From Owenia fusiformis (Eukaryota; Annelida; Polychaeta; Sabellida; Oweniidae): 64,000 bases of DNA. Location of the stretch: positions 12,496,842-12,560,841 of the forward strand of contig CAIIXF020000011.1 in the NCBI GenBank assembly GCA_903813345.2, written 5' to 3'. Below, in pieces: positions 1-64,000 of this stretch. How positions within the stretch are numbered: position 1 is the first letter of the stretch; every line of letters begins with the position of its first letter. Under the pieces are notes generated by a model. It ran no database searches. It was not told the DNA's origin and was given only the letters and a program-made list of their open reading frames with translations. Made by a program: the position numbers and the translations under genes.

Positions 1-723
1 ATTATATAATAGCTGATGGTTGGTAACGTATTGGAAATTGCCCAAGGTACCGAATGTTTTGAAAGAGGACGTGATATTGATATTAGAATTCGTTTCCGAC
101 ATGGAGATAACTCGATATGGTAATAACTTTAGGCGGTGTTTCCTGAAATTGTTATTTTTATACAATCTAATTGCTGGTTTTAAAGCTATTATAACCGATA
201 TGTTTGCTTATTACCTTATCCCCTCGGGTTAAACTCAGATTCAGGACAACATTGATTTAGTATTATTTTATTACATATGAAGTCACCCATTGTTGTTGCC
301 ACCACATTTCATATAATATTATTTTTTTCTGGTTAACTTAAATCATTTATATATTATACCCGTAATACAGAACATGAGCAAATAACAAAAGATGCAAATA
401 GTCAAATTGGAAGCATTTGCATTTTCTCAATTATTATGTCGAGAATGAAAATGAAAATATTGAATATTGTAAAAATGTCACCAACTCGATAATTTAAGTA
501 GTTTCAGCTTTCTTTTCATCCGTACCATACGTCACTTTTAACTACCAATTTACATTCTGAACACACCATAAATACATTACTATTCTATATACCATATACA
601 TTTTACACCATACACATTATTCTATATACCATATATATTACCATTCTATGAACTATACTATTCAATACTGTACATGTACATTACTATTCTCTATAATATA
701 CATTACTATTCTATATACCATAC
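1..723. other. Left edge: intron of PdxS gene, with degenerate ~22-bp repeats
   Basis: No coding sequence is recognised here. The C-terminal part of PdxS that should follow the exon ending at 724 (the ATPADAALMMQLG-type block) is not found on the minus strand, so this is probably intron and the last exon or exons lie beyond the window. From about 540 to 722 there are degenerate tandem copies of ACATTACTATTCTATATACC, the last directly abutting the splice donor at 722-723. Confidence 0.5.
540..722. repeat. Degenerate ~22-bp tandem repeat
   Basis: Repeated blocks of ACATTACTATTCTATATACC and close variants, including ACCATACACATTATTC, run up to the last PdxS exon in view. It is probably an intronic minisatellite. 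Confidence 0.55.
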
Positions 724-3700
724 CTAGACCACCTGCTGCAAAGTTAACCACTGGCAATCGTCCAAGTTCAGCTGTCTTCTTCAAAAGTTCATATGGAACC
801 TGAAGTTGTTTGGCATATGAAAAGAGTTCACTGTCATCCATTCCCTTCGCTAGAGATATGTCCCGCTTGATTGTTCTAGCGTGCCTTACAGCTTCTATCA
901 CATTGCCTTCAAAAATGAAAATAATATTAAATCAATGATTTTTGATGTCTCAAGGAATAGGTCCTTTTCATGGTTGTTGTGAGAACGACAGGGTGACTGG
1001 CAGAAGTGTGATAATACATGCCTAGCTAAATGTAAATTTTCTACACGGTGTGTACATGTAATATCATGTTGCTTCATTTGGTTCCGATGAGATAAAGTAA
1101 AAGTGAAAATTATGATTCATCATCGGACATTGTACTCGAGCTTAACATAACTTACGGTTTCCATTTAGAGAGGAAATGTGAAATATGCTCTTATCCCGAG
1201 GAAATAATTAAATCAAAATTATTTTTGATTATTTCCTATGTGAACTAAATTATAAGATCACGTTATTATGAACTCATATAAATATCTGCCGAAGCGCAGA
1301 ATAGATGGCAGCATCGATCAAAGTGACTATGTACATGTACACATGACTTACACAATACAATACAATACAATACAATACAATACAACACAATACGATACAA
1401 TTAATACAATAATTACTTGCCAATATAATAATAAATTACATATGTCGGGTGCTGTAAATGTCTCGGTCACATTGTAACATTACCTGTGCCTGCCTCCCCT
1501 TTGGTACGAATCATGGCTGCACCCTCCGAGATCCTCCTGAGCGCCTCTCCAAGGTTCCTGGCTCCACAGACAAACGGTACAGTGAAGTCTCGTTTGTTAA
1601 TGTGGTTTTCAGGATCGGCTGGGGTTAGCACTGCAAATTAGAATAATGATAATTGTGAAATTAGATGATATTCAACCCCTGTTTCAAAAACAGACAATTA
1701 TGTCATCTTAAAGATTTGAAAAGTCACTCGACGGAACGCGGACTGTTCGTTTTGCTACTCAATTAAATTTTGTTTTCGGTAGGTACAGATCTGAAGATTG
1801 CTATATGCAGAGATGTATTTTGAGCATGTTGGATCAGGTTGGCTTGGTCCGTCCGTTTGTCCGTCTTTCCGCAAACATCTTTATATTGTTGGTATTGTTG
1901 GTGAGTTTTCATGTTCGAATCGTAATATAGACCTTAGAGTAGGTGTAGTATCGACGAATACACCCCTTAGTTCGTTCGGGGTACAGAAAACGCTTGTGCC
2001 TAGGCCTGCGGGGTGTATTCTTTGGTCTATATTTCTTAAATATCACTGTAACTAAATTAAAAAAATAACACCAGTTCCCAATTCTGCACTAAATTAAATT
2101 ATGTAGATTGAATCGTGATTATTCAACGGGAAGTTCAATATCGAAAATATAAATCGACTCAATAAACTTGTGTCTATTCATTTTGGCACATTTACCACGT
2201 GTTTAAACAACTGGTTAGAACTAAAATAGTTCTCAAAAGCTGTATACTACAGACAGGATGTGGCACGTCTATGATTTTAAGACGTCTCGATAACTATCTC
2301 CTTTTCAAGAAGACTACACGACATGTGGAACTGTTCAAACAAACATGGCGGAAGTTCAGCATGTAAATATCACCAAGTATGGCTTCCATTAAGTTATCTA
2401 TAGTATCAGACGATCAATCAAAATGTTATCATGTCAGTATTGAATAGACCAAAGATAAAGAAAAGACTAGAAAAGACATAATGTCTTCAATAGCCAAGGA
2501 CATACTGTATTGGAAAGGTATTTTAAATAATCTAGGTCTTGGAGGGTGGGAGCTAGAGGGGGCTCAGACTGATGACGAACATGAATGGCAACTTTGAAAT
2601 AAATAAAATCATAGTTATCAGTGAAATAAGGCATAAAGGGTATCAATCTTTTGAAACTCATTAAAGTGGACTGAGTGGAGGATGCCATTTCATGCCAGAA
2701 GGCGATTTATCTCGATGAGGTTCAAGTTTTATTGGAATATTTACATGTCTTGCAACATAATAAGAAAAAAAGAAAAGCCGTTAATTCCTTTGGCCATTGA
2801 TGCAAGTCACGGGGCCTATTGATTGTATAACACATCTCAGAGGAAACTCAATTCCTTGACTGATAATTGTCGTTGTACTTACCGGTTCTTTCTGGTTTAC
2901 AACTACAACCTTCAGTGGCGGATCCAGGAACCAACAAGGGTGGAGGGCAAATTTTCGGTCAGAGAAAAAAACTTCCGCGGAAAATTTTTTTGGGTCCCTA
3001 AAACCGAAAAGTGGGCCCAAATTTTGAAATGTTGAGGCCCATTTTCTTAAAAAATAGTAATGACCATTTTTTGGGGCCTTAAGCCTTTTATGGCCCAACT
3101 TTTTTTGGGCCCATTTATTTTTCTGGGCCCAACTTAGGGGGGGGGGGGGGGGGGGCGGGCCCCATGGCTCCCCAGGATCCGCCACTGACCTTTGCAGATT
3201 GAGCCTATAAAGATCACAGCTCGGTGCGGAGAAAGAGCCCTCGACGCGGAGTAATATTTACCGTGATGGAACTTTTTAAACATGTCATGAAAACGGATTT
3301 TTTTAACAAAATTGCACAGGCTGAAATACGAGTTTCCACGATTTCACGAGTTGTAGGCAGAATCCGTATGATCTTTTTGGCATAAACTTGTGTCAGCATC
3401 ATATGTTTCAGATTCTAGGCTGTTGCAAACAAAGACGCCAGAATGATCGAAACAATTATTCACTATTGCTACATAAACGGAACGGTTAAAGGTGCGATGC
3501 TAACCGTTTGAAATATCCGTGTGCGCTTGAATAACAAAAGTGAGAAAATATACGCACAAAATTGTTAAAGGCCCCATATAAAGTTTAAACCACTTTGGCT
3601 TATATTGCAGTCTTACCCAATGTTATCAAAGTGTAATATGTGAAACTTTTTTTTTAAATTTCAAAAAGTGGTTTTTGATAAACTTTTTGTTCCAAAATTT

Positions 3701-6700
3701 GTGAATTTATTTAAAACCAACTTCTAGAGGTCACTCATATCTTTTAATTAGCCACAATTCAGACCAATGCATAGCATCCAACCTTCCATGTTTTTTGCCG
3801 AAAGAAATAAGAAAATCGGTTCATAAATAATGGCGGGAAATTTGAATATTTGAGAAATGAAATGCTCACAACATTTTTTTGTTCAAAAATCTCTAAAATC
3901 ACTTTTTAAGTCCTGACAAATAGTAAATGAATGATAAAAAAATATTTTCAAACTTTAGACGGGGACTTTAAGGCTTCAAACGTATTTAACGTAACAAACC
4001 TTCTGATTCGTCCACCATATCGACTCCCAATGATTGCAATATCTGCGCCTCAGCAAAGTGACCAATCCTAGCCTTGGCCATCACTGGGATTGTAACTGCC
4101 TCCATTATTTCTTTAACTTTCTAAACAGTGATAGACGCATTTTGTTACATATTTCTGCAATATTTTTTGTAAATCTCCAAGTTGTTTTAATTTTTATTAT
4201 TGTTTAGCACACCATTCAATTCATTTATCTATAGTGAATCAGAATAAGTAATATGCACATTGAGTTGCAGCTCAAATGTACTGAAAACAATTTTATAGAC
4301 AGATCTCTTAAAAAGAGAGTTGATTCAATTAAAAAGAGAGTTCAATATTGAGGTCAATAAATGTTATCTTACTCTCGGGTCACACATTCTTGCCACACCC
4401 CCGTCTTTGCGTATGTCTGCTGGTACTCTCTCTAGGGCCATAACTGCGCATGCCTAGAAACAGAAGAAAAATATAGGAGTTTCTTTATAGCTTTGAAATC
4501 TCCCGATTGATTAGGTCTCGGATGCTCTCGGATGCTGATATTCTGAAAGTGTTTTTCAGTTCTACAATTAAATATTTTAACCACTCGGAGACTGATTAAA
4601 TTAGGCAGTTTAACCTTATAAGTTTATGCAATCTTATGACGAATTGGAGACTAAATTAGGCAGTTGACCTTATAAGGTTAAGAAATGTTATGATGAATAT
4701 GAGACTGACTTTTAATTGGGCAGTACTAGTTGACCTTGTAGGATTATGAAATGTCGCGAATCAGAGATTGGGTATTAGATTATACAGTTGACATCGTAGA
4801 GTTATGAAATGTGTTTGTGTTACTTGTTCTTTGGGAAGCAGGATTTCAAATTCTTAAATGCATTCATTTGTTCGATTTTGATACTTAAAACTGAGTAATG
4901 AAACTCACCCCGGCGTCCTCTGCAATTTTAGCCTGTTCGGCATTGACAACATCCATTACGATGCCACCCTTTGCCATCTGAGCTAGGCCGGACTTCACTG
5001 CAAACGTTCCTGTAAGAATTAAACAATGCTATAACCCTAAAATCAATAGAAAGTTTACGTCACGTGACATGACGTGTGTGGTTGAAACAATTTGCCGCGA
5101 AATACGGTTTTGTAGATAAAAATGAAACCCTGGCTTTTAAAATCGAGTAATTCGCTCTTACGTTGAGCCAATTATTGCATGATAGAGGCTATTCTCATCA
5201 ATTTTGCAAAGGGTATAATATCACTTGTAACTGAGTGCGAAATCAATCGAGCTACGCCATTGAAAGCATGTCATTTATGGAACAGCAAACATTGCCAGTG
5301 TTTTGGGGATTAAAACGTGTTAACCCGGATGTAATTCTGTAAGGCCAAAATATAATTATCCGGTTAACATTTTCAGTTATCGATATACGGTTTCACAAAT
5401 GCATTTCAATCAATTCCTTGTATATGTAGTGAATAATATTGCAGTGCTCTTTCCTCAAGCATTTATTTTTGTGATGTTCAATCAATCAATTCAAATTAAT
5501 TATTTGGCTATTGGAATGCTTGCGAATGTGGAACTAATGTATATTTCTACTTTGGTTCAGCCTTCGTATTAGTTTGCATCAACAACTTTTCGATTGAGCC
5601 CCAGAATAACTTTGCAGACCGTACGTCATGGTCAGGTGACCTCAAAAAGTGCGCGAAAATAACAACATTTCTAAGGTTGACAGTCTTTATAAATCATGCT
5701 GTGTGGGGAAATATCACAAGCTGTGTGGTCAAAATAACAAAAGGGATGCTATTTGTGCTAAAAACAAGATAATAAGAGATTCTTTAATTGGTTTTAGTAC
5801 TACTTTAATTACATGAGTCACAACTTTATTGATATTATTACAAAAAAGTCTATCACTTTATGGTGCAGGCCATTATAAAAGCAGTTGATGGCTACTATAT
5901 TTTTATTCTAGCGAATAAGCACTTATTTTACTGATTATGAAAGTAATGGTTAGGGATGTGTTTTATCAATTATATTATTAATGAAACACTATCGATGAGA
6001 GTCTCAGTTACTTCTTAGAATTACAAGGGTGTCCCAGAACTCATGAGAATTTTTTGAGGGAGATATAAGGCATTAATGATTTTATTTCATATAAGTGCAC
6101 TTAATAAACAAACATTGAGGAATAAGTGACATGAATTTCAGGCACATATCTTTTATATTTCCGAATTTATTGACATTTGAATTCTACATCGCCACAAACC
6201 CCGGAGTAGAAATACAGCAATTTACGTCACATTTTGCATCTGCAGTTGATGTCTTTTCAGCTACTCTTTATACATATTACCAAATCGTTCTAAAGGGTCC
6301 TCTGAAACAACATGACTCAATTCTTCCTCCGTTTCAGTGACATGCCCCACTCATTTTTGTTTAAGGTCCCCAAAGAAATGAAGTCTAGTAGAGCAAAATC
6401 TGGCAAAAATATGGAGCTACTATATTCTGTAAAGTCTCAATAGAAAGTAAATTGGATGCACTACTGACATGCATGTAATGACTTGTCCACTAGTGCATTG
6501 TCAAAATGCAAGATCATATTGGCTATCAAATGGGGACGTTTCTAACAGTCCCTCAGGAACATGTCATTATGATTTTTCAGCAAACCAAATGTACAATCCG
6601 TTGATGTATTGGGTCTCTATCAAAATTTATATATCGTTTTATCAAAGTGCACCATCAATATGAGAAAAATGCTCAACTAAGCTTATACAAAAGACGTTGG

Positions 6701-7063
6701 TTTCATATTTGAGAATTTGTATAAAATTGACAAAATGTGACATAAACTGTCGTATTTTACCGACAACTCCGGGGTTTGTGGCGATGTAGAATTTAAATGT
6801 CAATAAATTCAGAAATATAAAAGATATGTGCCTGCAATTCATGTCAGTTATTCCCCAAAGTGTGTTTAATAAGTGTACCAAATTTGAAAAAAATCATCAA
6901 TGCCTTATATCCCCCTGCCCCTGGGACAACCTGTAGAAAGCGCTAAAACTGTGTTTGATTATAGATAAACATTGATTCAGTTATATTAGAATAATTGGAA
7001 CATTGATTTGATATTGAAATACGCAAAATACATACCATTTGTAACTCCTGGTAAAATAGGCAT
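724..7063 (-). CDS. PDX1: Pyridoxal 5'-phosphate synthase, PdxS/PDX1/SNZ subunit (six exons, 3' end outside window)
   Basis: Synthase subunit of the DXP-independent vitamin B6 pathway. It condenses ribose 5-phosphate, glyceraldehyde 3-phosphate and ammonia to PLP in a (beta/alpha)8 barrel. Exons in coding order on the minus strand: 7063-7036, 5009-4909, 4453-4373, 4120-4000, 1630-1484, 906-724, all with GT/AG ends and matching phases (1,0,0,1,1,1). They give 220 residues starting [17 protein letters not shown]. Visible family blocks: [10 protein letters not shown] (Asp29, equivalent to B. subtilis Asp24), [31 protein letters not shown] (Lys86, equivalent to Lys81), [27 protein letters not shown] (Lys154, equivalent to Lys149) and [10 protein letters not shown]. 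About 70 residues, with the second half of the phosphate site, are missing only because the window ends. The first exon has just 28 coding bases. The gene is divergent from PdxT at 7844. Its introns hold a mariner fossil and several MITEs. Identity is very secure. Whether the gene is expressed is not shown. Confidence 0.96.
1349..1410. repeat. (ACAAT)n microsatellite
   Basis: About eleven 5-bp units of the ATACA/ACAAT register, decaying at the right end (ACACA, ACGAT). It lies in the intron between PdxS exons 6 and 5. Confidence 0.85.
1919..2040. repeat. Short inverted-repeat element (MITE), copy 1
   Basis: AATATAGACC near the left end is inverted as GGTCTATATT near the right, and GAATACACCCC is inverted as GGGGTGTATTC inside. 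A second, more diverged copy lies at 8913-9084 with the same CATGTTCGAATCGTAATATA left flank, so this is a dispersed family. No transposase is visible. Confidence 0.6.
2913..3187. mobile_element. CAGTGGCGGATCC MITE (hAT-like), 275 bp
   Basis: Ends are CAGTGGCGGATCCAGGA and the inverse TCCCCAGGATCCGCCACTG, flanked by a 5-bp direct repeat ACCTT (2908-2912 and 3188-3192). The inside is low complexity with a run of about 20 G near 3137-3156. It is non-coding, and CAG..CTG ends fit non-autonomous hAT elements. A decayed relative ending ATCCTGGATCCGC is near 54100. Confidence 0.7.
3335..3500. repeat. Diverged relic of the CACTGGTGATCC element arm
   Basis: The stretch GTTGTAGGCAGAATCC, then GTGTCAGCATCATATGTTT, then a TTGCAAACAAAGACGCCAGA block follows the order of the left arm of the element at 10958-11494, with many substitutions. 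The outer ends are not recognisable. Confidence 0.45.
3565..3971. mobile_element. TTAA-flanked MITE, ~400 bp
   Basis: TTAA (3565-3568) followed by AGGCCCCATATAAAGTTTAAA-like sequence on the left. The right end, read inversely, is TTAAAGTCCCCGTCTAAAG (TTAA 3968-3971). TTAA target duplications are typical of piggyBac and Kolobok relatives. The interior is AT-rich and non-coding. It sits in the intron between PdxS exons 4 and 5. Confidence 0.6.
6026..6935 (-). mobile_element. Mariner-like element with decayed transposase
   Basis: About 0.9 kb in PdxS intron 1 with long inverted arms (about 6026-6245 and 6720-6935), ends GGGTGTCCCAGAACTC and an inverse form of CCCCTGGGACAACC. On the minus strand the middle translates to pieces of a mariner transposase: [13 protein letters not shown] (compare the LHxDNA motif) around 6485-6525, and [20 protein letters not shown] (compare SPDLAPxDYxLF) around 6355-6415. 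The frame is broken by stops and the two pieces are close together in the right order. Long copied arms around a shrunken core suggest an old internally rearranged copy. Confidence 0.7.
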
Positions 7064-7843
7064 TTTCTTATTCAGTTTCTGTATTGTTAATATTCGCTTC
7101 TACTTCTTCCGTTTGCTCAATCCAAGTTAGATTCGCGTTTCCCTAATTTGGCACCCTTACAACTCACAAGAATTCACTTAAAAAATAGTAAAGTCATTCA
7201 GAGGACATACATCCGACTTCCCTATGACAAGCGTATTTATATTACAATTGTTATATGTGTCTGTCTTTGATATCTGGTGTGAATATTCTAGTTACAAAAT
7301 ATAGGTTACTTAATATTCCACGTTACAAACAGGGTTTAAATTATTGCCAAAAGTACCAAAATGTGTGTATTTCCTACATGGAATTTGACATCTGTTTGAA
7401 GGGTGATAGTCCTACATCGAGTTCAGAAAATTGACATCTGTTTAGGTGATAGTGCAATCGTAAGATAACCAGAATGTGTTAAGGTAATAAAGGGTGATGT
7501 TTACGAATTTATTACGAAAGTTAAAATTAGGGTTTCGTCATCTGAGGCCAGTATGTAAGTCCTTGGTAAAATCTAGAAACATCGACTTATCATATTGAGA
7601 ATTACAATATTATCAACCACAACGATTAGAAAATCAGTGAACAAACATTTTTAGTATTTTCTAGTATGTAATGAACTTACCAACACAGAGGAATGATATA
7701 GGACGCCTAAACTAGCTGTAAACAAATAAAGGATACAACGCACATTTTATTGCCAGAAAAATCCAAGCAGTTTGCAGGGAAAGTTAAATTTTTGCAGTGC
7801 ATTACAAAATAAGTACAAACAGATTTTTAAAACGCATCCTATT
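7064..7843. promoter_or_regulatory. Putative shared bidirectional promoter of PDX1 and PDX2
   Basis: This 780-bp strip separates the two divergent start codons. It has no repeat element or further coding exon that I can recognise, in contrast to the repeat-filled introns on both sides. I see no convincing single TATA box, and transcription starts cannot be placed from sequence alone. Inference: one divergent promoter region co-regulates the two subunits, as in the head-to-head SNZ/SNO pairs of yeast. Confidence 0.5.
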
Positions 7844-10800
7844 ATGAACATGCTCAAAGTTGGTGTACTTGCGTTCCAAGGGGCTTTCAGTGAACATGAA
7901 CAAGCATTAGAGAAAGCATTTCAGACAATGAATAATACTGAGACGGATTCTGAGCTAAGTCTCCAAATAACTGAAGTACGTGTTCCGTCTCATTTGGACG
8001 GTTTGGACGGCCTTATCATTCCCGGGGGTGAAAGCACTACCATGTCGATATTCCTAAACAAAAACAACTTTAAGCAGAAATTGAGATCGATGATTGAAGG
8101 TATTTGATGTTTTCAGATCATTTTCTACATGTGTAGCTCCTTCCTATGAATATATCAGTTAGATGTGGGGAGGGAACATTCAATTTGGAGGGTCGGCTAA
8201 AAATGTCCAAAAAAGTGTATGGTAGTACGACGTCATATTTTAGGCCGATTCTAAGAAAGTGGACTTTGAAAGTATGGCTTCCGATTTCTGAAACATAGTC
8301 TGGCAAAATGTTTTCCAATAAGATGTGATACCTACGCTGGATTTTTAAAAAAATCTTGTCAGGTGAAAGGTCTTGTGTTTTAGGTGTTAATGGAAGAAGG
8401 ACGATTGTCTGGGGAACTTGCGCTGGGCAGATACTTTTATCAAACACAGTTCTTTGTCAAAAAACGGGAAGCCAGCAAATGGTTAGTAAAGGAAAATAAA
8501 TTATACATCCATATACATGTAACATGTTTTGTGGCTTTTCTTGATGGCCACACTAAAAAGAAAACAGGTAATCCAATTCGCTGAAAGATTCTTAATCCCC
8601 CACCATAGTTTCAACAATATTTATTACTAACACTTAAAAACGCACACACTTTCACATTTCTCTATTTTGTTAAATGAATATTCCACTCAGATATTTAACA
8701 TTTCTACCATATTTCTACGCTCACCGTAATATCAATTCGATTTTGAGTGTATTCACACCTTCTATAAGCTGTGAACAAAGTCAACGTTTCACCCGGTATG
8801 TATTCGTCGACACTGCACCTGGTAATTCGAGTAATATGTGACGTCATAACGGGAGGCCGTAGTAATGGCGGGCCTTAATGAATTTTCGAAAATATTTTGT
8901 GAGTTTCCATGTTCGAATCGTAATATAGACCCCAGAGCATGTGATGTAACGACGAATACATAGCTTTGGCTAGGCTCAAAAGCTTTCGAACCCCTCACTT
9001 CCTTAAGATCGTTCAGGGTTCAAAAACTAAAAAAAATGTATTCTTCGATATCGACTCCTGCTCTTCGGTCTTTATTTCTTAAATGAAAAGGGGATCGCAG
9101 AAATGAACAAATATTATCAGAGCATGGACTTTCAAGAGTCTCTTGAAAACCTGTGTTCCGAGTTATTATTTCTACGGCTACCTTACGGTCTGTAAAAAAA
9201 CGAATACAGCGTACGGATACCGCAATGCGACAGTAGTTTTTGATCTGCGGTCGACGTACGGTCAACGTACGGTCGCCGTCCGACAAATGTGACTTCGGTG
9301 CTACCATAACAGCCTTTACTACATTATGATGCGGGGCCGTGTATTTTTGTATAACCGCGGAGCAAGTGAATTTTATACGGTTGCATAATATATTTGTTGT
9401 ACATAAAGATATAACAAATCAATTGAGCTTGAAGCCACGCCTAACCATCGTTACAGTGACAAAATATACCGTTGTACACTTTCGATGTACGTTGTCACTA
9501 TTCTAACTGATATGAAGCAAAAACTATGCAGCAAGTGTGATGTAGGTTTTAAAGATTAATCTTAGGAATACATAAAGAATTTCATTTCATTTTCCATTTT
9601 CAAAAAATCATTAAATGTATCATCAATTTTCGACTTATTGTAATTGAGGAAAAAAATTGAGAAAATTTAGAGGTATTGGAAATAAAGTCAAATTACGTTT
9701 CCGTCAGTAGGATAAGTATTTTCATCGCAAAAATTCAAAGGTAAAGAGGCTTTAACACGTACTTCAATGGGGGAGTTAATGTTGCCAAACTTATGGAGGG
9801 GAGTGTACGTTGTCCCATTGAACTTACATATCGGAATTCAGAGTTAACCTTAATGTAGACTAGAAAACGTATTTATCATATAATGGACAAGGGGATTAAT
9901 TAGATTCATTTAAAACTGAAACTGAACAGTATTATTTAAACTTTGAACTATTGAACCTCCGCACTTGCGTGATATTATAGCAATATTCAAGATTTTATTG
10001 TGTTTCAAGCCAAAACAATTGACTTCCTCACAAAATCCATTACAAGACATAATTATACAGTTATACAGTAAAATATTTAAATATAACTATCTTACAAACT
10101 AGTTTATTCCTTTTTCAAAAAGCTCCCGACGTTGATTGAAAAGTTTATTTATAAATATATCAATTCGTTTACAATTTCATAATCATCATCAAAATTGACA
10201 AATTCTGTCTTTTACTTCAAGTCGGTTCTGTTTAGTGCCATCTTTTTTCTTTCTCTCGTGTCTCCCCGTTTCAATTCTTAAATTATGGTTTGCTATAATT
10301 TTCAAGTGAAACATAGACCAAAATTCACTTCCGTATAATAATACAGGTTTAACAAACATGTCAAATCTACATTGATATAGTTGAAAACTTAAAATGTTGT
10401 CTCATCATAAAAATAACTTTCAATGCATTCTTACTTAATTACGATATTCCATATTTCATAAAAGTGTTATAGCATAAACGGCATTTTAAAAAGTCATCTT
10501 CGACAAGCATGTGTAGATCTCTCTATCAACTTCTTAAGATTATTAAAATACATAAAAGTGTATTTTATTACGTTAAAGTACAGATTCCAAATGATCAAGA
10601 GGTTGGAGGCTAAACTTATACCCAATACATAATATTAATCAAATCTTCACTCATCCTAAATTGTGTAGTTTAGAGAAACATATTCTCATAAAAATAATCG
10701 ACATTCTTAGGTGACAGGGGGAAAAATGATCAAAGGAAATGTCGAAAAACCCAACATTTCCCACCGATCAATTTTTGTGGATTAACTACGAAAAAATCGA

Positions 10801-13800
10801 GCATTGCTCGAAAATCTTTTAACGTAATCAGAAAGCTAAAAGTCTTCCAAAACGAATACACACGAAATTAAACATGAAATCTTTCAAGTATTCCCCATAT
10901 TATTTTTAAAAACCTACATCACACCTGCATCATAGTTTTTGCTTCAAATCAGTTAATCACTGGTGATCCACTCGATTACGCTGGTTACCAAAACGGTTCG
11001 TTTTGGTAACAAAATGTCGGAACATCCGGAAGGTACGATTTTTCTCGTTTCCTTATTTTACACGTTGCAGGCAGAATTCCCACGACATTTTTTAACACAA
11101 ACGTGTATCAGTATCATATGTTTAAGAAAGTGTACATATTTGCGAACAAATAGTCCAGAAGACAACAGAGTCGTCGATTTACTTCCTCACTTAAGTTACA
11201 TAAACGGTTTGGGTTAAAAGTGCAGATCTTAACTGTTTTTCGAAAAACCGTTTATGTAACTTAAGTGAGGAAGTAAATCGACGATTCTGTTGTCCTCTGA
11301 GCTATTTTTTCGCAAACATGTACATTTTCTAAAACATATGATACTGATGCACGTTGTGAGAAAAAACGTCGTAGGGATTCTGCCTACAACGCGTGAAATA
11401 AGGAAAAAAGAAAAATCGTGCCTTCGACGCTCCGACATTTTGTTACCAAAACGGTTCGTTTTGGTAACCAGCGTAATCGAGTGGATCACCAGTGTTAATA
11501 GTGACACCGTGCATCTAAAGTGTACAACGGTATATTTCGTCACTGTACCTTGTCGATGGTTAGGCGTGGAAGCGCTGGTTTAAAAAATATAATTCAGATG
11601 ATAGAGTTCAAAATTTGCAATCGTCAAATCCTGCTCGCAGTGAAAACATCTTGTACAAAATTGCAGCCCAAATGTCATGATGAACTTAAGCAGAGAACTA
11701 CAATAACATAAAGTTATAACAAATCGATTGAGCTTGAAGCACTGGATAAAAAATATGATTTAGATGATAAAGTTCAAAATTCTGTCAATAGGCGTCTAGA
11801 ACTGCAAATATCTGAGATTGGGGTTGAGCCTTCTCTGTGCATAAATCATGTTAGCACTCAACTTTATTTATTCTCCAGATAGGTGGCGTTGATATTACTA
11901 CATCAAGGAATACTTACGGCAGACAATGTGAGAGTTTTGAGTCAGAGATCTCAACACATCACGAAGATCTTCAACAAGATGGTCAGTGTCTAGATTATTT
12001 TGAGTTTGATTTAACCCCCTCTCGCCTGTTAACATGTACATTAATAAAACAAACATTCAATCAACATTTTATATCGAGCACTTCTAAATTTAAACATTAG
12101 GTAAGTGCATTTAGTTCATTGTTCATTGTAATTGCCGGGTAAAAGAAAGTCGATGCAAGAGATCGTTGGAACCCATTTCCTAGTTACATACTAACACATG
12201 AATACCATTAATTCGAAGAACTGCTATTAGTGAAGAATGGAAGGGAGATTTCAAAATATAAAACGACAATTTGAGAAGATAGAGAATAAATACAGAGTTT
12301 AAAAAAATAAAATTGTGATTTGGACAGCTCGAAAAGGTCGTAAGAAAACTATTTTTCAAAGACACTTTTGAAGAAATATACGCCTTAATATGTTTCCAAT
12401 ACAATAAGATGGGTGTCTTGGTCGCAATACATCCGTGTCTTCGTATCATTTATCATAATACCAGTACAGATTACGAAGTTAACATTACACATTTCCAAAT
12501 TAAAAATCATGTTAAAGAGACACATTGGTTTGGCAACAAACTCGATGAATACTATATTTATTCATAACTTAGATTCCAATCTGAATTGTGCATTCGTTCA
12601 TTTACTAATTTACCCTATATAAACAAGAGTTTAAGCCACAGGTCGATTTTATGTAGCAAGTAAAACAAAAATGAACAAATCAAGAAAATAGAATGCAAAC
12701 AATTGATATCATGCATCTACAGTAACTCAATTTGGTATCGAACATTATGTTTAATTGTTTTTAACGATGTAGCTAAAATTTAGACTGGGTGTACTCTTCG
12801 TCTTAACCTAGAAACCGGCAATCTTATAATAAGGCCTACCTCGTCTACAGCGATAATGTGAAACGTGTTAAAATGAATGAAAAAGAAACTGTCGTGTTAT
12901 GAAAGAGCGCTCTATTCATCTAGACTTGAGAAAATATGTTGTTAAACCACTTTTATAGGCCATTATTCAATTATGACTTATTGATTCAGGTTCTTTTAGT
13001 TCAGAATTATATCAAATAAACAGCAAAATATAAACTATCAGCTCTAGAAAAACTGATTGTATAATATCACACACGTAAATCATTTTAGGCTCGGTGCCTA
13101 TTTTGTTGCATGGCACTTTTATATTATGTAGTTTTATTCACCATCTTAAAGATGAGTACATGTATATAATAAATATGTTGAAAAAATAAAAAGTAGAAAA
13201 TATGTGAAAATACTGCAAGTGACAGGTATCGCCTTTTGTACAGGGAAATAAAAATGGTTTCATGTAAGTAATTAGGTAATTTCAAATTGAAATACATGTG
13301 TATGGAATGAAATTCTGTGATGATGATCAAAATATATTTTTGGATAAATTCATTTTTTTACTGTAATCCACTTTACTTTATATTATCTGCAGGCGTCTCG
13401 GTGTGCAGAGGAATTTTTATAAGAGCACCTGGTGTGGTTTCCATTGACGACTCATCTGTAATTACCTTAGCAACCATTGGAGATGAAAACACGGGAAACA
13501 AAAGGTACGATACACCAATGGTTAAATAAAGTCCCCAATACCATGGCTTGAAATAATAGGTCAACATGTGATCGCTCCATAGTTTTCTGCCAAAACGATT
13601 TTGCCGTGTACCAATCGAAACGAGCCAAAATATCAAAATTTCCCTTGGATGATGGCTGTCATAAATATATCACAATTCTAAACATAGACTGTTTCTTCGC
13701 ATATGTCAGTATCTAATTAACTCTTATTTTTGTCGCTGCCCATTGTTCTATGACTTCTTTGATCACTTTTGGTTTCTCGCACTGAACGAAATGTTTGGAG

Positions 13801-13993
13801 GTGGAGCTCATTATAACCGGCGTCTGGTTTTCTTTTCAGAATCGTTGCAGTTCAACAAGGGAACATCATGACCACATCATTTCACCCAGAACTCACAGAG
13901 GACACCCGTTGGCACACTTTCTTTCTAGATCAAATTTTAAAACTTAGAACAACGTCTCAGTCTTGCGCACGATCCAATGAAAACATCATTTAA
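7844..13993 (+). CDS. PDX2: Pyridoxal 5'-phosphate synthase, PdxT/PDX2/SNO glutaminase subunit (five exons, complete)
   Basis: Class I glutamine amidotransferase that hydrolyses glutamine and channels ammonia to the PdxS subunit. Exons: 7844-8099, 8384-8481, 11879-11981, 13393-13504, 13840-13993; all splice sites are GT/AG and phases match (1,0,1,2). The product has 240 residues, close to yeast SNO proteins and longer than the ~196 of B. subtilis. Visible motifs: MLKVGVLAFQGAFSEH at the N-terminus, LIIPGGESTTMS (residues 57-68), VWGTCAGQILLS with nucleophile Cys98, RNTYGRQCESFE, GIFIRAP, and TSFHPELTED with His205 and Glu207 completing the triad. The start at 7844 matches the family start; an in-frame Met at 7772 would add 24 residues. 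The second intron contains nested inverted-repeat transposons. A polyadenylation-like AATAAA lies at 14239. All key catalytic residues are present, so a working enzyme is likely. Confidence 0.95.
8913..9084. repeat. Short inverted-repeat element, copy 2
   Basis: Shares CATGTTCGAATCGTAATATA, then GACC, then a CGACGAATACA block, and the closing GGTCTTTATTTCTTAAAT with the copy at 1919-2040. It is more diverged and longer in the middle. It lies in PdxT intron 2. Confidence 0.5.
9436..11568. mobile_element. CAC-ended inverted-repeat transposon with 5-bp target duplication (outer, interrupted)
   Basis: Left end CACGCCTAACCATCG (9436) and right end CGATGGTTAGGCGTG (to 11568) are flanked by the exact 5-bp direct repeat GAAGC (9431-9435, 11569-11573). 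The arms are about 120 bp (9436-9555); the right arm is split by a second element into 10905-10957 and 11500-11568. An uninterrupted relative of the target, CTTGAAGCACTGG, survives at 11735-11748, which confirms the ends. No transposase is seen. The inside includes a stretch (about 9590-9800) that recurs inverted near 27370-27580. CAC ends with 5-bp duplications fit the Transib/ProtoRAG superfamily, but this is inference. Confidence 0.75.
10958..11494. mobile_element. CACTGGTGATCC long-palindrome MITE, 537 bp (inner)
   Basis: A nearly complete palindrome with arms of about 260 bp, starting CACTGGTGATCCACTCG and ending in its inverse, flanked by the 5-bp direct repeat TTAAT (10953-10957, 11495-11499). 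It is inserted in the right arm of the element 9436-11568; the matching site in the left arm is intact (inverse of 9495-9515). Other copies are at 21974-22088 and 43058-44070, with a relic near 3335. The open frames here on both strands are mirror images of one another and are not genes. Confidence 0.85.
11577..11800. repeat. Tandem ~170-bp repeat, interrupted by the CAC-ended element
   Basis: AACAAATCGATTGAGCTTGA at 11717-11736 repeats the sequence at 9411-9430, and the block TTTAGATGATAAAGTTCAAA near 11759 repeats TTCAGATGATAGAGTTCAAA near 11593. The unit was tandemly duplicated, and the first copy was then split by the transposon at 9436-11568. Confidence 0.6.
11982..13392. other. PdxT intron 3, no element recognised
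   Basis: 1.4 kb of AT-rich intron between exons 3 and 4. Open frames here are short, lack codon structure and match nothing I know. Confidence 0.5.
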
Positions 13994-14686
13994 ATTGACC
14001 CGGTTGTTTAGTCAGACCATGCGTTAGAGTTATAGCATTTCGTGTGGTTTGGACAATGGATTGTCTAACTATAAAGGATAGGTTACACTTAAGTGTTCTG
14101 CGTTGGTGTGGGATAATTCCACGGAGAAATAGACCAATAGATAAAATAGCCAAATAAATGGCGTACAGTGTATATACTCCTTCGAGACAGATTAAACATT
14201 ATCGGAATATGTATTGGAATATCCTGTGTGCATGCGCGAAATAAAAGTAAAAGTTTTGAAACATATCCAATATCGTTATGTTGAATCATCATAGCAGAGG
14301 ACGAAACATCTGAAAGGCCCTTTCATATAGTTTTATCACCTCTCAAAATCAATTGGTCCAATCAGTTCACATTACCAGTTGAAAGTTCGATCACATTAAA
14401 AGTCCCGGATATCCTTTTCTTTAAAGGGGCAACACGGCCTGTAAAGAGAAAATTCGAAAATTATCACTTTTTCTGAGCTATCAGGACAACATTTGACTTA
14501 ACATCTTCTTTGTCATACCTGTTTTGTTAACATGTATGGATAAACTATTAATTTCAGCATTAAGAGGAGTGAATTCAGCTCAAAGCTTCTTATAGATTTT
14601 TAAGATCCACCACGTTTCAAGAGGAATATTAGCTGAAATAATGTTCATCCAGGAGGTTTCTTTTGAGATAATAAAACTACATGTAA

Positions 14687-15273
14687 CCCTACTATCACAC
14701 CAAACTAGTTCTCACTACGTTCTCGAAAACGGGCTTAAACTGTGCACGAACGGATTTGACGTACTAAGAACCCACTAACTGTAAGAACCGTTTGGGATCT
14801 GTTTACAAACTTCATGAAACTACTAGAACGAGTAGGTCATCCAGCACTCAGAGCATGCTCAAAATGTTCTGGTGATCGTCAAAACGTTGCCGAATCGGTT
14901 TTAAACTGTGTGCGAACTGAATGAACGTAGCTACAACGTTCTACGGTCTGTTTACGAACTCCATGGACTTTCCCGGACGGGGTATGTGATTTAGAATTTT
15001 GAATCGATTCAAAATTCGATGGCGACCATACCGTTCTGTAATCAGGTCATGATGACCTTCTAGACTAAGGGGCGGTGTATTCTACGTTGCACACCGACGT
15101 GGTGCGACCTGAACGAATTGCGAATGAGATGGACGTATTGAAGACTGTTTATGAACGAAGTAGCTAATTATTTTAGACATTATATCCCGACCGCAGCCAG
15201 ACTGAGCCCGTTTTACGACATTTTCGTAGGACTGGCAAGAACGGGTAAGAACTAGTTTGGTGTGATAGGGGGG
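14687..15273. mobile_element. Inverted-repeat MITE, ~585 bp
   Basis: TATCACACCAAACTAGTTCT near the left end is inverted as AAGAACTAGTTTGGTGTGAT near the right, each capped by a short run of C or G. The interior repeats GAACG/CGTTC words on both strands (e.g. GTTCTCGAAAACGGGC, AACGGGTAAGAACTAG). It is non-coding; the family is unknown. Confidence 0.65.
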
Positions 15274-15780
15274 TTAGTCTTGATGAAATATCCAAACTTA
15301 AATATGTTTTGACACTGGTCCATGATCTTAGAATCGATCTGTACTAATTGTGGCACCTTTAAATTCTCCGGATGTTCTATGTGAGTACCTGAATGCGTCC
15401 TGATGAATCGTATGATATTTCATCTCATATAAAACAACAGGGAGGTTGAATAACACGTTTAAGAGAAACTGCACATGTACGTGAGCGTGTAATATTTCGA
15501 CCCCCGGGATTACTGTCCCGCTCTAAATTCACTAAATACAAGGGACCTAATCGCAATTGTATCCCGTATACCTAGTTTATACTCAATCGGCCAAGTATAC
15601 ACTATAATGGGAGAACTAATTCATAGAGTACCACAATTCTACACGTTCTCGTACAGGTTTCTTTTAAATATTTGCCGGCATCAATATGATATGTTATTTC
15701 ATCCTCAAGACAGTTATGCAATGTTTTGTAGTAAATCTGTACGGTTACTAGTATTCGACCGTTGAACTGAAATTAAAACA

Positions 15781-16172
15781 GACTAGTCCATTTGTCATTT
15801 TCCGAACGTATAAATATTTAAAAGTATGATGTTTTTCTGTGTAAATACTATCATTAGGGATTATTGGAGTGATTTAGCTGGGTTGCCAAAAAAATAACTT
15901 TGGGGAAAATTTTTGTATCTATTACCATGGTAACATACCAGGTATATGGTGGTATCCAAACGCTAAGTCAATAGTCAACGCCATGTTAAGCGATTGCGAC
16001 CCTCCCTAATCAGCCTATATCATTTTTTCCCCAAACAAAATTTTTGGGCAACCCAGTTAAATCACTTCAGAAACCCCTTATTATCATAAATCGACCATAA
16101 AACATCGTACTTTTAACAATTTCTAGGTTCACTATTGGATGTATAGGGGTGACAAATGGACTAGACTCAATT
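15781..16172. mobile_element. Inverted-repeat MITE, ~390 bp
   Basis: Ends ACTAGTCCATTTGTCA and TGACAAATGGACTAG, with a second inverted pair inside: GTGATTTAGCTGGGTTGCC near 15871 and GGCAACCCAGTTAAATCAC near 16048. TA next to both ends would fit a Tc1/mariner-type insertion, but the palindromic CTAG makes the exact edge ambiguous. It lies between PdxT and the next gene. Confidence 0.65.
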
Positions 16173-16789
16173 GATTAAAGATATAATGTGTCTTAGGTTT
16201 CCCCCGAACAATAAGTGGTGTCTCATTATAATTGCTTTATAGTATCATGCATAACTTAGATGTATCTTGAGACCTATTCCAGGACACAGTATTGCCTATA
16301 TATTGAGAAAATCACTACAACCAACAGTCAGAAAATAACGTAATTTTAGATTTTATAAACGAAAATAACTCTTTTAATGGACTATTCGGTATGTAATAAT
16401 AATAGTTATCATGTTCAATTTTGAAGAATCACTAAGCCTTAACTTAAAGCCAGTGCCTTGTACACGTTGTATGTTTTATAGTGAAACACATGAAGTAGGA
16501 CAGTAGACATACACGATTAAATACAACATTTTTTCTGTGGATTTATTTAAAGTCTAAGTAGTTTACGTTCCCTTTATACGTACCATTCATTTCTTTCCAT
16601 TTTCGTTGAATCTAAATGGATTTAACGTGTAACAATCACAAAAGTAAATGGGCCATTTTTCTCCACAAAGCCGTAAGAGGATTAACGATTGTCGATGCTT
16701 TAATTCAAGGCCTAGGTGTTTGACCATGGATACCATCCAACGAGTCAAAGCCAGAAAATGTAGAGTGAAAACAGTTTAAAGGATAGTTA

Positions 16790-16900
16790 ATTGCGAAAAA
16801 TGGTGTGGGATCGAACTCTGACCGAATTTCCAAAAGGTAGGCCTGGAGCAGCGCCCTATTGCGTATTGTTTTAAAATGCAATAGTTGGACGGCATACGAC
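16790..16900 (-). repeat. Possible tRNA-derived SINE fragment
   Basis: Read on the minus strand, CAGAGTTCGATCCCACACC resembles a tRNA B box and lies about 35 bp after GGGCGCTGCTCCAGGCC, the spacing and wording common in tRNA-derived SINEs. A tRNA cloverleaf is not formed. No tail or target duplication was defined. Confidence 0.35.
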
Positions 16901-17572
16901 AACGAAAGAGGTTTAGATATAACACTTGAACTATACCAATAAATTATTGTAGTATGTTTGGCGTTTTTGGTGAACAAATATTATAAATATATGATACGTC
17001 TATTAAATATTAATGCAAACTAATGGGTGGTATTGGTGATGGTGTTTCTATGGTAACTGGCAAGTTCTTGTCAATGCTTACATGTATGTGTATTTACATT
17101 ATAGTGTATAGCATTGCATTATATAGCCCCAATGCTCTGTTTGGTAGCATTATTAACTAGGGCCACAATGTGTATTACCTATTATGAAAAGCGAATATTA
17201 AGATATTACAGAAACAGACAGTTCAGAATGAGAAGAAAAACGTTGCTTAGATTTTCAATACTGGATCCAGAATTGAAAAAATTACTGACACCATTTGATT
17301 AAAGCATGTTTACAAAACACATATTACTTACTTACCTTACTTACCATGATATCAGTATTTATAATTGGCCCTATTGATCGATCGTTACAGAACAATAGCT
17401 GAAAACCAACAACAAAATGACCAATGTTTGCATTAGAAACAATAAAAATACCCTCTACATTCCTAATCAAGGCAAACCCGGTGGCTTTCATCTTTGTTTA
17501 CATTCAGATTTTTCTTGCTTACGCTACGATAACGTTATTTTTTACTTTTGCAGGCTCTTGTTGAAATCGAAA

Positions 17573-19909
17573 ATGCCTCCCGGTTGGGCCAATGTCCGAT
17601 TGAAGTCGAGAGAATCTCCAGTAAACAATATGCAAAACTCGGACAGCTCGAAGCTTCTTTCCATCTTAAGTACCAAATCAAGCAAAAAACAGGGATTTTT
17701 CCCATCGATAGATCCAGACGTTGTAAAATGGAAACAGGACATACGATATAAGGCTGCTAAAACCGTCATATCAACATCAACAACGATAAACCATCTCCCT
17801 CGGGATATTCCAATTGACGTCTTGGAACAATATAATAACAGAATACATGGTGCTGACAAAATATTCAATCTGCCTAAGGTTACAATGAACTATAGAGTCT
17901 CTCATAAGAAAGCAGAGAGTCAGTTTATACTTAAGGACAATTCCGCTTACACAATAACAAAGCCCGCAGCATTCGGGGGCATTAGTTCCGCAAGTAATAT
18001 GAGCAAACCAAGTTTGGCCATCAGCCAAGATAGGATGGTCGTGGCGAACATGCCTGATACCCTAAAACTTGTAAAAGACCACAGTCTCGTGTATGTATAC
18101 CCAGGCAATGCAGGACCTGGCAACGAGGAGACATCTACATTTCGATTCCCCACACTTGAAGATGCAATCAAAGCTCAAGAACAGAAACGCTTGGACAAGA
18201 TGCATCTTAAACAACTACAGATTACGCGTAAAAAGGAACTGACACTCCCCGATTTAAAGCTACACAAAGATAACTCAATATTTAGACCAGATCGAATGAA
18301 TAACAACTTACCAACTATCAAACATCCAGATCATACAACTAACGTCCCAGATCGAAATTTAACTTTAGTTCCCGAAATTAAGTCCCCAATACCAGAAAAT
18401 GAGTCATCAAATGTAGAACATAGAAGCGAAACGATGGCAACTATAAATCTAGGAGATAATACTCCTCTGAGAGATATCAAGGACAATGTACTGAGACAGA
18501 GAGCACTGACTAAAAATATCGCCCAAAAACTTGCCAATAGTTCTAACTCACCTGGTATAACAGTTCAAGAGCACACACGAGGAAAGGTGAAATTACACAT
18601 TAAACAAAATATAAGTAAAAGAGTTGAACCCATTGATCATTCTAATTCTAAGGAAAATCCCAACCAACCGACGCTTACTGTGTGCTTATCTAAGCCTTTT
18701 GTTGAACCGAAACTCATTCCTAAACCAAGGTCCAAACCAAGGCTAAATCCGATCCAAGACCACATAACAATAGTAAGAGCGAACATTGAAAAAATGCGCG
18801 AGCGAATCGAAAAGCAAAAGCAGGAGTTACAAAGAGAGGTTGAAAAGAGAAAAAGGGTTCATATTGAACAATCCACTCCCACGAATGAGCAACAGAAACA
18901 TATAATACAATATTCGCGTAAAAGTCCATATCGAAGTACTCCTCAAAATAATTCAGAAAAACGTCAAATCTTTCAAAAAGAGAAAATAAGTTCATTTTTG
19001 AGCGTCCCTGTAAAAGAGACTGGACAATCAATTGGACCTGCTGGTAAACAAAATATAAATACGGACGACCCTGGGAATCATATCAGCAACAATCCCCTTA
19101 CTTATACAATTGCTTTAAATGACGAAATTATTGAAGCTGATATAAAAATCATTCCTGAGCCACTCCCATCAATAGCTATTACCAGCGACCACACCTCAAG
19201 TAACGATACTACTGAACACACCGATCATTTCATAAGGGAACAGAGTTTATTGTATGAACAAACTAAAACTGAAGAGAAAAAAGTTACGATGGACATTGCG
19301 TTGCCTCAAATCAAAGTAGAAACTGCTGAGACAAAGACGTCTATATCATATCAGCGAGATTTCAGCCGATGGCACACCGATACATCGAGGAAACAGTCCA
19401 CATTTCTCAAGGGTGAGGTGTTTGGGCCAAATCATCACACATTATTGCCTATATCTATACCAACAGCTGGAGACGTAGTGGAAAGAACACCTCTTCAGAG
19501 TGAGGAAAACGATGACAATGACTACCAAATTAAAGAGAATGTTATTGCTCAAGTACAAATAGACAGTGATGATATGAAAACGCTTGCAAACGAAGGCAAC
19601 TATCCCGATGATGCAAGTGAACGCGACGAGGTGGAAAATGTCGAAATATCCCCGCAAGACAATATTCATGTTGAGAAACGTAGTCCAGACAATGGGCAAA
19701 CTGGTGAGGTTAAATCCTACAATCATTTTGACAACGAACAACAAGTTACAAAGAAAAATGAAGATGAGAATACTGGAGTTCGATTTGATAACGTAATAGA
19801 GATCAGAGAACGGACATATGAGGCAGGACCACCATCCATGGACGGTTTCAGCTCAGACGATGAATCCAACTTAAATGATCTGAGTGAATATGAATCAAGT
19901 GTGGACTGA
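17573..19909 (+). CDS. Uncharacterised disordered protein with coiled coil, 778 aa
   Basis: I do not recognise this protein. The long frame opens at 17417, but a pyrimidine-rich tract and TTTTGCAG acceptor ending at 17553 precede Met 17573 (MPPGWANVRLKSR), so translation probably starts at 17573 in an exon whose upstream neighbour is untranslated. The single exon encodes 778 residues. The N-terminal third is basic and has the most structured-looking text (DPDVVKWKQDIRYKAAKTV; FRFPTLEDAIKAQEQKR). Around residues 395-432 there is a short charged coiled coil (IEKMRERIEKQKQELQ). The rest is Asn/Ser/Thr/Glu-rich and low complexity, and the C-terminus is acidic (DGFSSDDESNLNDLSEYESS). No signal peptide, membrane segment or catalytic motif is seen. 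A cytoplasmic or cytoskeletal scaffold would fit the composition, but this is only a guess. Confidence 0.8.
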   Translation: MPPGWANVRLKSRESPVNNMQNSDSSKLLSILSTKSSKKQGFFPSIDPDVVKWKQDIRYKAAKTVISTSTTINHLPRDIPIDVLEQYNNRIHGADKIFNLPKVTMNYRVSHKKAESQFILKDNSAYTITKPAAFGGISSASNMSKPSLAISQDRMVVANMPDTLKLVKDHSLVYVYPGNAGPGNEETSTFRFPTLEDAIKAQEQKRLDKMHLKQLQITRKKELTLPDLKLHKDNSIFRPDRMNNNLPTIKHPDHTTNVPDRNLTLVPEIKSPIPENESSNVEHRSETMATINLGDNTPLRDIKDNVLRQRALTKNIAQKLANSSNSPGITVQEHTRGKVKLHIKQNISKRVEPIDHSNSKENPNQPTLTVCLSKPFVEPKLIPKPRSKPRLNPIQDHITIVRANIEKMRERIEKQKQELQREVEKRKRVHIEQSTPTNEQQKHIIQYSRKSPYRSTPQNNSEKRQIFQKEKISSFLSVPVKETGQSIGPAGKQNINTDDPGNHISNNPLTYTIALNDEIIEADIKIIPEPLPSIAITSDHTSSNDTTEHTDHFIREQSLLYEQTKTEEKKVTMDIALPQIKVETAETKTSISYQRDFSRWHTDTSRKQSTFLKGEVFGPNHHTLLPISIPTAGDVVERTPLQSEENDDNDYQIKENVIAQVQIDSDDMKTLANEGNYPDDASERDEVENVEISPQDNIHVEKRSPDNGQTGEVKSYNHFDNEQQVTKKNEDENTGVRFDNVIEIRERTYEAGPPSMDGFSSDDESNLNDLSEYESSVD

Positions 19910-21633
19910 GTCATCACACGTTTTAGCTCTGATATACATGTATCATCTTTAACAATGAATAAGGCATTCCAGAGATTTGAATATTTATCAAATGCAATAT
20001 GAATACAAAAACTTTCATACACTTACATAATGAAACAAATGCCCCCAGGAAGGACTTTTTGACATATTTGCACATTGTTTTTGAGTGTAATCGCGATATA
20101 CCTTGAGCACTATGTCAATATACATTACACGAGTTAAATTCAGCCACATACACTGTTCTAAGAACATTTATCGTTCAACAAGGTCACTGGAAACAACGGG
20201 ACAAAGCGTCATTCAAATGGAAACAATGCTGAACGATTTAAAACATGATCACCTCTTTATATGGACGACACGTTCATGCAATTAAGAGTCATTTTCCTAT
20301 TTTCACTTTTGTCATGAAATGTGACTCAATGCTTATATTACTTTTCGTGTTTTCCAAGAAAATGTAGACTTCATTCTTGTACTTTACCTCGCCTTTCTAC
20401 CTCATCTGAGCTATGCGATCGAGAAAGCCTCTGAGTTACCTGATACAAATAATATTGGAAGTATAACCTCTGTTTGCTATACTGCATTTTTACTTAAAGT
20501 GTGCGCCTGACCCGGCTACGTATAGCACAGAGTTTATACTGGCGGATTAGACTAGTTCATTTTTTATATGTGTGTGAAAGCTTTCTCTTATTTTCGTTTT
20601 TTCGTTTAGTACGGTTTTGTTATAATTGCCGAGGTCATATAACCGGGATAAAACAATGATTATCGTTGACTGCCCACACACAAAACATACGTTGAGTGAA
20701 CAGTGTTATTACAAACAACAGGCTTTAGAATACAAAGCGTAATGTGATAATAAGCTGCACACTACCACTGCTGCATGTACATATTACTAATTTACTAGGG
20801 CTCCCAAAGAGTGGATAGGGAGGTTGTGTTTGTCACTTTTAAATTTTACATTTCAAAATTGTCATTTCACATGTCATAATTTGTTGGTTTCATTCGTTTA
20901 GCCAATCAAAACATTGTAAAACAATAAATTGTCTGTTACGTACAATCAATTTTGGTCAGTTTTGATTAGTTGTCAGAATAAAGTTACGTTCATCTGAATC
21001 CATGTATCAAAACAAAAATCCTATTTTCACTTCAAAATACTTCAGTGAGATGAAGGCTCAGAATTGTCACATGCAATAACTTATTGTCGTATTCGTTATT
21101 TTATCTTCTCGATAGTAGCATTTAGTCGCACATTTGATGCCAGGTCACCTTGTCGCGTACCTCTTGGGGAACCCCACATTTATGTGTGTACTCATGGAAG
21201 TAAATTCCCCGGTGTAGCCGAGAGCCACAAACTTTTCAACAGGTTCGAAATGACCAATTTCTCTAATATATACTCTAAATATTTTATTATTTAGCACCTA
21301 CAAAGTATTGCTAATAACCATATGTAATTTCAATAAGGAAACTTATCTGGCTACATATGAATTCAATATCAACACTAGCTGTTCTCTCAACACGTCCTGG
21401 CTTACCTTGTGGTGACAAACCCTGGATTTTCGCTATTTATAGTTTATCAACACCTGGACGCATGCGCATTTTATACTTTATCGGGCACTTTAAAGGCAGA
21501 AGCAAGATACTACTGACAACAACTTCTGATAATTACCATGATGCGAGTAGATCATTCTGATACTCATAGCATCTTTCTGTTTCACCTGAAACATCTCAGG
21601 GCTGAGAAGAAATGAGATGGCATGGTTTATCAT

Positions 21634-22161
21634 GATGCGAGTAGGTAGCTACCATTTTCACCACCAGGTGGCTAATTCGGGGTAGATGGCATGGCGCAAT
21701 ATTAGAAAGTTCCCTCATTAAACTTGACTATTCTTCAGTTTTAGTGGTTCAATTTTCATACTACCATAATGTATCTGCTGGTTTTTATACAAATTAAAAC
21801 ATGTCCGGTAAAAGAAAAAGTTACCTGTCCAATTAAAGATATTTCACTTTTTGTGATTTTGTAACATGTTGTCTATGGGGAATCTCCCTGGCCTAGAAGT
21901 CTTATTTTGGTAAACACTTTTTAAAACCATATTTCTCGATGTAATTTTACATACCATATATATTTCAAATAATCACTGGTGATACACTCGATTACGCTGG
22001 TTACCGAAACGGTTCGTTTCGGTAACAAAATGTCGGAACGTCGAAGGAACCGTTTCGGTAACCAGCGTAATCGAGTGGATCACCAGTGATAATGTAAATA
22101 ATTACTTTGACTGAATTTTGAATTTTCAATGACATAAATCAAGATTATTTCTTCTCGCATC
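21634..22161. mobile_element. GATGCGAGTAG MITE, copy 1, with nested insertion
   Basis: Ends GATGCGAGTAG and CTTCTCGCATC. Inside it shares long blocks with the copy at 35081-35494 (CACCAGGTGGCT, TTTATACAAATTAAAA, ATTTCACTTTTTGTGATTTT, TTTTGAATTTTC). It is interrupted at 21974-22088 by a small CACTGGTGATCC element. A fragment in the opposite orientation is at 55155-55390. It is non-coding. Confidence 0.7.
21974..22088. mobile_element. 115-bp CACTGGTGATCC element, nested, 5-bp TSD
   Basis: CACTGGTGATACACTCG at the left and its inverse at the right, with TTACCGAAACGGTTCG arms, flanked by the exact direct repeat ATAAT (21969-21973, 22089-22093). It is an internally deleted relative of 10958-11494 inserted into a GATGCGAGTAG element. 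Confidence 0.85.
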
Positions 22162-22589
22162 TAGTCTATTGTTTCAATATCAGAATATTTTGGGCCCATA
22201 TCATTCCTTGCCATATCTATTTCTCAAAATACCCAAAGTATACACTGCATTTGAGGAAAGCTATAGATTTTTACAATAATATGTCAAGGACGACTGGCGA
22301 GGATAAATTTTGTTATGGTCCGAAAGCCAAAACTCCATGGGAAACTGGTTTAACCCTGAACGTCTACAACCTTCTGTGTACACTAAATCATAAGGAGGCG
22401 TGGGGTCGACCCGCCCCTCGGGTTTTTTAATTATTGCTTGTCTGATTTCAATAATGTTGATATTGTATACATTAATTATCAAATTACCCCTTTAGACAAC
22501 TACATAAATGAAATAGCACCGTGAGTACTGTGCTCAAATATGAAGACAATACCCTACAGACAATATTTTAGGACGGTTTATCCAAAGGG

Positions 22590-23280
22590 TTGATATCGAT
22601 ATGGAGAACTGAATTCAACAATGTTTTTCTCTAAACCAATTATTGAAAACATTCTGTAAAAAACAAGATATTTTATGTTATGTTGACTGATTGACAACAA
22701 TTTAATGCGAGAATAATTTATATATATTTTATATAACTGTTATTGTTAACATTTTTTGTTTTTTAGTGCAATTGTTTTTTGTTATTGAGAATGAAATAAA
22801 ATATCTTTCCGAAGCTTGTTTTAACAAAATAGCATATACAACATTTTCTTAGACTTCCCAATATTATAGCTGTACAAAGGAAATTTTGGTTGATTTAAAA
22901 ATTATTTGATTAAAACAAAAAAAACGAAATAGATAAAAACTAAGATAAACCTTTAATTTCATTAACAAGATACTTTTTTCAAATCAACCAAACTTTCCTT
23001 TGTATTATTACAATATTGAGAGACATAACATGTCGTGTTAATTTCATTTTGTTCCAATGAGGTTCGGATAGATGTTTCATTTCATTCCGAACATATGATA
23101 CCAAGAACAAAAAAAGTGACCGATGTTTTTTCTAAAACAATATAGAAAAAAGTATATATATCTATTATATTGCTACCTTTCAAAAGATGACCATTAAATT
23201 GACAAAGTGTAAAATTTTCAGAATTTTTTGATGACTGGTTTAAGAGAAACGTGTGTTCAAAAAGTTCGCCATATCGATAC
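22590..23280. mobile_element. Inverted-repeat element, ~690 bp
   Basis: ATCGATATGGAGAACT at the left is inverted as AGTTCGCCATATCGAT at the right, and a central palindrome pairs AAAGGAAATTTTGGTTGATT with AATCAACCAAACTTTCCTTT. A related piece is at 25270-25560 (GTATCGATATGGAGAACTTT). It is AT-rich and non-coding. Confidence 0.55.
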
Positions 23281-23644
23281 CATAACTTTGCCCTTTTACC
23301 CCCAATCAACTTAATTTTTACGCAAAAAGAAATGTCATTTAGCGGTGGCTCAAGCTAACGAATAGCGGAGGTAGAAAATACTTGCAAAAAGGACAACTAA
23401 AAAACCAAGGGGGTCTTGACCCCCCCCCCTCAGATATTAGGGTTTGATTGTTAGATATCAAACGTTCGCATTTTTTCATTTCCGTTCGCCATTTTGAAAG
23501 ACCAGGTAACGATAATCAATGAATCCCTATTGTAACCAGTAAAAAGATCAATGGAAAATCACTGTGAGGCTGAGACATAATATTTGTCAAGCATTAGATC
23601 AGGAAGAGTGAAGATCTTCTTTAGCAGACTATACTCCAGTGCAT

Positions 23645-26600
23645 ATGGCCATATTCAAGTCTTTTTTATTCTTTTTAAGTTTGAAAATAATTTCATCGCT
23701 TGACACGGGTGTAATGGAATATCACCTTGAACCAAACGAGGGAAAACAAGTTGTTACTGGTAGGTCTGATATCATAACGTACGTGTATTCCGACATAATT
23801 TAGCATTTTTTATGAAATGATTGTTCAATTAACAATTATATAAAGTTATATATCAGAGTGTTCGATTCTTTTCTTTACGTTATTTGTTCGTGTACAGGAT
23901 TCAGAATATAGCACAATGAACAAAAGATATATAAAATGTTTATAGGTGGGACGGTATCACTGGCCGTTAGGTCCAGAATGAATTGTTTTGTCGCTTGTCT
24001 GAAGAGCTCCATATGTATGTCGTCCGGATATAACAAGTACACAAAAGAATGTGAATTATACGATGAAGTCTCAAGTGAGATTTCAGCACAAGGATGGACT
24101 GTCACAACTACAGGTTAGTATTGAACTCTAGAAATTAGAACTCTTATTGAAAATGGTTCAGGGAGAAATGTCGGTAATAATTCATAAAGATATTTTAAAA
24201 TTCCAATCCGAAACTAACGAAAACGGCATTTGATCGAGATATCTTTAATCACTTCATTTTTGCATTTGAAAGAGCATTATTTTTAAATTCTCTAGTTAAG
24301 GAGTTCCTGGTGGCTAGGAAATTCGTCAAATTACAGAAATAGTCTTTAAATGATTTTTCTAAATTCCTGTGTTCGTTCTTAAAGTCTTGACCGATCTTTG
24401 TAACCCCCCCCAGTAAGGCCTACAGTAGACTGATTTTCTGGGTCGTGTCTATCCCGTAAAATGTCATCGTTAAAACGAACGGCCGGATGTCGTAAAATAT
24501 ACTCCTCAAAAAGGTTAAGGACCAGTGGTTTTCTTCATAGGTTTACATGTTGAACCCCATATTTGTTTGAACGCCTATTTTCTAGGCTTGGAACAATCAG
24601 TCTGAGCTGTATTTGACAGTCATGTATGGCTTAAATGATAGGTTTAAGACATATTGTGCCAGTTTTGAAAAAAGCTGAGGTCAGTTAAAGATGTATTATA
24701 CCATAGGTTTCTCGACCAGACAATCAATGATGTTCCATTGTTATTGCTAATATAATATCTCACATACCATGAATATATCTTGAGAATAACTTATGCGTAT
24801 TTTATTGCCGAAATATTGGAATAATCAACAGAACAACCAACCTCCAGAATTAAACACAATCGATTCCTCGGCTAGCGAGGGGAATCCTCGTTTAGTCACA
24901 CAAGCACCCAAACGCGCCCAAAACCAAGCACCCAAACCAAGCAACCAATCATGTTCATGATAAATAAATTCAACGAGCAATCAGATAACGGGGACTTTCC
25001 CGGTATATTCAAACTTAAGATTGAATTATTTTCCGTAAAAATAATTAGATCGGTCAACACAATCGCAAAATTAACACTGAAAGCGGGGAATTTCTTCTTT
25101 ATTAAGTAGCTGGGTGAATATGTGGTAAAGCTCAATGTGCAAAAAGGTCCAGAGGGGTTTTGATTGTGCTATCCTATGGTATAGAGCCTCTTTAAGCTAT
25201 ATTATCCAAGGGAGACATGTCTAGCTTCTCCTAGAGATAACTACGTTTGTTTTAATTGATCGAAAGGAGTGGTATCGATATGGAGAACTTTTTGATCACA
25301 CGTTTCTCTTAAACCAGTCATAAAAAAATCTGAAAATTTAACACATCATTAATGTTATGGTCATCTTTTGAATGGTAACAATATGATTTAAAAATATATA
25401 TATACCTTTATTTCATTCTCAAGAATTGGTAGAAAGGAGCAAAAACAATTGCACTAAAAAAACAAAAGATGTTAACAAAAACAGTTATATAAAATATTTC
25501 TAAATGATTTTTGCATTATATTGTTGTCAATCAGTCAACATTACATGAAATACCGTATTTTTTTGATTTTCTTCTGATTGGTCAGTTCTTGTGATGTACA
25601 AATCTGTATTGCTACTGAGATTGTCCTCATTGCTCATCTCCGTCGCAATACAGAAAATATTGGTACGGAGGGAACAATCTCGGAGGATCACACGATAAAA
25701 ACGTTATTGAATGATGTGAAGTGCAATACGGGATATATTCTGTCTCGATATTCTGTATTGACACTCGACTTCGTCCCATTCCAATACAGAATTTCTCGAG
25801 CAGAATATATCCTGTATTGCACTTCAAATCATTCAATAACTAATAAAATTGAGTAAATAGAAAAATGTTCCAATTTTTATTTGCCCACCCTATATACTTA
25901 TATGACCACAACCGTTTTTGGGCAAATTTACGATAATTGATATTTTCAAAATCAATTGTCAAAATACAACGTTTTGTTTTGATTGTGGTGATACAAACCC
26001 GGAGCATGGATTGCGTTAATATTTTTTTCAAAATACATAAAAATATGTTTGACATCAGCTCTTAAAAGGGCGATGTTAGATGTGTCTTACCGATGCAATG
26101 AAATACTTTTTCTATGGGTTTCTAGACAACTCATCCCAAGACAACTCATCCCAAGACAAGTCATCCCTAAGACAACTCATCCCAAGACAAGTCATCCCCA
26201 AGACAACTCATCCCAAGACATCTCATCCCAAGACAACTCATCCCAAGACATCTCATCCCAAGACATCTCATCCCAAGACAACTCATCCCACTTGTATAAT
26301 TGATAAATTATTTTGTCCTCTATATTATATATATCCCTTTTTCATTTTTATGATTACAAAGTGATTTTTAATTACACACTCAATTTTTAATACTGATTTT
26401 TAGCATTTTGAAATGGCATTTGAAAGTTATGTTTTACTTGTGAGTACTGCCGCTATTTTGATTAATTCTGAGTTATTCTAAATATATTTGAGAATATAGA
26501 ACATAAAAGTCATAGACATTATTTCCAAATTTAATCATCATAAATCTGAAATTTTGAAATTGGCAATCTTATTTAGGATTAAGCCAAAATATTTTAAAAC

Positions 26601-28796
26601 AAAGACTGAATTAATCTGATAGAATTATTCTGATAGCACCTTGGATAATACATTCTAACTGAGTTAATCCTACACCTTTGATGATCTTTGATTTAATAAT
26701 CAAAGTATATATTAATTTGAACATGTTATCTTTATCCCAATCAGTCAACAAAAATTAACTAAAACTAGGCTAAACTAACTGCAAAATACAAAAATATTAA
26801 GTAAATACAGCGTGACAAAATATGAAATGTGTCAGTTTAAACTACAGCATCAAAAATGTATATAATAAAAAACAAAGATATTCCATGACCAGTGTGCTAA
26901 CTGCTAAAATCTCTTAATATTTTTCATTCTTTCAAAAGTGAAAATTATGTTATATTTCAAGTAGGGAAGAGTTGTCTTGGGGATGAGTTGTCTTGGGATG
27001 AGATGTCTTGGGATGAGATGTCTTGGGATGAGTTGTCTTGGGATGAGATGTCTTGGGATGAGATGTCTTGGGATGAGTTGTCTTGGGATGAGATGTCTTG
27101 GGGATGAGTTGTCTTGGGATGAGTTGTCTTAGGGATGAGTTGTCCTGTTACCTTTCTATGCATATACCATTTGTCTAAAATTTTGTTTCCTCCAACACAC
27201 TGGTTAAACTAACATTGCTGATGCATCATTTAAGATTTCGCCAGAAAGCGCTTAAGGGTTTTTAAGTGACAGATAATTAACACACCAGTCAAAATATTGT
27301 TATTTTTGTGGTGGATTTAGGTTTGCTGTCCAATCCAATGTAGTATTTAAATGATTGTTATATAAATTCTCAATTACACTCCCCTCCATAAGTTTGGCAA
27401 CCTTTTCTCCCCCATTTAACTACGTGTTAAAGCCTCTTTACCTTTGTATTTTTATTTTCTATTGATGGAAACGTAATTTGACTTCATTTCCAATACCTCC
27501 AAATTTTCTCAATTTTTTCCTCAATTACAATAAGTCGAAAATTGATGATAAATTTGATGATTTTTTGAAAATCGACATTCCCATGTTAACCAATGGGAAA
27601 TGGTAGGTTTGCCGCAAGTCATATGACAGAATATCCATCCATCAGAGTCCTTGCAAAAAATACGGGTTGGGTAGGCAGTTGAATTTGCTAACTTTATTTA
27701 ACAAAAAATGATATGTTTCTTCAGGTTCAACAAGGTTTAAAGTCAAAATTGTTTTTCAAAAAACCTCTCCCATTGAAATAACACAAGAGGCGAAAAATTA
27801 TTTTCAAAAATGACTTCGAAGCGCTGTAACTTTAGTATTCATCAAATAAACTAAACACTCAGTGTCCAAAAAGTTAGACAATTCAATTTTTTCTATATAA
27901 AAATGTTTTTTGCTGAATCGATATCCTGATTTCTGTTTGCCCCGAACCCTCCATTTCCAATTGGATTACATAGGAATGACAATTTTCAAAAATTCATCTT
28001 TATCATCAATTTTCGACCTATTGTAATTAGGGAAAAAATTTAGAAAATTTGGAGGTATTGGAAATAAAGCAGTCTCTTGTCTTTGGATCAATATCGTGAA
28101 TTCACTTCAATCTGTCTTTTTTCTGTTTTAGTTAAATATGGAGAATCAGAGTCGTTGCCGGGATTAACTTGTTCGGATATTCAACAACGCCGTTCATCGG
28201 AGATGCTACCATCGGGGGTATATTGGGTGACACTCGGTGAACCCGGGGCATTCCAAGTCTATTGTGACATGGACACAGATGGTGGTGGTTGGACACTTGT
28301 TTGGACGTACAAGTTTACTAATTATGCGTCTTTTGCAACAAGCAGTAACGCAGTTACTCCACGACCATCGTGGGATGTCAGTCCTTTCACAGCATCGAGC
28401 TCTCCGATCTCTACCACCCCGCCTCTTACTGAGCAGGATTTAGGAGCTCTCGAATTCGCAAAATGGAAACAAATCGGGAGTGAATTTATGGTTAAGTCAA
28501 ACATCAACCAATGGATCGCATGTACGCCAAATATTGGAAGTCTCGTCGATTGGGCAACGGGGTCACTGACTTGCCGCATGGTGAAGGTCATCGCATCAGG
28601 CCATTGCACGACAGCTGTACCAACCAGATTATCTTTCTGGAATTTTGGCCCCTCTCTCGATAAGACGTCGGCTTTTTACTACTTTGATACGTATAATCTC
28701 AACAACTACCCAACCCATGATCCCTGTGGGACTAACTCTGGAAATAAATATCTAACTGGAATACCCAACCCCCGAGGCAATATATTCATTCGATAA
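23645..28796 (+). CDS. Secreted PAN/apple plus fibrinogen-like protein, 315 aa, three exons
   Basis: Exons 23645-23759, 23946-24113 and 28132-28796, both introns in phase 1. Exon 1 encodes a signal peptide (MAIFKSFLFFLSLKIISS, residues 1-18). Exon 2 encodes a short PAN/apple-like cysteine module with Cys52, Cys56, Cys62 and Cys74 (NCFVACLKSSICMSS). Exon 3 holds a fibrinogen-like region from about residue 104: LTCSDIQQRRSSEMLPSGVY, then FQVYCDMDTDGGGWTLVW, the hallmark start of fibrinogen-related domains. The second half lacks the usual calcium-site and closing cysteine text and ends GNIFIR, as in divergent invertebrate members. A secreted lectin-like immune or adhesive role is inferred from domains only. 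Intron 2 is 4 kb and contains inverted minisatellites. Confidence 0.85.
25270..25560. repeat. Partial copy of the ATCGATATGG element
   Basis: GTATCGATATGGAGAACTTT, CTCTTAAACCAGTCAT and GTTAACAAAAACAGTTATAT match blocks of the element at 22590-23280 in mixed orientation, which suggests rearranged arms. Confidence 0.45.
25703..25840. repeat. 138-bp palindrome (hairpin MITE)
   Basis: GTTATTGAATGATGTGAAGT at the left is inverted almost exactly at the right end (to 25840), with CAGAATATATCC inside. It lies in the fibrinogen-like gene's intron 2. Mirror-image open frames across it are artefacts of the palindrome. Confidence 0.75.
26125..26290 (+). repeat. 15-bp minisatellite, left arm (CAACTCATCCCAAGA)n
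   Basis: Eleven units of 15-16 bp. Variants alternate CAACTC/CATCTC/CAAGTC and include one CCCTAAGA and one CCCCAAGA unit. The same variants appear in the inverted array at 26968-27144. Confidence 0.9.
26968..27144 (-). repeat. 15-bp minisatellite, inverted right arm
   Basis: About twelve units of TCTTGGGATGAGTTG, the inverse of the array at 26125-26290. The CCCTAAGA unit lies at the outer side in both arrays and is followed by similar CAACTC/CATCTC alternation, so the arms are inverted copies of one array. The 680 bp between them is AT-rich and non-coding. Confidence 0.9.
27487..28070. mobile_element. Inverted-repeat element, ~580 bp
   Basis: TTTCCAATACCTCCAAATTT at the left and its inverse at the right, then TCAATTTTCGAC blocks inverted inside. 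A third copy of this sequence, with its flank CCCTCCATAAGTTTGGCAAC inverted, lies at 9590-9800. It ends 60 bp before the last exon of the fibrinogen-like gene. Confidence 0.6.
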
Positions 28797-29689
28797 TAAC
28801 GAACCAATTTTTCACGGTCATCGGATATCCAACAAAGTAGCGGATGGCTAAAACAAAGGTTGAACTTGAACGTGCAGTATCTAAACAAAACACATGTTTT
28901 AATTAGTTTGCACTGTCAACATTACATTCAAGATTTAATGAAAAGATAGAAAAGAAAGCGTTCTTAAAATTCGTCGGATTCTGAGTTGGGAAGGGGGCCA
29001 ATGGTCATTAATTATGCTCACCGAAAAAGTTTACCAAACTATCATCACAAAAGCAATGTTTTCAATATTAAATGTTATAATATGTCATGCAATTCAGTTG
29101 CAATCCATTGCTTTATGTTTAATTTTTGTCACCCAATTTTTCATATCTTTAGAAACACCTGAACAGCAAAAACACGTTGATCGGATATAATGGCTCCTTT
29201 TTATCCAATTTGCTTCATTACCCTTGTCTGGAGATATTAATTGGACCCGAAAATCAAAACTGTCAGAGATCGACTGCAACATTTTAGATTATCTTTTAAT
29301 GCTGGATATAAAAGAAATTGCTATTATCAACAGCAATCAACAATGACGTTGGGATTTTAATCATCATTTATAATCTAGAAAATGTCTCCATCAAATATTT
29401 CAATGTGAAAAAGTACATCCAACTGATGGAAAGAAAATATATTTGTATTTGAAAAGCACTTAAATTCAATTAAGGAAACGTTTGAATGGAGGATTTTTCA
29501 TAACAAGACACAATGCAACATAATCGACAGATTGTAAAACAACATTTATAGATATCCTAAATGTCTCCAAACAAGAGGCGTCGATACGTCTCCAGCTATT
29601 ACCCGTACGCAGAGCATAAGAATCACTAGTCTATGACTCAAAATTTTTGTTGGTAATCCAAGGTGAATTCGAAAGTACTCTACCTACGT
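28797..29689. other. Intergenic, nothing recognised
   Basis: AT-rich sequence after the fibrinogen-like gene, with no repeat or coding signal that I can name. Confidence 0.5.
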
Positions 29690-30830
29690 GTATAGTGTAA
29701 ATTCTGTGTCAAAAGTTTACAGACATAATTTCGCAATTTAGGTGCACGAAAATGTACGATTTCATGTGCTCTTTATTCCAGACGCTCTAAAAGCGAACGC
29801 TCTCCATTCCTGACGCTAATGTTCTATTCCAGACGCTATTTACCTATTCCCGACGCTATCTATTCTGGACGCTCTGAAACCGAACGCTATCTATTCAGGA
29901 CGCTCCATTCTGGACGCTCACTATTAAACCGGACGCTATCGATTCCAGACGCTCTATTCCAGACGCTCTATTCTGGACGCTATTAAACCGGACGCTATCG
30001 ATTCCAGACGCTCTATTCCAGACGCTCCATTCTGGACGCTCTATTCTGGACGCTATTTAACCGGTCGCTTTCAGCAATCAGGACGCTCTATTCTGGACGC
30101 TATTTAACCGATCGGTTTCTGCAATCAGGACGCTCTATTCTGAACGCTACTATTTAACCCGACGCTTGTATTCAAGACGCTCCATTCTGGACGCTCGATG
30201 ACATTAACCAAAAGCTCTCCACTCTTATTCTGATTGATATATTATGAACGTATTGCATTAACCCCGACCTCAACATATCACATCAAGGGCAATACAATAT
30301 TAAACACGCGCTTCTATCATATCGTAGTAAAGTTTCGAACATTTTCAAAAGATGGGGCGTATATTAGCACTTTTGATATTAAGTTTACGAATTTAATTTA
30401 TAGATCATGAACGTAAATTGCATTAACACTGTCTACAACATCTCACATCAAGAGCAATGAAGTATTTAACGAGCACATCTTACATATCATATCATTTGTT
30501 GCGGTAGACCTTCGGATTTGTTTTGTTTAGTAACATTACATAATTGGATTAGCTCAATATATGTAAGCTAGGGGTGGTAGCATATATTTTAAAATGGCTA
30601 TGGCAATCATTGGTAAAAAATCTTAGGAAATATATGCCATTTTTCTGGGGCTAGTTTACCCACAAACGATTTATTTTGAGCAATTTAAATGCATACTCAA
30701 CTATTCGACAGATATGCTACTTTGAAATTAAGAACATAAATAAACATACTTTTGCTTTTTTAGTCATTTATTCATGGAACAAATCTCACGTTACTGCCAA
30801 CTCGAAAAGCTAGTTTCGCATTCGTCAGGT
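29690..30830 (+). repeat. Left arm of a 24-kb inverted-repeat block
   Basis: From GTGTAAATTCTGTGTCAAAA on, this 1.1-kb stretch is repeated in inverse order at 52810-53856. Shared landmarks in order: TTAGGTGCACGAAAATGTAC, the GACGCT minisatellite, CATTAACCCCGACCTCAACA, TCTACAACATCTCACATCAA, TAGGGGTGGTAGCATATATT, ACTATTCGACAGATATGCTA. There is no coding sequence. Confidence 0.85.
29772..30196 (+). repeat. GACGCT minisatellite (14-15-bp units)
   Basis: About 28 units of GACGCTCTATTCCA, GACGCTATTAAACCG and GACGCTATCGATTCCA types in mixed order. The inverted counterpart is at 53389-53768. Confidence 0.85.
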
Positions 30831-32400
30831 CTAAGGTGGATAAATGGGTTTTTGGTGGTTCAGGTGATTTGTTTAATGTTTCAGCTTTCCTGGTAGGTAT
30901 ATGTATTATGTTGGTAGTATATCTTGTTGTTGAGATATTAACTTAAATGTTCCGTTTAGTGGTCCGTATTTCAAATATTTCGATTTTATTGTATTTGGTT
31001 TTTATCAAATTGGTGTATTGGTTAATTGTATTGGGGTATGGACAGTTCGGTGTTGGTTCGGTTGTTTTGTTCATTGCGCTTCATTGTCATGTGTATTTTG
31101 TGTTGATATCGTGTGTGTTCGAAGAGGCATTAACTTGTTCGTGTATGGTTGTATTTTTTATTTTTCCGCATTTTGCGATATTTTCGATTTGTTAAGTTGG
31201 TGTGAGTTTGACTGTGTCTCGGGTAGGTCTATTGTGTGTAAATTACATTTTGGTGGTTCAGGAAATCTGCTTGATGTTTTAGCTTTCAGTTGGTATATGT
31301 ATTATGTTGTTAGCATATCTTGTTGTTGAGATATTAACTTGAGTGTGGGGTATGATGGTCCGCTTTTCAAATATTTCGATTTTCTATATTCGGTTTTTAT
31401 CGAATGGGTGTAATGCGTATTGGTTAATTGCATCAGGGTATGGTCAGTTCAATGTTGAGATTTAATTTGTTTGTTTTGTTCATTGTTTTAGCTTCATGGT
31501 CAGGTATATTTTATGTTCATATTGTGCGTATGAGAATAGTTGTTAACTTGTTCGTGTTTGGTCGTGTTTTTGGTTTTTTCCGCGTTTGCGGTATTTTCGA
31601 TTTGTTAAGCTGGTGTGAGTTTGGTGGTGTCTAGGGTGGGTCTATGGTGGGTGAATTGTTTTTTTATTGGTTCAAGTGGCTTGTTTAATACTTTAGCTTT
31701 CTATTGGTGTGTGTATTATGTTGGTGGCATATCTTGTTGTTGAGATATTAACTTGAATGTAGGGTTTAATAGTCAGAATTTCAAATATTTTGATTTTCCC
31801 ATGTTTGTGTTTTATCGGAAGGGTGTATGCGTATTGGTTAATTGTGTCTGGCTGTGGTTGTTTTATTGTTTAAGTTTGGTTTGGTTGTATTGTTTTTCTT
31901 AAGCCTCTATTGTGAGGTATTTTTGTGTTGATAGTGTGTGTGTTGAGGGAGTTATCAACTTGTTTGCGCATAACCCTTTTTTGGTTTGATCTGAGTTTTG
32001 TGGTGTTTTGGTTTGTGTATGTGGTGTTGGTTTGGTGGTGTGTGTAGTACGCATGTGGTGGGCTAATTTATTTTTCGATGGTTTGGTTGTTTTACGATTT
32101 GTTTTGGCTTCGTGTTGCTGTGTGTGTTGTGTTGGTGGCATGTCTCGTTGTTAAGATATTAACTTGATTTTGGGTGCCGTCTTCCCGTTTATGGATATTC
32201 TTGTTTTCCGTGTGTTGCGGAATTGTTGTCGGTTTTATAGAAAGATGTCGCTCTTTGTTAATTCGTTTGGTTACAAGGGGCGATATTTTTTTAAGATTGG
32301 TAGTAAGGTTGCTTTCGGTGAGTTCGAAGTGTACACGCATTGTTCATGCAGTCTGTGAACAAGTGGTGAGGGGTCTCTGAATGGGGACCTGGAAGACATA
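30831..32400 (+). repeat. ~400-bp T/G-rich tandem repeats, left block
   Basis: TGTTGAGATATTAACTTGA recurs at about 30926, 31322, 31737 and 32147, giving units of about 400-415 bp that also share GTGTTTGGTCGTG-like, ATTGGTTAATTG and TTTGTTAAG blocks. The plus strand is strongly T+G rich, so its open frames are compositional. The same repeats occur inverted at 36720-37620. Confidence 0.8.
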
Positions 32401-33798
32401 ATCTAGTCGCCTTAGTTTCCCTAAACTATCGCATGTCTAATATGTGACAAGAGTAGTATATGTCAGTAAATAAGGCGTAAGATACTAGTATTGTTCGTAT
32501 ACCCTAGAGATAATATTGTTTTTGTTTTGGGGGTAAGGTTGCCAAACTTCCCCTAACCACCGTTAGTACTCATGTGACGGGTAGTCTATATTTGGTAGAT
32601 CCTAGCTATAGTGTAATGACGTTGGTGTGGTATTTTCTATCTTAATAATCATTTACGTAGGAGAGACAATCTGAACCCGGGATTTCGAACATGAGAATAT
32701 GAGATGGAACTGTCTGAATGGAATACATAGGCCTGACAAATCAGATCAGAGGGGCAACCCTCCCCCCCTGGAGTTGACTTTTTGTTGATATGAAAAATGC
32801 ATTTGTATTAACAGGGTACCTACTCACTCATCAACTTCATGTTAAGGCTCCTTTTTAATATGGCACATACCTCATCAACCCCCTACGTAGGCTTTACTTT
32901 TAATAGGGTACCTACCCCCACAAAATTATAGATAAATCCATGGGCTTTCAAAAGCTTTTGAAAGCCCATGATAAATCTAATTTCAAAGTTATTCAATTCA
33001 TGAAAGCGTCTGGTCTGGAACAGAAATCTCAATGACTAAGATAAACAAATCGAGTTCAATGCACGAGAGGTTTATCCTTACAGGAAATAAACAAATGGCG
33101 TGTTTTGATAACTTATTAAGAATAAACTCCGGGAATAAACAGTGTATCTGATTGCTAAAAACTTGGTAAATGAATCAGTCCATGTACGTTTTACCTAAAT
33201 ATAATAAACTAGATACAAACTATTTCATTAAAAGTAAATAATTAAAACATAAGACGGGATCATATCAGAATTTCACTCAGGGAAATAAGAAATGTTTTCT
33301 TTTGGCAAATTATTGGGGATTATGAAATTGTCTCTCCAAATAGCTAAATATCTGCAACTTTGTCTCATTTGCTTGTTTTCCTCTTTTATGAAACAGCATC
33401 GTGTGTTAATTTATTATAGCTCACCACACATCTATAAAAGTTTTTTTATTTTGGCAAATCAATTTCACATTTATGGGTGAAGTTTCGAGATCTTCCATTT
33501 GTGTACGAGAGGAAAACTTAACATCCAAATTCCCAGTAAATACCCCCATAACGTATTAGTATACAGCCTGGGATATGAAATATTCTCCAAATGAAACAAA
33601 GCAGTTCTAAGAAGGACTTACATGTATGTTGGCCGTTGTACATGTATTCTTTGAACAACCACTCTCTCAATAATGTTTTCAGAATCATTATAACGGATTA
33701 CTTTATCTCCAAGACAATTTCAACAAACTGGAATTTACAAAACTTCCCTTATTTCTTAAAAATGGACTGGTCCAGTTGACTCACCAGGAGCCGCTATA
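32401..33798. other. Stretch without recognised gene
   Basis: The left end carries CCCTAACCACCGTTAGTACT and GTAGATCCTAGCTATAG blocks that recur at 33990-34090 and inverted at 37820-37900. The rest is AT-rich, with a palindrome CATGGGCTTTCAAAAGC near 32939-32970. No gene seen. Confidence 0.45.
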
Positions 33799-33876
33799 TT
33801 GTTAGCTCACATGGTGAGCTATTGCAATCATTCGCTTGTCCGTTCGTCCGTCTGTCTGTCCGTCTGTCCGTGGACA
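33799..33876. repeat. TAGCTCAC..GTGAGCTA hairpin with GTCC/GTCT microsatellite
   Basis: TTAGCTCACATGGTGAGCTA is followed by GTCCGTTCGTCCGTCTGTC-type repeats. This combination is one I associate with dispersed repeats of bivalve and other lophotrochozoan genomes. A similar GTCCGTCC stretch is near 1848-1866. Confidence 0.6.
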
Positions 33877-33879
33877 AAA

Positions 33880-34650
33880 TTTCCGGTTTAGTTTTGGGAG
33901 TGATGACTTAGACCCTGTCTTGAGACATCACCCGTTGTGAACACGCATTAAGTCATGCAATCTGTGTCAAATGGTGAGCGGTCTCATTTAGGGGACCTGG
34001 GAGACATACCTGTAGTCTAGTGTCTAAGCTTCCCCGAACCACCGTCAATGATTATGTGACAGGTAGAGTATATTAAGTTGAGCCTAGGATGGTGACATTG
34101 GTAGTGTCACTCCTATTGCCATTTTTTGTAGAGAAAGGCCGGACATACCGATCTTTTTTTTCTTTTTTTATTGGATCTTACACATACATCACACATGATA
34201 TACACACATGTTCACATAATTTGTTTTAACAGCTCATCACCATGTATGAGGATTTCCTAACAATATGGTTTACAAATGTTTACAGCATAATGTACAATGG
34301 TCTTCAAAAACATATAGATTACCACAGTTTTATAATATATAACTCCATACCTTAAATATAATACATACCGTAGTTATTGGCTTAATATGTTCAATAAACG
34401 ATCTCCAAGTATTGAAGGTTTCTTGCATACCATTTGAATTTGCAATCCAATGTTCTGTTCATCTTTGATTTTATATTTTATGATTTCCTTTGTTTGGATA
34501 AAGGTGATTTTAGTTTTAGTCAGTCTCGATTTATGTATTAATTTTTTTATATACATACATACTGGACATCTCCCTTACTTGTGAGTCACAGTAAGGGCCC
34601 AAGATGTTTCGAACTCATGGTTGGTGGTCCATGATATGTTCTTCATCAGC
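33880..34650 (+). repeat. Inverted-repeat block B, left part, with ~400-bp insertion
   Basis: GTTTTGGGAGTGATGACTTA, GGGACCTGGGAGACATA, AGGCCGGACAT and AGGGCCCAAGATGTTTCGAA occur in inverse order at 37700-38040. Between 34155 and 34560 the left copy has an insertion that begins with a T-rich tract and is flanked by GGACAT on both sides, absent from the right copy. Confidence 0.65.
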
Positions 34651-36260
34651 AGCCTAATGAGGGGGAGGGGGAGAGGGGATGGGTTGTCCCCGATTTGGTT
34701 TTGTTTTGTGATTGTGTCCAGTTGGAGACAGTTAGTTGGGTAGTAAATTGGTATCATGGTTTGGGTTGTGTTTGCAGATTGTGCCTGATTGTATTTTAAT
34801 TGATTCAGTATTGGGTTGTGACTGACTCCGTTAACTTGGTTGGTGTCAGGTTGTGTTGTGATGATTCAACAATGGGTTAATTTGAGTTTTGTCTCGTTGG
34901 CTATGTTGTGTTGTGTTGGTTTGTTGTTTGGTTGCTCGATAGTGTTAGTTTGATAGTCGATTGTGTTTTGGTGGTTGTTTGTCTGGTTGAGCCTGGATGT
35001 GTTGTGTAAGTTTGGTATCGAGTTGTGTCTCATTAAGTTATGTCAATTTCAAAATGGTTGTGTTATGTTGTAATTACTCAGAAGCGAGTAGCTAGTTACC
35101 AGTTTCGCCACCAGGTGGCTGATTCGGGGGAAATAACATGGCAGGGTATTACAAAGTTCCCTTAAATTTGAATTTACATCAATTTTAGTGGTTTACAAAA
35201 CTATATTACCCTTGTGTATGTTATATTTATACAAATTAAAATATTTCCAGTAAAGGAAAATATTATCTGCCCAACACAAGAAAATATATTTCACTTTTTG
35301 TGATTTTACAACATGGGGTCTATGGATAATCTTCCCGACCTAGAAATCACAAGAAATTTACATTTTATAGTTGATATACTTTTTTCAAAACCCAATTCTA
35401 GATGTATTTTTTTATGTAGATTCCAAATATGACATCAGATTGACTGAGTTTTGAATTTTCGTTGACAAAAATCAAGATTTTTCCTACTCGCATCTAGTCT
35501 TTATTGTGTTGTGCTGGTCGGGTAGCGGGTTGTGCCCAGTAGGATGAAGTATCGGGTTGTGTCCGATTGTGTTGCGTGATTGGTGTTGTTTTCAGAGAGT
35601 GTTGGTTGGGTGTTTTGGTATTCCAGTTTGGTTGTGCTTGGTTGTGTTTTGATTGTTTTGTGTAAAATTGTGTTGTGCTACATCAACAATGGGTTGTGTT
35701 TTGGTTTTGTTGTTTTATTATTTGGTTGTACCAAATTGTGTTGCGTATATTTGACAATTGGTTGTGTTTTCGGATTTTAAAATAAGGTTGTAGTATTTGG
35801 GTTGTGCCGTATTGTGTTGTTGGATTGTAGTTGGATTGTGTTGTGTGGTTGGTTGTGCCTGATCGTTGAATGATGGGTGGTGGCGAGTTGTGCCCGATTA
35901 TGTTATGATAGGTGGTCGGTTGTGCCTAGTCGGGTGAGGTATTAGGTTGTGTTCGGCTGTGTTGTGTGATTGTTGCAATCTCTAGTTCAAGAAAGCTGGT
36001 TGTGTGTGTTGGGATTTTTAGTTTGGTTGTTCCTGATTGTGTTTTGATAGTTTAGTTTTGTTGTGTGGTTTTGCCAAATTGTGTTGTGCTAATTTGACAG
36101 TGGGTTGTGTTCTTGGTAATTGTGAGTTAAGTTGCGTTCTCATTCTTCTGACACTGGTCGTGTTGCGTTGTTGGTGATCTTATGGGTTGTGCTTAGTTGT
36201 AATGGTTGGTTGTGATAGGTTATGTATTAAGTAGCAGGTTATGCCGAATTGTATTTTGGT
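34650..36260 (+). repeat. Degenerate GGTTGTG-type repeat region
   Basis: A plus strand very rich in T and G with many copies of GGTTGTGCC, GATTGTGTTGTG and TTGGTTGTGTTT at irregular spacing. It contains a GATGCGAGTAG element at 35081-35494. The open frames follow composition and have no protein features. Confidence 0.6.
35081..35494. mobile_element. GATGCGAGTAG MITE, copy 2
   Basis: Ends GAAGCGAGTAG and CTACTCGCATC, 414 bp, uninterrupted. It aligns along its whole length with the copy at 21634-22161 (minus its insertion) and so shows the empty state of that insertion site. Confidence 0.7.
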
Positions 36261-36719
36261 GTATCGTGGAGTTTAGATACAAGTAGGGGTATTATGGTGT
36301 AGGTATATTCGTTAATTCTTGGTAGAGTCAATAATATAAATGTATTTGTGTACATTATTAGTATATGCAATAGGTTTGGTACACTGTACTGTACCTATTC
36401 ATACACAGTGAGATCTCGTGTAAGAAGTACACATGGTATGATGGGCGTTAGCGTTGCGTTGTTCTTTGGTTCTGAAGAGATAGTTTCTCGTTGTTCATTG
36501 AATCTCAAAATCTCAGAATGTGGCAGTTTAGTTCGGCGCTCCTCTTTATATTATATTGCGCGGACGTTAGAGAACAAGCTTCCGGTTTTTGGGAATGCCT
36601 GTAAAGTGAATGGTTTGCTCGGAAATTTGTGTTTCTTGCCTGTTTTGTATATTTTATAGTTTCTGTTGTGGTGAGTCAGTTCAGATGAAGTTTGTTACAT
36701 CTTATTAGTTAGGCTTAAA
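36261..36719. other. Stretch without recognised feature
   Basis: A 103-codon open frame at 36348-36659 has no recognisable motif and no splice context. I do not call it a gene. Confidence 0.4.
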
Positions 36720-38050
36720 ACTTAAACAATAAACCAACCACACCCAGACACAATTAACCAATACGCATACACCCTCCCGATAAAACACAAATATGGGAAA
36801 ATCAAAATATTTGAAATTCGGACCATTAAACCCTACATTCAAGTTAATATCTCAACAACAAGATATGCCACCAACATAATACACACACCAACAGAAAAAG
36901 TATTAAACAAGCCACTTGAACCAACAAAAAAACAATTCACCCACCATAGACCCACCCTAGACACCACCAAACTCACACCAGCTAAACAAATCGAAAATAC
37001 CGCAAAATGCGGAAAACACCAAAAACACGAACAAGTAAACAACTCTTCTCATACACACAATATGAACATAAAATATACCTGACCATGAAGCTAAAACAAT
37101 GAACAAAACAACCAAATTAAATCTCAACATTGAACTGACCATACCCCAATACAATTAACCAATACGCATTACACCCATTCGATAAAAACCAAATACAAGA
37201 AAATCGAAATATTTTAAATACGGACCACTAAACGGTACATTGAAGTTAATATCTCAACAACAAGATATACTACCAACATAATATATATACCAACGGAAAG
37301 CTGAAACATTAAACAAATCACCTGAACCACCAAAAAGCAATTTACCCACCTTAGACCTACCATAGACACCGCCAAACGCACACCAACTCAACAAATTGAA
37401 AATACCGCAAAATGCCACAAAATACTACGGTACACGAACAAGCCAACAACCCTTTAAATACACACAATATCAACACATAACACACATGACCATATGGCTT
37501 AACCAAAAACCAAACCAAACTTTAACAATAAACTGACCACGCCCTTATGCAATAACCCAATACGCCTAAACACCCCCCCGCCAAAAACGAATAGGGAAAT
37601 AGGGAAATTACAACTGAATGATAGATCTAAAACAGCATCCATTATTCACAATCAAATCACAAATAACATTCTTTCGGCCGCTGAGGAAGAACACTCATGG
37701 GATACCCCCATGAATTCGAAACATCTTGGGCCCTTATAATGACCAACATATAAGGGAGAAGATCCGCTATGGATCAGGATGTCCGGCCTCTCTCTACAAT
37801 GAAGACAGGGAATAACACACCAATGTCATTACCCTAGGATCTACCAAATATACACTACCTGTGACATGAGTACTGACGGTGGTTAGGAGAAGCTTAGCTA
37901 CCAGACTTTGTCTCCCAGCCCCCCCCCCCCGAACGAGACCTCTCACCATTAATACAGATAGCATGACATATATGCGTATTTACTACAGGTGATGTCTCAG
38001 GACATTGTCTAAGTCACCACTCCCAAAAACTAGGCTATAATTCACAAATG
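36720..38050 (-). repeat. Inverted-repeat block B, right part (~400-bp repeats, A/C-rich)
   Basis: CAAGTTAATATCTCAACAAC at 36839 and GAAGTTAATATCTCAACAAC at 37241, about 400 bp apart, are the inverse of the left repeats at 30831-32400. From 37700 to 38040 the block mirrors 33880-34650, including AGGCCGGACAT and GGGCCCAAGATG-type landmarks. A run of 14 C lies near 37920. Confidence 0.75.
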
Positions 38051-38204
38051 GGCCGGGTTATAATAACTAAGATTGGTAAAAAGTGCTTTCATTCTACAAT
38101 ATGCCCATGATCAATGGATACGACTCGGCAGTCCTAATTTTCATCAGTTGAGAGGATAAGATTCACATTTTGGACGACGAAAAGCTAAACCTGAACGCAG
38201 AAGA

Positions 38205-38310
38205 AGTGAGTAGCTCCCATGATGGCATCTCATTTCTTCTCAGCCCTGAGATATTTCAAGTGAAACAGAAAGATGCTATGAGTATCAGAATGGGATTCCC
38301 CTTAGCCATC
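38205..38310 (-). repeat. Fragment shared with 21550-21640
   Basis: GAGATGGCATC-like text, CTTCTCAGCCCTGAGATATT and GATGCTATGAGTATCAGAAT are the inverse of the sequence just left of the GATGCGAGTAG element at 21634. Confidence 0.5.
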
Positions 38311-38499
38311 CTACAGTATATGGCCATACCCAGCAAACAGTGACGTCCATGTAACGTCACTCATATGTGGTATATAAGTTCACTGGAGACGTTGTATATT
38401 TCCGTTATATAAACGTCAAAGCAACGTAAAATTGTGACATTCAGCAAAACGTCGGTGGATGGTTAAAAAATGACGTTGTAGTAATGTGTTAGTAAAGTT

Positions 38500-40520
38500 C
38501 GAAATTTGTGCTGGTGTGAAAAACGTAACAATGACGTTGAATTTTTACCAGTTTGGTTCATTTGCAACGTAATATAAACGGTAAAATTTAACGTTGTCGT
38601 AACGTTTTTTAAATGTGTAAAATATTTGTAAGTGCAGGAAACATTACAAAGACGTTGCAGTTCTCACCAAATTGCTTCATTTGCTACGTAATATAAACGG
38701 TAAAATTTGACGTTGTCGTAACGTGTTTTAAATGTGAAAGATATTTGTAAGTGTAGAAAACGTTACAAAGACGTTGTGTTCTCACCAAATTTGGTACATT
38801 TGCTACGTAATGTAAACGGTAAAATTTGACGTTGTCGTAACGTGTTTTAAACGTGAAAGATATTTGTAAGTGTAGAGAACGTTACAAAGACGTTGCACTT
38901 CTCACCAAATTGTTTCATTTGCTACGTAATATAAACGGTAAAATTTGACGTTGTCGTAACGTGTTTTAAATGTGAAAGATATTTGTAAGTGTAGAAAACG
39001 TTACAAAGACGTTGTGTTCTCACCAAATTTGGTACATTTGCTACGTAATGTAAACGGTAAAATTTGACGTTGTCGTAACGTGTTTTAAACGTGAAAGATA
39101 TTTGTAAGTGTAAAAAACGTTACAAAGACGTTGCACTTCTCACCAAATTGTTTCATTTGCTACGTAATATAAACGGTAAAATTTAACGTTGTCGTAACGT
39201 TTTTTAAATGTGTAAAATATTTGGAAGTGCAGGAAACATTACAAAGACGTTGCAGTTCTCACCAAATTGTTTCATTTGCTAAGTAATATAAACGGTAAAA
39301 TTTGACGTTGTCGTAACGTGTTTTAAATGTGAAAGATATTTGTAAGTGTAGAAAACGTTACAAAGACGTTGTGTTCTCACCAAATTTGGTACATTTGCTA
39401 CGTAATGTAAACGGTAAAATTTGACGTTGTCGTAACGTGTTTTAAACGTGAAAGATATTTGTAAGTGTAGAAAACGTTACAAAGACGTTGCACTTCTCAC
39501 CAAATTGTTTCATTTGCTACGTAATATAAACGGTAAAATTTGATGTTGTCGTAACGTGTTCTAAATGTGAAAGATATTTGTAAGTGTAAAAAACGTTACA
39601 AAGACGTTGTGTTCTCACCAAATTTGGTACATTTGCTACGTAATGTAAACGGTAAAATTTGACGTTGTCGTAACGTGTTTTAAATGTGAAAGATATTTGT
39701 AAGTGTAGAAAACGTTACAAAGACGTTGCACTTCTCACCAAATTGTTTCATTTGCTACGTAATATAAACGGTAAAATTTGATGTCGTCGTAACGTGTTCT
39801 AAATGTGAAAGATATTTGTAAGTGTAAAAAACGTTACAAAGACGTTGCGTTCTCACCAAATTTGGTACATTTGCTACGTAATGTAAACGGTAAAATTTGA
39901 CGTTGTCGTAACGTACGTGTTTTAAATGTGAAAGATATTTGTAAGTGTAGAAAACGTTACAAAGACGTTGCAGTTCTCACCAAATTGTTACATTTGCTAC
40001 GTAATATAAACAGTAAAATTTGACGTTGTCGTAACGTGTTTTAAATGTGAAAGATAATTGTAAGTCTAGGAAACGTTACAAAGTCCTTGTTTTCCCACCA
40101 AATTGGTTCATTTGCCACGTAGTGAAAATGGCTAATTGTAACGTTGTCAAAACATGGTTTGAATGTGAAAAATATTTGTAATAGTAACACACGTTACAAA
40201 CACGTCATTTTCTGACCAAAATGGTTCATTTTCAACGTAGTGCAAACGGTTAATTTCAACGTTGTCGAAACGTGTTTTCAATTGAAATGTAAAAAAATAT
40301 TTGTAAGTGCAGGAAACGTTACAAAAAGACGCTATGTCCTCACGAAATTGGTTTATTTGCAACGTTGTCGAAACAGTTAATTTTGACGTTGACGAAACGG
40401 GGTTTAAACGTGAAAAATACATATACATGTATGTGAAAAAGAACGTGACAAAGACGTTGTGGTCTCAACAAATTCGTTTAATTTGTGACGTGAAGTAAAT
40501 GTTAAATATATAACGAATAT
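38500..40520 (+). repeat. 119-bp satellite array, ~17 units
   Basis: GACGTTG recurs at 38651, 38770, 38889, 39008, 39127, 39246, 39365, 39484, 39603, 39722 and 39841, exactly 119 bp apart. One 4-bp insertion (CGTA duplication) follows, then decaying units up to about 40500. Two subtypes (GCACTTCTCACC..TTTCATTTG and GTGTTCTCACC..GGTACATTTG) often alternate, giving a 238-bp higher order. Each unit has palindromic ACGT sites. Confidence 0.92.
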
Positions 40521-43057
40521 ACATGTATGCCTCGAGTTGTGGTAACTTTAAATACTGATCGGTGGAGGCACAGGCATATGTTGGCTCACACAGATGAACT
40601 TAACGTGGTAATTGAGAGTGAGAGTGGAAATATGATGTAAAGAAAACGTTTCTCCGACGTTGTAATTTTGCCATGGGTTATTGCTGACAAAAGTCTGACG
40701 TTCTGTCCCGGGGGGTTCATTCCAATATACCTCTTAATACCTATATGCCGCGCCAAAGACCCCCTTTTTGAGCATTTTTTCCATGTCAATTTCCTCTCAA
40801 AATTGGAAGTTTCCATGTATTATTCCTCTCAGAGTTATAAAATTCCATATTTTCTTCCTCTGAACTTCATAGATGTCCATGTCGACTTCCTCTGGAGCTT
40901 GCCGGTGTAAAAGAAATTATGGTCCCCTGGGGATTATGGTCCCCTTTCTTAAAGGCCCTTACTGGCCCTGATTGTGGATACGATAATAAGGGAGAGTTGT
41001 ATTTAGGTCACCATATAAATCAATGGAAAGTAGGACCATAATTTGATAGGACCTCCTACCCTTTTACACCGGGACTAAAGTTTGCGAATTATCGGTAAAT
41101 TGACTAAAACTCCACTCTTCCGGCGATTTGTCAGACCTCGGGACAAAAATTTTAGTCCCTTTCAACAAGGGCGAGCGTTACAAACGGAAAGTACATCGTT
41201 CGCAAATTTGATGTATTTCTCGTTCGGCTTTTTATCGTATTCTGTTCTATCAACCAATAGAAATAGAGGAATTCCCGCGTCGAAATCAACATGGAGGACA
41301 GTTCCAAGTTCAAGAATATTGCTGCTTAAAAGCAACTTGGGAGCCGTACTGCCAGCTTTCGAAGGTAAGAATGATGCACGCATGTTACACAATCACCAAA
41401 GGTTAAAATGAAAGCATTCCATGGCCGGTACTTGCAGCGAGAACACAAATAATCTCATGTGAAAGTTGGGATCGTTTCAATTTTCAAAATTTTTGTCAGT
41501 TGAAATTAGACTTTTGAATATTCTGGTATGAGTACCGTAATCCAACACCAAATTCGAAAATTCATAACAATACTTTGCACATATGGCGTTCGTGACCAAC
41601 TATAAAACGCTTACCCCCCATAGTGTTATATATCAAAATGTACCTGTTCATATAGGGGTTCGATTGATCTACATCAAATTATAGGGAGTCAGGTTACTTT
41701 TTGAGATATCAGCGTCCATTTATTGTGACTCGCGTTTGCTACCACTTCCTCAATTCTGATATGATGGGCAAACGCGTAGTAAGCATGCTCACGTCGGAAC
41801 TATTTTTGACCTACATCGCTATTTTCGTAATTCAAATGAAAGTTGAACTCCTCCTCTTTATTTTGATACCAAATAGTGGCATACTAGGTACCCTAGAAGC
41901 CAACTATGGCGTTATTTAGAACAATACCACGAGTTTTTAAATGGACTATATAGGGGTCATACCTTTTGGCGGATGGATATGGAACCTCATACCTTAATGT
42001 GTTATGACATCACACTGATTTTTGTCTCTGCAACTTTTTTTGGCAGAAAATATCATTTCTAGTTCAAAAATGCATAAAAACGTCGGAAATGGCTGAATAT
42101 GTGAAAAATTTATCCATTTAGGCTAGAAAGGGTTAATTTGCCCCACCCCAAATACGTCTAAATATGCTAGTCTAACTTTGCCACTGTGACGTCACAAATC
42201 TAACCTGACTATCTCTGAGTTTATTGAAGAAAATGATACGTCTGACAAACAGCTTTCATTCCCTATATGGCACACCTTCTACTAAGAGTTGCATCATTGA
42301 CTAAATCTAAGACAAAGGCCCTGTGTCCCGAGGATTTTGACTGAAATTTGGCCATTTTCGCCCAAATCTAACTAAATTGCAGTTTCCCTCACACCTGTAT
42401 TTTGAAATAAATATTGCTACAATGTAGCAATTTAAAAATCACACATGCTTACTGTTTCTGTCGACCTGACACGTGTATCTAGCCTGTAAAAATGAAAAAT
42501 CGCTACATTGTAGCAATTTCACTGAGATATGGGCCCTGAAAATCATGTAATTTTAGCAAAAAATGAAGAAATAACCTGCAATTTTGACGGAATTTCAGAG
42601 GGCTTTCTTTCATTCCAGACCCTCCACGGGCCTCTTATGACCATTCTTATACTCACAGAATGGTTGAAAGTGATTTCAAATCATTGTTTGCCCTACGCAG
42701 AACGAAAAAATCGATTCTGTTCTCAAATTCTGATAGAATATTGGTCTCTGGCCAACTAGCAGACAATTTTAGGCCTCATATCTGATATTTGAATCGATGT
42801 TATTGATTTTCAATTTCATCACGATTTTCAATCATAATTCCTGGTTCATAATTTTCGTTAGGTCAATTACAAGGGGTCCAGGGGTCAATTAACCATCAGC
42901 GACTTTCAAGTCAGATCCGGTCCCTGGGATCTGGCGCAGAGGTGTTGATTGGATGGTGATCTGTTAGATCTACCTCTTTAAAAGAATAGACATTGCCCGG
43001 GGAGTCAGTGATTGCCATCTTTAGCCTGATAGATAATCAAGATGGCAGAAATACAGA
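40521..43057. other. Gene-poor stretch
   Basis: No gene recognised. Around 41230-41365 there is a CpG-richer patch with CCAATAG, a short frame starting ATGGAGGACAGTTCC and a donor-like CGAAGGTAAGAATG, which could be a 5' exon. I cannot connect it to any coding exon. Confidence 0.35.
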
Positions 43058-44070
43058 AATACACAAACATGTATCAGTTTCATATGCTTTAGAAAATGTA
43101 CATGTTTGCGACCAAATAGTTCAGAAGACAATAGAATCGTCGATTTAATTCCTCACTTAAGTTACATAAACGGTTTTTCGAAAAACAGTTAAGATCTGCA
43201 CTTTTAACCCGAACCGTTTGTGTAACTAAAGGAACATTCCTTGCCAGACTATTTCTCTCCTGATATGGTAGCTACAATCATATATATACTTCACATATTT
43301 AGCAAAACATGGGAAAATGTTTTCATATGGTCAATATTGATCATTTAAAAATGTAGTACTCATTCCCAGTAAGCTGCCATCTTTTCAGATTTCTTTCAGG
43401 AAGTGATGTCATCGACTCTCACCTGTTATAACCTTGTCTATTACAGTATAGGAAAGAAGTACAAAATCACTTCTAAACAAGAAGCCCTTATCTTCTGTGT
43501 AAAAATATTTTCAGGGGTTGTCAACTTAGAACTAAAGAAGAGATCTTCAAAAGGATTTTAATCATAGACCAAATTGAAAAAAATATCAAGCTGGTTTAGT
43601 AATTCTAATAGCTCCTTACGTAATGTTAAATGCAAAGTTGAGAGTCGATGACATCACTTCCTGAGTGAAATTTTAAAAGATGGCAGCCTACTGGAATTGA
43701 GCACTACATTTTTAAGTGATCAATATTGACCATTTCAAAACATTTTTCTGTTTTTTGATAAACTTGCAAAGTATGTATATGGTTATAGCTACCATATTAG
43801 GAGAGAGATGATCTGGCAAGGAATACCCCTTTAAGTGAGGAATTAAATCGATGATTCTGTTGTCTTCTGAGCTATGCCTATTTTTCGCAAACATGTTCAT
43901 TTTCTAAAACATATGATGCTGATACATGTTTGTGAGAAAAAATGTTGTGGGGATTCTGCCTACAATGCGTGAAATAAGGAAAAAAGAAAAATCGTACCTT
44001 CGACGTTCCGACATTTTGTTACCAAAATGAACCGTTTCGGTAACCAGTGTAATCGAGCGGATCACCAGTG
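43058..44070. mobile_element. CACTGGTGATCC palindromic element, copy 3, truncated left and interrupted
   Basis: The left arm starts inside the family sequence (ACACAAACATGTATCAG) and the right end is complete (GTGTAATCGAGCGGATCACC, then AGTG at 44067-44070). It is split by a second inverted-repeat element at 43229-43830. Compared with 10958-11494 it has lost about 110 bp of the outer left arm. Confidence 0.75.
43229..43830. mobile_element. TTAA-type inverted-repeat element nested in the palindrome
   Basis: AAGGAACATTCCTTGCCAGA at the left, inverse TCTGGCAAGGAATACCCC at the right. Inside, GGAAGTGATGTCATCGACTC is inverted as GAGTCGATGACATCACTTCC. The right side is followed by TTAA (43831-43834), and the left has CTAAAGG where CTTAAAGG is expected, so a TTAA duplication with one lost T is likely. 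It is non-coding. Confidence 0.7.
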
Positions 44071-44995
44071 AATAGATAGCTTACTATATTTAGGGAGTTC
44101 TTTAATTTTTTGAAAATAACATGGCAGAGAAGCATTGAAATATGAGGTCACAGATATGATAGCTAAACTACAAAACAAACTAAAATAAACAAAAGTAAGA
44201 ACATGTATAAATGTTTCTATTTTTACATGTTCTGTTTCAATGTGGTCCTTTAATTGCTTATTTTTTAGATTCAGAGAAGTTCCAAACATTCAAAATTTTA
44301 CTGTAATCTCATCTACTCTACGACCCCCACTTAAATTTGTAAAAAACATAAGTGGGGGTAACCAAACTCGTCTGGCCCTGTTATCCACTCCCTGATTCTG
44401 AAATGTCGTAGACCAACAACGTCAGGCGTAGATAACTGGGCCATACGGGTTTTTGTTAAAGTGGGGGTAGAATGCGATAAATCGCATGATGTATGGTCTC
44501 TCTAAAATTCTCTTATTTTTAACATGGAAAATCGTCACTTCAGCAAATTCACATGTCATTTATTTATGTTCCAAAATTTACCCTATGCAGACAGAGCCTG
44601 TGGGAAATATTGGGTGCGGAGCAAATGAGCGGAGGGTGCTGAGCTAACGGTCATTTTTGAAAAAATTCTTTCAAAATCATGCAGTTTTCACCATTTTGAG
44701 CACTTCTCAAGTGATTTTGTCCATATTTGGGCCAAAATTGTCAAATGTGAACCCCCCCTGGAAATTTTGGAAAAATGAACCCCCCTTGGCAAATCCTGGC
44801 TACGGGCCTGATTATTGATATTTATATTTTTTAATCGAAATGGTGTTTGTTATAAGCACACGCCTTTTTAACAATTGATAGAGACTGAAAAGTGTATTTC
44901 ATCTTCAGCAAATCTGAAATTAAGCTTTGTTTTTATTGATCGAATTCAATGAAAGTTAATTTCTTTTAAGTTAAGTTAACTTTTATCAGCCTTTA

Positions 44996-46271
44996 CAGCG
45001 GTGGCGGTAGGCATATATTTTTGTGAGTCATCATGACTCAGGTAGTTTCAAAAAAGTGAGTCACAAGAAAAAAAGTTGAGTCAAAGCTATAAAAGTGTTT
45101 TTCATGAGTAAAAATGCATACAAAATGTAGAAACCACATACAAAATCTATTTTTTGATTTTGTGCATACCTTTTATTGTACTCTTATAGCACATTAACAA
45201 CTAACAATTAATTAATTAGGCAATTGCAAGAAAAATGTCACTATTAATCATCTGATTATCTGGTCCAGCGAGTCATGGGTGTGAATGGAGTGGGAGAGGA
45301 GTTTCTCCCTGTGTGGAGTCAAAGCGTTTCATGTTGAAATTCAACATGTTTGCAATCATTCCAAAGTCTAAAACGGCAATATAAGTCCGACCACAATACT
45401 GGGCATCATTTAAATTGAATACGGTAGAGTCTTGTAATTATAGCTGATCAAATGAAACCGAAAGTAGATTTGTTTTCATACCTAATTTATCATCATTACC
45501 CCCCTTAATGTGCGATCGACTGGATTTTCATGTGCCCATTATCTATCTTCATAGGATCAGCTTCAGATCTAGTGAATCGAAGATCTTAACTTGAGGGAGT
45601 TAATTGAAAATACTTGGTGAAAACTTACGATGATCGGTCACTGTGAGCACCATTGATAAACCTACTGCGCATTACATCTGCGCATGCTGATGAAGGGGAC
45701 GGCTCAAGGAAACTTGCTAACTTAGCGAAGGAATTTTGCGAACTTGCGAAGGAAACTAAAGGTTCGTAAATCTAGCGTGTGAACATTCAAGGGAAGATTT
45801 TATGCGGTAATTTAGATAAATATACGATCACTAAAATCCTTAGAAGGGAGTATGAAATTAATAAATTATTGTTCAATGTTATGTTCGTTTTATTGCATTT
45901 TTGATACGCCCCCTAGCAACGTGCTTCACGAGATAAACAAATCGAGGGATCGATCAATGTTTTCAAGTTTATCATTGAATCTGAATCACAGGGCTTTAAA
46001 AATTATATGAAATACCGAAATGAGAAAATGATCGGTAGGAAGGAGGCTCGATTGCGCTGAACGAAATGTTAGATTTCCAGAATTAGCAAAATTATAAATT
46101 TGACCAATCACGTATTTTCACGTATAGGGATCAATTTAACCAAGTACCAAGCGGGGATTTTGCATGTGAAACAAACGTGCGTCAGAAAGACTCGGTAGAC
46201 AATGAATATTTGCGTCAGAGTTGCAAAAATGTGAGTAAAAAACGTAAAAAATTGCGTTAACGCCACCTCTG
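44996..46271. mobile_element. CAG-ended element with 5-bp TSD (hAT-like), 1276 bp
   Basis: Left end CAGCGGTGGCGGTAGGC, right end GCGTTAACGCCACCTCTG, flanked by the exact direct repeat CTTTA (44991-44995, 46272-46276). It shares with 2913-3187 the CAG start and a 5-bp duplication. No long frame; the interior has GAGTCA repeats near 45025-45080. Confidence 0.6.
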
Positions 46272-46282
46272 CTTTAAAAAAA

Positions 46283-46930
46283 CTACTATTGTCATCTGTT
46301 TTTCCATCTTAGTGTACAATAGTTCTCTACTCTGTTTTCAGAAGTAGGAGATGAACCAGATTTTTGTAGCTTTCATCCATGATAACCCTGAGACCTTGTT
46401 GGTTGTGTTTAGATGATGGTGTTTCATACTAATCAGGTATATTATTTCATCGTTTGATTTAATTAACTTGCATCATTTGTGGCTCTTTGCTTCAGAAAGT
46501 ATTCATTTGTATTTAATGCAGTTATTATTTAACTTTCACAGTTTCACAGCAAATGAGATACTGTAAATTGCTTTAATTTGGTGCTATTTAATTTGGCGCC
46601 CTGTGCAAATTTTAAAAGTATGACTGCTATATAATTAAGTTCTTTTAAAAGGTTTGAACTTAATCCTGATTGACACAATGTTAAAACATCTCAGTAGATT
46701 TACTCATCATATTCACAATTTAAAGGTCTTATCTTAATCAATACAATTTGAAATAAAAGTATAAAATAAAGTAACAGTCTTTTAAAGTACTACTATTGTC
46801 CTCTATTTTCCCATCTACCTATTCTGTTTTCAGGATTGTTGTAGCCTTCACCCATGATAACCCTGAGATGATTTTGGCTGTGTTGAGATGAGTGGTGTTA
46901 TGCTAATCAGGTAGGCCTATATTATTTCTA
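46283..46930 (+). repeat. Direct repeat pair of ~150 bp
   Basis: CTACTATTGTCATCTGTTTT..TTTTCAG..CATGATAACCCTGAGA..CTAATCAGGTA at 46283-46440 recurs with substitutions at 46790-46915. The units look exon-like (TTTTCAG before, CAGGTA after), but no open frame is conserved. Confidence 0.55.
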
Positions 46931-49150
46931 GAGGTGTCACACTGACCCGAAGTTGACCTGCCATATTTTATCTCAGAAAGTTAAGAGTCATTCTCAGGTA
47001 TCTACTTTCCTACCGTTCCAACATTTCAAATTATTATCCAATAGAATATTTTAATAAATAGATCTCTAGTTAAATCATTGGATGAAGATTATGAGAGTCA
47101 ACGAAGGAATGTTTTGGCTATATGATTCTACTGTAGAAATACAAAAGGATAGTACAAAAAGCTACTAGGGATCTATAAACAGATGAGCATAGGGATTGTT
47201 TTAACCCAGAGTAGTCCCAAAAAGTCTCCTAAGACAAAGATCAGATCTGGTGGAAGAAAGATTACACCCTCAGGTGCATTTTCAGATAACCAACTAATAA
47301 AATGTTTATACTACAAGTCTCTAAAATATTTCAGACAAACTAGCAGTACAAGCAGAATGGAACATTTGACGGTTTGGAAGTTAGGCAGTCTAGAGTCCTC
47401 TGAGCTTGGGGAGTTGCGAGGAAAGTGACTTCGGTAAGTCCAGGTTAATCTATTATTCATTATAGAAGTATTTTATATATATTAAGTTTACAGCAGAATC
47501 AAATCTAGCAAGATCCTTGTCATTCTATTCTAAAAATATAAAGTGCAGACTTTACTTCAGGAATACTAGAGTATTTTACCAAAGAATTTTACAATTATGT
47601 ATTTTATTTTATATATATGGCTTCCATATTTATATTTGGAAGAATTTAAAAATTTTCCCGATTTTCGCACTTTTAATCCTCAATAACTTACTGATTTACA
47701 ACACATTGTAGACCTTTGAGACATATTGTATCTGAGATTGTAAAGAATAGATCGCTAGCTCAATTTTGGTTGAAAATGACACTGCAAAATATACAGAGTG
47801 GGTATGGGTATACAGGTTACATTTCATACTTTTCAATAGATTGATTTTTTCCAGGAAAATGTCCAAAAACAAGCAGAAATGGCAATGTGTTAAACATGCA
47901 ACCAGGGAAACAACGACTGAGCTGTACAAGTCATTTGAAAAAACATTTGGAAAGTGATGAGGACCAATGAGAGCTCATGCTTTCAAGGAAAAATGAACAC
48001 TTAGCATAAACAATATCTGTTCCGAAAAGCAAGCCAGTTTGAATTAAATTTTTATCTCTATGACAAGTAACGGGACAGTACTTTTAAGATTGCATAGATA
48101 TAATGGCTTCATATCTGAAACATGCAATTTTTCTAGATTTATTCCCAACTTAAAATGGTCATTATTGCTTTTTGAAAATCAATACCATGTTAACTAATAG
48201 AGCATTTGTTCAAGCTCAAATTAGAATATTTATTCATTCCCGTTCACAAAAATAACAATATAACCCCTAAACAGTTAGGCTATAGATAATTACATTCATA
48301 GTAAAGGGGGTGAATAGATCTGCCGAGATCTGGGCACAATCTCGGAAATGAAATATCGAAATATCATCAAAGTTAATCCCATACTTAGTAGTGTTATAGG
48401 TAAATAACATGCTGGAATATAATTGATATCTGAGTTGAGCGGGAGATATACAAGGGTTATGTACTGGGAGGTTTTGAATACAGGTTTTATCCCTGCGGTC
48501 CGTCGGGATATACACATATTTCCCGAGGGATAAACCCTGTATCCAAAACCGACCGTACATAACAGATGTATTTCATACCTACTGATGTTCTTGGTACGTC
48601 ATATACCTTATAAAGTTCCAAAATTCAAAAATATACTTAAGATACACATTTTCTTGGTGTTTTAAAGTGGTTTTTAAGTTTCTGAGATTATCAAACTCAT
48701 AAATGTGAAAATCTTTTTTTTAAAATGTGAAAAAAAATTTGGGGAAAAATGGGAAATTTCAATGCATATTTAATTCTCATAATCTACTAAGTATAGGATA
48801 AATCAGTTATTAAATGCTCGATTTTTGATACAGTGTATATCCCTCAGTAAATACAATATAGTCACGATTTATTAGTTAAAATATGCCTAATTCAATTTTA
48901 AGACAAGCCAGAACGGCAAATCTCCCCTGCCCCTTAACCGTTTAGGGGTTAATAAAATACTCAATAAAACTTATTAACGATAGGATAGATTTTTGATAGA
49001 TGACATACGAGACTGTAATTATATTTAAGTTCAATTCTGTGTGTCAATATTCTCTATTTGGATGCTCAAAAAAGTTCTTGTGTATTAACTCATTAATTAT
49101 TGGAAAAACAATATACATTTGTTAATAAGTCAAAGCATAAGTTAGTTGTG
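46931..49150. other. Gene-poor stretch
   Basis: Short open frames at 47183-47428 and 47766-47957 have no recognisable motif. One palindrome (48456-48563) is annotated separately. Nothing else is seen. Confidence 0.4.
48456..48563. repeat. 108-bp palindrome
   Basis: GTTATGTACTGGGAGGTTTT and GGGTTTATCCCTCGGG-type sequence fold back on each other with a CGGTCCGTCGGGATATACAC loop. It resembles in style the palindrome at 63080-63212. Non-coding. Confidence 0.7.
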
Positions 49151-49199
49151 TTTTACCTTCACATGTGAAAATGTTAGGCTTAGTGTGTTATATATAATT

Positions 49200-52035
49200 T
49201 TACTGAACATCGGTGTCTACATCTTCCTGTACAGGAACTTTAAATTATGTTCATGTAATGATTCATTTAACTGGACGTTAGTCATTACTATCACTATATC
49301 TTGTTGATGGCATAATTAAGGTTACTAGAACATTCCTTGCATGTGTTGTCCTAACTTGATGTAACCAGAAGTTATGAATTTGCCATGTATGTGACAAGCA
49401 CGTTACAGTCTCTTTATTTTGGCAAAGTCGTTGTTAAGGTTGGTACTACATTCCTGGCTCGTGATATCTAAGTCGAACGTAACTTGTATACTCATTTATG
49501 CGTGTCCACACTTTTCTTTGCCTACAACGTTCTATAGTTAATGTTACCAGAACTTTAACTTGGCCATGTATATGTGACGTTGCATTAGCACGTTACAGTC
49601 TGTTATTTTATTTTTGCAGTCATTGTTAAGGTTGCTACTACATTCCTAGCACATGATATTTAAGTAAAATGTAACGTTGTATAAACATCTGTGCGAGTCC
49701 AGACCTTCCTGTGCCTACATCGGTCCAAGACAAACGTTACCAGAACTTTAAACTGGCCAGGTACATGTTACGTTGCATAAGCACATTTCAGTTTCACTAT
49801 TTTTGCGAAGTCATTGTTAAGGTTGGTTCTACATTCCTGGCACGTAATATTTAAGTCAAATGTAACGTTCTTTAAACATCTGTGCGAGTCCACACCTTCC
49901 TGTACCTACAACGTTCCATAATTAACGTACCAGAACTTAAAACTGGCCACGTATATGTGACGTTGCATAAGCACATTACAGTCTCGTTATTTTTGCGAAG
50001 TTATCGTTTAGGTTGGTTCTACGTTCCTGGCACGTGATATTTAAGTCAAATGTAACGTTCTTTGAACATCTGTGCGAGTCCACAACTTCCTGTACCTACA
50101 ACGTTCCATAATTAACGTATCAGAAATTTAGATTGGCCACGTATTTATGACGTAATGTAAGTACGTTACATTTTCGTTATTTTGGCGAAGTCATCGTCTA
50201 GGTTGGTTCCACGTTCCTGGCACGTGATATTTAAGTCAAATGTAACGTTCTTTAAACATCTGTGCGAGTCCACACCTTCCTGTACCTACAACGTTCCATA
50301 TCAACGTTACCAGAAATTTAGATTGGCCACGTATATATGACGTAATGTGAGTACGTTACATTTTCGTTATTTTGGTGACGTAATTGTTAAGGTCGCTACT
50401 ACGTTCCTGACACGTGATATTTAAGTCAAATGTAACGTTCTTTAAACATCTATGCGAGTCCACACCTTCCTGTACCTACAACGTTCCATATCAACGTTAC
50501 CAGAAATTTAGATTGGCCACGTATATATGACGTAATGTAAGTACGTTACAGTTTCGTTATTTTGGCGACGTAATTGTTAAGGTCGCTACTACGTTCCTGA
50601 CATGTGATATTTAAGTCAAATGTAACGTTCTTTAAACATCTATGCGAGTCCACACCTTCCTGTACCTACAACGTTCCATATCAACGTTACCAGAAATTTA
50701 GATTGGCCACGTATATATGACGTAATGTAAGTACGTTACATTTTCGTTATTTTGGCGAAGTCATCGTTTAGGTTGGTTCTACGTTCCTGGCACGTGATAT
50801 TTAAGTCTAATGTAACGTTCTTTAAACATCTGTGCGAGTCCACACCTTCCTGTACCTACAACGTTCCATATCAACGTTACCAGAAATTTAGATTGGCCAC
50901 GTATTTATGACGTAATGTAAGTACGTTACATTTTCGTTATTTTGGTGACGTAATTGTTAAGGTCACTACTACGTTCCTGACACGTGATATTTAAGTCAAA
51001 TGTAACGTTCTTTAAACATCTATGCGAGTCCACACCTTCCTGTACCTACAACGTTCCATATCAACGTTACCAGAAATTTAGATTGGCCACGTATATATGA
51101 CGTAATGTAAGTACGTTACAGTTCCGTTATTTTGGCAACGTTATTGTTAAGGTCGCTACTACGTTCCTGACACGTGATATGTAAGTCAAATGTAACGTTC
51201 TTTAAACATCTGTGCGAGTCCACACCTTCCTGTACCTACAACGTTCCATATCAACGTTACCAGAAATTTAGATTGGCCACGTATTTATGACGTAATGTAA
51301 GTACGTTACCTTTTCGTTATTTTGGTGACGTAATTGTTAAGGTCGCTACTACGTTCCTGACACGTGATATTTAAGTCAAATGTAACGTTCTTTAAACATC
51401 TATGCGAGTCCACACTTTCCTGTACCTACAACGTTCCATATCAACGTTACCAGAAATTTAGATTGGCCACGTATATATGACGTAATGTAAGTACGTTACA
51501 GTTTCGTTATTTTGGCAACGTTATTGTTAAGGTCGCTACTACGTTCCTGACACGTGATATGTAAGTCAAATGTAACGTTCTTTAAACATCTGTGCGAGTC
51601 CACACCTTCCTGTACCTACAACGTTCCATATCAACGTTACCAGAAATTTAGATTGGCCACGTATTTATGACGTAATGTAAGTACGTTACCTTTTCGTTAT
51701 TTTGGTGACGTAATTGTTAAGGTCGCTACTACGTTCCTGACACGTGATATTTAAGTCAAATGTAACGTTCTTTAAACATCTATGCGAGTCCACACTTTCC
51801 TGTACCTACAACGTTCCATATCAACGTTACCAGAAATTTAGATTGGCCACGTATATATGACGTAATGTAAGTACGTTACAGTTTCGTTATTTTGGCGACG
51901 TAATTGTTAAGGTCGCTACTACGTTCCTGACACGTGATATTTAAGTCAAATGTAACGTTCTTTAAACATCTGTGCGAGTCCACACCTTCCTGTACCTACA
52001 ACGTTCCATATTTAACGTTGCTACAACTTGAGACA
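49200..52035 (-). repeat. 190-bp satellite array, ~15 units
   Basis: ACGTTCCATA recurs at 49911, 50101, 50291, 50481, 50671, 50861, 51051, 51241, 51431, 51621, 51811 and 52001, exactly 190 bp apart. Diverged units extend left to about 49200. Units carry CACGTGATATTTAAGTCAAA, TGTGCGAGTCCACACC and GATTGGCCACGTAT, with variants such as ATATATGACG/ATTTATGACG alternating, which suggests recent 380-bp homogenisation. Confidence 0.92.
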
Positions 52036-52081
52036 TATATTCTGACGACGTTATCACAACGTAAAATTGTTAGCTGGGTAC

Positions 52082-52809
52082 AAGCCTTATATGGATCTAT
52101 CACTTGATATTCAAAATAGCGGACAACGGTCAGTTTGATTCCTAGTATATGGTCATGTAAGCCGAATCGAATACGAAGGCTGAACTTCGGGAGATCTCCC
52201 CCCTGACCTGAACGTAAAGTGCGATGCGCGCGCAACAAATTATGTAAACTCTTTAAGTTCGACTCAGGGGGGGGGGAGATTTCCCAAAGATGACCTATCA
52301 TATTAGCACGTTCGAAAACAAATTTTATAAACAGGCCTCAATTTGACATTGAAATGGATCTCTAAATGTTTAATGTAGTTTTATGACTATTCTCTACAAG
52401 TATGGATCGAGTAACTTCAATAGTATTACCGAAGGTTTGAAATGATGATGTTGAACTGATGTAAACGCCATTCCCACGATTTCAAATTTAAATTTGCGCA
52501 TGCGCAGCACTGAGAGAGCACGTGCTCATGATTGTTCACGTGATCGAATCCTGCAATTTGATTGGAGATGATGCAAGAGATGATGTAATGGGGAATCCCT
52601 GAATACGATAGAATATGAAAGAATTATGCGGGCTACTCACTCCTCCTGAGTTCGACTTGTTTTATAATCCCATCGACGTGTAGATTCAATGTAATTTCAA
52701 TTGGGTTAGTTGGGTTTTAGTCTTGCGATAAACCTGTAACACGAGGGATTGTGAGTAAGGTTGAGATAACATATAACTTTCTAGTACTTATTTCACGGTC
52801 TCAATCATT
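52082..52809. other. Stretch between satellite element and right arm
   Basis: No gene recognised. It includes a run of G near 52268, CACGTGCTCATGATTGTTCA-like text and a palindromic ATTTAAATTTGCGCATGCGC. Confidence 0.4.
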
Positions 52810-53856
52810 TTATACGGCCATTGAGATGCGAAACTCTAGCTAGCAAAAGTATGTTTATATATGTTCTTAATTTGAAAGTAGCATATCTGTCGAATAGTTG
52901 AGTATGCATCTAAATTGCTCAAAATAAATCGTTTGTGGGTAAACTAGCCCCAGGAAAATGGCATATATTTCCTGAGATGATTACCATAGCCATTTTCAAA
53001 TATATGCTAGCACCCCTAGTTTACATATATTGAGCTAATCCAATTATGTGATGTTACTAAACAGAACAAATCAGAAGGTCTACCGCAGCAAACGATATGA
53101 TATGTTAGATGAGCTTGTTAAATACGTTATTGCTCTTGATGTGAGATGTTGAGGACGGTGTTAATGCAATACCTGTACGTCATGATCTATAAATTAAATT
53201 CGTAAACTTATTATCAAAACTGCTTATATACGCCATGTTTTGAAAATGTTCGAAACTTTACTACGATATGATAGAAGCGCGTGATTAATATTGTATTGCC
53301 CTTGTGATATGTTGAGGTCGGTGTTAATGCAATTCGTTCATGGTATATCAATCAGAATAAGAATGGAGAGCTTTAAAGGTTAATGTCATCGAGCGTCCGG
53401 AATGGAGCTTCCTGAATACAAGCGTCGGGTTAAATAGCGTCCAGAATAGAGCGTCCTGATTGCAGAAAGCGACCGGTTAAATAGCGTCCAGAATAGAGCG
53501 TCCAGAATGGAGCGTCTGGAATAGAGCGTCTGGAATCGATAGCGTCCGGTTTAATAGTGAGCGTCCAGAATGGAGCGTCCGGAATAGAGCGTCTGGAATC
53601 GATAGCGTCTGGTTTAATAGTGGGCGTCTAGAATGGAGCGTCCTGAATAGATAGCGTTCGGTTTCAGAGCGTCCAGAATAGATAGCGTCGGGAATAGGTA
53701 AATAGCGTCTGGAATAGAACATTAGCGTCAGGAATGGAGAGCGTTCGCTTTTAGAGCGTCTGGAATAAAGAGCACACGAAATCGTACATTTTCGTGCACC
53801 TAAATAGCGAAATTATGTCTGTAAACTTTTGACACAAAATTTACACCATATCGTGT
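52810..53856 (-). repeat. Right arm of the 24-kb inverted-repeat block
   Basis: Inverse of 29690-30830: TAGCATATCTGTCGAATAGT, TATATGCTAGCACCCCTA, GGTCTACCGCAGCAAACGAT, TTGAGGTCGGTGTTAATGCA, the GCGTCC minisatellite and GTACATTTTCGTGCACCTAA appear in mirrored order. The copies differ by scattered substitutions and small indels, so the duplication is not very recent. Confidence 0.85.
53389..53768 (-). repeat. AGCGTC minisatellite, inverted partner of 29772-30196
   Basis: About 25 units of 14-15 bp of TGGAATAGAGCGTC, CGGTTAAATAGCGTC and TGGAATCGATAGCGTC types. The unit order is partly the mirror of the left array. Confidence 0.85.
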
Positions 53857-55003
53857 AGTGCGTGCGCATGTAGCTAGGATGCTGACATTGTATAGTACTA
53901 TATATATATTGTCTGTATATTGAACTGACTATAAATAAAATATTATTTTTATCTAAATCTGTTACCTATATTTTAAGGAAATATGTGACATTACCACGCC
54001 CCCCTAAAAAGTCGGAAAATTCATGTTTTGCCTCATCGTTTTTTACAAAATTTGACTCTTCGCTCACAGTTATTATCACACGCCCCCCCCCCCCTAACAA
54101 AAAATCCTGGATCCGCAAGTGATTACGGTCTGTTTGACTTATGGTTTGAGAATTATTTTCATATCAACCTATAAATACTTTTAATTGAAAATGGTCGTTC
54201 AAACAGCTTATTTTATGCATAGACTAGCTTACTTTCGCATAACAGGTATCGGAAAAATACCAATTATCACACTTAATGTGATTTGGCATGTCACGATTCT
54301 AAAATAGATTCCTAAAATATTGAATCGATTATACAGAAAGTATCATTTTAGATAAGTAAATATAAAAAACACAATACAAAACATTACAATACAACATTTA
54401 CAATACAAGGAAAGGGTTTTGAAATAATAGGTCTAAAATGTCTGCCTTAAAATTTACTCAGCACGCTAAATGTGTGATCTGTTCTAGATATTCAAATTAA
54501 AAAACATCCGCAACAACTCAATTCAATCAATGAAACTGTTTTGCTATACAATACGTAGACAAAATTTAACAGACAAATGCTTTTAGAACATAAAATTTAG
54601 AATACAGTCTAGAATACAGTCATTTACATTTGTAGTGTGGCTTCGATTCGATTCGATTTACTCAATTATTCCTTTTTGTTTCGTCTTTAATATACTTCAT
54701 AATTGACAACTTGTCTTAATAGGTTGGAGCGAATAGATTCCCATAAGTGACCATTATAATTTTTAGAAAAAAGAAATTCTTCCAACCCCCCGAACCTCCT
54801 CTCCCTACTGCCATGAGTATTAATAACTTGTTTCACCCCAAGATCGGTTTATACAACCTTGCAGGAAATACAGTGAGTGCTTCAGTCGAATGCCTCATTG
54901 ATCTGTGTACACAATATCATTCTTCGTGTTGTGAAAACATGTTGAACTTCCTCTTGGGTCTTTCTTTCATTTTGAAGTGTTGAAAGGTACCTTTAAAGAT
55001 ACA

Positions 55004-55073
55004 AGGTCGTTCAATAAGTTCACGGAGAAATGCTATCATTTCAAAGATTTTCCGTGAACCTATTGAACGACCT
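55004..55073. mobile_element. 70-bp mariner-type hairpin
   Basis: AGGTCGTTCAATAAGTTCAC at the left is inverted as GTGAACCTATTGAACGACCT at the right, with TA two to three bases outside each end. Sequence and size fit a minimal Tc1/mariner MITE. Confidence 0.65.
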
Positions 55074-55154
55074 GGTATATTAATATAATGAGCGGGGTAA
55101 TGACTCTTACCAAACATATAACTTAAATTAAATCCAATACATTTTAATAGATTA

Positions 55155-55390
55155 GATGCAAGTAGAAATAACCTTGATTTACGTCATTAAATATTCAAAA
55201 TTTGGTCAAGGTGATATCATATTTGAAATCTACATGTAGAAAAACATCTAAATATGTTGTTTACACAACTATTTTTATTATCAACTTTGAAAATTAAATT
55301 TTCTTTGAAAATGTGACTTCTAGACCGGGAAGATTTCTCATAGACCCCATGTAATAAAATTACAAATCGTAAAACATATTTTCTTCTCTT
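55155..55390 (-). mobile_element. GATGCGAGTAG MITE fragment, copy 3
   Basis: GATGCAAGTAG, then TAACCTTGATTTACGTCA, CAAAATTTGGTCAA, and TCATAGACCCCATGTAAT are the inverse of the right half of copy 2 at 35081-35494. The other end is missing. Confidence 0.6.
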
Positions 55391-57104
55391 TTATTTTATT
55401 TTACTGAACATATTTTCATTTGTATAATTATCAGAGACGCGCGTTATTTGAAAACTGATCCACTCAATTTTCAAGTTAAATGAAACTTTGTAATATATCT
55501 GCGTGAGTGAGCGCAGCGAACGACCGCGCGAATAAGAGGTCTGGGAAAATTTCGAAAATTGAATATCATTTGGTGCATTCTGACCAATTTCAGAGTGTAT
55601 CCATGATTCACAGGAAAAAACATGCTCCAAAAAGTTAACTGAACATATCTTAAACACATGCATGTGACGACGATTATAGGAACTATTCAAAGACCCTACA
55701 GCCCACACTTATCACAATTTTTTCACTTTGCATGAACCCGTCAGGGTCACGTAGTTGACCAGCCATTAAGATAATAGATCAATTAGGACAAGCTGCTGAT
55801 ACAAACGTAAAGCGTTTACTGTCAAGCGTTTACTGTCATTGTTAAATCACATTTCGAGAATACATACGTAGTATTGTATTGTATAATTACTTTTAAGTAC
55901 GAAGCAATATTATGAATTTGAAATTTGGAAATTATGGTTGACATTTTGGAAATGTGGTTCGCAAAATTAGACAAATGGCACTGAATGAAACACCGTATTA
56001 AGGTTGCTCTCTCGGATTTCTTGAAAAATGTGCAGCTATCAGTCACCCAGGCCCCAGTTTATTGAATCGTTTAATATGTGTATTATGCTAATACTGCTCT
56101 TTGAGCCTAGCTAGAATAATGTACCATTGTAAGAGCATTGATGATTTTGTGAAATGAATAAAAACAATCACTTTGGTCTTAATTTCTATAGTTTTAGTTG
56201 AAAAACGTTCTATATTTTAATATTCTTCAATCTGTAAACGTTTACTCATGCCTGGGTACGCTCGTGGCTGTGATAAGTTTCCTTGTTGCTGGCCTTTTGA
56301 ATGATTATTTTATTTGAGGATCGACGAGGCGTCCGTCCGTTGGTCCGGGCCATGTGTAAAATAATGGATTGAACTAAAACTATGCTACTTAACAGGATAT
56401 GTTACGCAACTGTCTCTGAGAATATCAATCCATTAAGAAATGACATCTGTCGGGAAAACCTGTTGAACTTACCCATCATAAAATACCAATCGTATATGAC
56501 GTGCAAATTAGTTAATAAAAACCTTGTCATGAATTTAGCAAAATATAAGGAATCAAATCTCAAGAACAAATTAAGAAAACGATTATACAGGCCTCCGCCA
56601 TTATGACGATTCCTAAGCCAGACGGTATTTTCCAAGAACTGTAGCCTCAAAGAGTTTTAATATAGGTGTGCCCTCTTCGTGTCCCTAAATACATATAGCG
56701 ACAGCTTGCATTCACAACAATCAAACAGATGTAGTTTATACTCGTTCAGGGCCAGCTTGTTAAGTACGTTAAACAACTTGAGTATTTTCAATAGAATTAA
56801 TTGCAATTATTTGCACTATTTTACTTGGTAATTAGAGAGGTCGAACAATTATGCCATGTGAGATGAACATTGATATCAGGGAACATATGTAACACATTCG
56901 TCTTTAATTAATGAACATTTATTTTTGCCTGACTAAAAATGCCGATTCTATATTGGAAAACAGAAATAATATCTCATCAAATTTAATAAAACCCGGATTA
57001 AACAAGAAGTATGAAATGAGGCTATCTTCTTACATCAAAATATAATCATGGATTAGTTAAATCATTATGACATTTTGATAGGGATATCAAAAGTTAAAAA
57101 CAAA

Positions 57105-60100
57105 ATGGAGGACTATATCTCGCCATGGAGAGGGAGGTCAACACTCGAAGAAATATCATTAATATTATTTTTGCTGCATTGGTTCACTACAGTGGCTGCA
57201 AAAAGTAAGTACAAAAATAGCACAAACAATTTTGTACCTCGATATTATTACCTTCCGATGAATAACACCAGTGAATACAATTGATATTCAAGAATTCCTC
57301 CTCAAAGAATCGTATTTTTTCACCGTTCCCAAAATTATACATAGTACCGTTTACTTATTTTTAGTGTAGATAATACTGTAAGACAAACTCATTTGTCGTG
57401 AATCAAAGATGAGTTTTATATTCCTCGGTCAATATGCTGTTTGATACAGCAAATTAAAAAAATATGTTCGTTTATTTTGTCCTACCCTGTGGGTTGATCA
57501 GAAGCGACAATCTTTTAACAATACATAGTCGAAGTTCAATGAAATCAAGACGCTATATTTATGTGTTTTATATCTTCCAGATGAGACTGAATATCCAATG
57601 CAAAATGCAAGCAGTTGTTTTAACGTGAAGGGTGTCCCAATATTGCATCTCAAATGTGCCCCGAATAGTATCATCAAGGTACACGAGGCATTCCATGGCG
57701 TGCCAAGATCCAACTCTACATGTTGGTACGATGGTCTACCTAGTCAGTGCACCCAGCCTGCAGTTATGGATTATAACTGTAATGGACGATATACGTGCTC
57801 CGTACCCGTGAGCAATCCCTTCTTAGTCAACTGTAGAACTTATGCACAATATATGCAAGTAAATTATACTTGTGTTCCTAGTAAGTATACACTATAAGTA
57901 TACACTCTATTTAGACAAATATTGTAGAACTAATGCCAAACACAAGTGACATGTATGCAAGGACCCTCTGTGAGCAAAATATGCAAGCAAATTTTACTTG
58001 TGTCCCTATTAAGTACATACATGTAAACTGAATTTAGTCAACTGAAGAACTTACTCCAAACACGATCGCGAGGGTATGCAAAACCCTTTGTGATCAGAAT
58101 ACGCAAGTCAATTAACGTGTATCCCTAGACACACTGTGTCTAGTCAACAGTAGTATTTGCAAATGACAGTTAATTTAAAATTCATTTCATCCTCCGAATG
58201 ACGGGCTCGAGGCATCATCCACTACATCCATTGCTTCTTCCAAGAAGAACGAGGTGGAGGCCTGTGTTCGGAGGAGTGCTTAATTCATTTCATATTTTCC
58301 ATTTCAGGAGAAGAACTAATAGACATTTGCAGGAGTAGTGATCAGACATTAAAACATGGATTTCTCAGAACTCCTAACTTTCCCCATAGAAACTATTCAG
58401 GCAATCTTGACTGTGCGTGTAAACTGACAGTGAAAGAGCACGAGGAGAGCATTGCTCTGAAATTATTAGATTTAGGAATAAATACAACAAGTTTGACTAA
58501 ATGTAACAATGATTGGCTGAAAATAGGAGAATATAGTAAAAGATGTGGTCATATACCACCAGAGGATCTCCCTGAGAATATAGAAATTCAGAGTGGTAAT
58601 ACGTTACTTCACTTCCACTCAGATGGCTGGTATAATGCTAAAGGATTCTGGGTAGAATTTTCAGGTGAGCCCAAATTGCCTGTTCTGTGTTTAAGGCGAT
58701 TCCACATGATAAGAATTTAATGTAATTGTCATGGTTGGAATTCCAATTTCTGATGAAGTTCAATTTTTATCGCACCCTTGGGTGCTATATTGTAATCAGT
58801 TCGCCGAGCGGCGGCTGGTCGGTCAGGTCAGTTGGCGAATAGGCGTGCGTCCCGATTAATCTTGTCTACAGGTTTCCAGCCAAGCTGTTTCGGAGATTCA
58901 TCTGAAAATTTCAGGGATGTTTTACCTATTAAAGTTTAGAACTGATTAGATTTTCGGAATTCTGGGTAAAATCCTTTTGGATTTTCCGGCCAAAAATATT
59001 GTCTGTTGAGGCTTGTCTACAAATTTCCACCAAATCGTTTAAGTGATTGATCTGAAATTTTCAGGGATGTGTCTCCCTATGGAAGTTTAGAACTGATTAG
59101 GCAGTCTGGGTAAATGTTAAAGCGACCATTTTAGACTTAAAGTCCCAAAAACTGTCTATTCTATTCTAGGGTGTGATTCTGTTCACCCTATGTCTTGTCA
59201 AATTTGATATGGATATATACAGGATATGATAAAATTTATTGTTCAAAATCAAATGTTGAAATTATAAGGTTGTTGAAATATTTTATTTAATTTTGTCAAT
59301 GCACGAAAAATGTCTCGGTCAATATTTCGATGTTGCGAATAGTTTAATAAAAACTGATATCCATCGATACATTTTTTCATCTTTTAGCGTATTATTTGGA
59401 TTAATCTCATCTATTCCAGCATTTGGGAAAGAAATAAACATTAAATGTGGACCGTTTAGACGAAGAAAGACTAGCAAAGAAATATCACAATTGACCACAG
59501 CACCTCCTACACTTAGCATTAGACCAACATTTAAAGTGAAAGAAGTGCTGCCTAAAATCAATGTAATAGTGGATGGTAATGATGTTGATAATGATCAGAG
59601 TGAAAATGAAGAGGAGGTGAGAGACTACGATGATGAGGAAGGTGAAGAAGAATATGTTATAATGGATGAAGATGAATATCCTAGTGATGATGATGACAAT
59701 GATGATTATTATGCTCAAGGATCAAATGAAGACGGCCCACCAAGACTATTAGCAAACGTAGACCAAGGTAAGTTCTTAATGATTAACGTACTTGTGGTCC
59801 ATAACACAATCAAAATATAATCGAGGTTTTACCAAATATAACAGAAATTAAAGTACCTCAAAATTGTAAATGAAACATTTGATTTATCCGCATAAGAAAA
59901 ATTGCAATTATGCATACATGTACACCAAAATAACCTCATAACACTTCAATGTATTTTAATGCACTACCTTTTTGACAATGTAAGTGTGGTACCAAAATAG
60001 ACTATAATTGAACATATGAAAAAATGCATTAACGAGCAGTGCATTTGAAATGTCAATAATACTAATTATATATATATATATATGTCTTTTTCAGTTCAGA

Positions 60101-60177
60101 TCATCACTGGATGTGTTGTTGGAGGCCTCATACTTATTGCAGTTATCATTATAATAGTCCTAGTTTTTAGAAGATGA
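57105..60177 (+). CDS. Type I membrane protein: SUEL lectin, CUB, acidic stalk, TM; 395 aa, five exons
   Basis: Exons 57105-57204, 57581-57880, 58308-58664, 59420-59767 and 60095-60177; all four introns are in phase 1, the classic pattern of exon-shuffled modules. Exon 1 gives a hydrophobic signal sequence (EISLILFLLHWFTTVAA). Exon 2 is a galactose/rhamnose-binding SUEL-type domain (residues ~46-133): LKCAPNSIIKVHEAFHG, CNGRYTCSVPVSNPF, YMQVNYTCVP, with about eight cysteines. Exon 3 is a CUB domain (~141-252): GFLRTPNFPHRNYSG, CACKLTV, FHSDGWYNAKGFWVEF. Exon 4 is a stalk, first basic (GPFRRRKTSK), then strongly acidic (DYDDEEGEEEYVIMDEDEY). Exon 5 encodes a transmembrane helix (GCVVGGLILIAVIIIIVLVF) and a cytoplasmic tail of only Arg-Arg. 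Start 57105 is the first ATG in frame with the exon. A cell-surface carbohydrate receptor or adhesion role is inferred. Confidence 0.88.
57900..58139 (+). pseudogene. Two decayed tandem copies of the end of the SUEL exon
   Basis: In the intron just after the lectin exon, TATGCAAGCAAATTTTACTT followed by GTGTCCCTATTAAGTA (about 57978-58015), and ACGCAAGTCAATTAACGTGT then ATCCCTAGAC (about 58101-58132), resemble the exon end TATGCAAGTAAATTATACTT followed by GTGTTCCTAGTAAGTA. The two copies also share a CCAAACAC..GTATGCAA..CCCT..TGTGA block about 120 bp apart. The splice donor and reading frame are not kept. Confidence 0.6.
58180..58295. repeat. Small inverted repeat in intron 2 of the lectin-CUB gene
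   Basis: AATTCATTTCATCCTCCGAA is mirrored by TTCGGAGGAGTGCTTAATTC, separated by a GC-richer CGGGCTCGAGG..GAGGTGGAGGCC core. It could be a small MITE or a structured RNA; no family recognised. Confidence 0.4.
58748..59195 (+). repeat. ~160-bp tandem repeat in intron 3 of the lectin-CUB gene
   Basis: CTTGTCTACAGGTTTCCA at 58861 and CTTGTCTACAAATTTCCA at 59023 begin two units that share ATCTGAAAATTTCAGGGATG and GTTTAGAACTGATTAG. The block is bounded by TCGCACCCTTGGGTGCTAT and TCTAGGGTGTGATTCTG. Confidence 0.65.
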
Positions 60178-60550
60178 TAATATATTATAATCTACAATAA
60201 TCTTATAACGTTCAGAGATTGTAGAAATAGTGTCTATGTAATTTGAAAATGACACAAATATTCCAATACACACTTAGAAATTGATCTTAGTGCCAAAATG
60301 ACAGATGGGCAACATTAAAGAGATGTTATTACTAGCATGTACATTTAAGAACTATACAAACTAGGGATGATTTCTATAGTTGTATACTTATTACTGTATA
60401 TGTACACATCCAATCATCCATGTACGTCGTATAATAATAGACATTATCCAAGAAATTGATAGTGCCAACGTGTCAAAGTGTATGAAAAATATACAGATTC
60501 ACAATTATCTTTACACGTTTTTTAAAACACTTCAATAGTACATAATATAG

Positions 60551-61403
60551 GAGGGTTGATCATAAAGTTCTCATAATATTTCTCCAACTTCTTTATTTTA
60601 CAATATATTCTAATGAATTTTTACAGAATATGCAGTAAAATATTTAGTGTAACAGAAATATTAAATAAGAAATGGTTGCCATAGTAACGGGAAATCAAGG
60701 CACCCGGGGCAAATAAGATAAATTGAGAGAATGGCTCCAATTAACCATGTTAACATACATAATATACTCTCATAGATTACCAAACACATTAAATGTTAAC
60801 TTGAATATTTACGTTTACTGTTAAAGATTTTGGATTGTGTGATCTCGGGGGATGCTTTCATGCTTCATTAGATGTGATACCATATAATTCATACTGATAA
60901 AAAGTTATGTTACGTTTGTAAGATCCTTTGGTCAGACTAAACACGATCTAAAACAAATATATTGCCAAGATATCAACAAAATTACACCCTGTATGTGGTC
61001 TAAACATATTAAAAATGAACTAAAGGGGCAAAATCCTCAAAATCCTCCTCTCCATTATGAGATCACACAATTCACATAACCATTTTAATAGTTCAAAATA
61101 GTCACGAGCACTATAGTATTTGACAATTTAAAATATTTGTTAGCTTATTTAACAACTTATTATATATTTAAGCATGGTTAATGGGGGCTATTTTAGCTAA
61201 TTTTTTTATTTGCCCCGGATGCCTTAATTTCAAGTTACTATGCCAACAATTTCCAATTTATTATTTAATGTTTCTGTTACTCTAAATATTTTTGCGGGAT
61301 TAATAGAACATTTCATGATGCACATTCCGTGAAAATTTCATAAGAAAAGATTGAAAACTAAAGAAATTAGAAAGATATTATGAGAACTTTATGATCAATC
61401 CTC
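60551..61403. mobile_element. Inverted-repeat element (mariner-like ends), 853 bp
   Basis: GAGGGTTGATCATAAAGTTC at the left is inverted as GAACTTTATGATCAATCCTC at the right, and the arms continue for about 210 bp (GCCCCGG, GGTTGCCATAGTAACGGGAA and TTCAAGTTACTATGCCAAC). TA lies close outside both ends. The middle shows no transposase. It lies just downstream of the lectin-CUB gene. Confidence 0.7.
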
Positions 61404-62121
61404 GTATGTATATAACGTAGCAAAAAGCTACAAATTAAAATATTTTCTAATTTGAAACTGTTAGTAGTTTATTTAAATTCAAGGACCAATTACTCATATA
61501 AAACAGGGTTTAATGAAAATGTATATAAATGTATAAACCATTAATAAAGTATGTAAATTAAGAATTTTGACCAAATTGCTTACACTCAAATATAAATGTG
61601 AATTTACAAGACTTATGTACATTCGAAATACACCATATTCAATGCTGGCGTATTTATATAGCTTTTAAAAAATAAATGAATTAATTAAAAACTGCTAGAG
61701 TATTGTATGATCTTATTTTGTTATGAAGATATACATTATAGTGTTTACCTTCATATAAGTAAAGGATATAGATTTATTATATCATTGAAATGTTTCTCGC
61801 TTTCTCATTGGATAAGAACCGATTACATGATTAAAAATATTAGGGTGTATTTCATCGTTTCCTGCAGTCTCCAGTCGCAGCCTCGTTTTCAACTGTATAC
61901 ACCACGATGTATATACCACGGAGTATTACATACCTAGCGAAGCATTTGTATGGAAGTCAATGGGAAAGTTAGCGAGCTATATCCACCGATATTGCCCGAT
62001 TACCCCGATATAGCCCGCTTACCTCGTTTTGATATTAGATTTCTTTAATAACCACGATAATATCATGACGTCACGTCATCGATACAAAGTAACCATGGGA
62101 ACAAAGGCATGTAATACATCA

Positions 62122-62232
62122 GTTATGTCACTATGACGTGAAATATGCCTTCGTTCTTGCCCAAATATAGAGCCTCCCAAGGTCGGCCTATATTGGGAGA
62201 ACTCAGGCATATTTCACGTCATAGTGACATAA
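62122..62232. repeat. 111-bp palindrome
   Basis: GTTATGTCACTATGACGTGA at the left and its exact inverse at the right, with ATATTGGGAG/CTCCCAA near the centre. Neighbouring GACGTCA words (about 62068, 62285) suggest it belongs to a longer decayed repeat from about 61880. Confidence 0.8.
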
Positions 62233-63079
62233 CCTCTAAGTATATACCACGGTAGAAAGTCCCGGATGTTTTGTTTTTGTTATGACGTCACGACAATGTT
62301 GTAGAAAATACTTTGATACGCACGGCAACAAAACTTCATTGTTATAACGTCACAGCTCATATTTGTAGTATGAGCATGGATATTTGGGTACTCATAGCAA
62401 TTGTGCATCCGTTGCCATGTTCTTGATGGATATAGTCCTGAGTAAGGACACTAGCGGTTACCGTTAGTGATTTGGTTTTCTGTATAAAAAGTCATTTTTC
62501 TCCTTTCCTACCCCATTGGAGCGCCATTTGGCGTTTGGGAAGTGAATTGGGACTAAATATTTATAAGGTAGGTCCTGATTTATCTGAAAACATGCCAAAG
62601 TTCAGTGGGAAATCTCATTTTAAGCTGGCGGCGGAGTGATTTTGACCTTGGTGATTTTACCAGAATTCTCTGAGAAATCTGACGATAGAGGGGGTTAGTG
62701 TCTTCAAGTTTATTTATCTCAAAAATTCGGTGGACAACCCATGGTAAGATTGTTATAGCAGTCTAGGCGAGTCTCTCCCGAACACTGTGGTATGTTGCAC
62801 TAGGCTTGGATACTAATCGTTAATAAGATACAGGGTAAAATGTTATAATGGCCACCTATGGGAAACTCTACTGTGGTCTTCAACCGATGTTTATAAACCA
62901 GTGATGTGACAAGTCATCTTGCACGTGTGACTTTTGAGGATGAAAGATGGCAATATCTTGCATCTAAGAGTGGCTGTAGTTAGGGTGGTTATTCTGATGA
63001 GCACATGAATTGTATCTATGTATGAAATGGTTAAAAGAAATACACTTAATTTTTAGAAAATTCAAATGATATAATAAAT

Positions 63080-63212
63080 CAAATATTCCATTCTATTTTC
63101 GGTGAATACATGTTCATCTTTCCCTCAGTTATATTTCCCTTGCCCTTCGGGCTGCGGGAAATATACTGAGGGAAAGATGAAGATGTATTCACCTCAATAG
63201 AATGGAATATTT
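63080..63212. repeat. 133-bp near-perfect palindrome
   Basis: AAATATTCCATTCTATTTTC and TTCATCTTTCCCTCAGT fold onto the right half, with a CCCTTGCCCTTCGGGCTGCG loop. It is a strong hairpin at DNA or RNA level; probably a MITE. Confidence 0.8.
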
Positions 63213-64000
63213 GGTATATATTTAATGGGTGGGATTGAATATGGGTGTTATATGGAAGTAGTTGTATCATCGTGAATATAAGAGTATGAACTGACACTAT
63301 ATTCCTTTAACTGTAAACGACAATGAGCTATGATTGTGCAATGATACTTGGGTGAAAGGGATTGAAGCTACATGTACCACTACTGTATTATTTTCATTTT
63401 AGGAAAAACTTCCAGAACCTGATTGACACATAATTTGTGAAAGGGACAAACTCAGAGTTATAGTAAAAACCTGCTGTGCATCCTAATTAAGAAATAAACA
63501 ATTTCATAAATTACCTGTAACAGGTGTCAATTTCTCTTAATATTAACTATGCTCAGTTATAACATTATGGGCGGAGCATTTATTTATATTCTATATTGCA
63601 TAATTGAGTTAACATTCTTATTTTCAATTATAATCAAATCTACCTAAATAAAATGCCTGGTCAGAATGCTTCTTATCAAATGCTTTCAATCTTCATTCTT
63701 AATAAAGGAATTAAAGTATTTACTAAAGTATATAATATGAACATGTAAACACGAGGAAATTTATTTAGACAACAACATCCCAAAAATGTAAACAGTACAT
63801 GTTGCGTATTAAATAATAAAACAGCATACATCGCACCCAATATCAGTCATACTGGGGTTATTGCCCATATACAATAGGTGATATATACAGTAAGTCTTGA
63901 TATAGTATGTCAAGCTTCTGAGAAAAGTACAAAAAGAAACGGGCTGGTTTTGCTACACGTTTTTGTCTCATTGATATTTACTTAAAAAATCAGATTTAGG

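What the first reader, a model, noticed from the sequence alone, without database searches (positions are those of the whole stretch)
724..13993. Animal genome with a complete-looking de novo vitamin B6 operon-like pair (PDX1 and PDX2)
Seen: both subunits of the PLP synthase with conserved catalytic residues (PdxS Asp29, Lys86, Lys154; PdxT Cys98, His205, Glu207), each split by several spliceosomal introns and lying among animal genes and MITEs. Established: most animals studied depend on dietary B6 and lack both genes, while fungi, plants, many bacteria and a few animals such as a sponge have them. Inference: this animal can make PLP itself, and the pair is ancestral or an old acquisition now fully nuclear.
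Basis: partly seen in the sequence, partly recalled or inferred. Interest (0 to 1): 0.92.

Follow-up and report, generated by a model that had tools for sequence, protein, structure and literature searches.

The report
Vitamin B6 synthase genes in animal
A stretch of what looks like an invertebrate animal genome carries, back to back, the two intron-containing genes for the enzyme that makes vitamin B6 from scratch, an ability most animals lack but that has already been reported in a sponge and in one parasitic worm.

Summary
PDX1 (minus strand, six exons seen, 7063 down to 724, 220 residues) and PDX2 (plus strand, five exons, 7844-13993, complete, 240 residues) are unmistakable PLP-synthase subunits. 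All nine complete introns are GT-AG. Every active-site residue I checked is present. Two corrections apply. The genes are divergent (780 bp between start codons), not operon-like. PDX1 is not complete here: its last ~80 residues, including the C-terminal tail reported as essential, lie beyond the left edge. Repeats in the introns recur elsewhere on the contig, one copy abutting a fibrinogen-type ORF, which argues against contamination. Origin is not settled. The best tree puts PDX1 outside the sampled bacterial phyla, but with weak support (83/56). The nearest prokaryotic sequences are about as close as Arabidopsis, and no animal homologue was available. A B6-making animal is not new: the sponge Suberites and the soybean cyst nematode are on record. 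I file this as a new member of a known kind. It bears on how often animals kept or regained B6 synthesis, but it is not a new mechanism. Species, expression and activity are untested.

The parts
724..906 (-). PDX1 exon 6 (ends ...NFAAGGL; donor GT follows at 723-722; further exon(s) beyond the left edge)
   Evidence: tblastn
1484..1630 (-). PDX1 exon 5 (carries H120, R142, R143, K154)
4000..4120 (-). PDX1 exon 4 (carries K86)
4373..4453 (-). PDX1 exon 3
4909..5009 (-). PDX1 exon 2 (carries D29)
7036..7063 (-). PDX1 exon 1, start codon at 7063 (coding MPILPGVTN; inferred start)
7064..7843 (.). 780-bp intergenic region between the two start codons, candidate shared (bidirectional) promoter; one TATAAA on the minus strand at 7241-7236, no CCAAT or GC box on either strand
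7844..8099 (+). PDX2 exon 1 (start codon, GGEST motif)
8384..8481 (+). PDX2 exon 2 (nucleophile C98 in GTCAG)
8482..11878 (+). PDX2 intron 2 (3,397 bp) holding a foldback repeat at 10953-11498 and a repeat at 9593-9807, both with copies elsewhere in the window
11879..11981 (+). PDX2 exon 3
13393..13504 (+). PDX2 exon 4 (FIRAP motif)
13840..13993 (+). PDX2 exon 5 with H205/E207 and stop codon

Best explanation
This is a divergent pair of ordinary nuclear genes of an invertebrate animal that encode the two subunits of the DXP-independent PLP synthase. PDX2 is a glutaminase that releases ammonia from glutamine. [quoted passage not shown] subtilis K81, P1 site) and finally on K154 (K149, P2 site), to give pyridoxal 5'-phosphate. 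Shown here: gene structure, family membership, presence of the P1/P2 lysines, the P2-site residues and the glutaminase residues, and repeats shared with the rest of the contig. Inferred: that an intact C-terminal exon exists to the left, that both genes are transcribed from the 780-bp gap, that they assemble and make PLP, and that the lineage is old rather than a recent bacterial import.
For: Pfam and NCBIfam matches. PDB homologues of both subunits: PDX1 best hit a chain named PDX1.3 at E=1.3e-99 (Arabidopsis, organism recalled), PDX2 best hit PdxT 2iss_D at 4.4e-32. PDX1 is 71.8% identical to PDX1.3 over 209 residues, 69.0% to PdxS 2zbt over 210 (Thermus, recalled; 96.7% identical to L071 Thermus sp.) and 62.8% to yeast SNZ1 over 215. 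Seven B. subtilis positions checked (D24, K81, H115, R137, R138, K149, K187) carry the same residue at a constant offset of five; the offset agrees with the match of query 9-220 to 2nv2 4-215, equal in length (B. subtilis origin recalled). Roles of all but D24 were read in passages of PMC3024981. D29, K86 and K154, the three I tallied, are invariant in all 81 prokaryotic rows. All 9 complete introns are GT-AG and keep the frame. Repeats of PDX2 intron 2 recur at 21.97-22.09, 27.38-27.58, 27.98-28.07, 43.07-43.23 and 43.83-44.08 kb, and a stretch of PDX1 intron 4 (3341-3412) at 43.90-43.98 kb; fibrinogen, SUEL-lectin and CUB ORFs lie on the same contig.
Against: 79-82 residues of PDX1, judged by the Thermus and yeast chains, are not in the window, and no C-terminal exon was found in it. 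They include the C-terminal region that PMC3024981 calls essential. A broken C-terminus would make the synthase inactive. No transcript or activity data. The species is unknown. The trees have no animal homologue, their eukaryotic branches are weakly placed, and in the careful tree three Chloroflexota rows are marginally nearer to the window by path (0.51-0.52) than Arabidopsis (0.53).
Confidence: 0.82

Rival explanations
1. A past horizontal transfer from a bacterium (for example a Chloroflexota-like donor), later fitted with introns, as reported for the soybean cyst nematode.
For: The seven best prokaryotic loci are Chloroflexota by title and the best is 76.3% identical to the window PDX1, more than Arabidopsis at 71.8%. 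Sixteen prokaryotic rows outscore Arabidopsis. In the careful tree the nearest rows by path are three Chloroflexota. Transfer of this pathway into an animal has a precedent (Craig et al. 2008, seen only as a citation).
Against: Control: the other two eukaryotic PDX1 tested, Arabidopsis PDX1.3 (best 80.4%) and yeast SNZ1 (best 69.9%), are also closer to their best prokaryotic rows than to each other (62.4%) or to the window, so a prokaryotic best hit does not by itself mark a transfer. In the careful tree the window is not nested in a bacterial phylum, though with weak support (83/56). Ten introns in the pair and the divergent order do not suggest a recent import.
Confidence: 0.15
2. Contamination or chimeric assembly: the pair belongs to another eukaryote (fungus, alga, protist) present in the sample.
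For: The pathway is reported from fungi, plants and Plasmodium (PMC7954711 passage). The window's own assembly could not be searched.
Against: The 64-kb window has no N. G+C per 2 kb is 0.33-0.37 in the PDX part and 0.29-0.39 in the rest. Repeat families inside the PDX introns recur across the window, one copy ending at 28069 where the fibrinogen frame opens at 28068. Introns up to 3.4 kb are unlike fungi (recalled).
Confidence: 0.06
3. A decaying or pseudogenised pair, or one in which PDX1 has become a non-catalytic paralogue like Arabidopsis PDX1.2 (its non-catalytic nature recalled).
For: The PDX1 C-terminus is not visible and repeats have inserted in introns.
Against: No stop or frameshift in eleven exons; the catalytic positions checked are intact.
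Confidence: 0.07

Closest known systems
SNZ/SNO genes of the marine sponge Suberites domuncula (Seack et al. 2001, seen only as a citation and a one-line mention in PMC7954711)
   Same: An animal reported to have both genes; I recall, unverified, that these too are described as head-to-head.
[quoted passage not shown] 2008, seen only as a citation)
   Same: Animal genes of the same pathway.
   Different: That paper's title calls the pathway horizontally transferred; here no bacterial clade encloses the protein in the tree made, with weak support.
Yeast SNZ1/SNO1 (PDB 3fem for SNZ1)
   Same: Same family (62.8% identity for PDX1); divergent neighbouring genes (recalled; the 1998 paper is not held).
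   Different: Here the genes hold at least ten introns in all; that yeast has none is recalled.
Arabidopsis PDX1.3 (PDB 5k2z and others, organism recalled)
   Same: Same family, 71.8% identity over 209 residues.
   Different: Plant; not a linked pair (recalled).

Membership tests
PDX1 / PdxS (SOR_SNZ, PF01680) | Family profile match over the core barrel | tested here: met
   Pfam E=5.9e-110, profile positions 2-207 of 207
PDX1 / PdxS (SOR_SNZ, PF01680) | NCBIfam equivalog score cut-off for whole PdxS | tested here: inconclusive
   381.1 of 395 and 356.2 of 438.45 bits, below both cut-offs; matches stop at profile positions 219/298 and 208/287 where the window ends, so a whole protein was not available to score
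PDX1 / PdxS (SOR_SNZ, PF01680) | Asp24, Lys81, Lys149 (B. subtilis numbering) | tested here: met
   D29, K86, K154; invariant in 81 of 81 prokaryotic rows
PDX1 / PdxS (SOR_SNZ, PF01680) | P2-site residues H115, R137, R138, K187 | tested here: met
   H120, R142, R143, K192 (roles from passages of PMC3024981)
PDX1 / PdxS (SOR_SNZ, PF01680) | C-terminal phosphate loop (recalled) and C-terminal arginine R288 | not testable with these tools
   Outside the window; only chance-level tblastn hits in the window
PDX2 / PdxT (SNO, PF01174) | Family profile and equivalog cut-off | tested here: met
   Pfam E=4.2e-47; TIGR03800 169.8 bits, cut-off 105.55. A second PdxT model, NF010050, is matched under its cut-off (99.1 of 181)
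PDX2 / PdxT (SNO, PF01174) | Class I glutaminase Cys-His-Glu triad (triad recalled) | tested here: met
   C98 in GTCAG, H205 and E207 in SFHPEL
PLP synthase complex | 12+12 assembly and PLP formation | not testable with these tools
   Needs protein and assay
Operon-like gene pair | Same strand, co-directional | tested here: not met
   PDX1 minus, PDX2 plus, start codons 780 bp apart
Gene from a recent bacterial transfer | Nested inside one bacterial clade | tested here: inconclusive
   33-row careful tree: window outside the bacterial groups, but the branch that keeps it out has 83/56 support, and rows were chosen for likeness to the window
Gene of an animal genome | Contiguous with animal-type genes and their repeats | tested here: met
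   Fibrinogen_C, SUEL_Lectin, CUB ORFs on the contig (that these are animal-type is recalled); shared repeats. Read-level continuity not tested

The most novel reading that the evidence does not exclude
A bilaterian animal lineage has kept the divergent PDX1-PDX2 pair, with one shared promoter region, by vertical descent from the common ancestor of fungi and animals. Vitamin B6 would then not be a vitamin for this lineage, and the loss seen in vertebrates and insects would be a later, repeated event.
Probability: 0.4. Interest if true: 0.55.

Novelty: new member of a known kind. Interest (0 to 1): 0.42.

Why it matters
A 2021 review states flatly that animals cannot make vitamin B6 and, in the same paper, that the pathway occurs in some sponges (PMC7954711, abstract and passages). 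A linked, intron-bearing pair with the checked active-site residues intact in another animal makes the question of retention versus reacquisition directly testable, and gives a case for asking whether an animal is independent of dietary B6. The enzyme mechanism itself is ordinary.

Tried and rejected
Searching the window's own genome for the missing PDX1 exon: no genome is held. tblastn of three C-termini against the window: only chance-level hits, lowest E 1.1. Viral collection: the PDX2 query gave no relative among 6 pattern matches and the PDX1 query 2 loci at 71% and 67% among 4; both were single-sequence queries, which reach close relatives only; not pursued. Residues shared with plant and yeast PDX1 but rare in prokaryotes: no clear signal; at a 20% rarity threshold the window shares 5 with yeast (7 of 81 prokaryotic rows reach that), 3 with Arabidopsis (41 of 81) and 1 with both (8 of 81), so this neither supports nor excludes eukaryotic kinship. 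AU test of window+plant+yeast: not rejected, p 0.452; window+plant held together scored 2.71 log units higher than the free quick tree, p 0.548; the test of window+L001 did not finish and I did not rerun it. Gene models had one-base boundary errors and frame breaks; one search corrects them from the AG/GT signals. My first promoter-word check read TATAAA on one strand only; one search read both and found one TATAAA on the minus strand, which in 780 AT-rich bases is about what chance gives (my estimate). Literature: ten searches, of which I saw listings capped at 1 to 25 papers, and passages of a few. In these I met citations of the sponge and the nematode cases and no other animal with both genes; several searches were flooded with unrelated papers, one search returned none, and one search listed 1 of 4,046, so this does not show that none is in print. 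The three primary papers are not held. I recall that databases hold PDX1/PDX2 from other invertebrates, untested here. Species guess: the word TACATGTA is 16 against 1.9 expected, which I recall as common in molluscan DNA; too weak to use. PDX2 was not put in a tree.

All 80 were used, 29 of 80 (at most five per phylum or unnamed group), with the window, two eukaryotic and one Thermus PDB sequences.

Full report
What is there. Splicing the stretches that match PDX1 gives 220 residues from six exons on the minus strand; PDX2 gives a complete 240-residue protein from five exons on the plus strand. PDX1 introns are 2,026, 455, 252, 2,369 and 577 bp, and PDX2 introns 284, 3,397, 1,411 and 335 bp. 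All nine are GT-AG and keep the frame. A further GT donor follows the last PDX1 exon seen, so there are at least ten introns in the pair. Profile searches name both subunits without ambiguity: SOR_SNZ 5.9e-110 and SNO 4.2e-47, PdxT equivalog TIGR03800 above its cut-off. The PdxS equivalogs fall short of theirs; the matches end at position 219 of 298 and 208 of 287, where the window stops. This is far beyond chance.

What is missing. Thermus and yeast chains continue 79 and 82 residues past the end of the match (lengths and ranges). tblastn with the C-termini of PDX1.3, yeast SNZ1 and Thermus PdxS gives nothing significant in the window (lowest E 1.1). The missing part holds a phosphate-binding loop (recalled) and the C-terminal region, with arginine 288, that PMC3024981 (passages seen) describes as essential for catalysis and co-operativity. 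'Complete' is therefore right for PDX2 only.

Does it look active? PMC3024981 (passages) places covalent intermediates on K81 and K149 and lists H115, R137, R138 and K187 as the second phosphate site. The window has K86, K154, H120, R142, R143 and K192, plus D29 for D24 (recalled as catalytic), all at a constant offset of five, the offset of the match to 2nv2. D29, K86 and K154 are invariant in 81 of 81 prokaryotic rows aligned; I did not tally the others. PDX2 has GGEST, C98 in GTCAG and H205/E207 in SFHPEL. So PDX1 is not an obvious non-catalytic paralogue. Activity itself is not shown.

Layout. The start codons face away from each other with 780 bp between them (7064-7843). That is a divergent pair, not an operon. 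Of the words looked for on both strands (TATAAA, TATATA, CCAAT, GGGCGG) the gap has one TATAAA, on the minus strand at 7241-7236, no more than chance would give (the chance figure is my estimate). CpG observed/expected is 0.81 in the gap, 0.91 in the window and 0.60 and 0.77 in the exons of PDX1 and PDX2. A shared promoter is an inference. I recall that yeast SNZ1/SNO1 and the sponge genes are also head-to-head; the primary papers are not held, so this is a lead and not a test.

Is it an animal, and the same genome? No genome is held for the window. Five ORFs were given to Pfam: one has a fibrinogen C domain (3e-06), one a SUEL lectin (3.1e-10), one a CUB domain (1.1e-10), one (59260) only a match under its cut-off, and the 836-residue ORF at 17399 none. 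Repeats inside PDX2 intron 2 recur elsewhere: the foldback element 10953-11498 at 43066-43231, 43831-44075 and about 21970-22093, and 9593-9807 at 27375-27575 and 27982-28069, the last next to the fibrinogen frame that opens at 28068; 3341-3412 in PDX1 intron 4 recurs at 43903-43975. The window has no N and the PDX part has G+C like its surroundings. Contamination is thus unlikely, though a read-level check was not possible. The species remains unknown.

Where did it come from? The best prokaryotic PdxS is 76.3% identical; the seven best loci are Chloroflexota by title and 39 of the 80 kept are Chloroflexota. This might suggest transfer. The control weakens it: Arabidopsis PDX1.3 and yeast SNZ1 are also closer to their best prokaryotic rows (80.4% and 69.9%) than to each other (62.4%) or to the window (71.8% and 62.8%). 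In the 33-row careful tree the window branches alone between yeast plus a micrarchaeon (97/90) and a set of Arabidopsis plus the other prokaryotes (83/56), not inside a bacterial phylum; but that second support is low, the root is arbitrary, and by path three Chloroflexota rows (0.51-0.52) are marginally nearer than Arabidopsis (0.53). In the 84-row quick tree Arabidopsis is the nearest row by path (0.68), and a eukaryotic clade is not rejected (p 0.452) but neither is it shown. Rare shared residues carry no clear signal. PDX2 was not put in a tree; its best match in these loci is 43.4% over 219 residues, among the 68 of 80 loci that also hold a PDX2-like frame. Old vertical descent is the simpler reading given the introns, old transfer is open, recent transfer is disfavoured.

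What is known. PMC7954711 (abstract and passages) states that animals cannot make B6 and, in the same paper, that the pathway occurs in some sponges, citing Seack et al. 2001; PMC6253932 (passage) says most animals lack it. Craig et al. 2008, whose title describes a horizontally transferred B6 pathway in the soybean cyst nematode, is cited in PMC6367775 (reference list). A placozoan's rickettsial symbiont has pdxS and pdxT and is proposed to supply its host (PMC6879607 passage), which shows another route to B6.

Noticed in passing
window 29691-53850: A 24-kb segment bounded by ~1-kb inverted repeats (29691-30756 against 53850-52842, 88% over 1,076; outer 291 nt 97% complementary) with nested inverted repeats and two satellites inside; longest frame listed there 131 residues. 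Perhaps a very large non-autonomous DNA transposon. No clear target-site duplication by eye.
   Followed up: partly
window 30001-38000: Strong strand asymmetry (GC skew up to +0.28, AT skew down to -0.28, reversing at 36-38 kb), in the stretch that holds the nested inverted repeats 30827-32167 and 36715-37599.
   Followed up: no
window 38520-40419 and 49396-52019: Satellite arrays: about 16 copies of a 119-bp unit and about 14 of a 190-bp unit.
   Followed up: no
window 26124-26290 and 26964-27144: Two arrays of the same 15-bp unit in opposite orientation about 0.7 kb apart, like arms of a small element.
   Followed up: no
window 2913-3187: Short element with inverted ends CAGTGGCGGATCC, like a hAT-type MITE (ends located; family recalled), inside PDX1 intron 4.
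   Followed up: partly
window 6057-6916: Inverted pair 6057-6236 / 6731-6916 (85.6%) in PDX1 intron 1.
   Followed up: no
window 17399-19906: An 836-residue uninterrupted frame with no Pfam match at E 0.01.
   Followed up: no
L085 and L086: PdxS relatives (71% and 67%) on contigs of the viral collection; could be phage-borne or bacterial carry-over.
   Followed up: no
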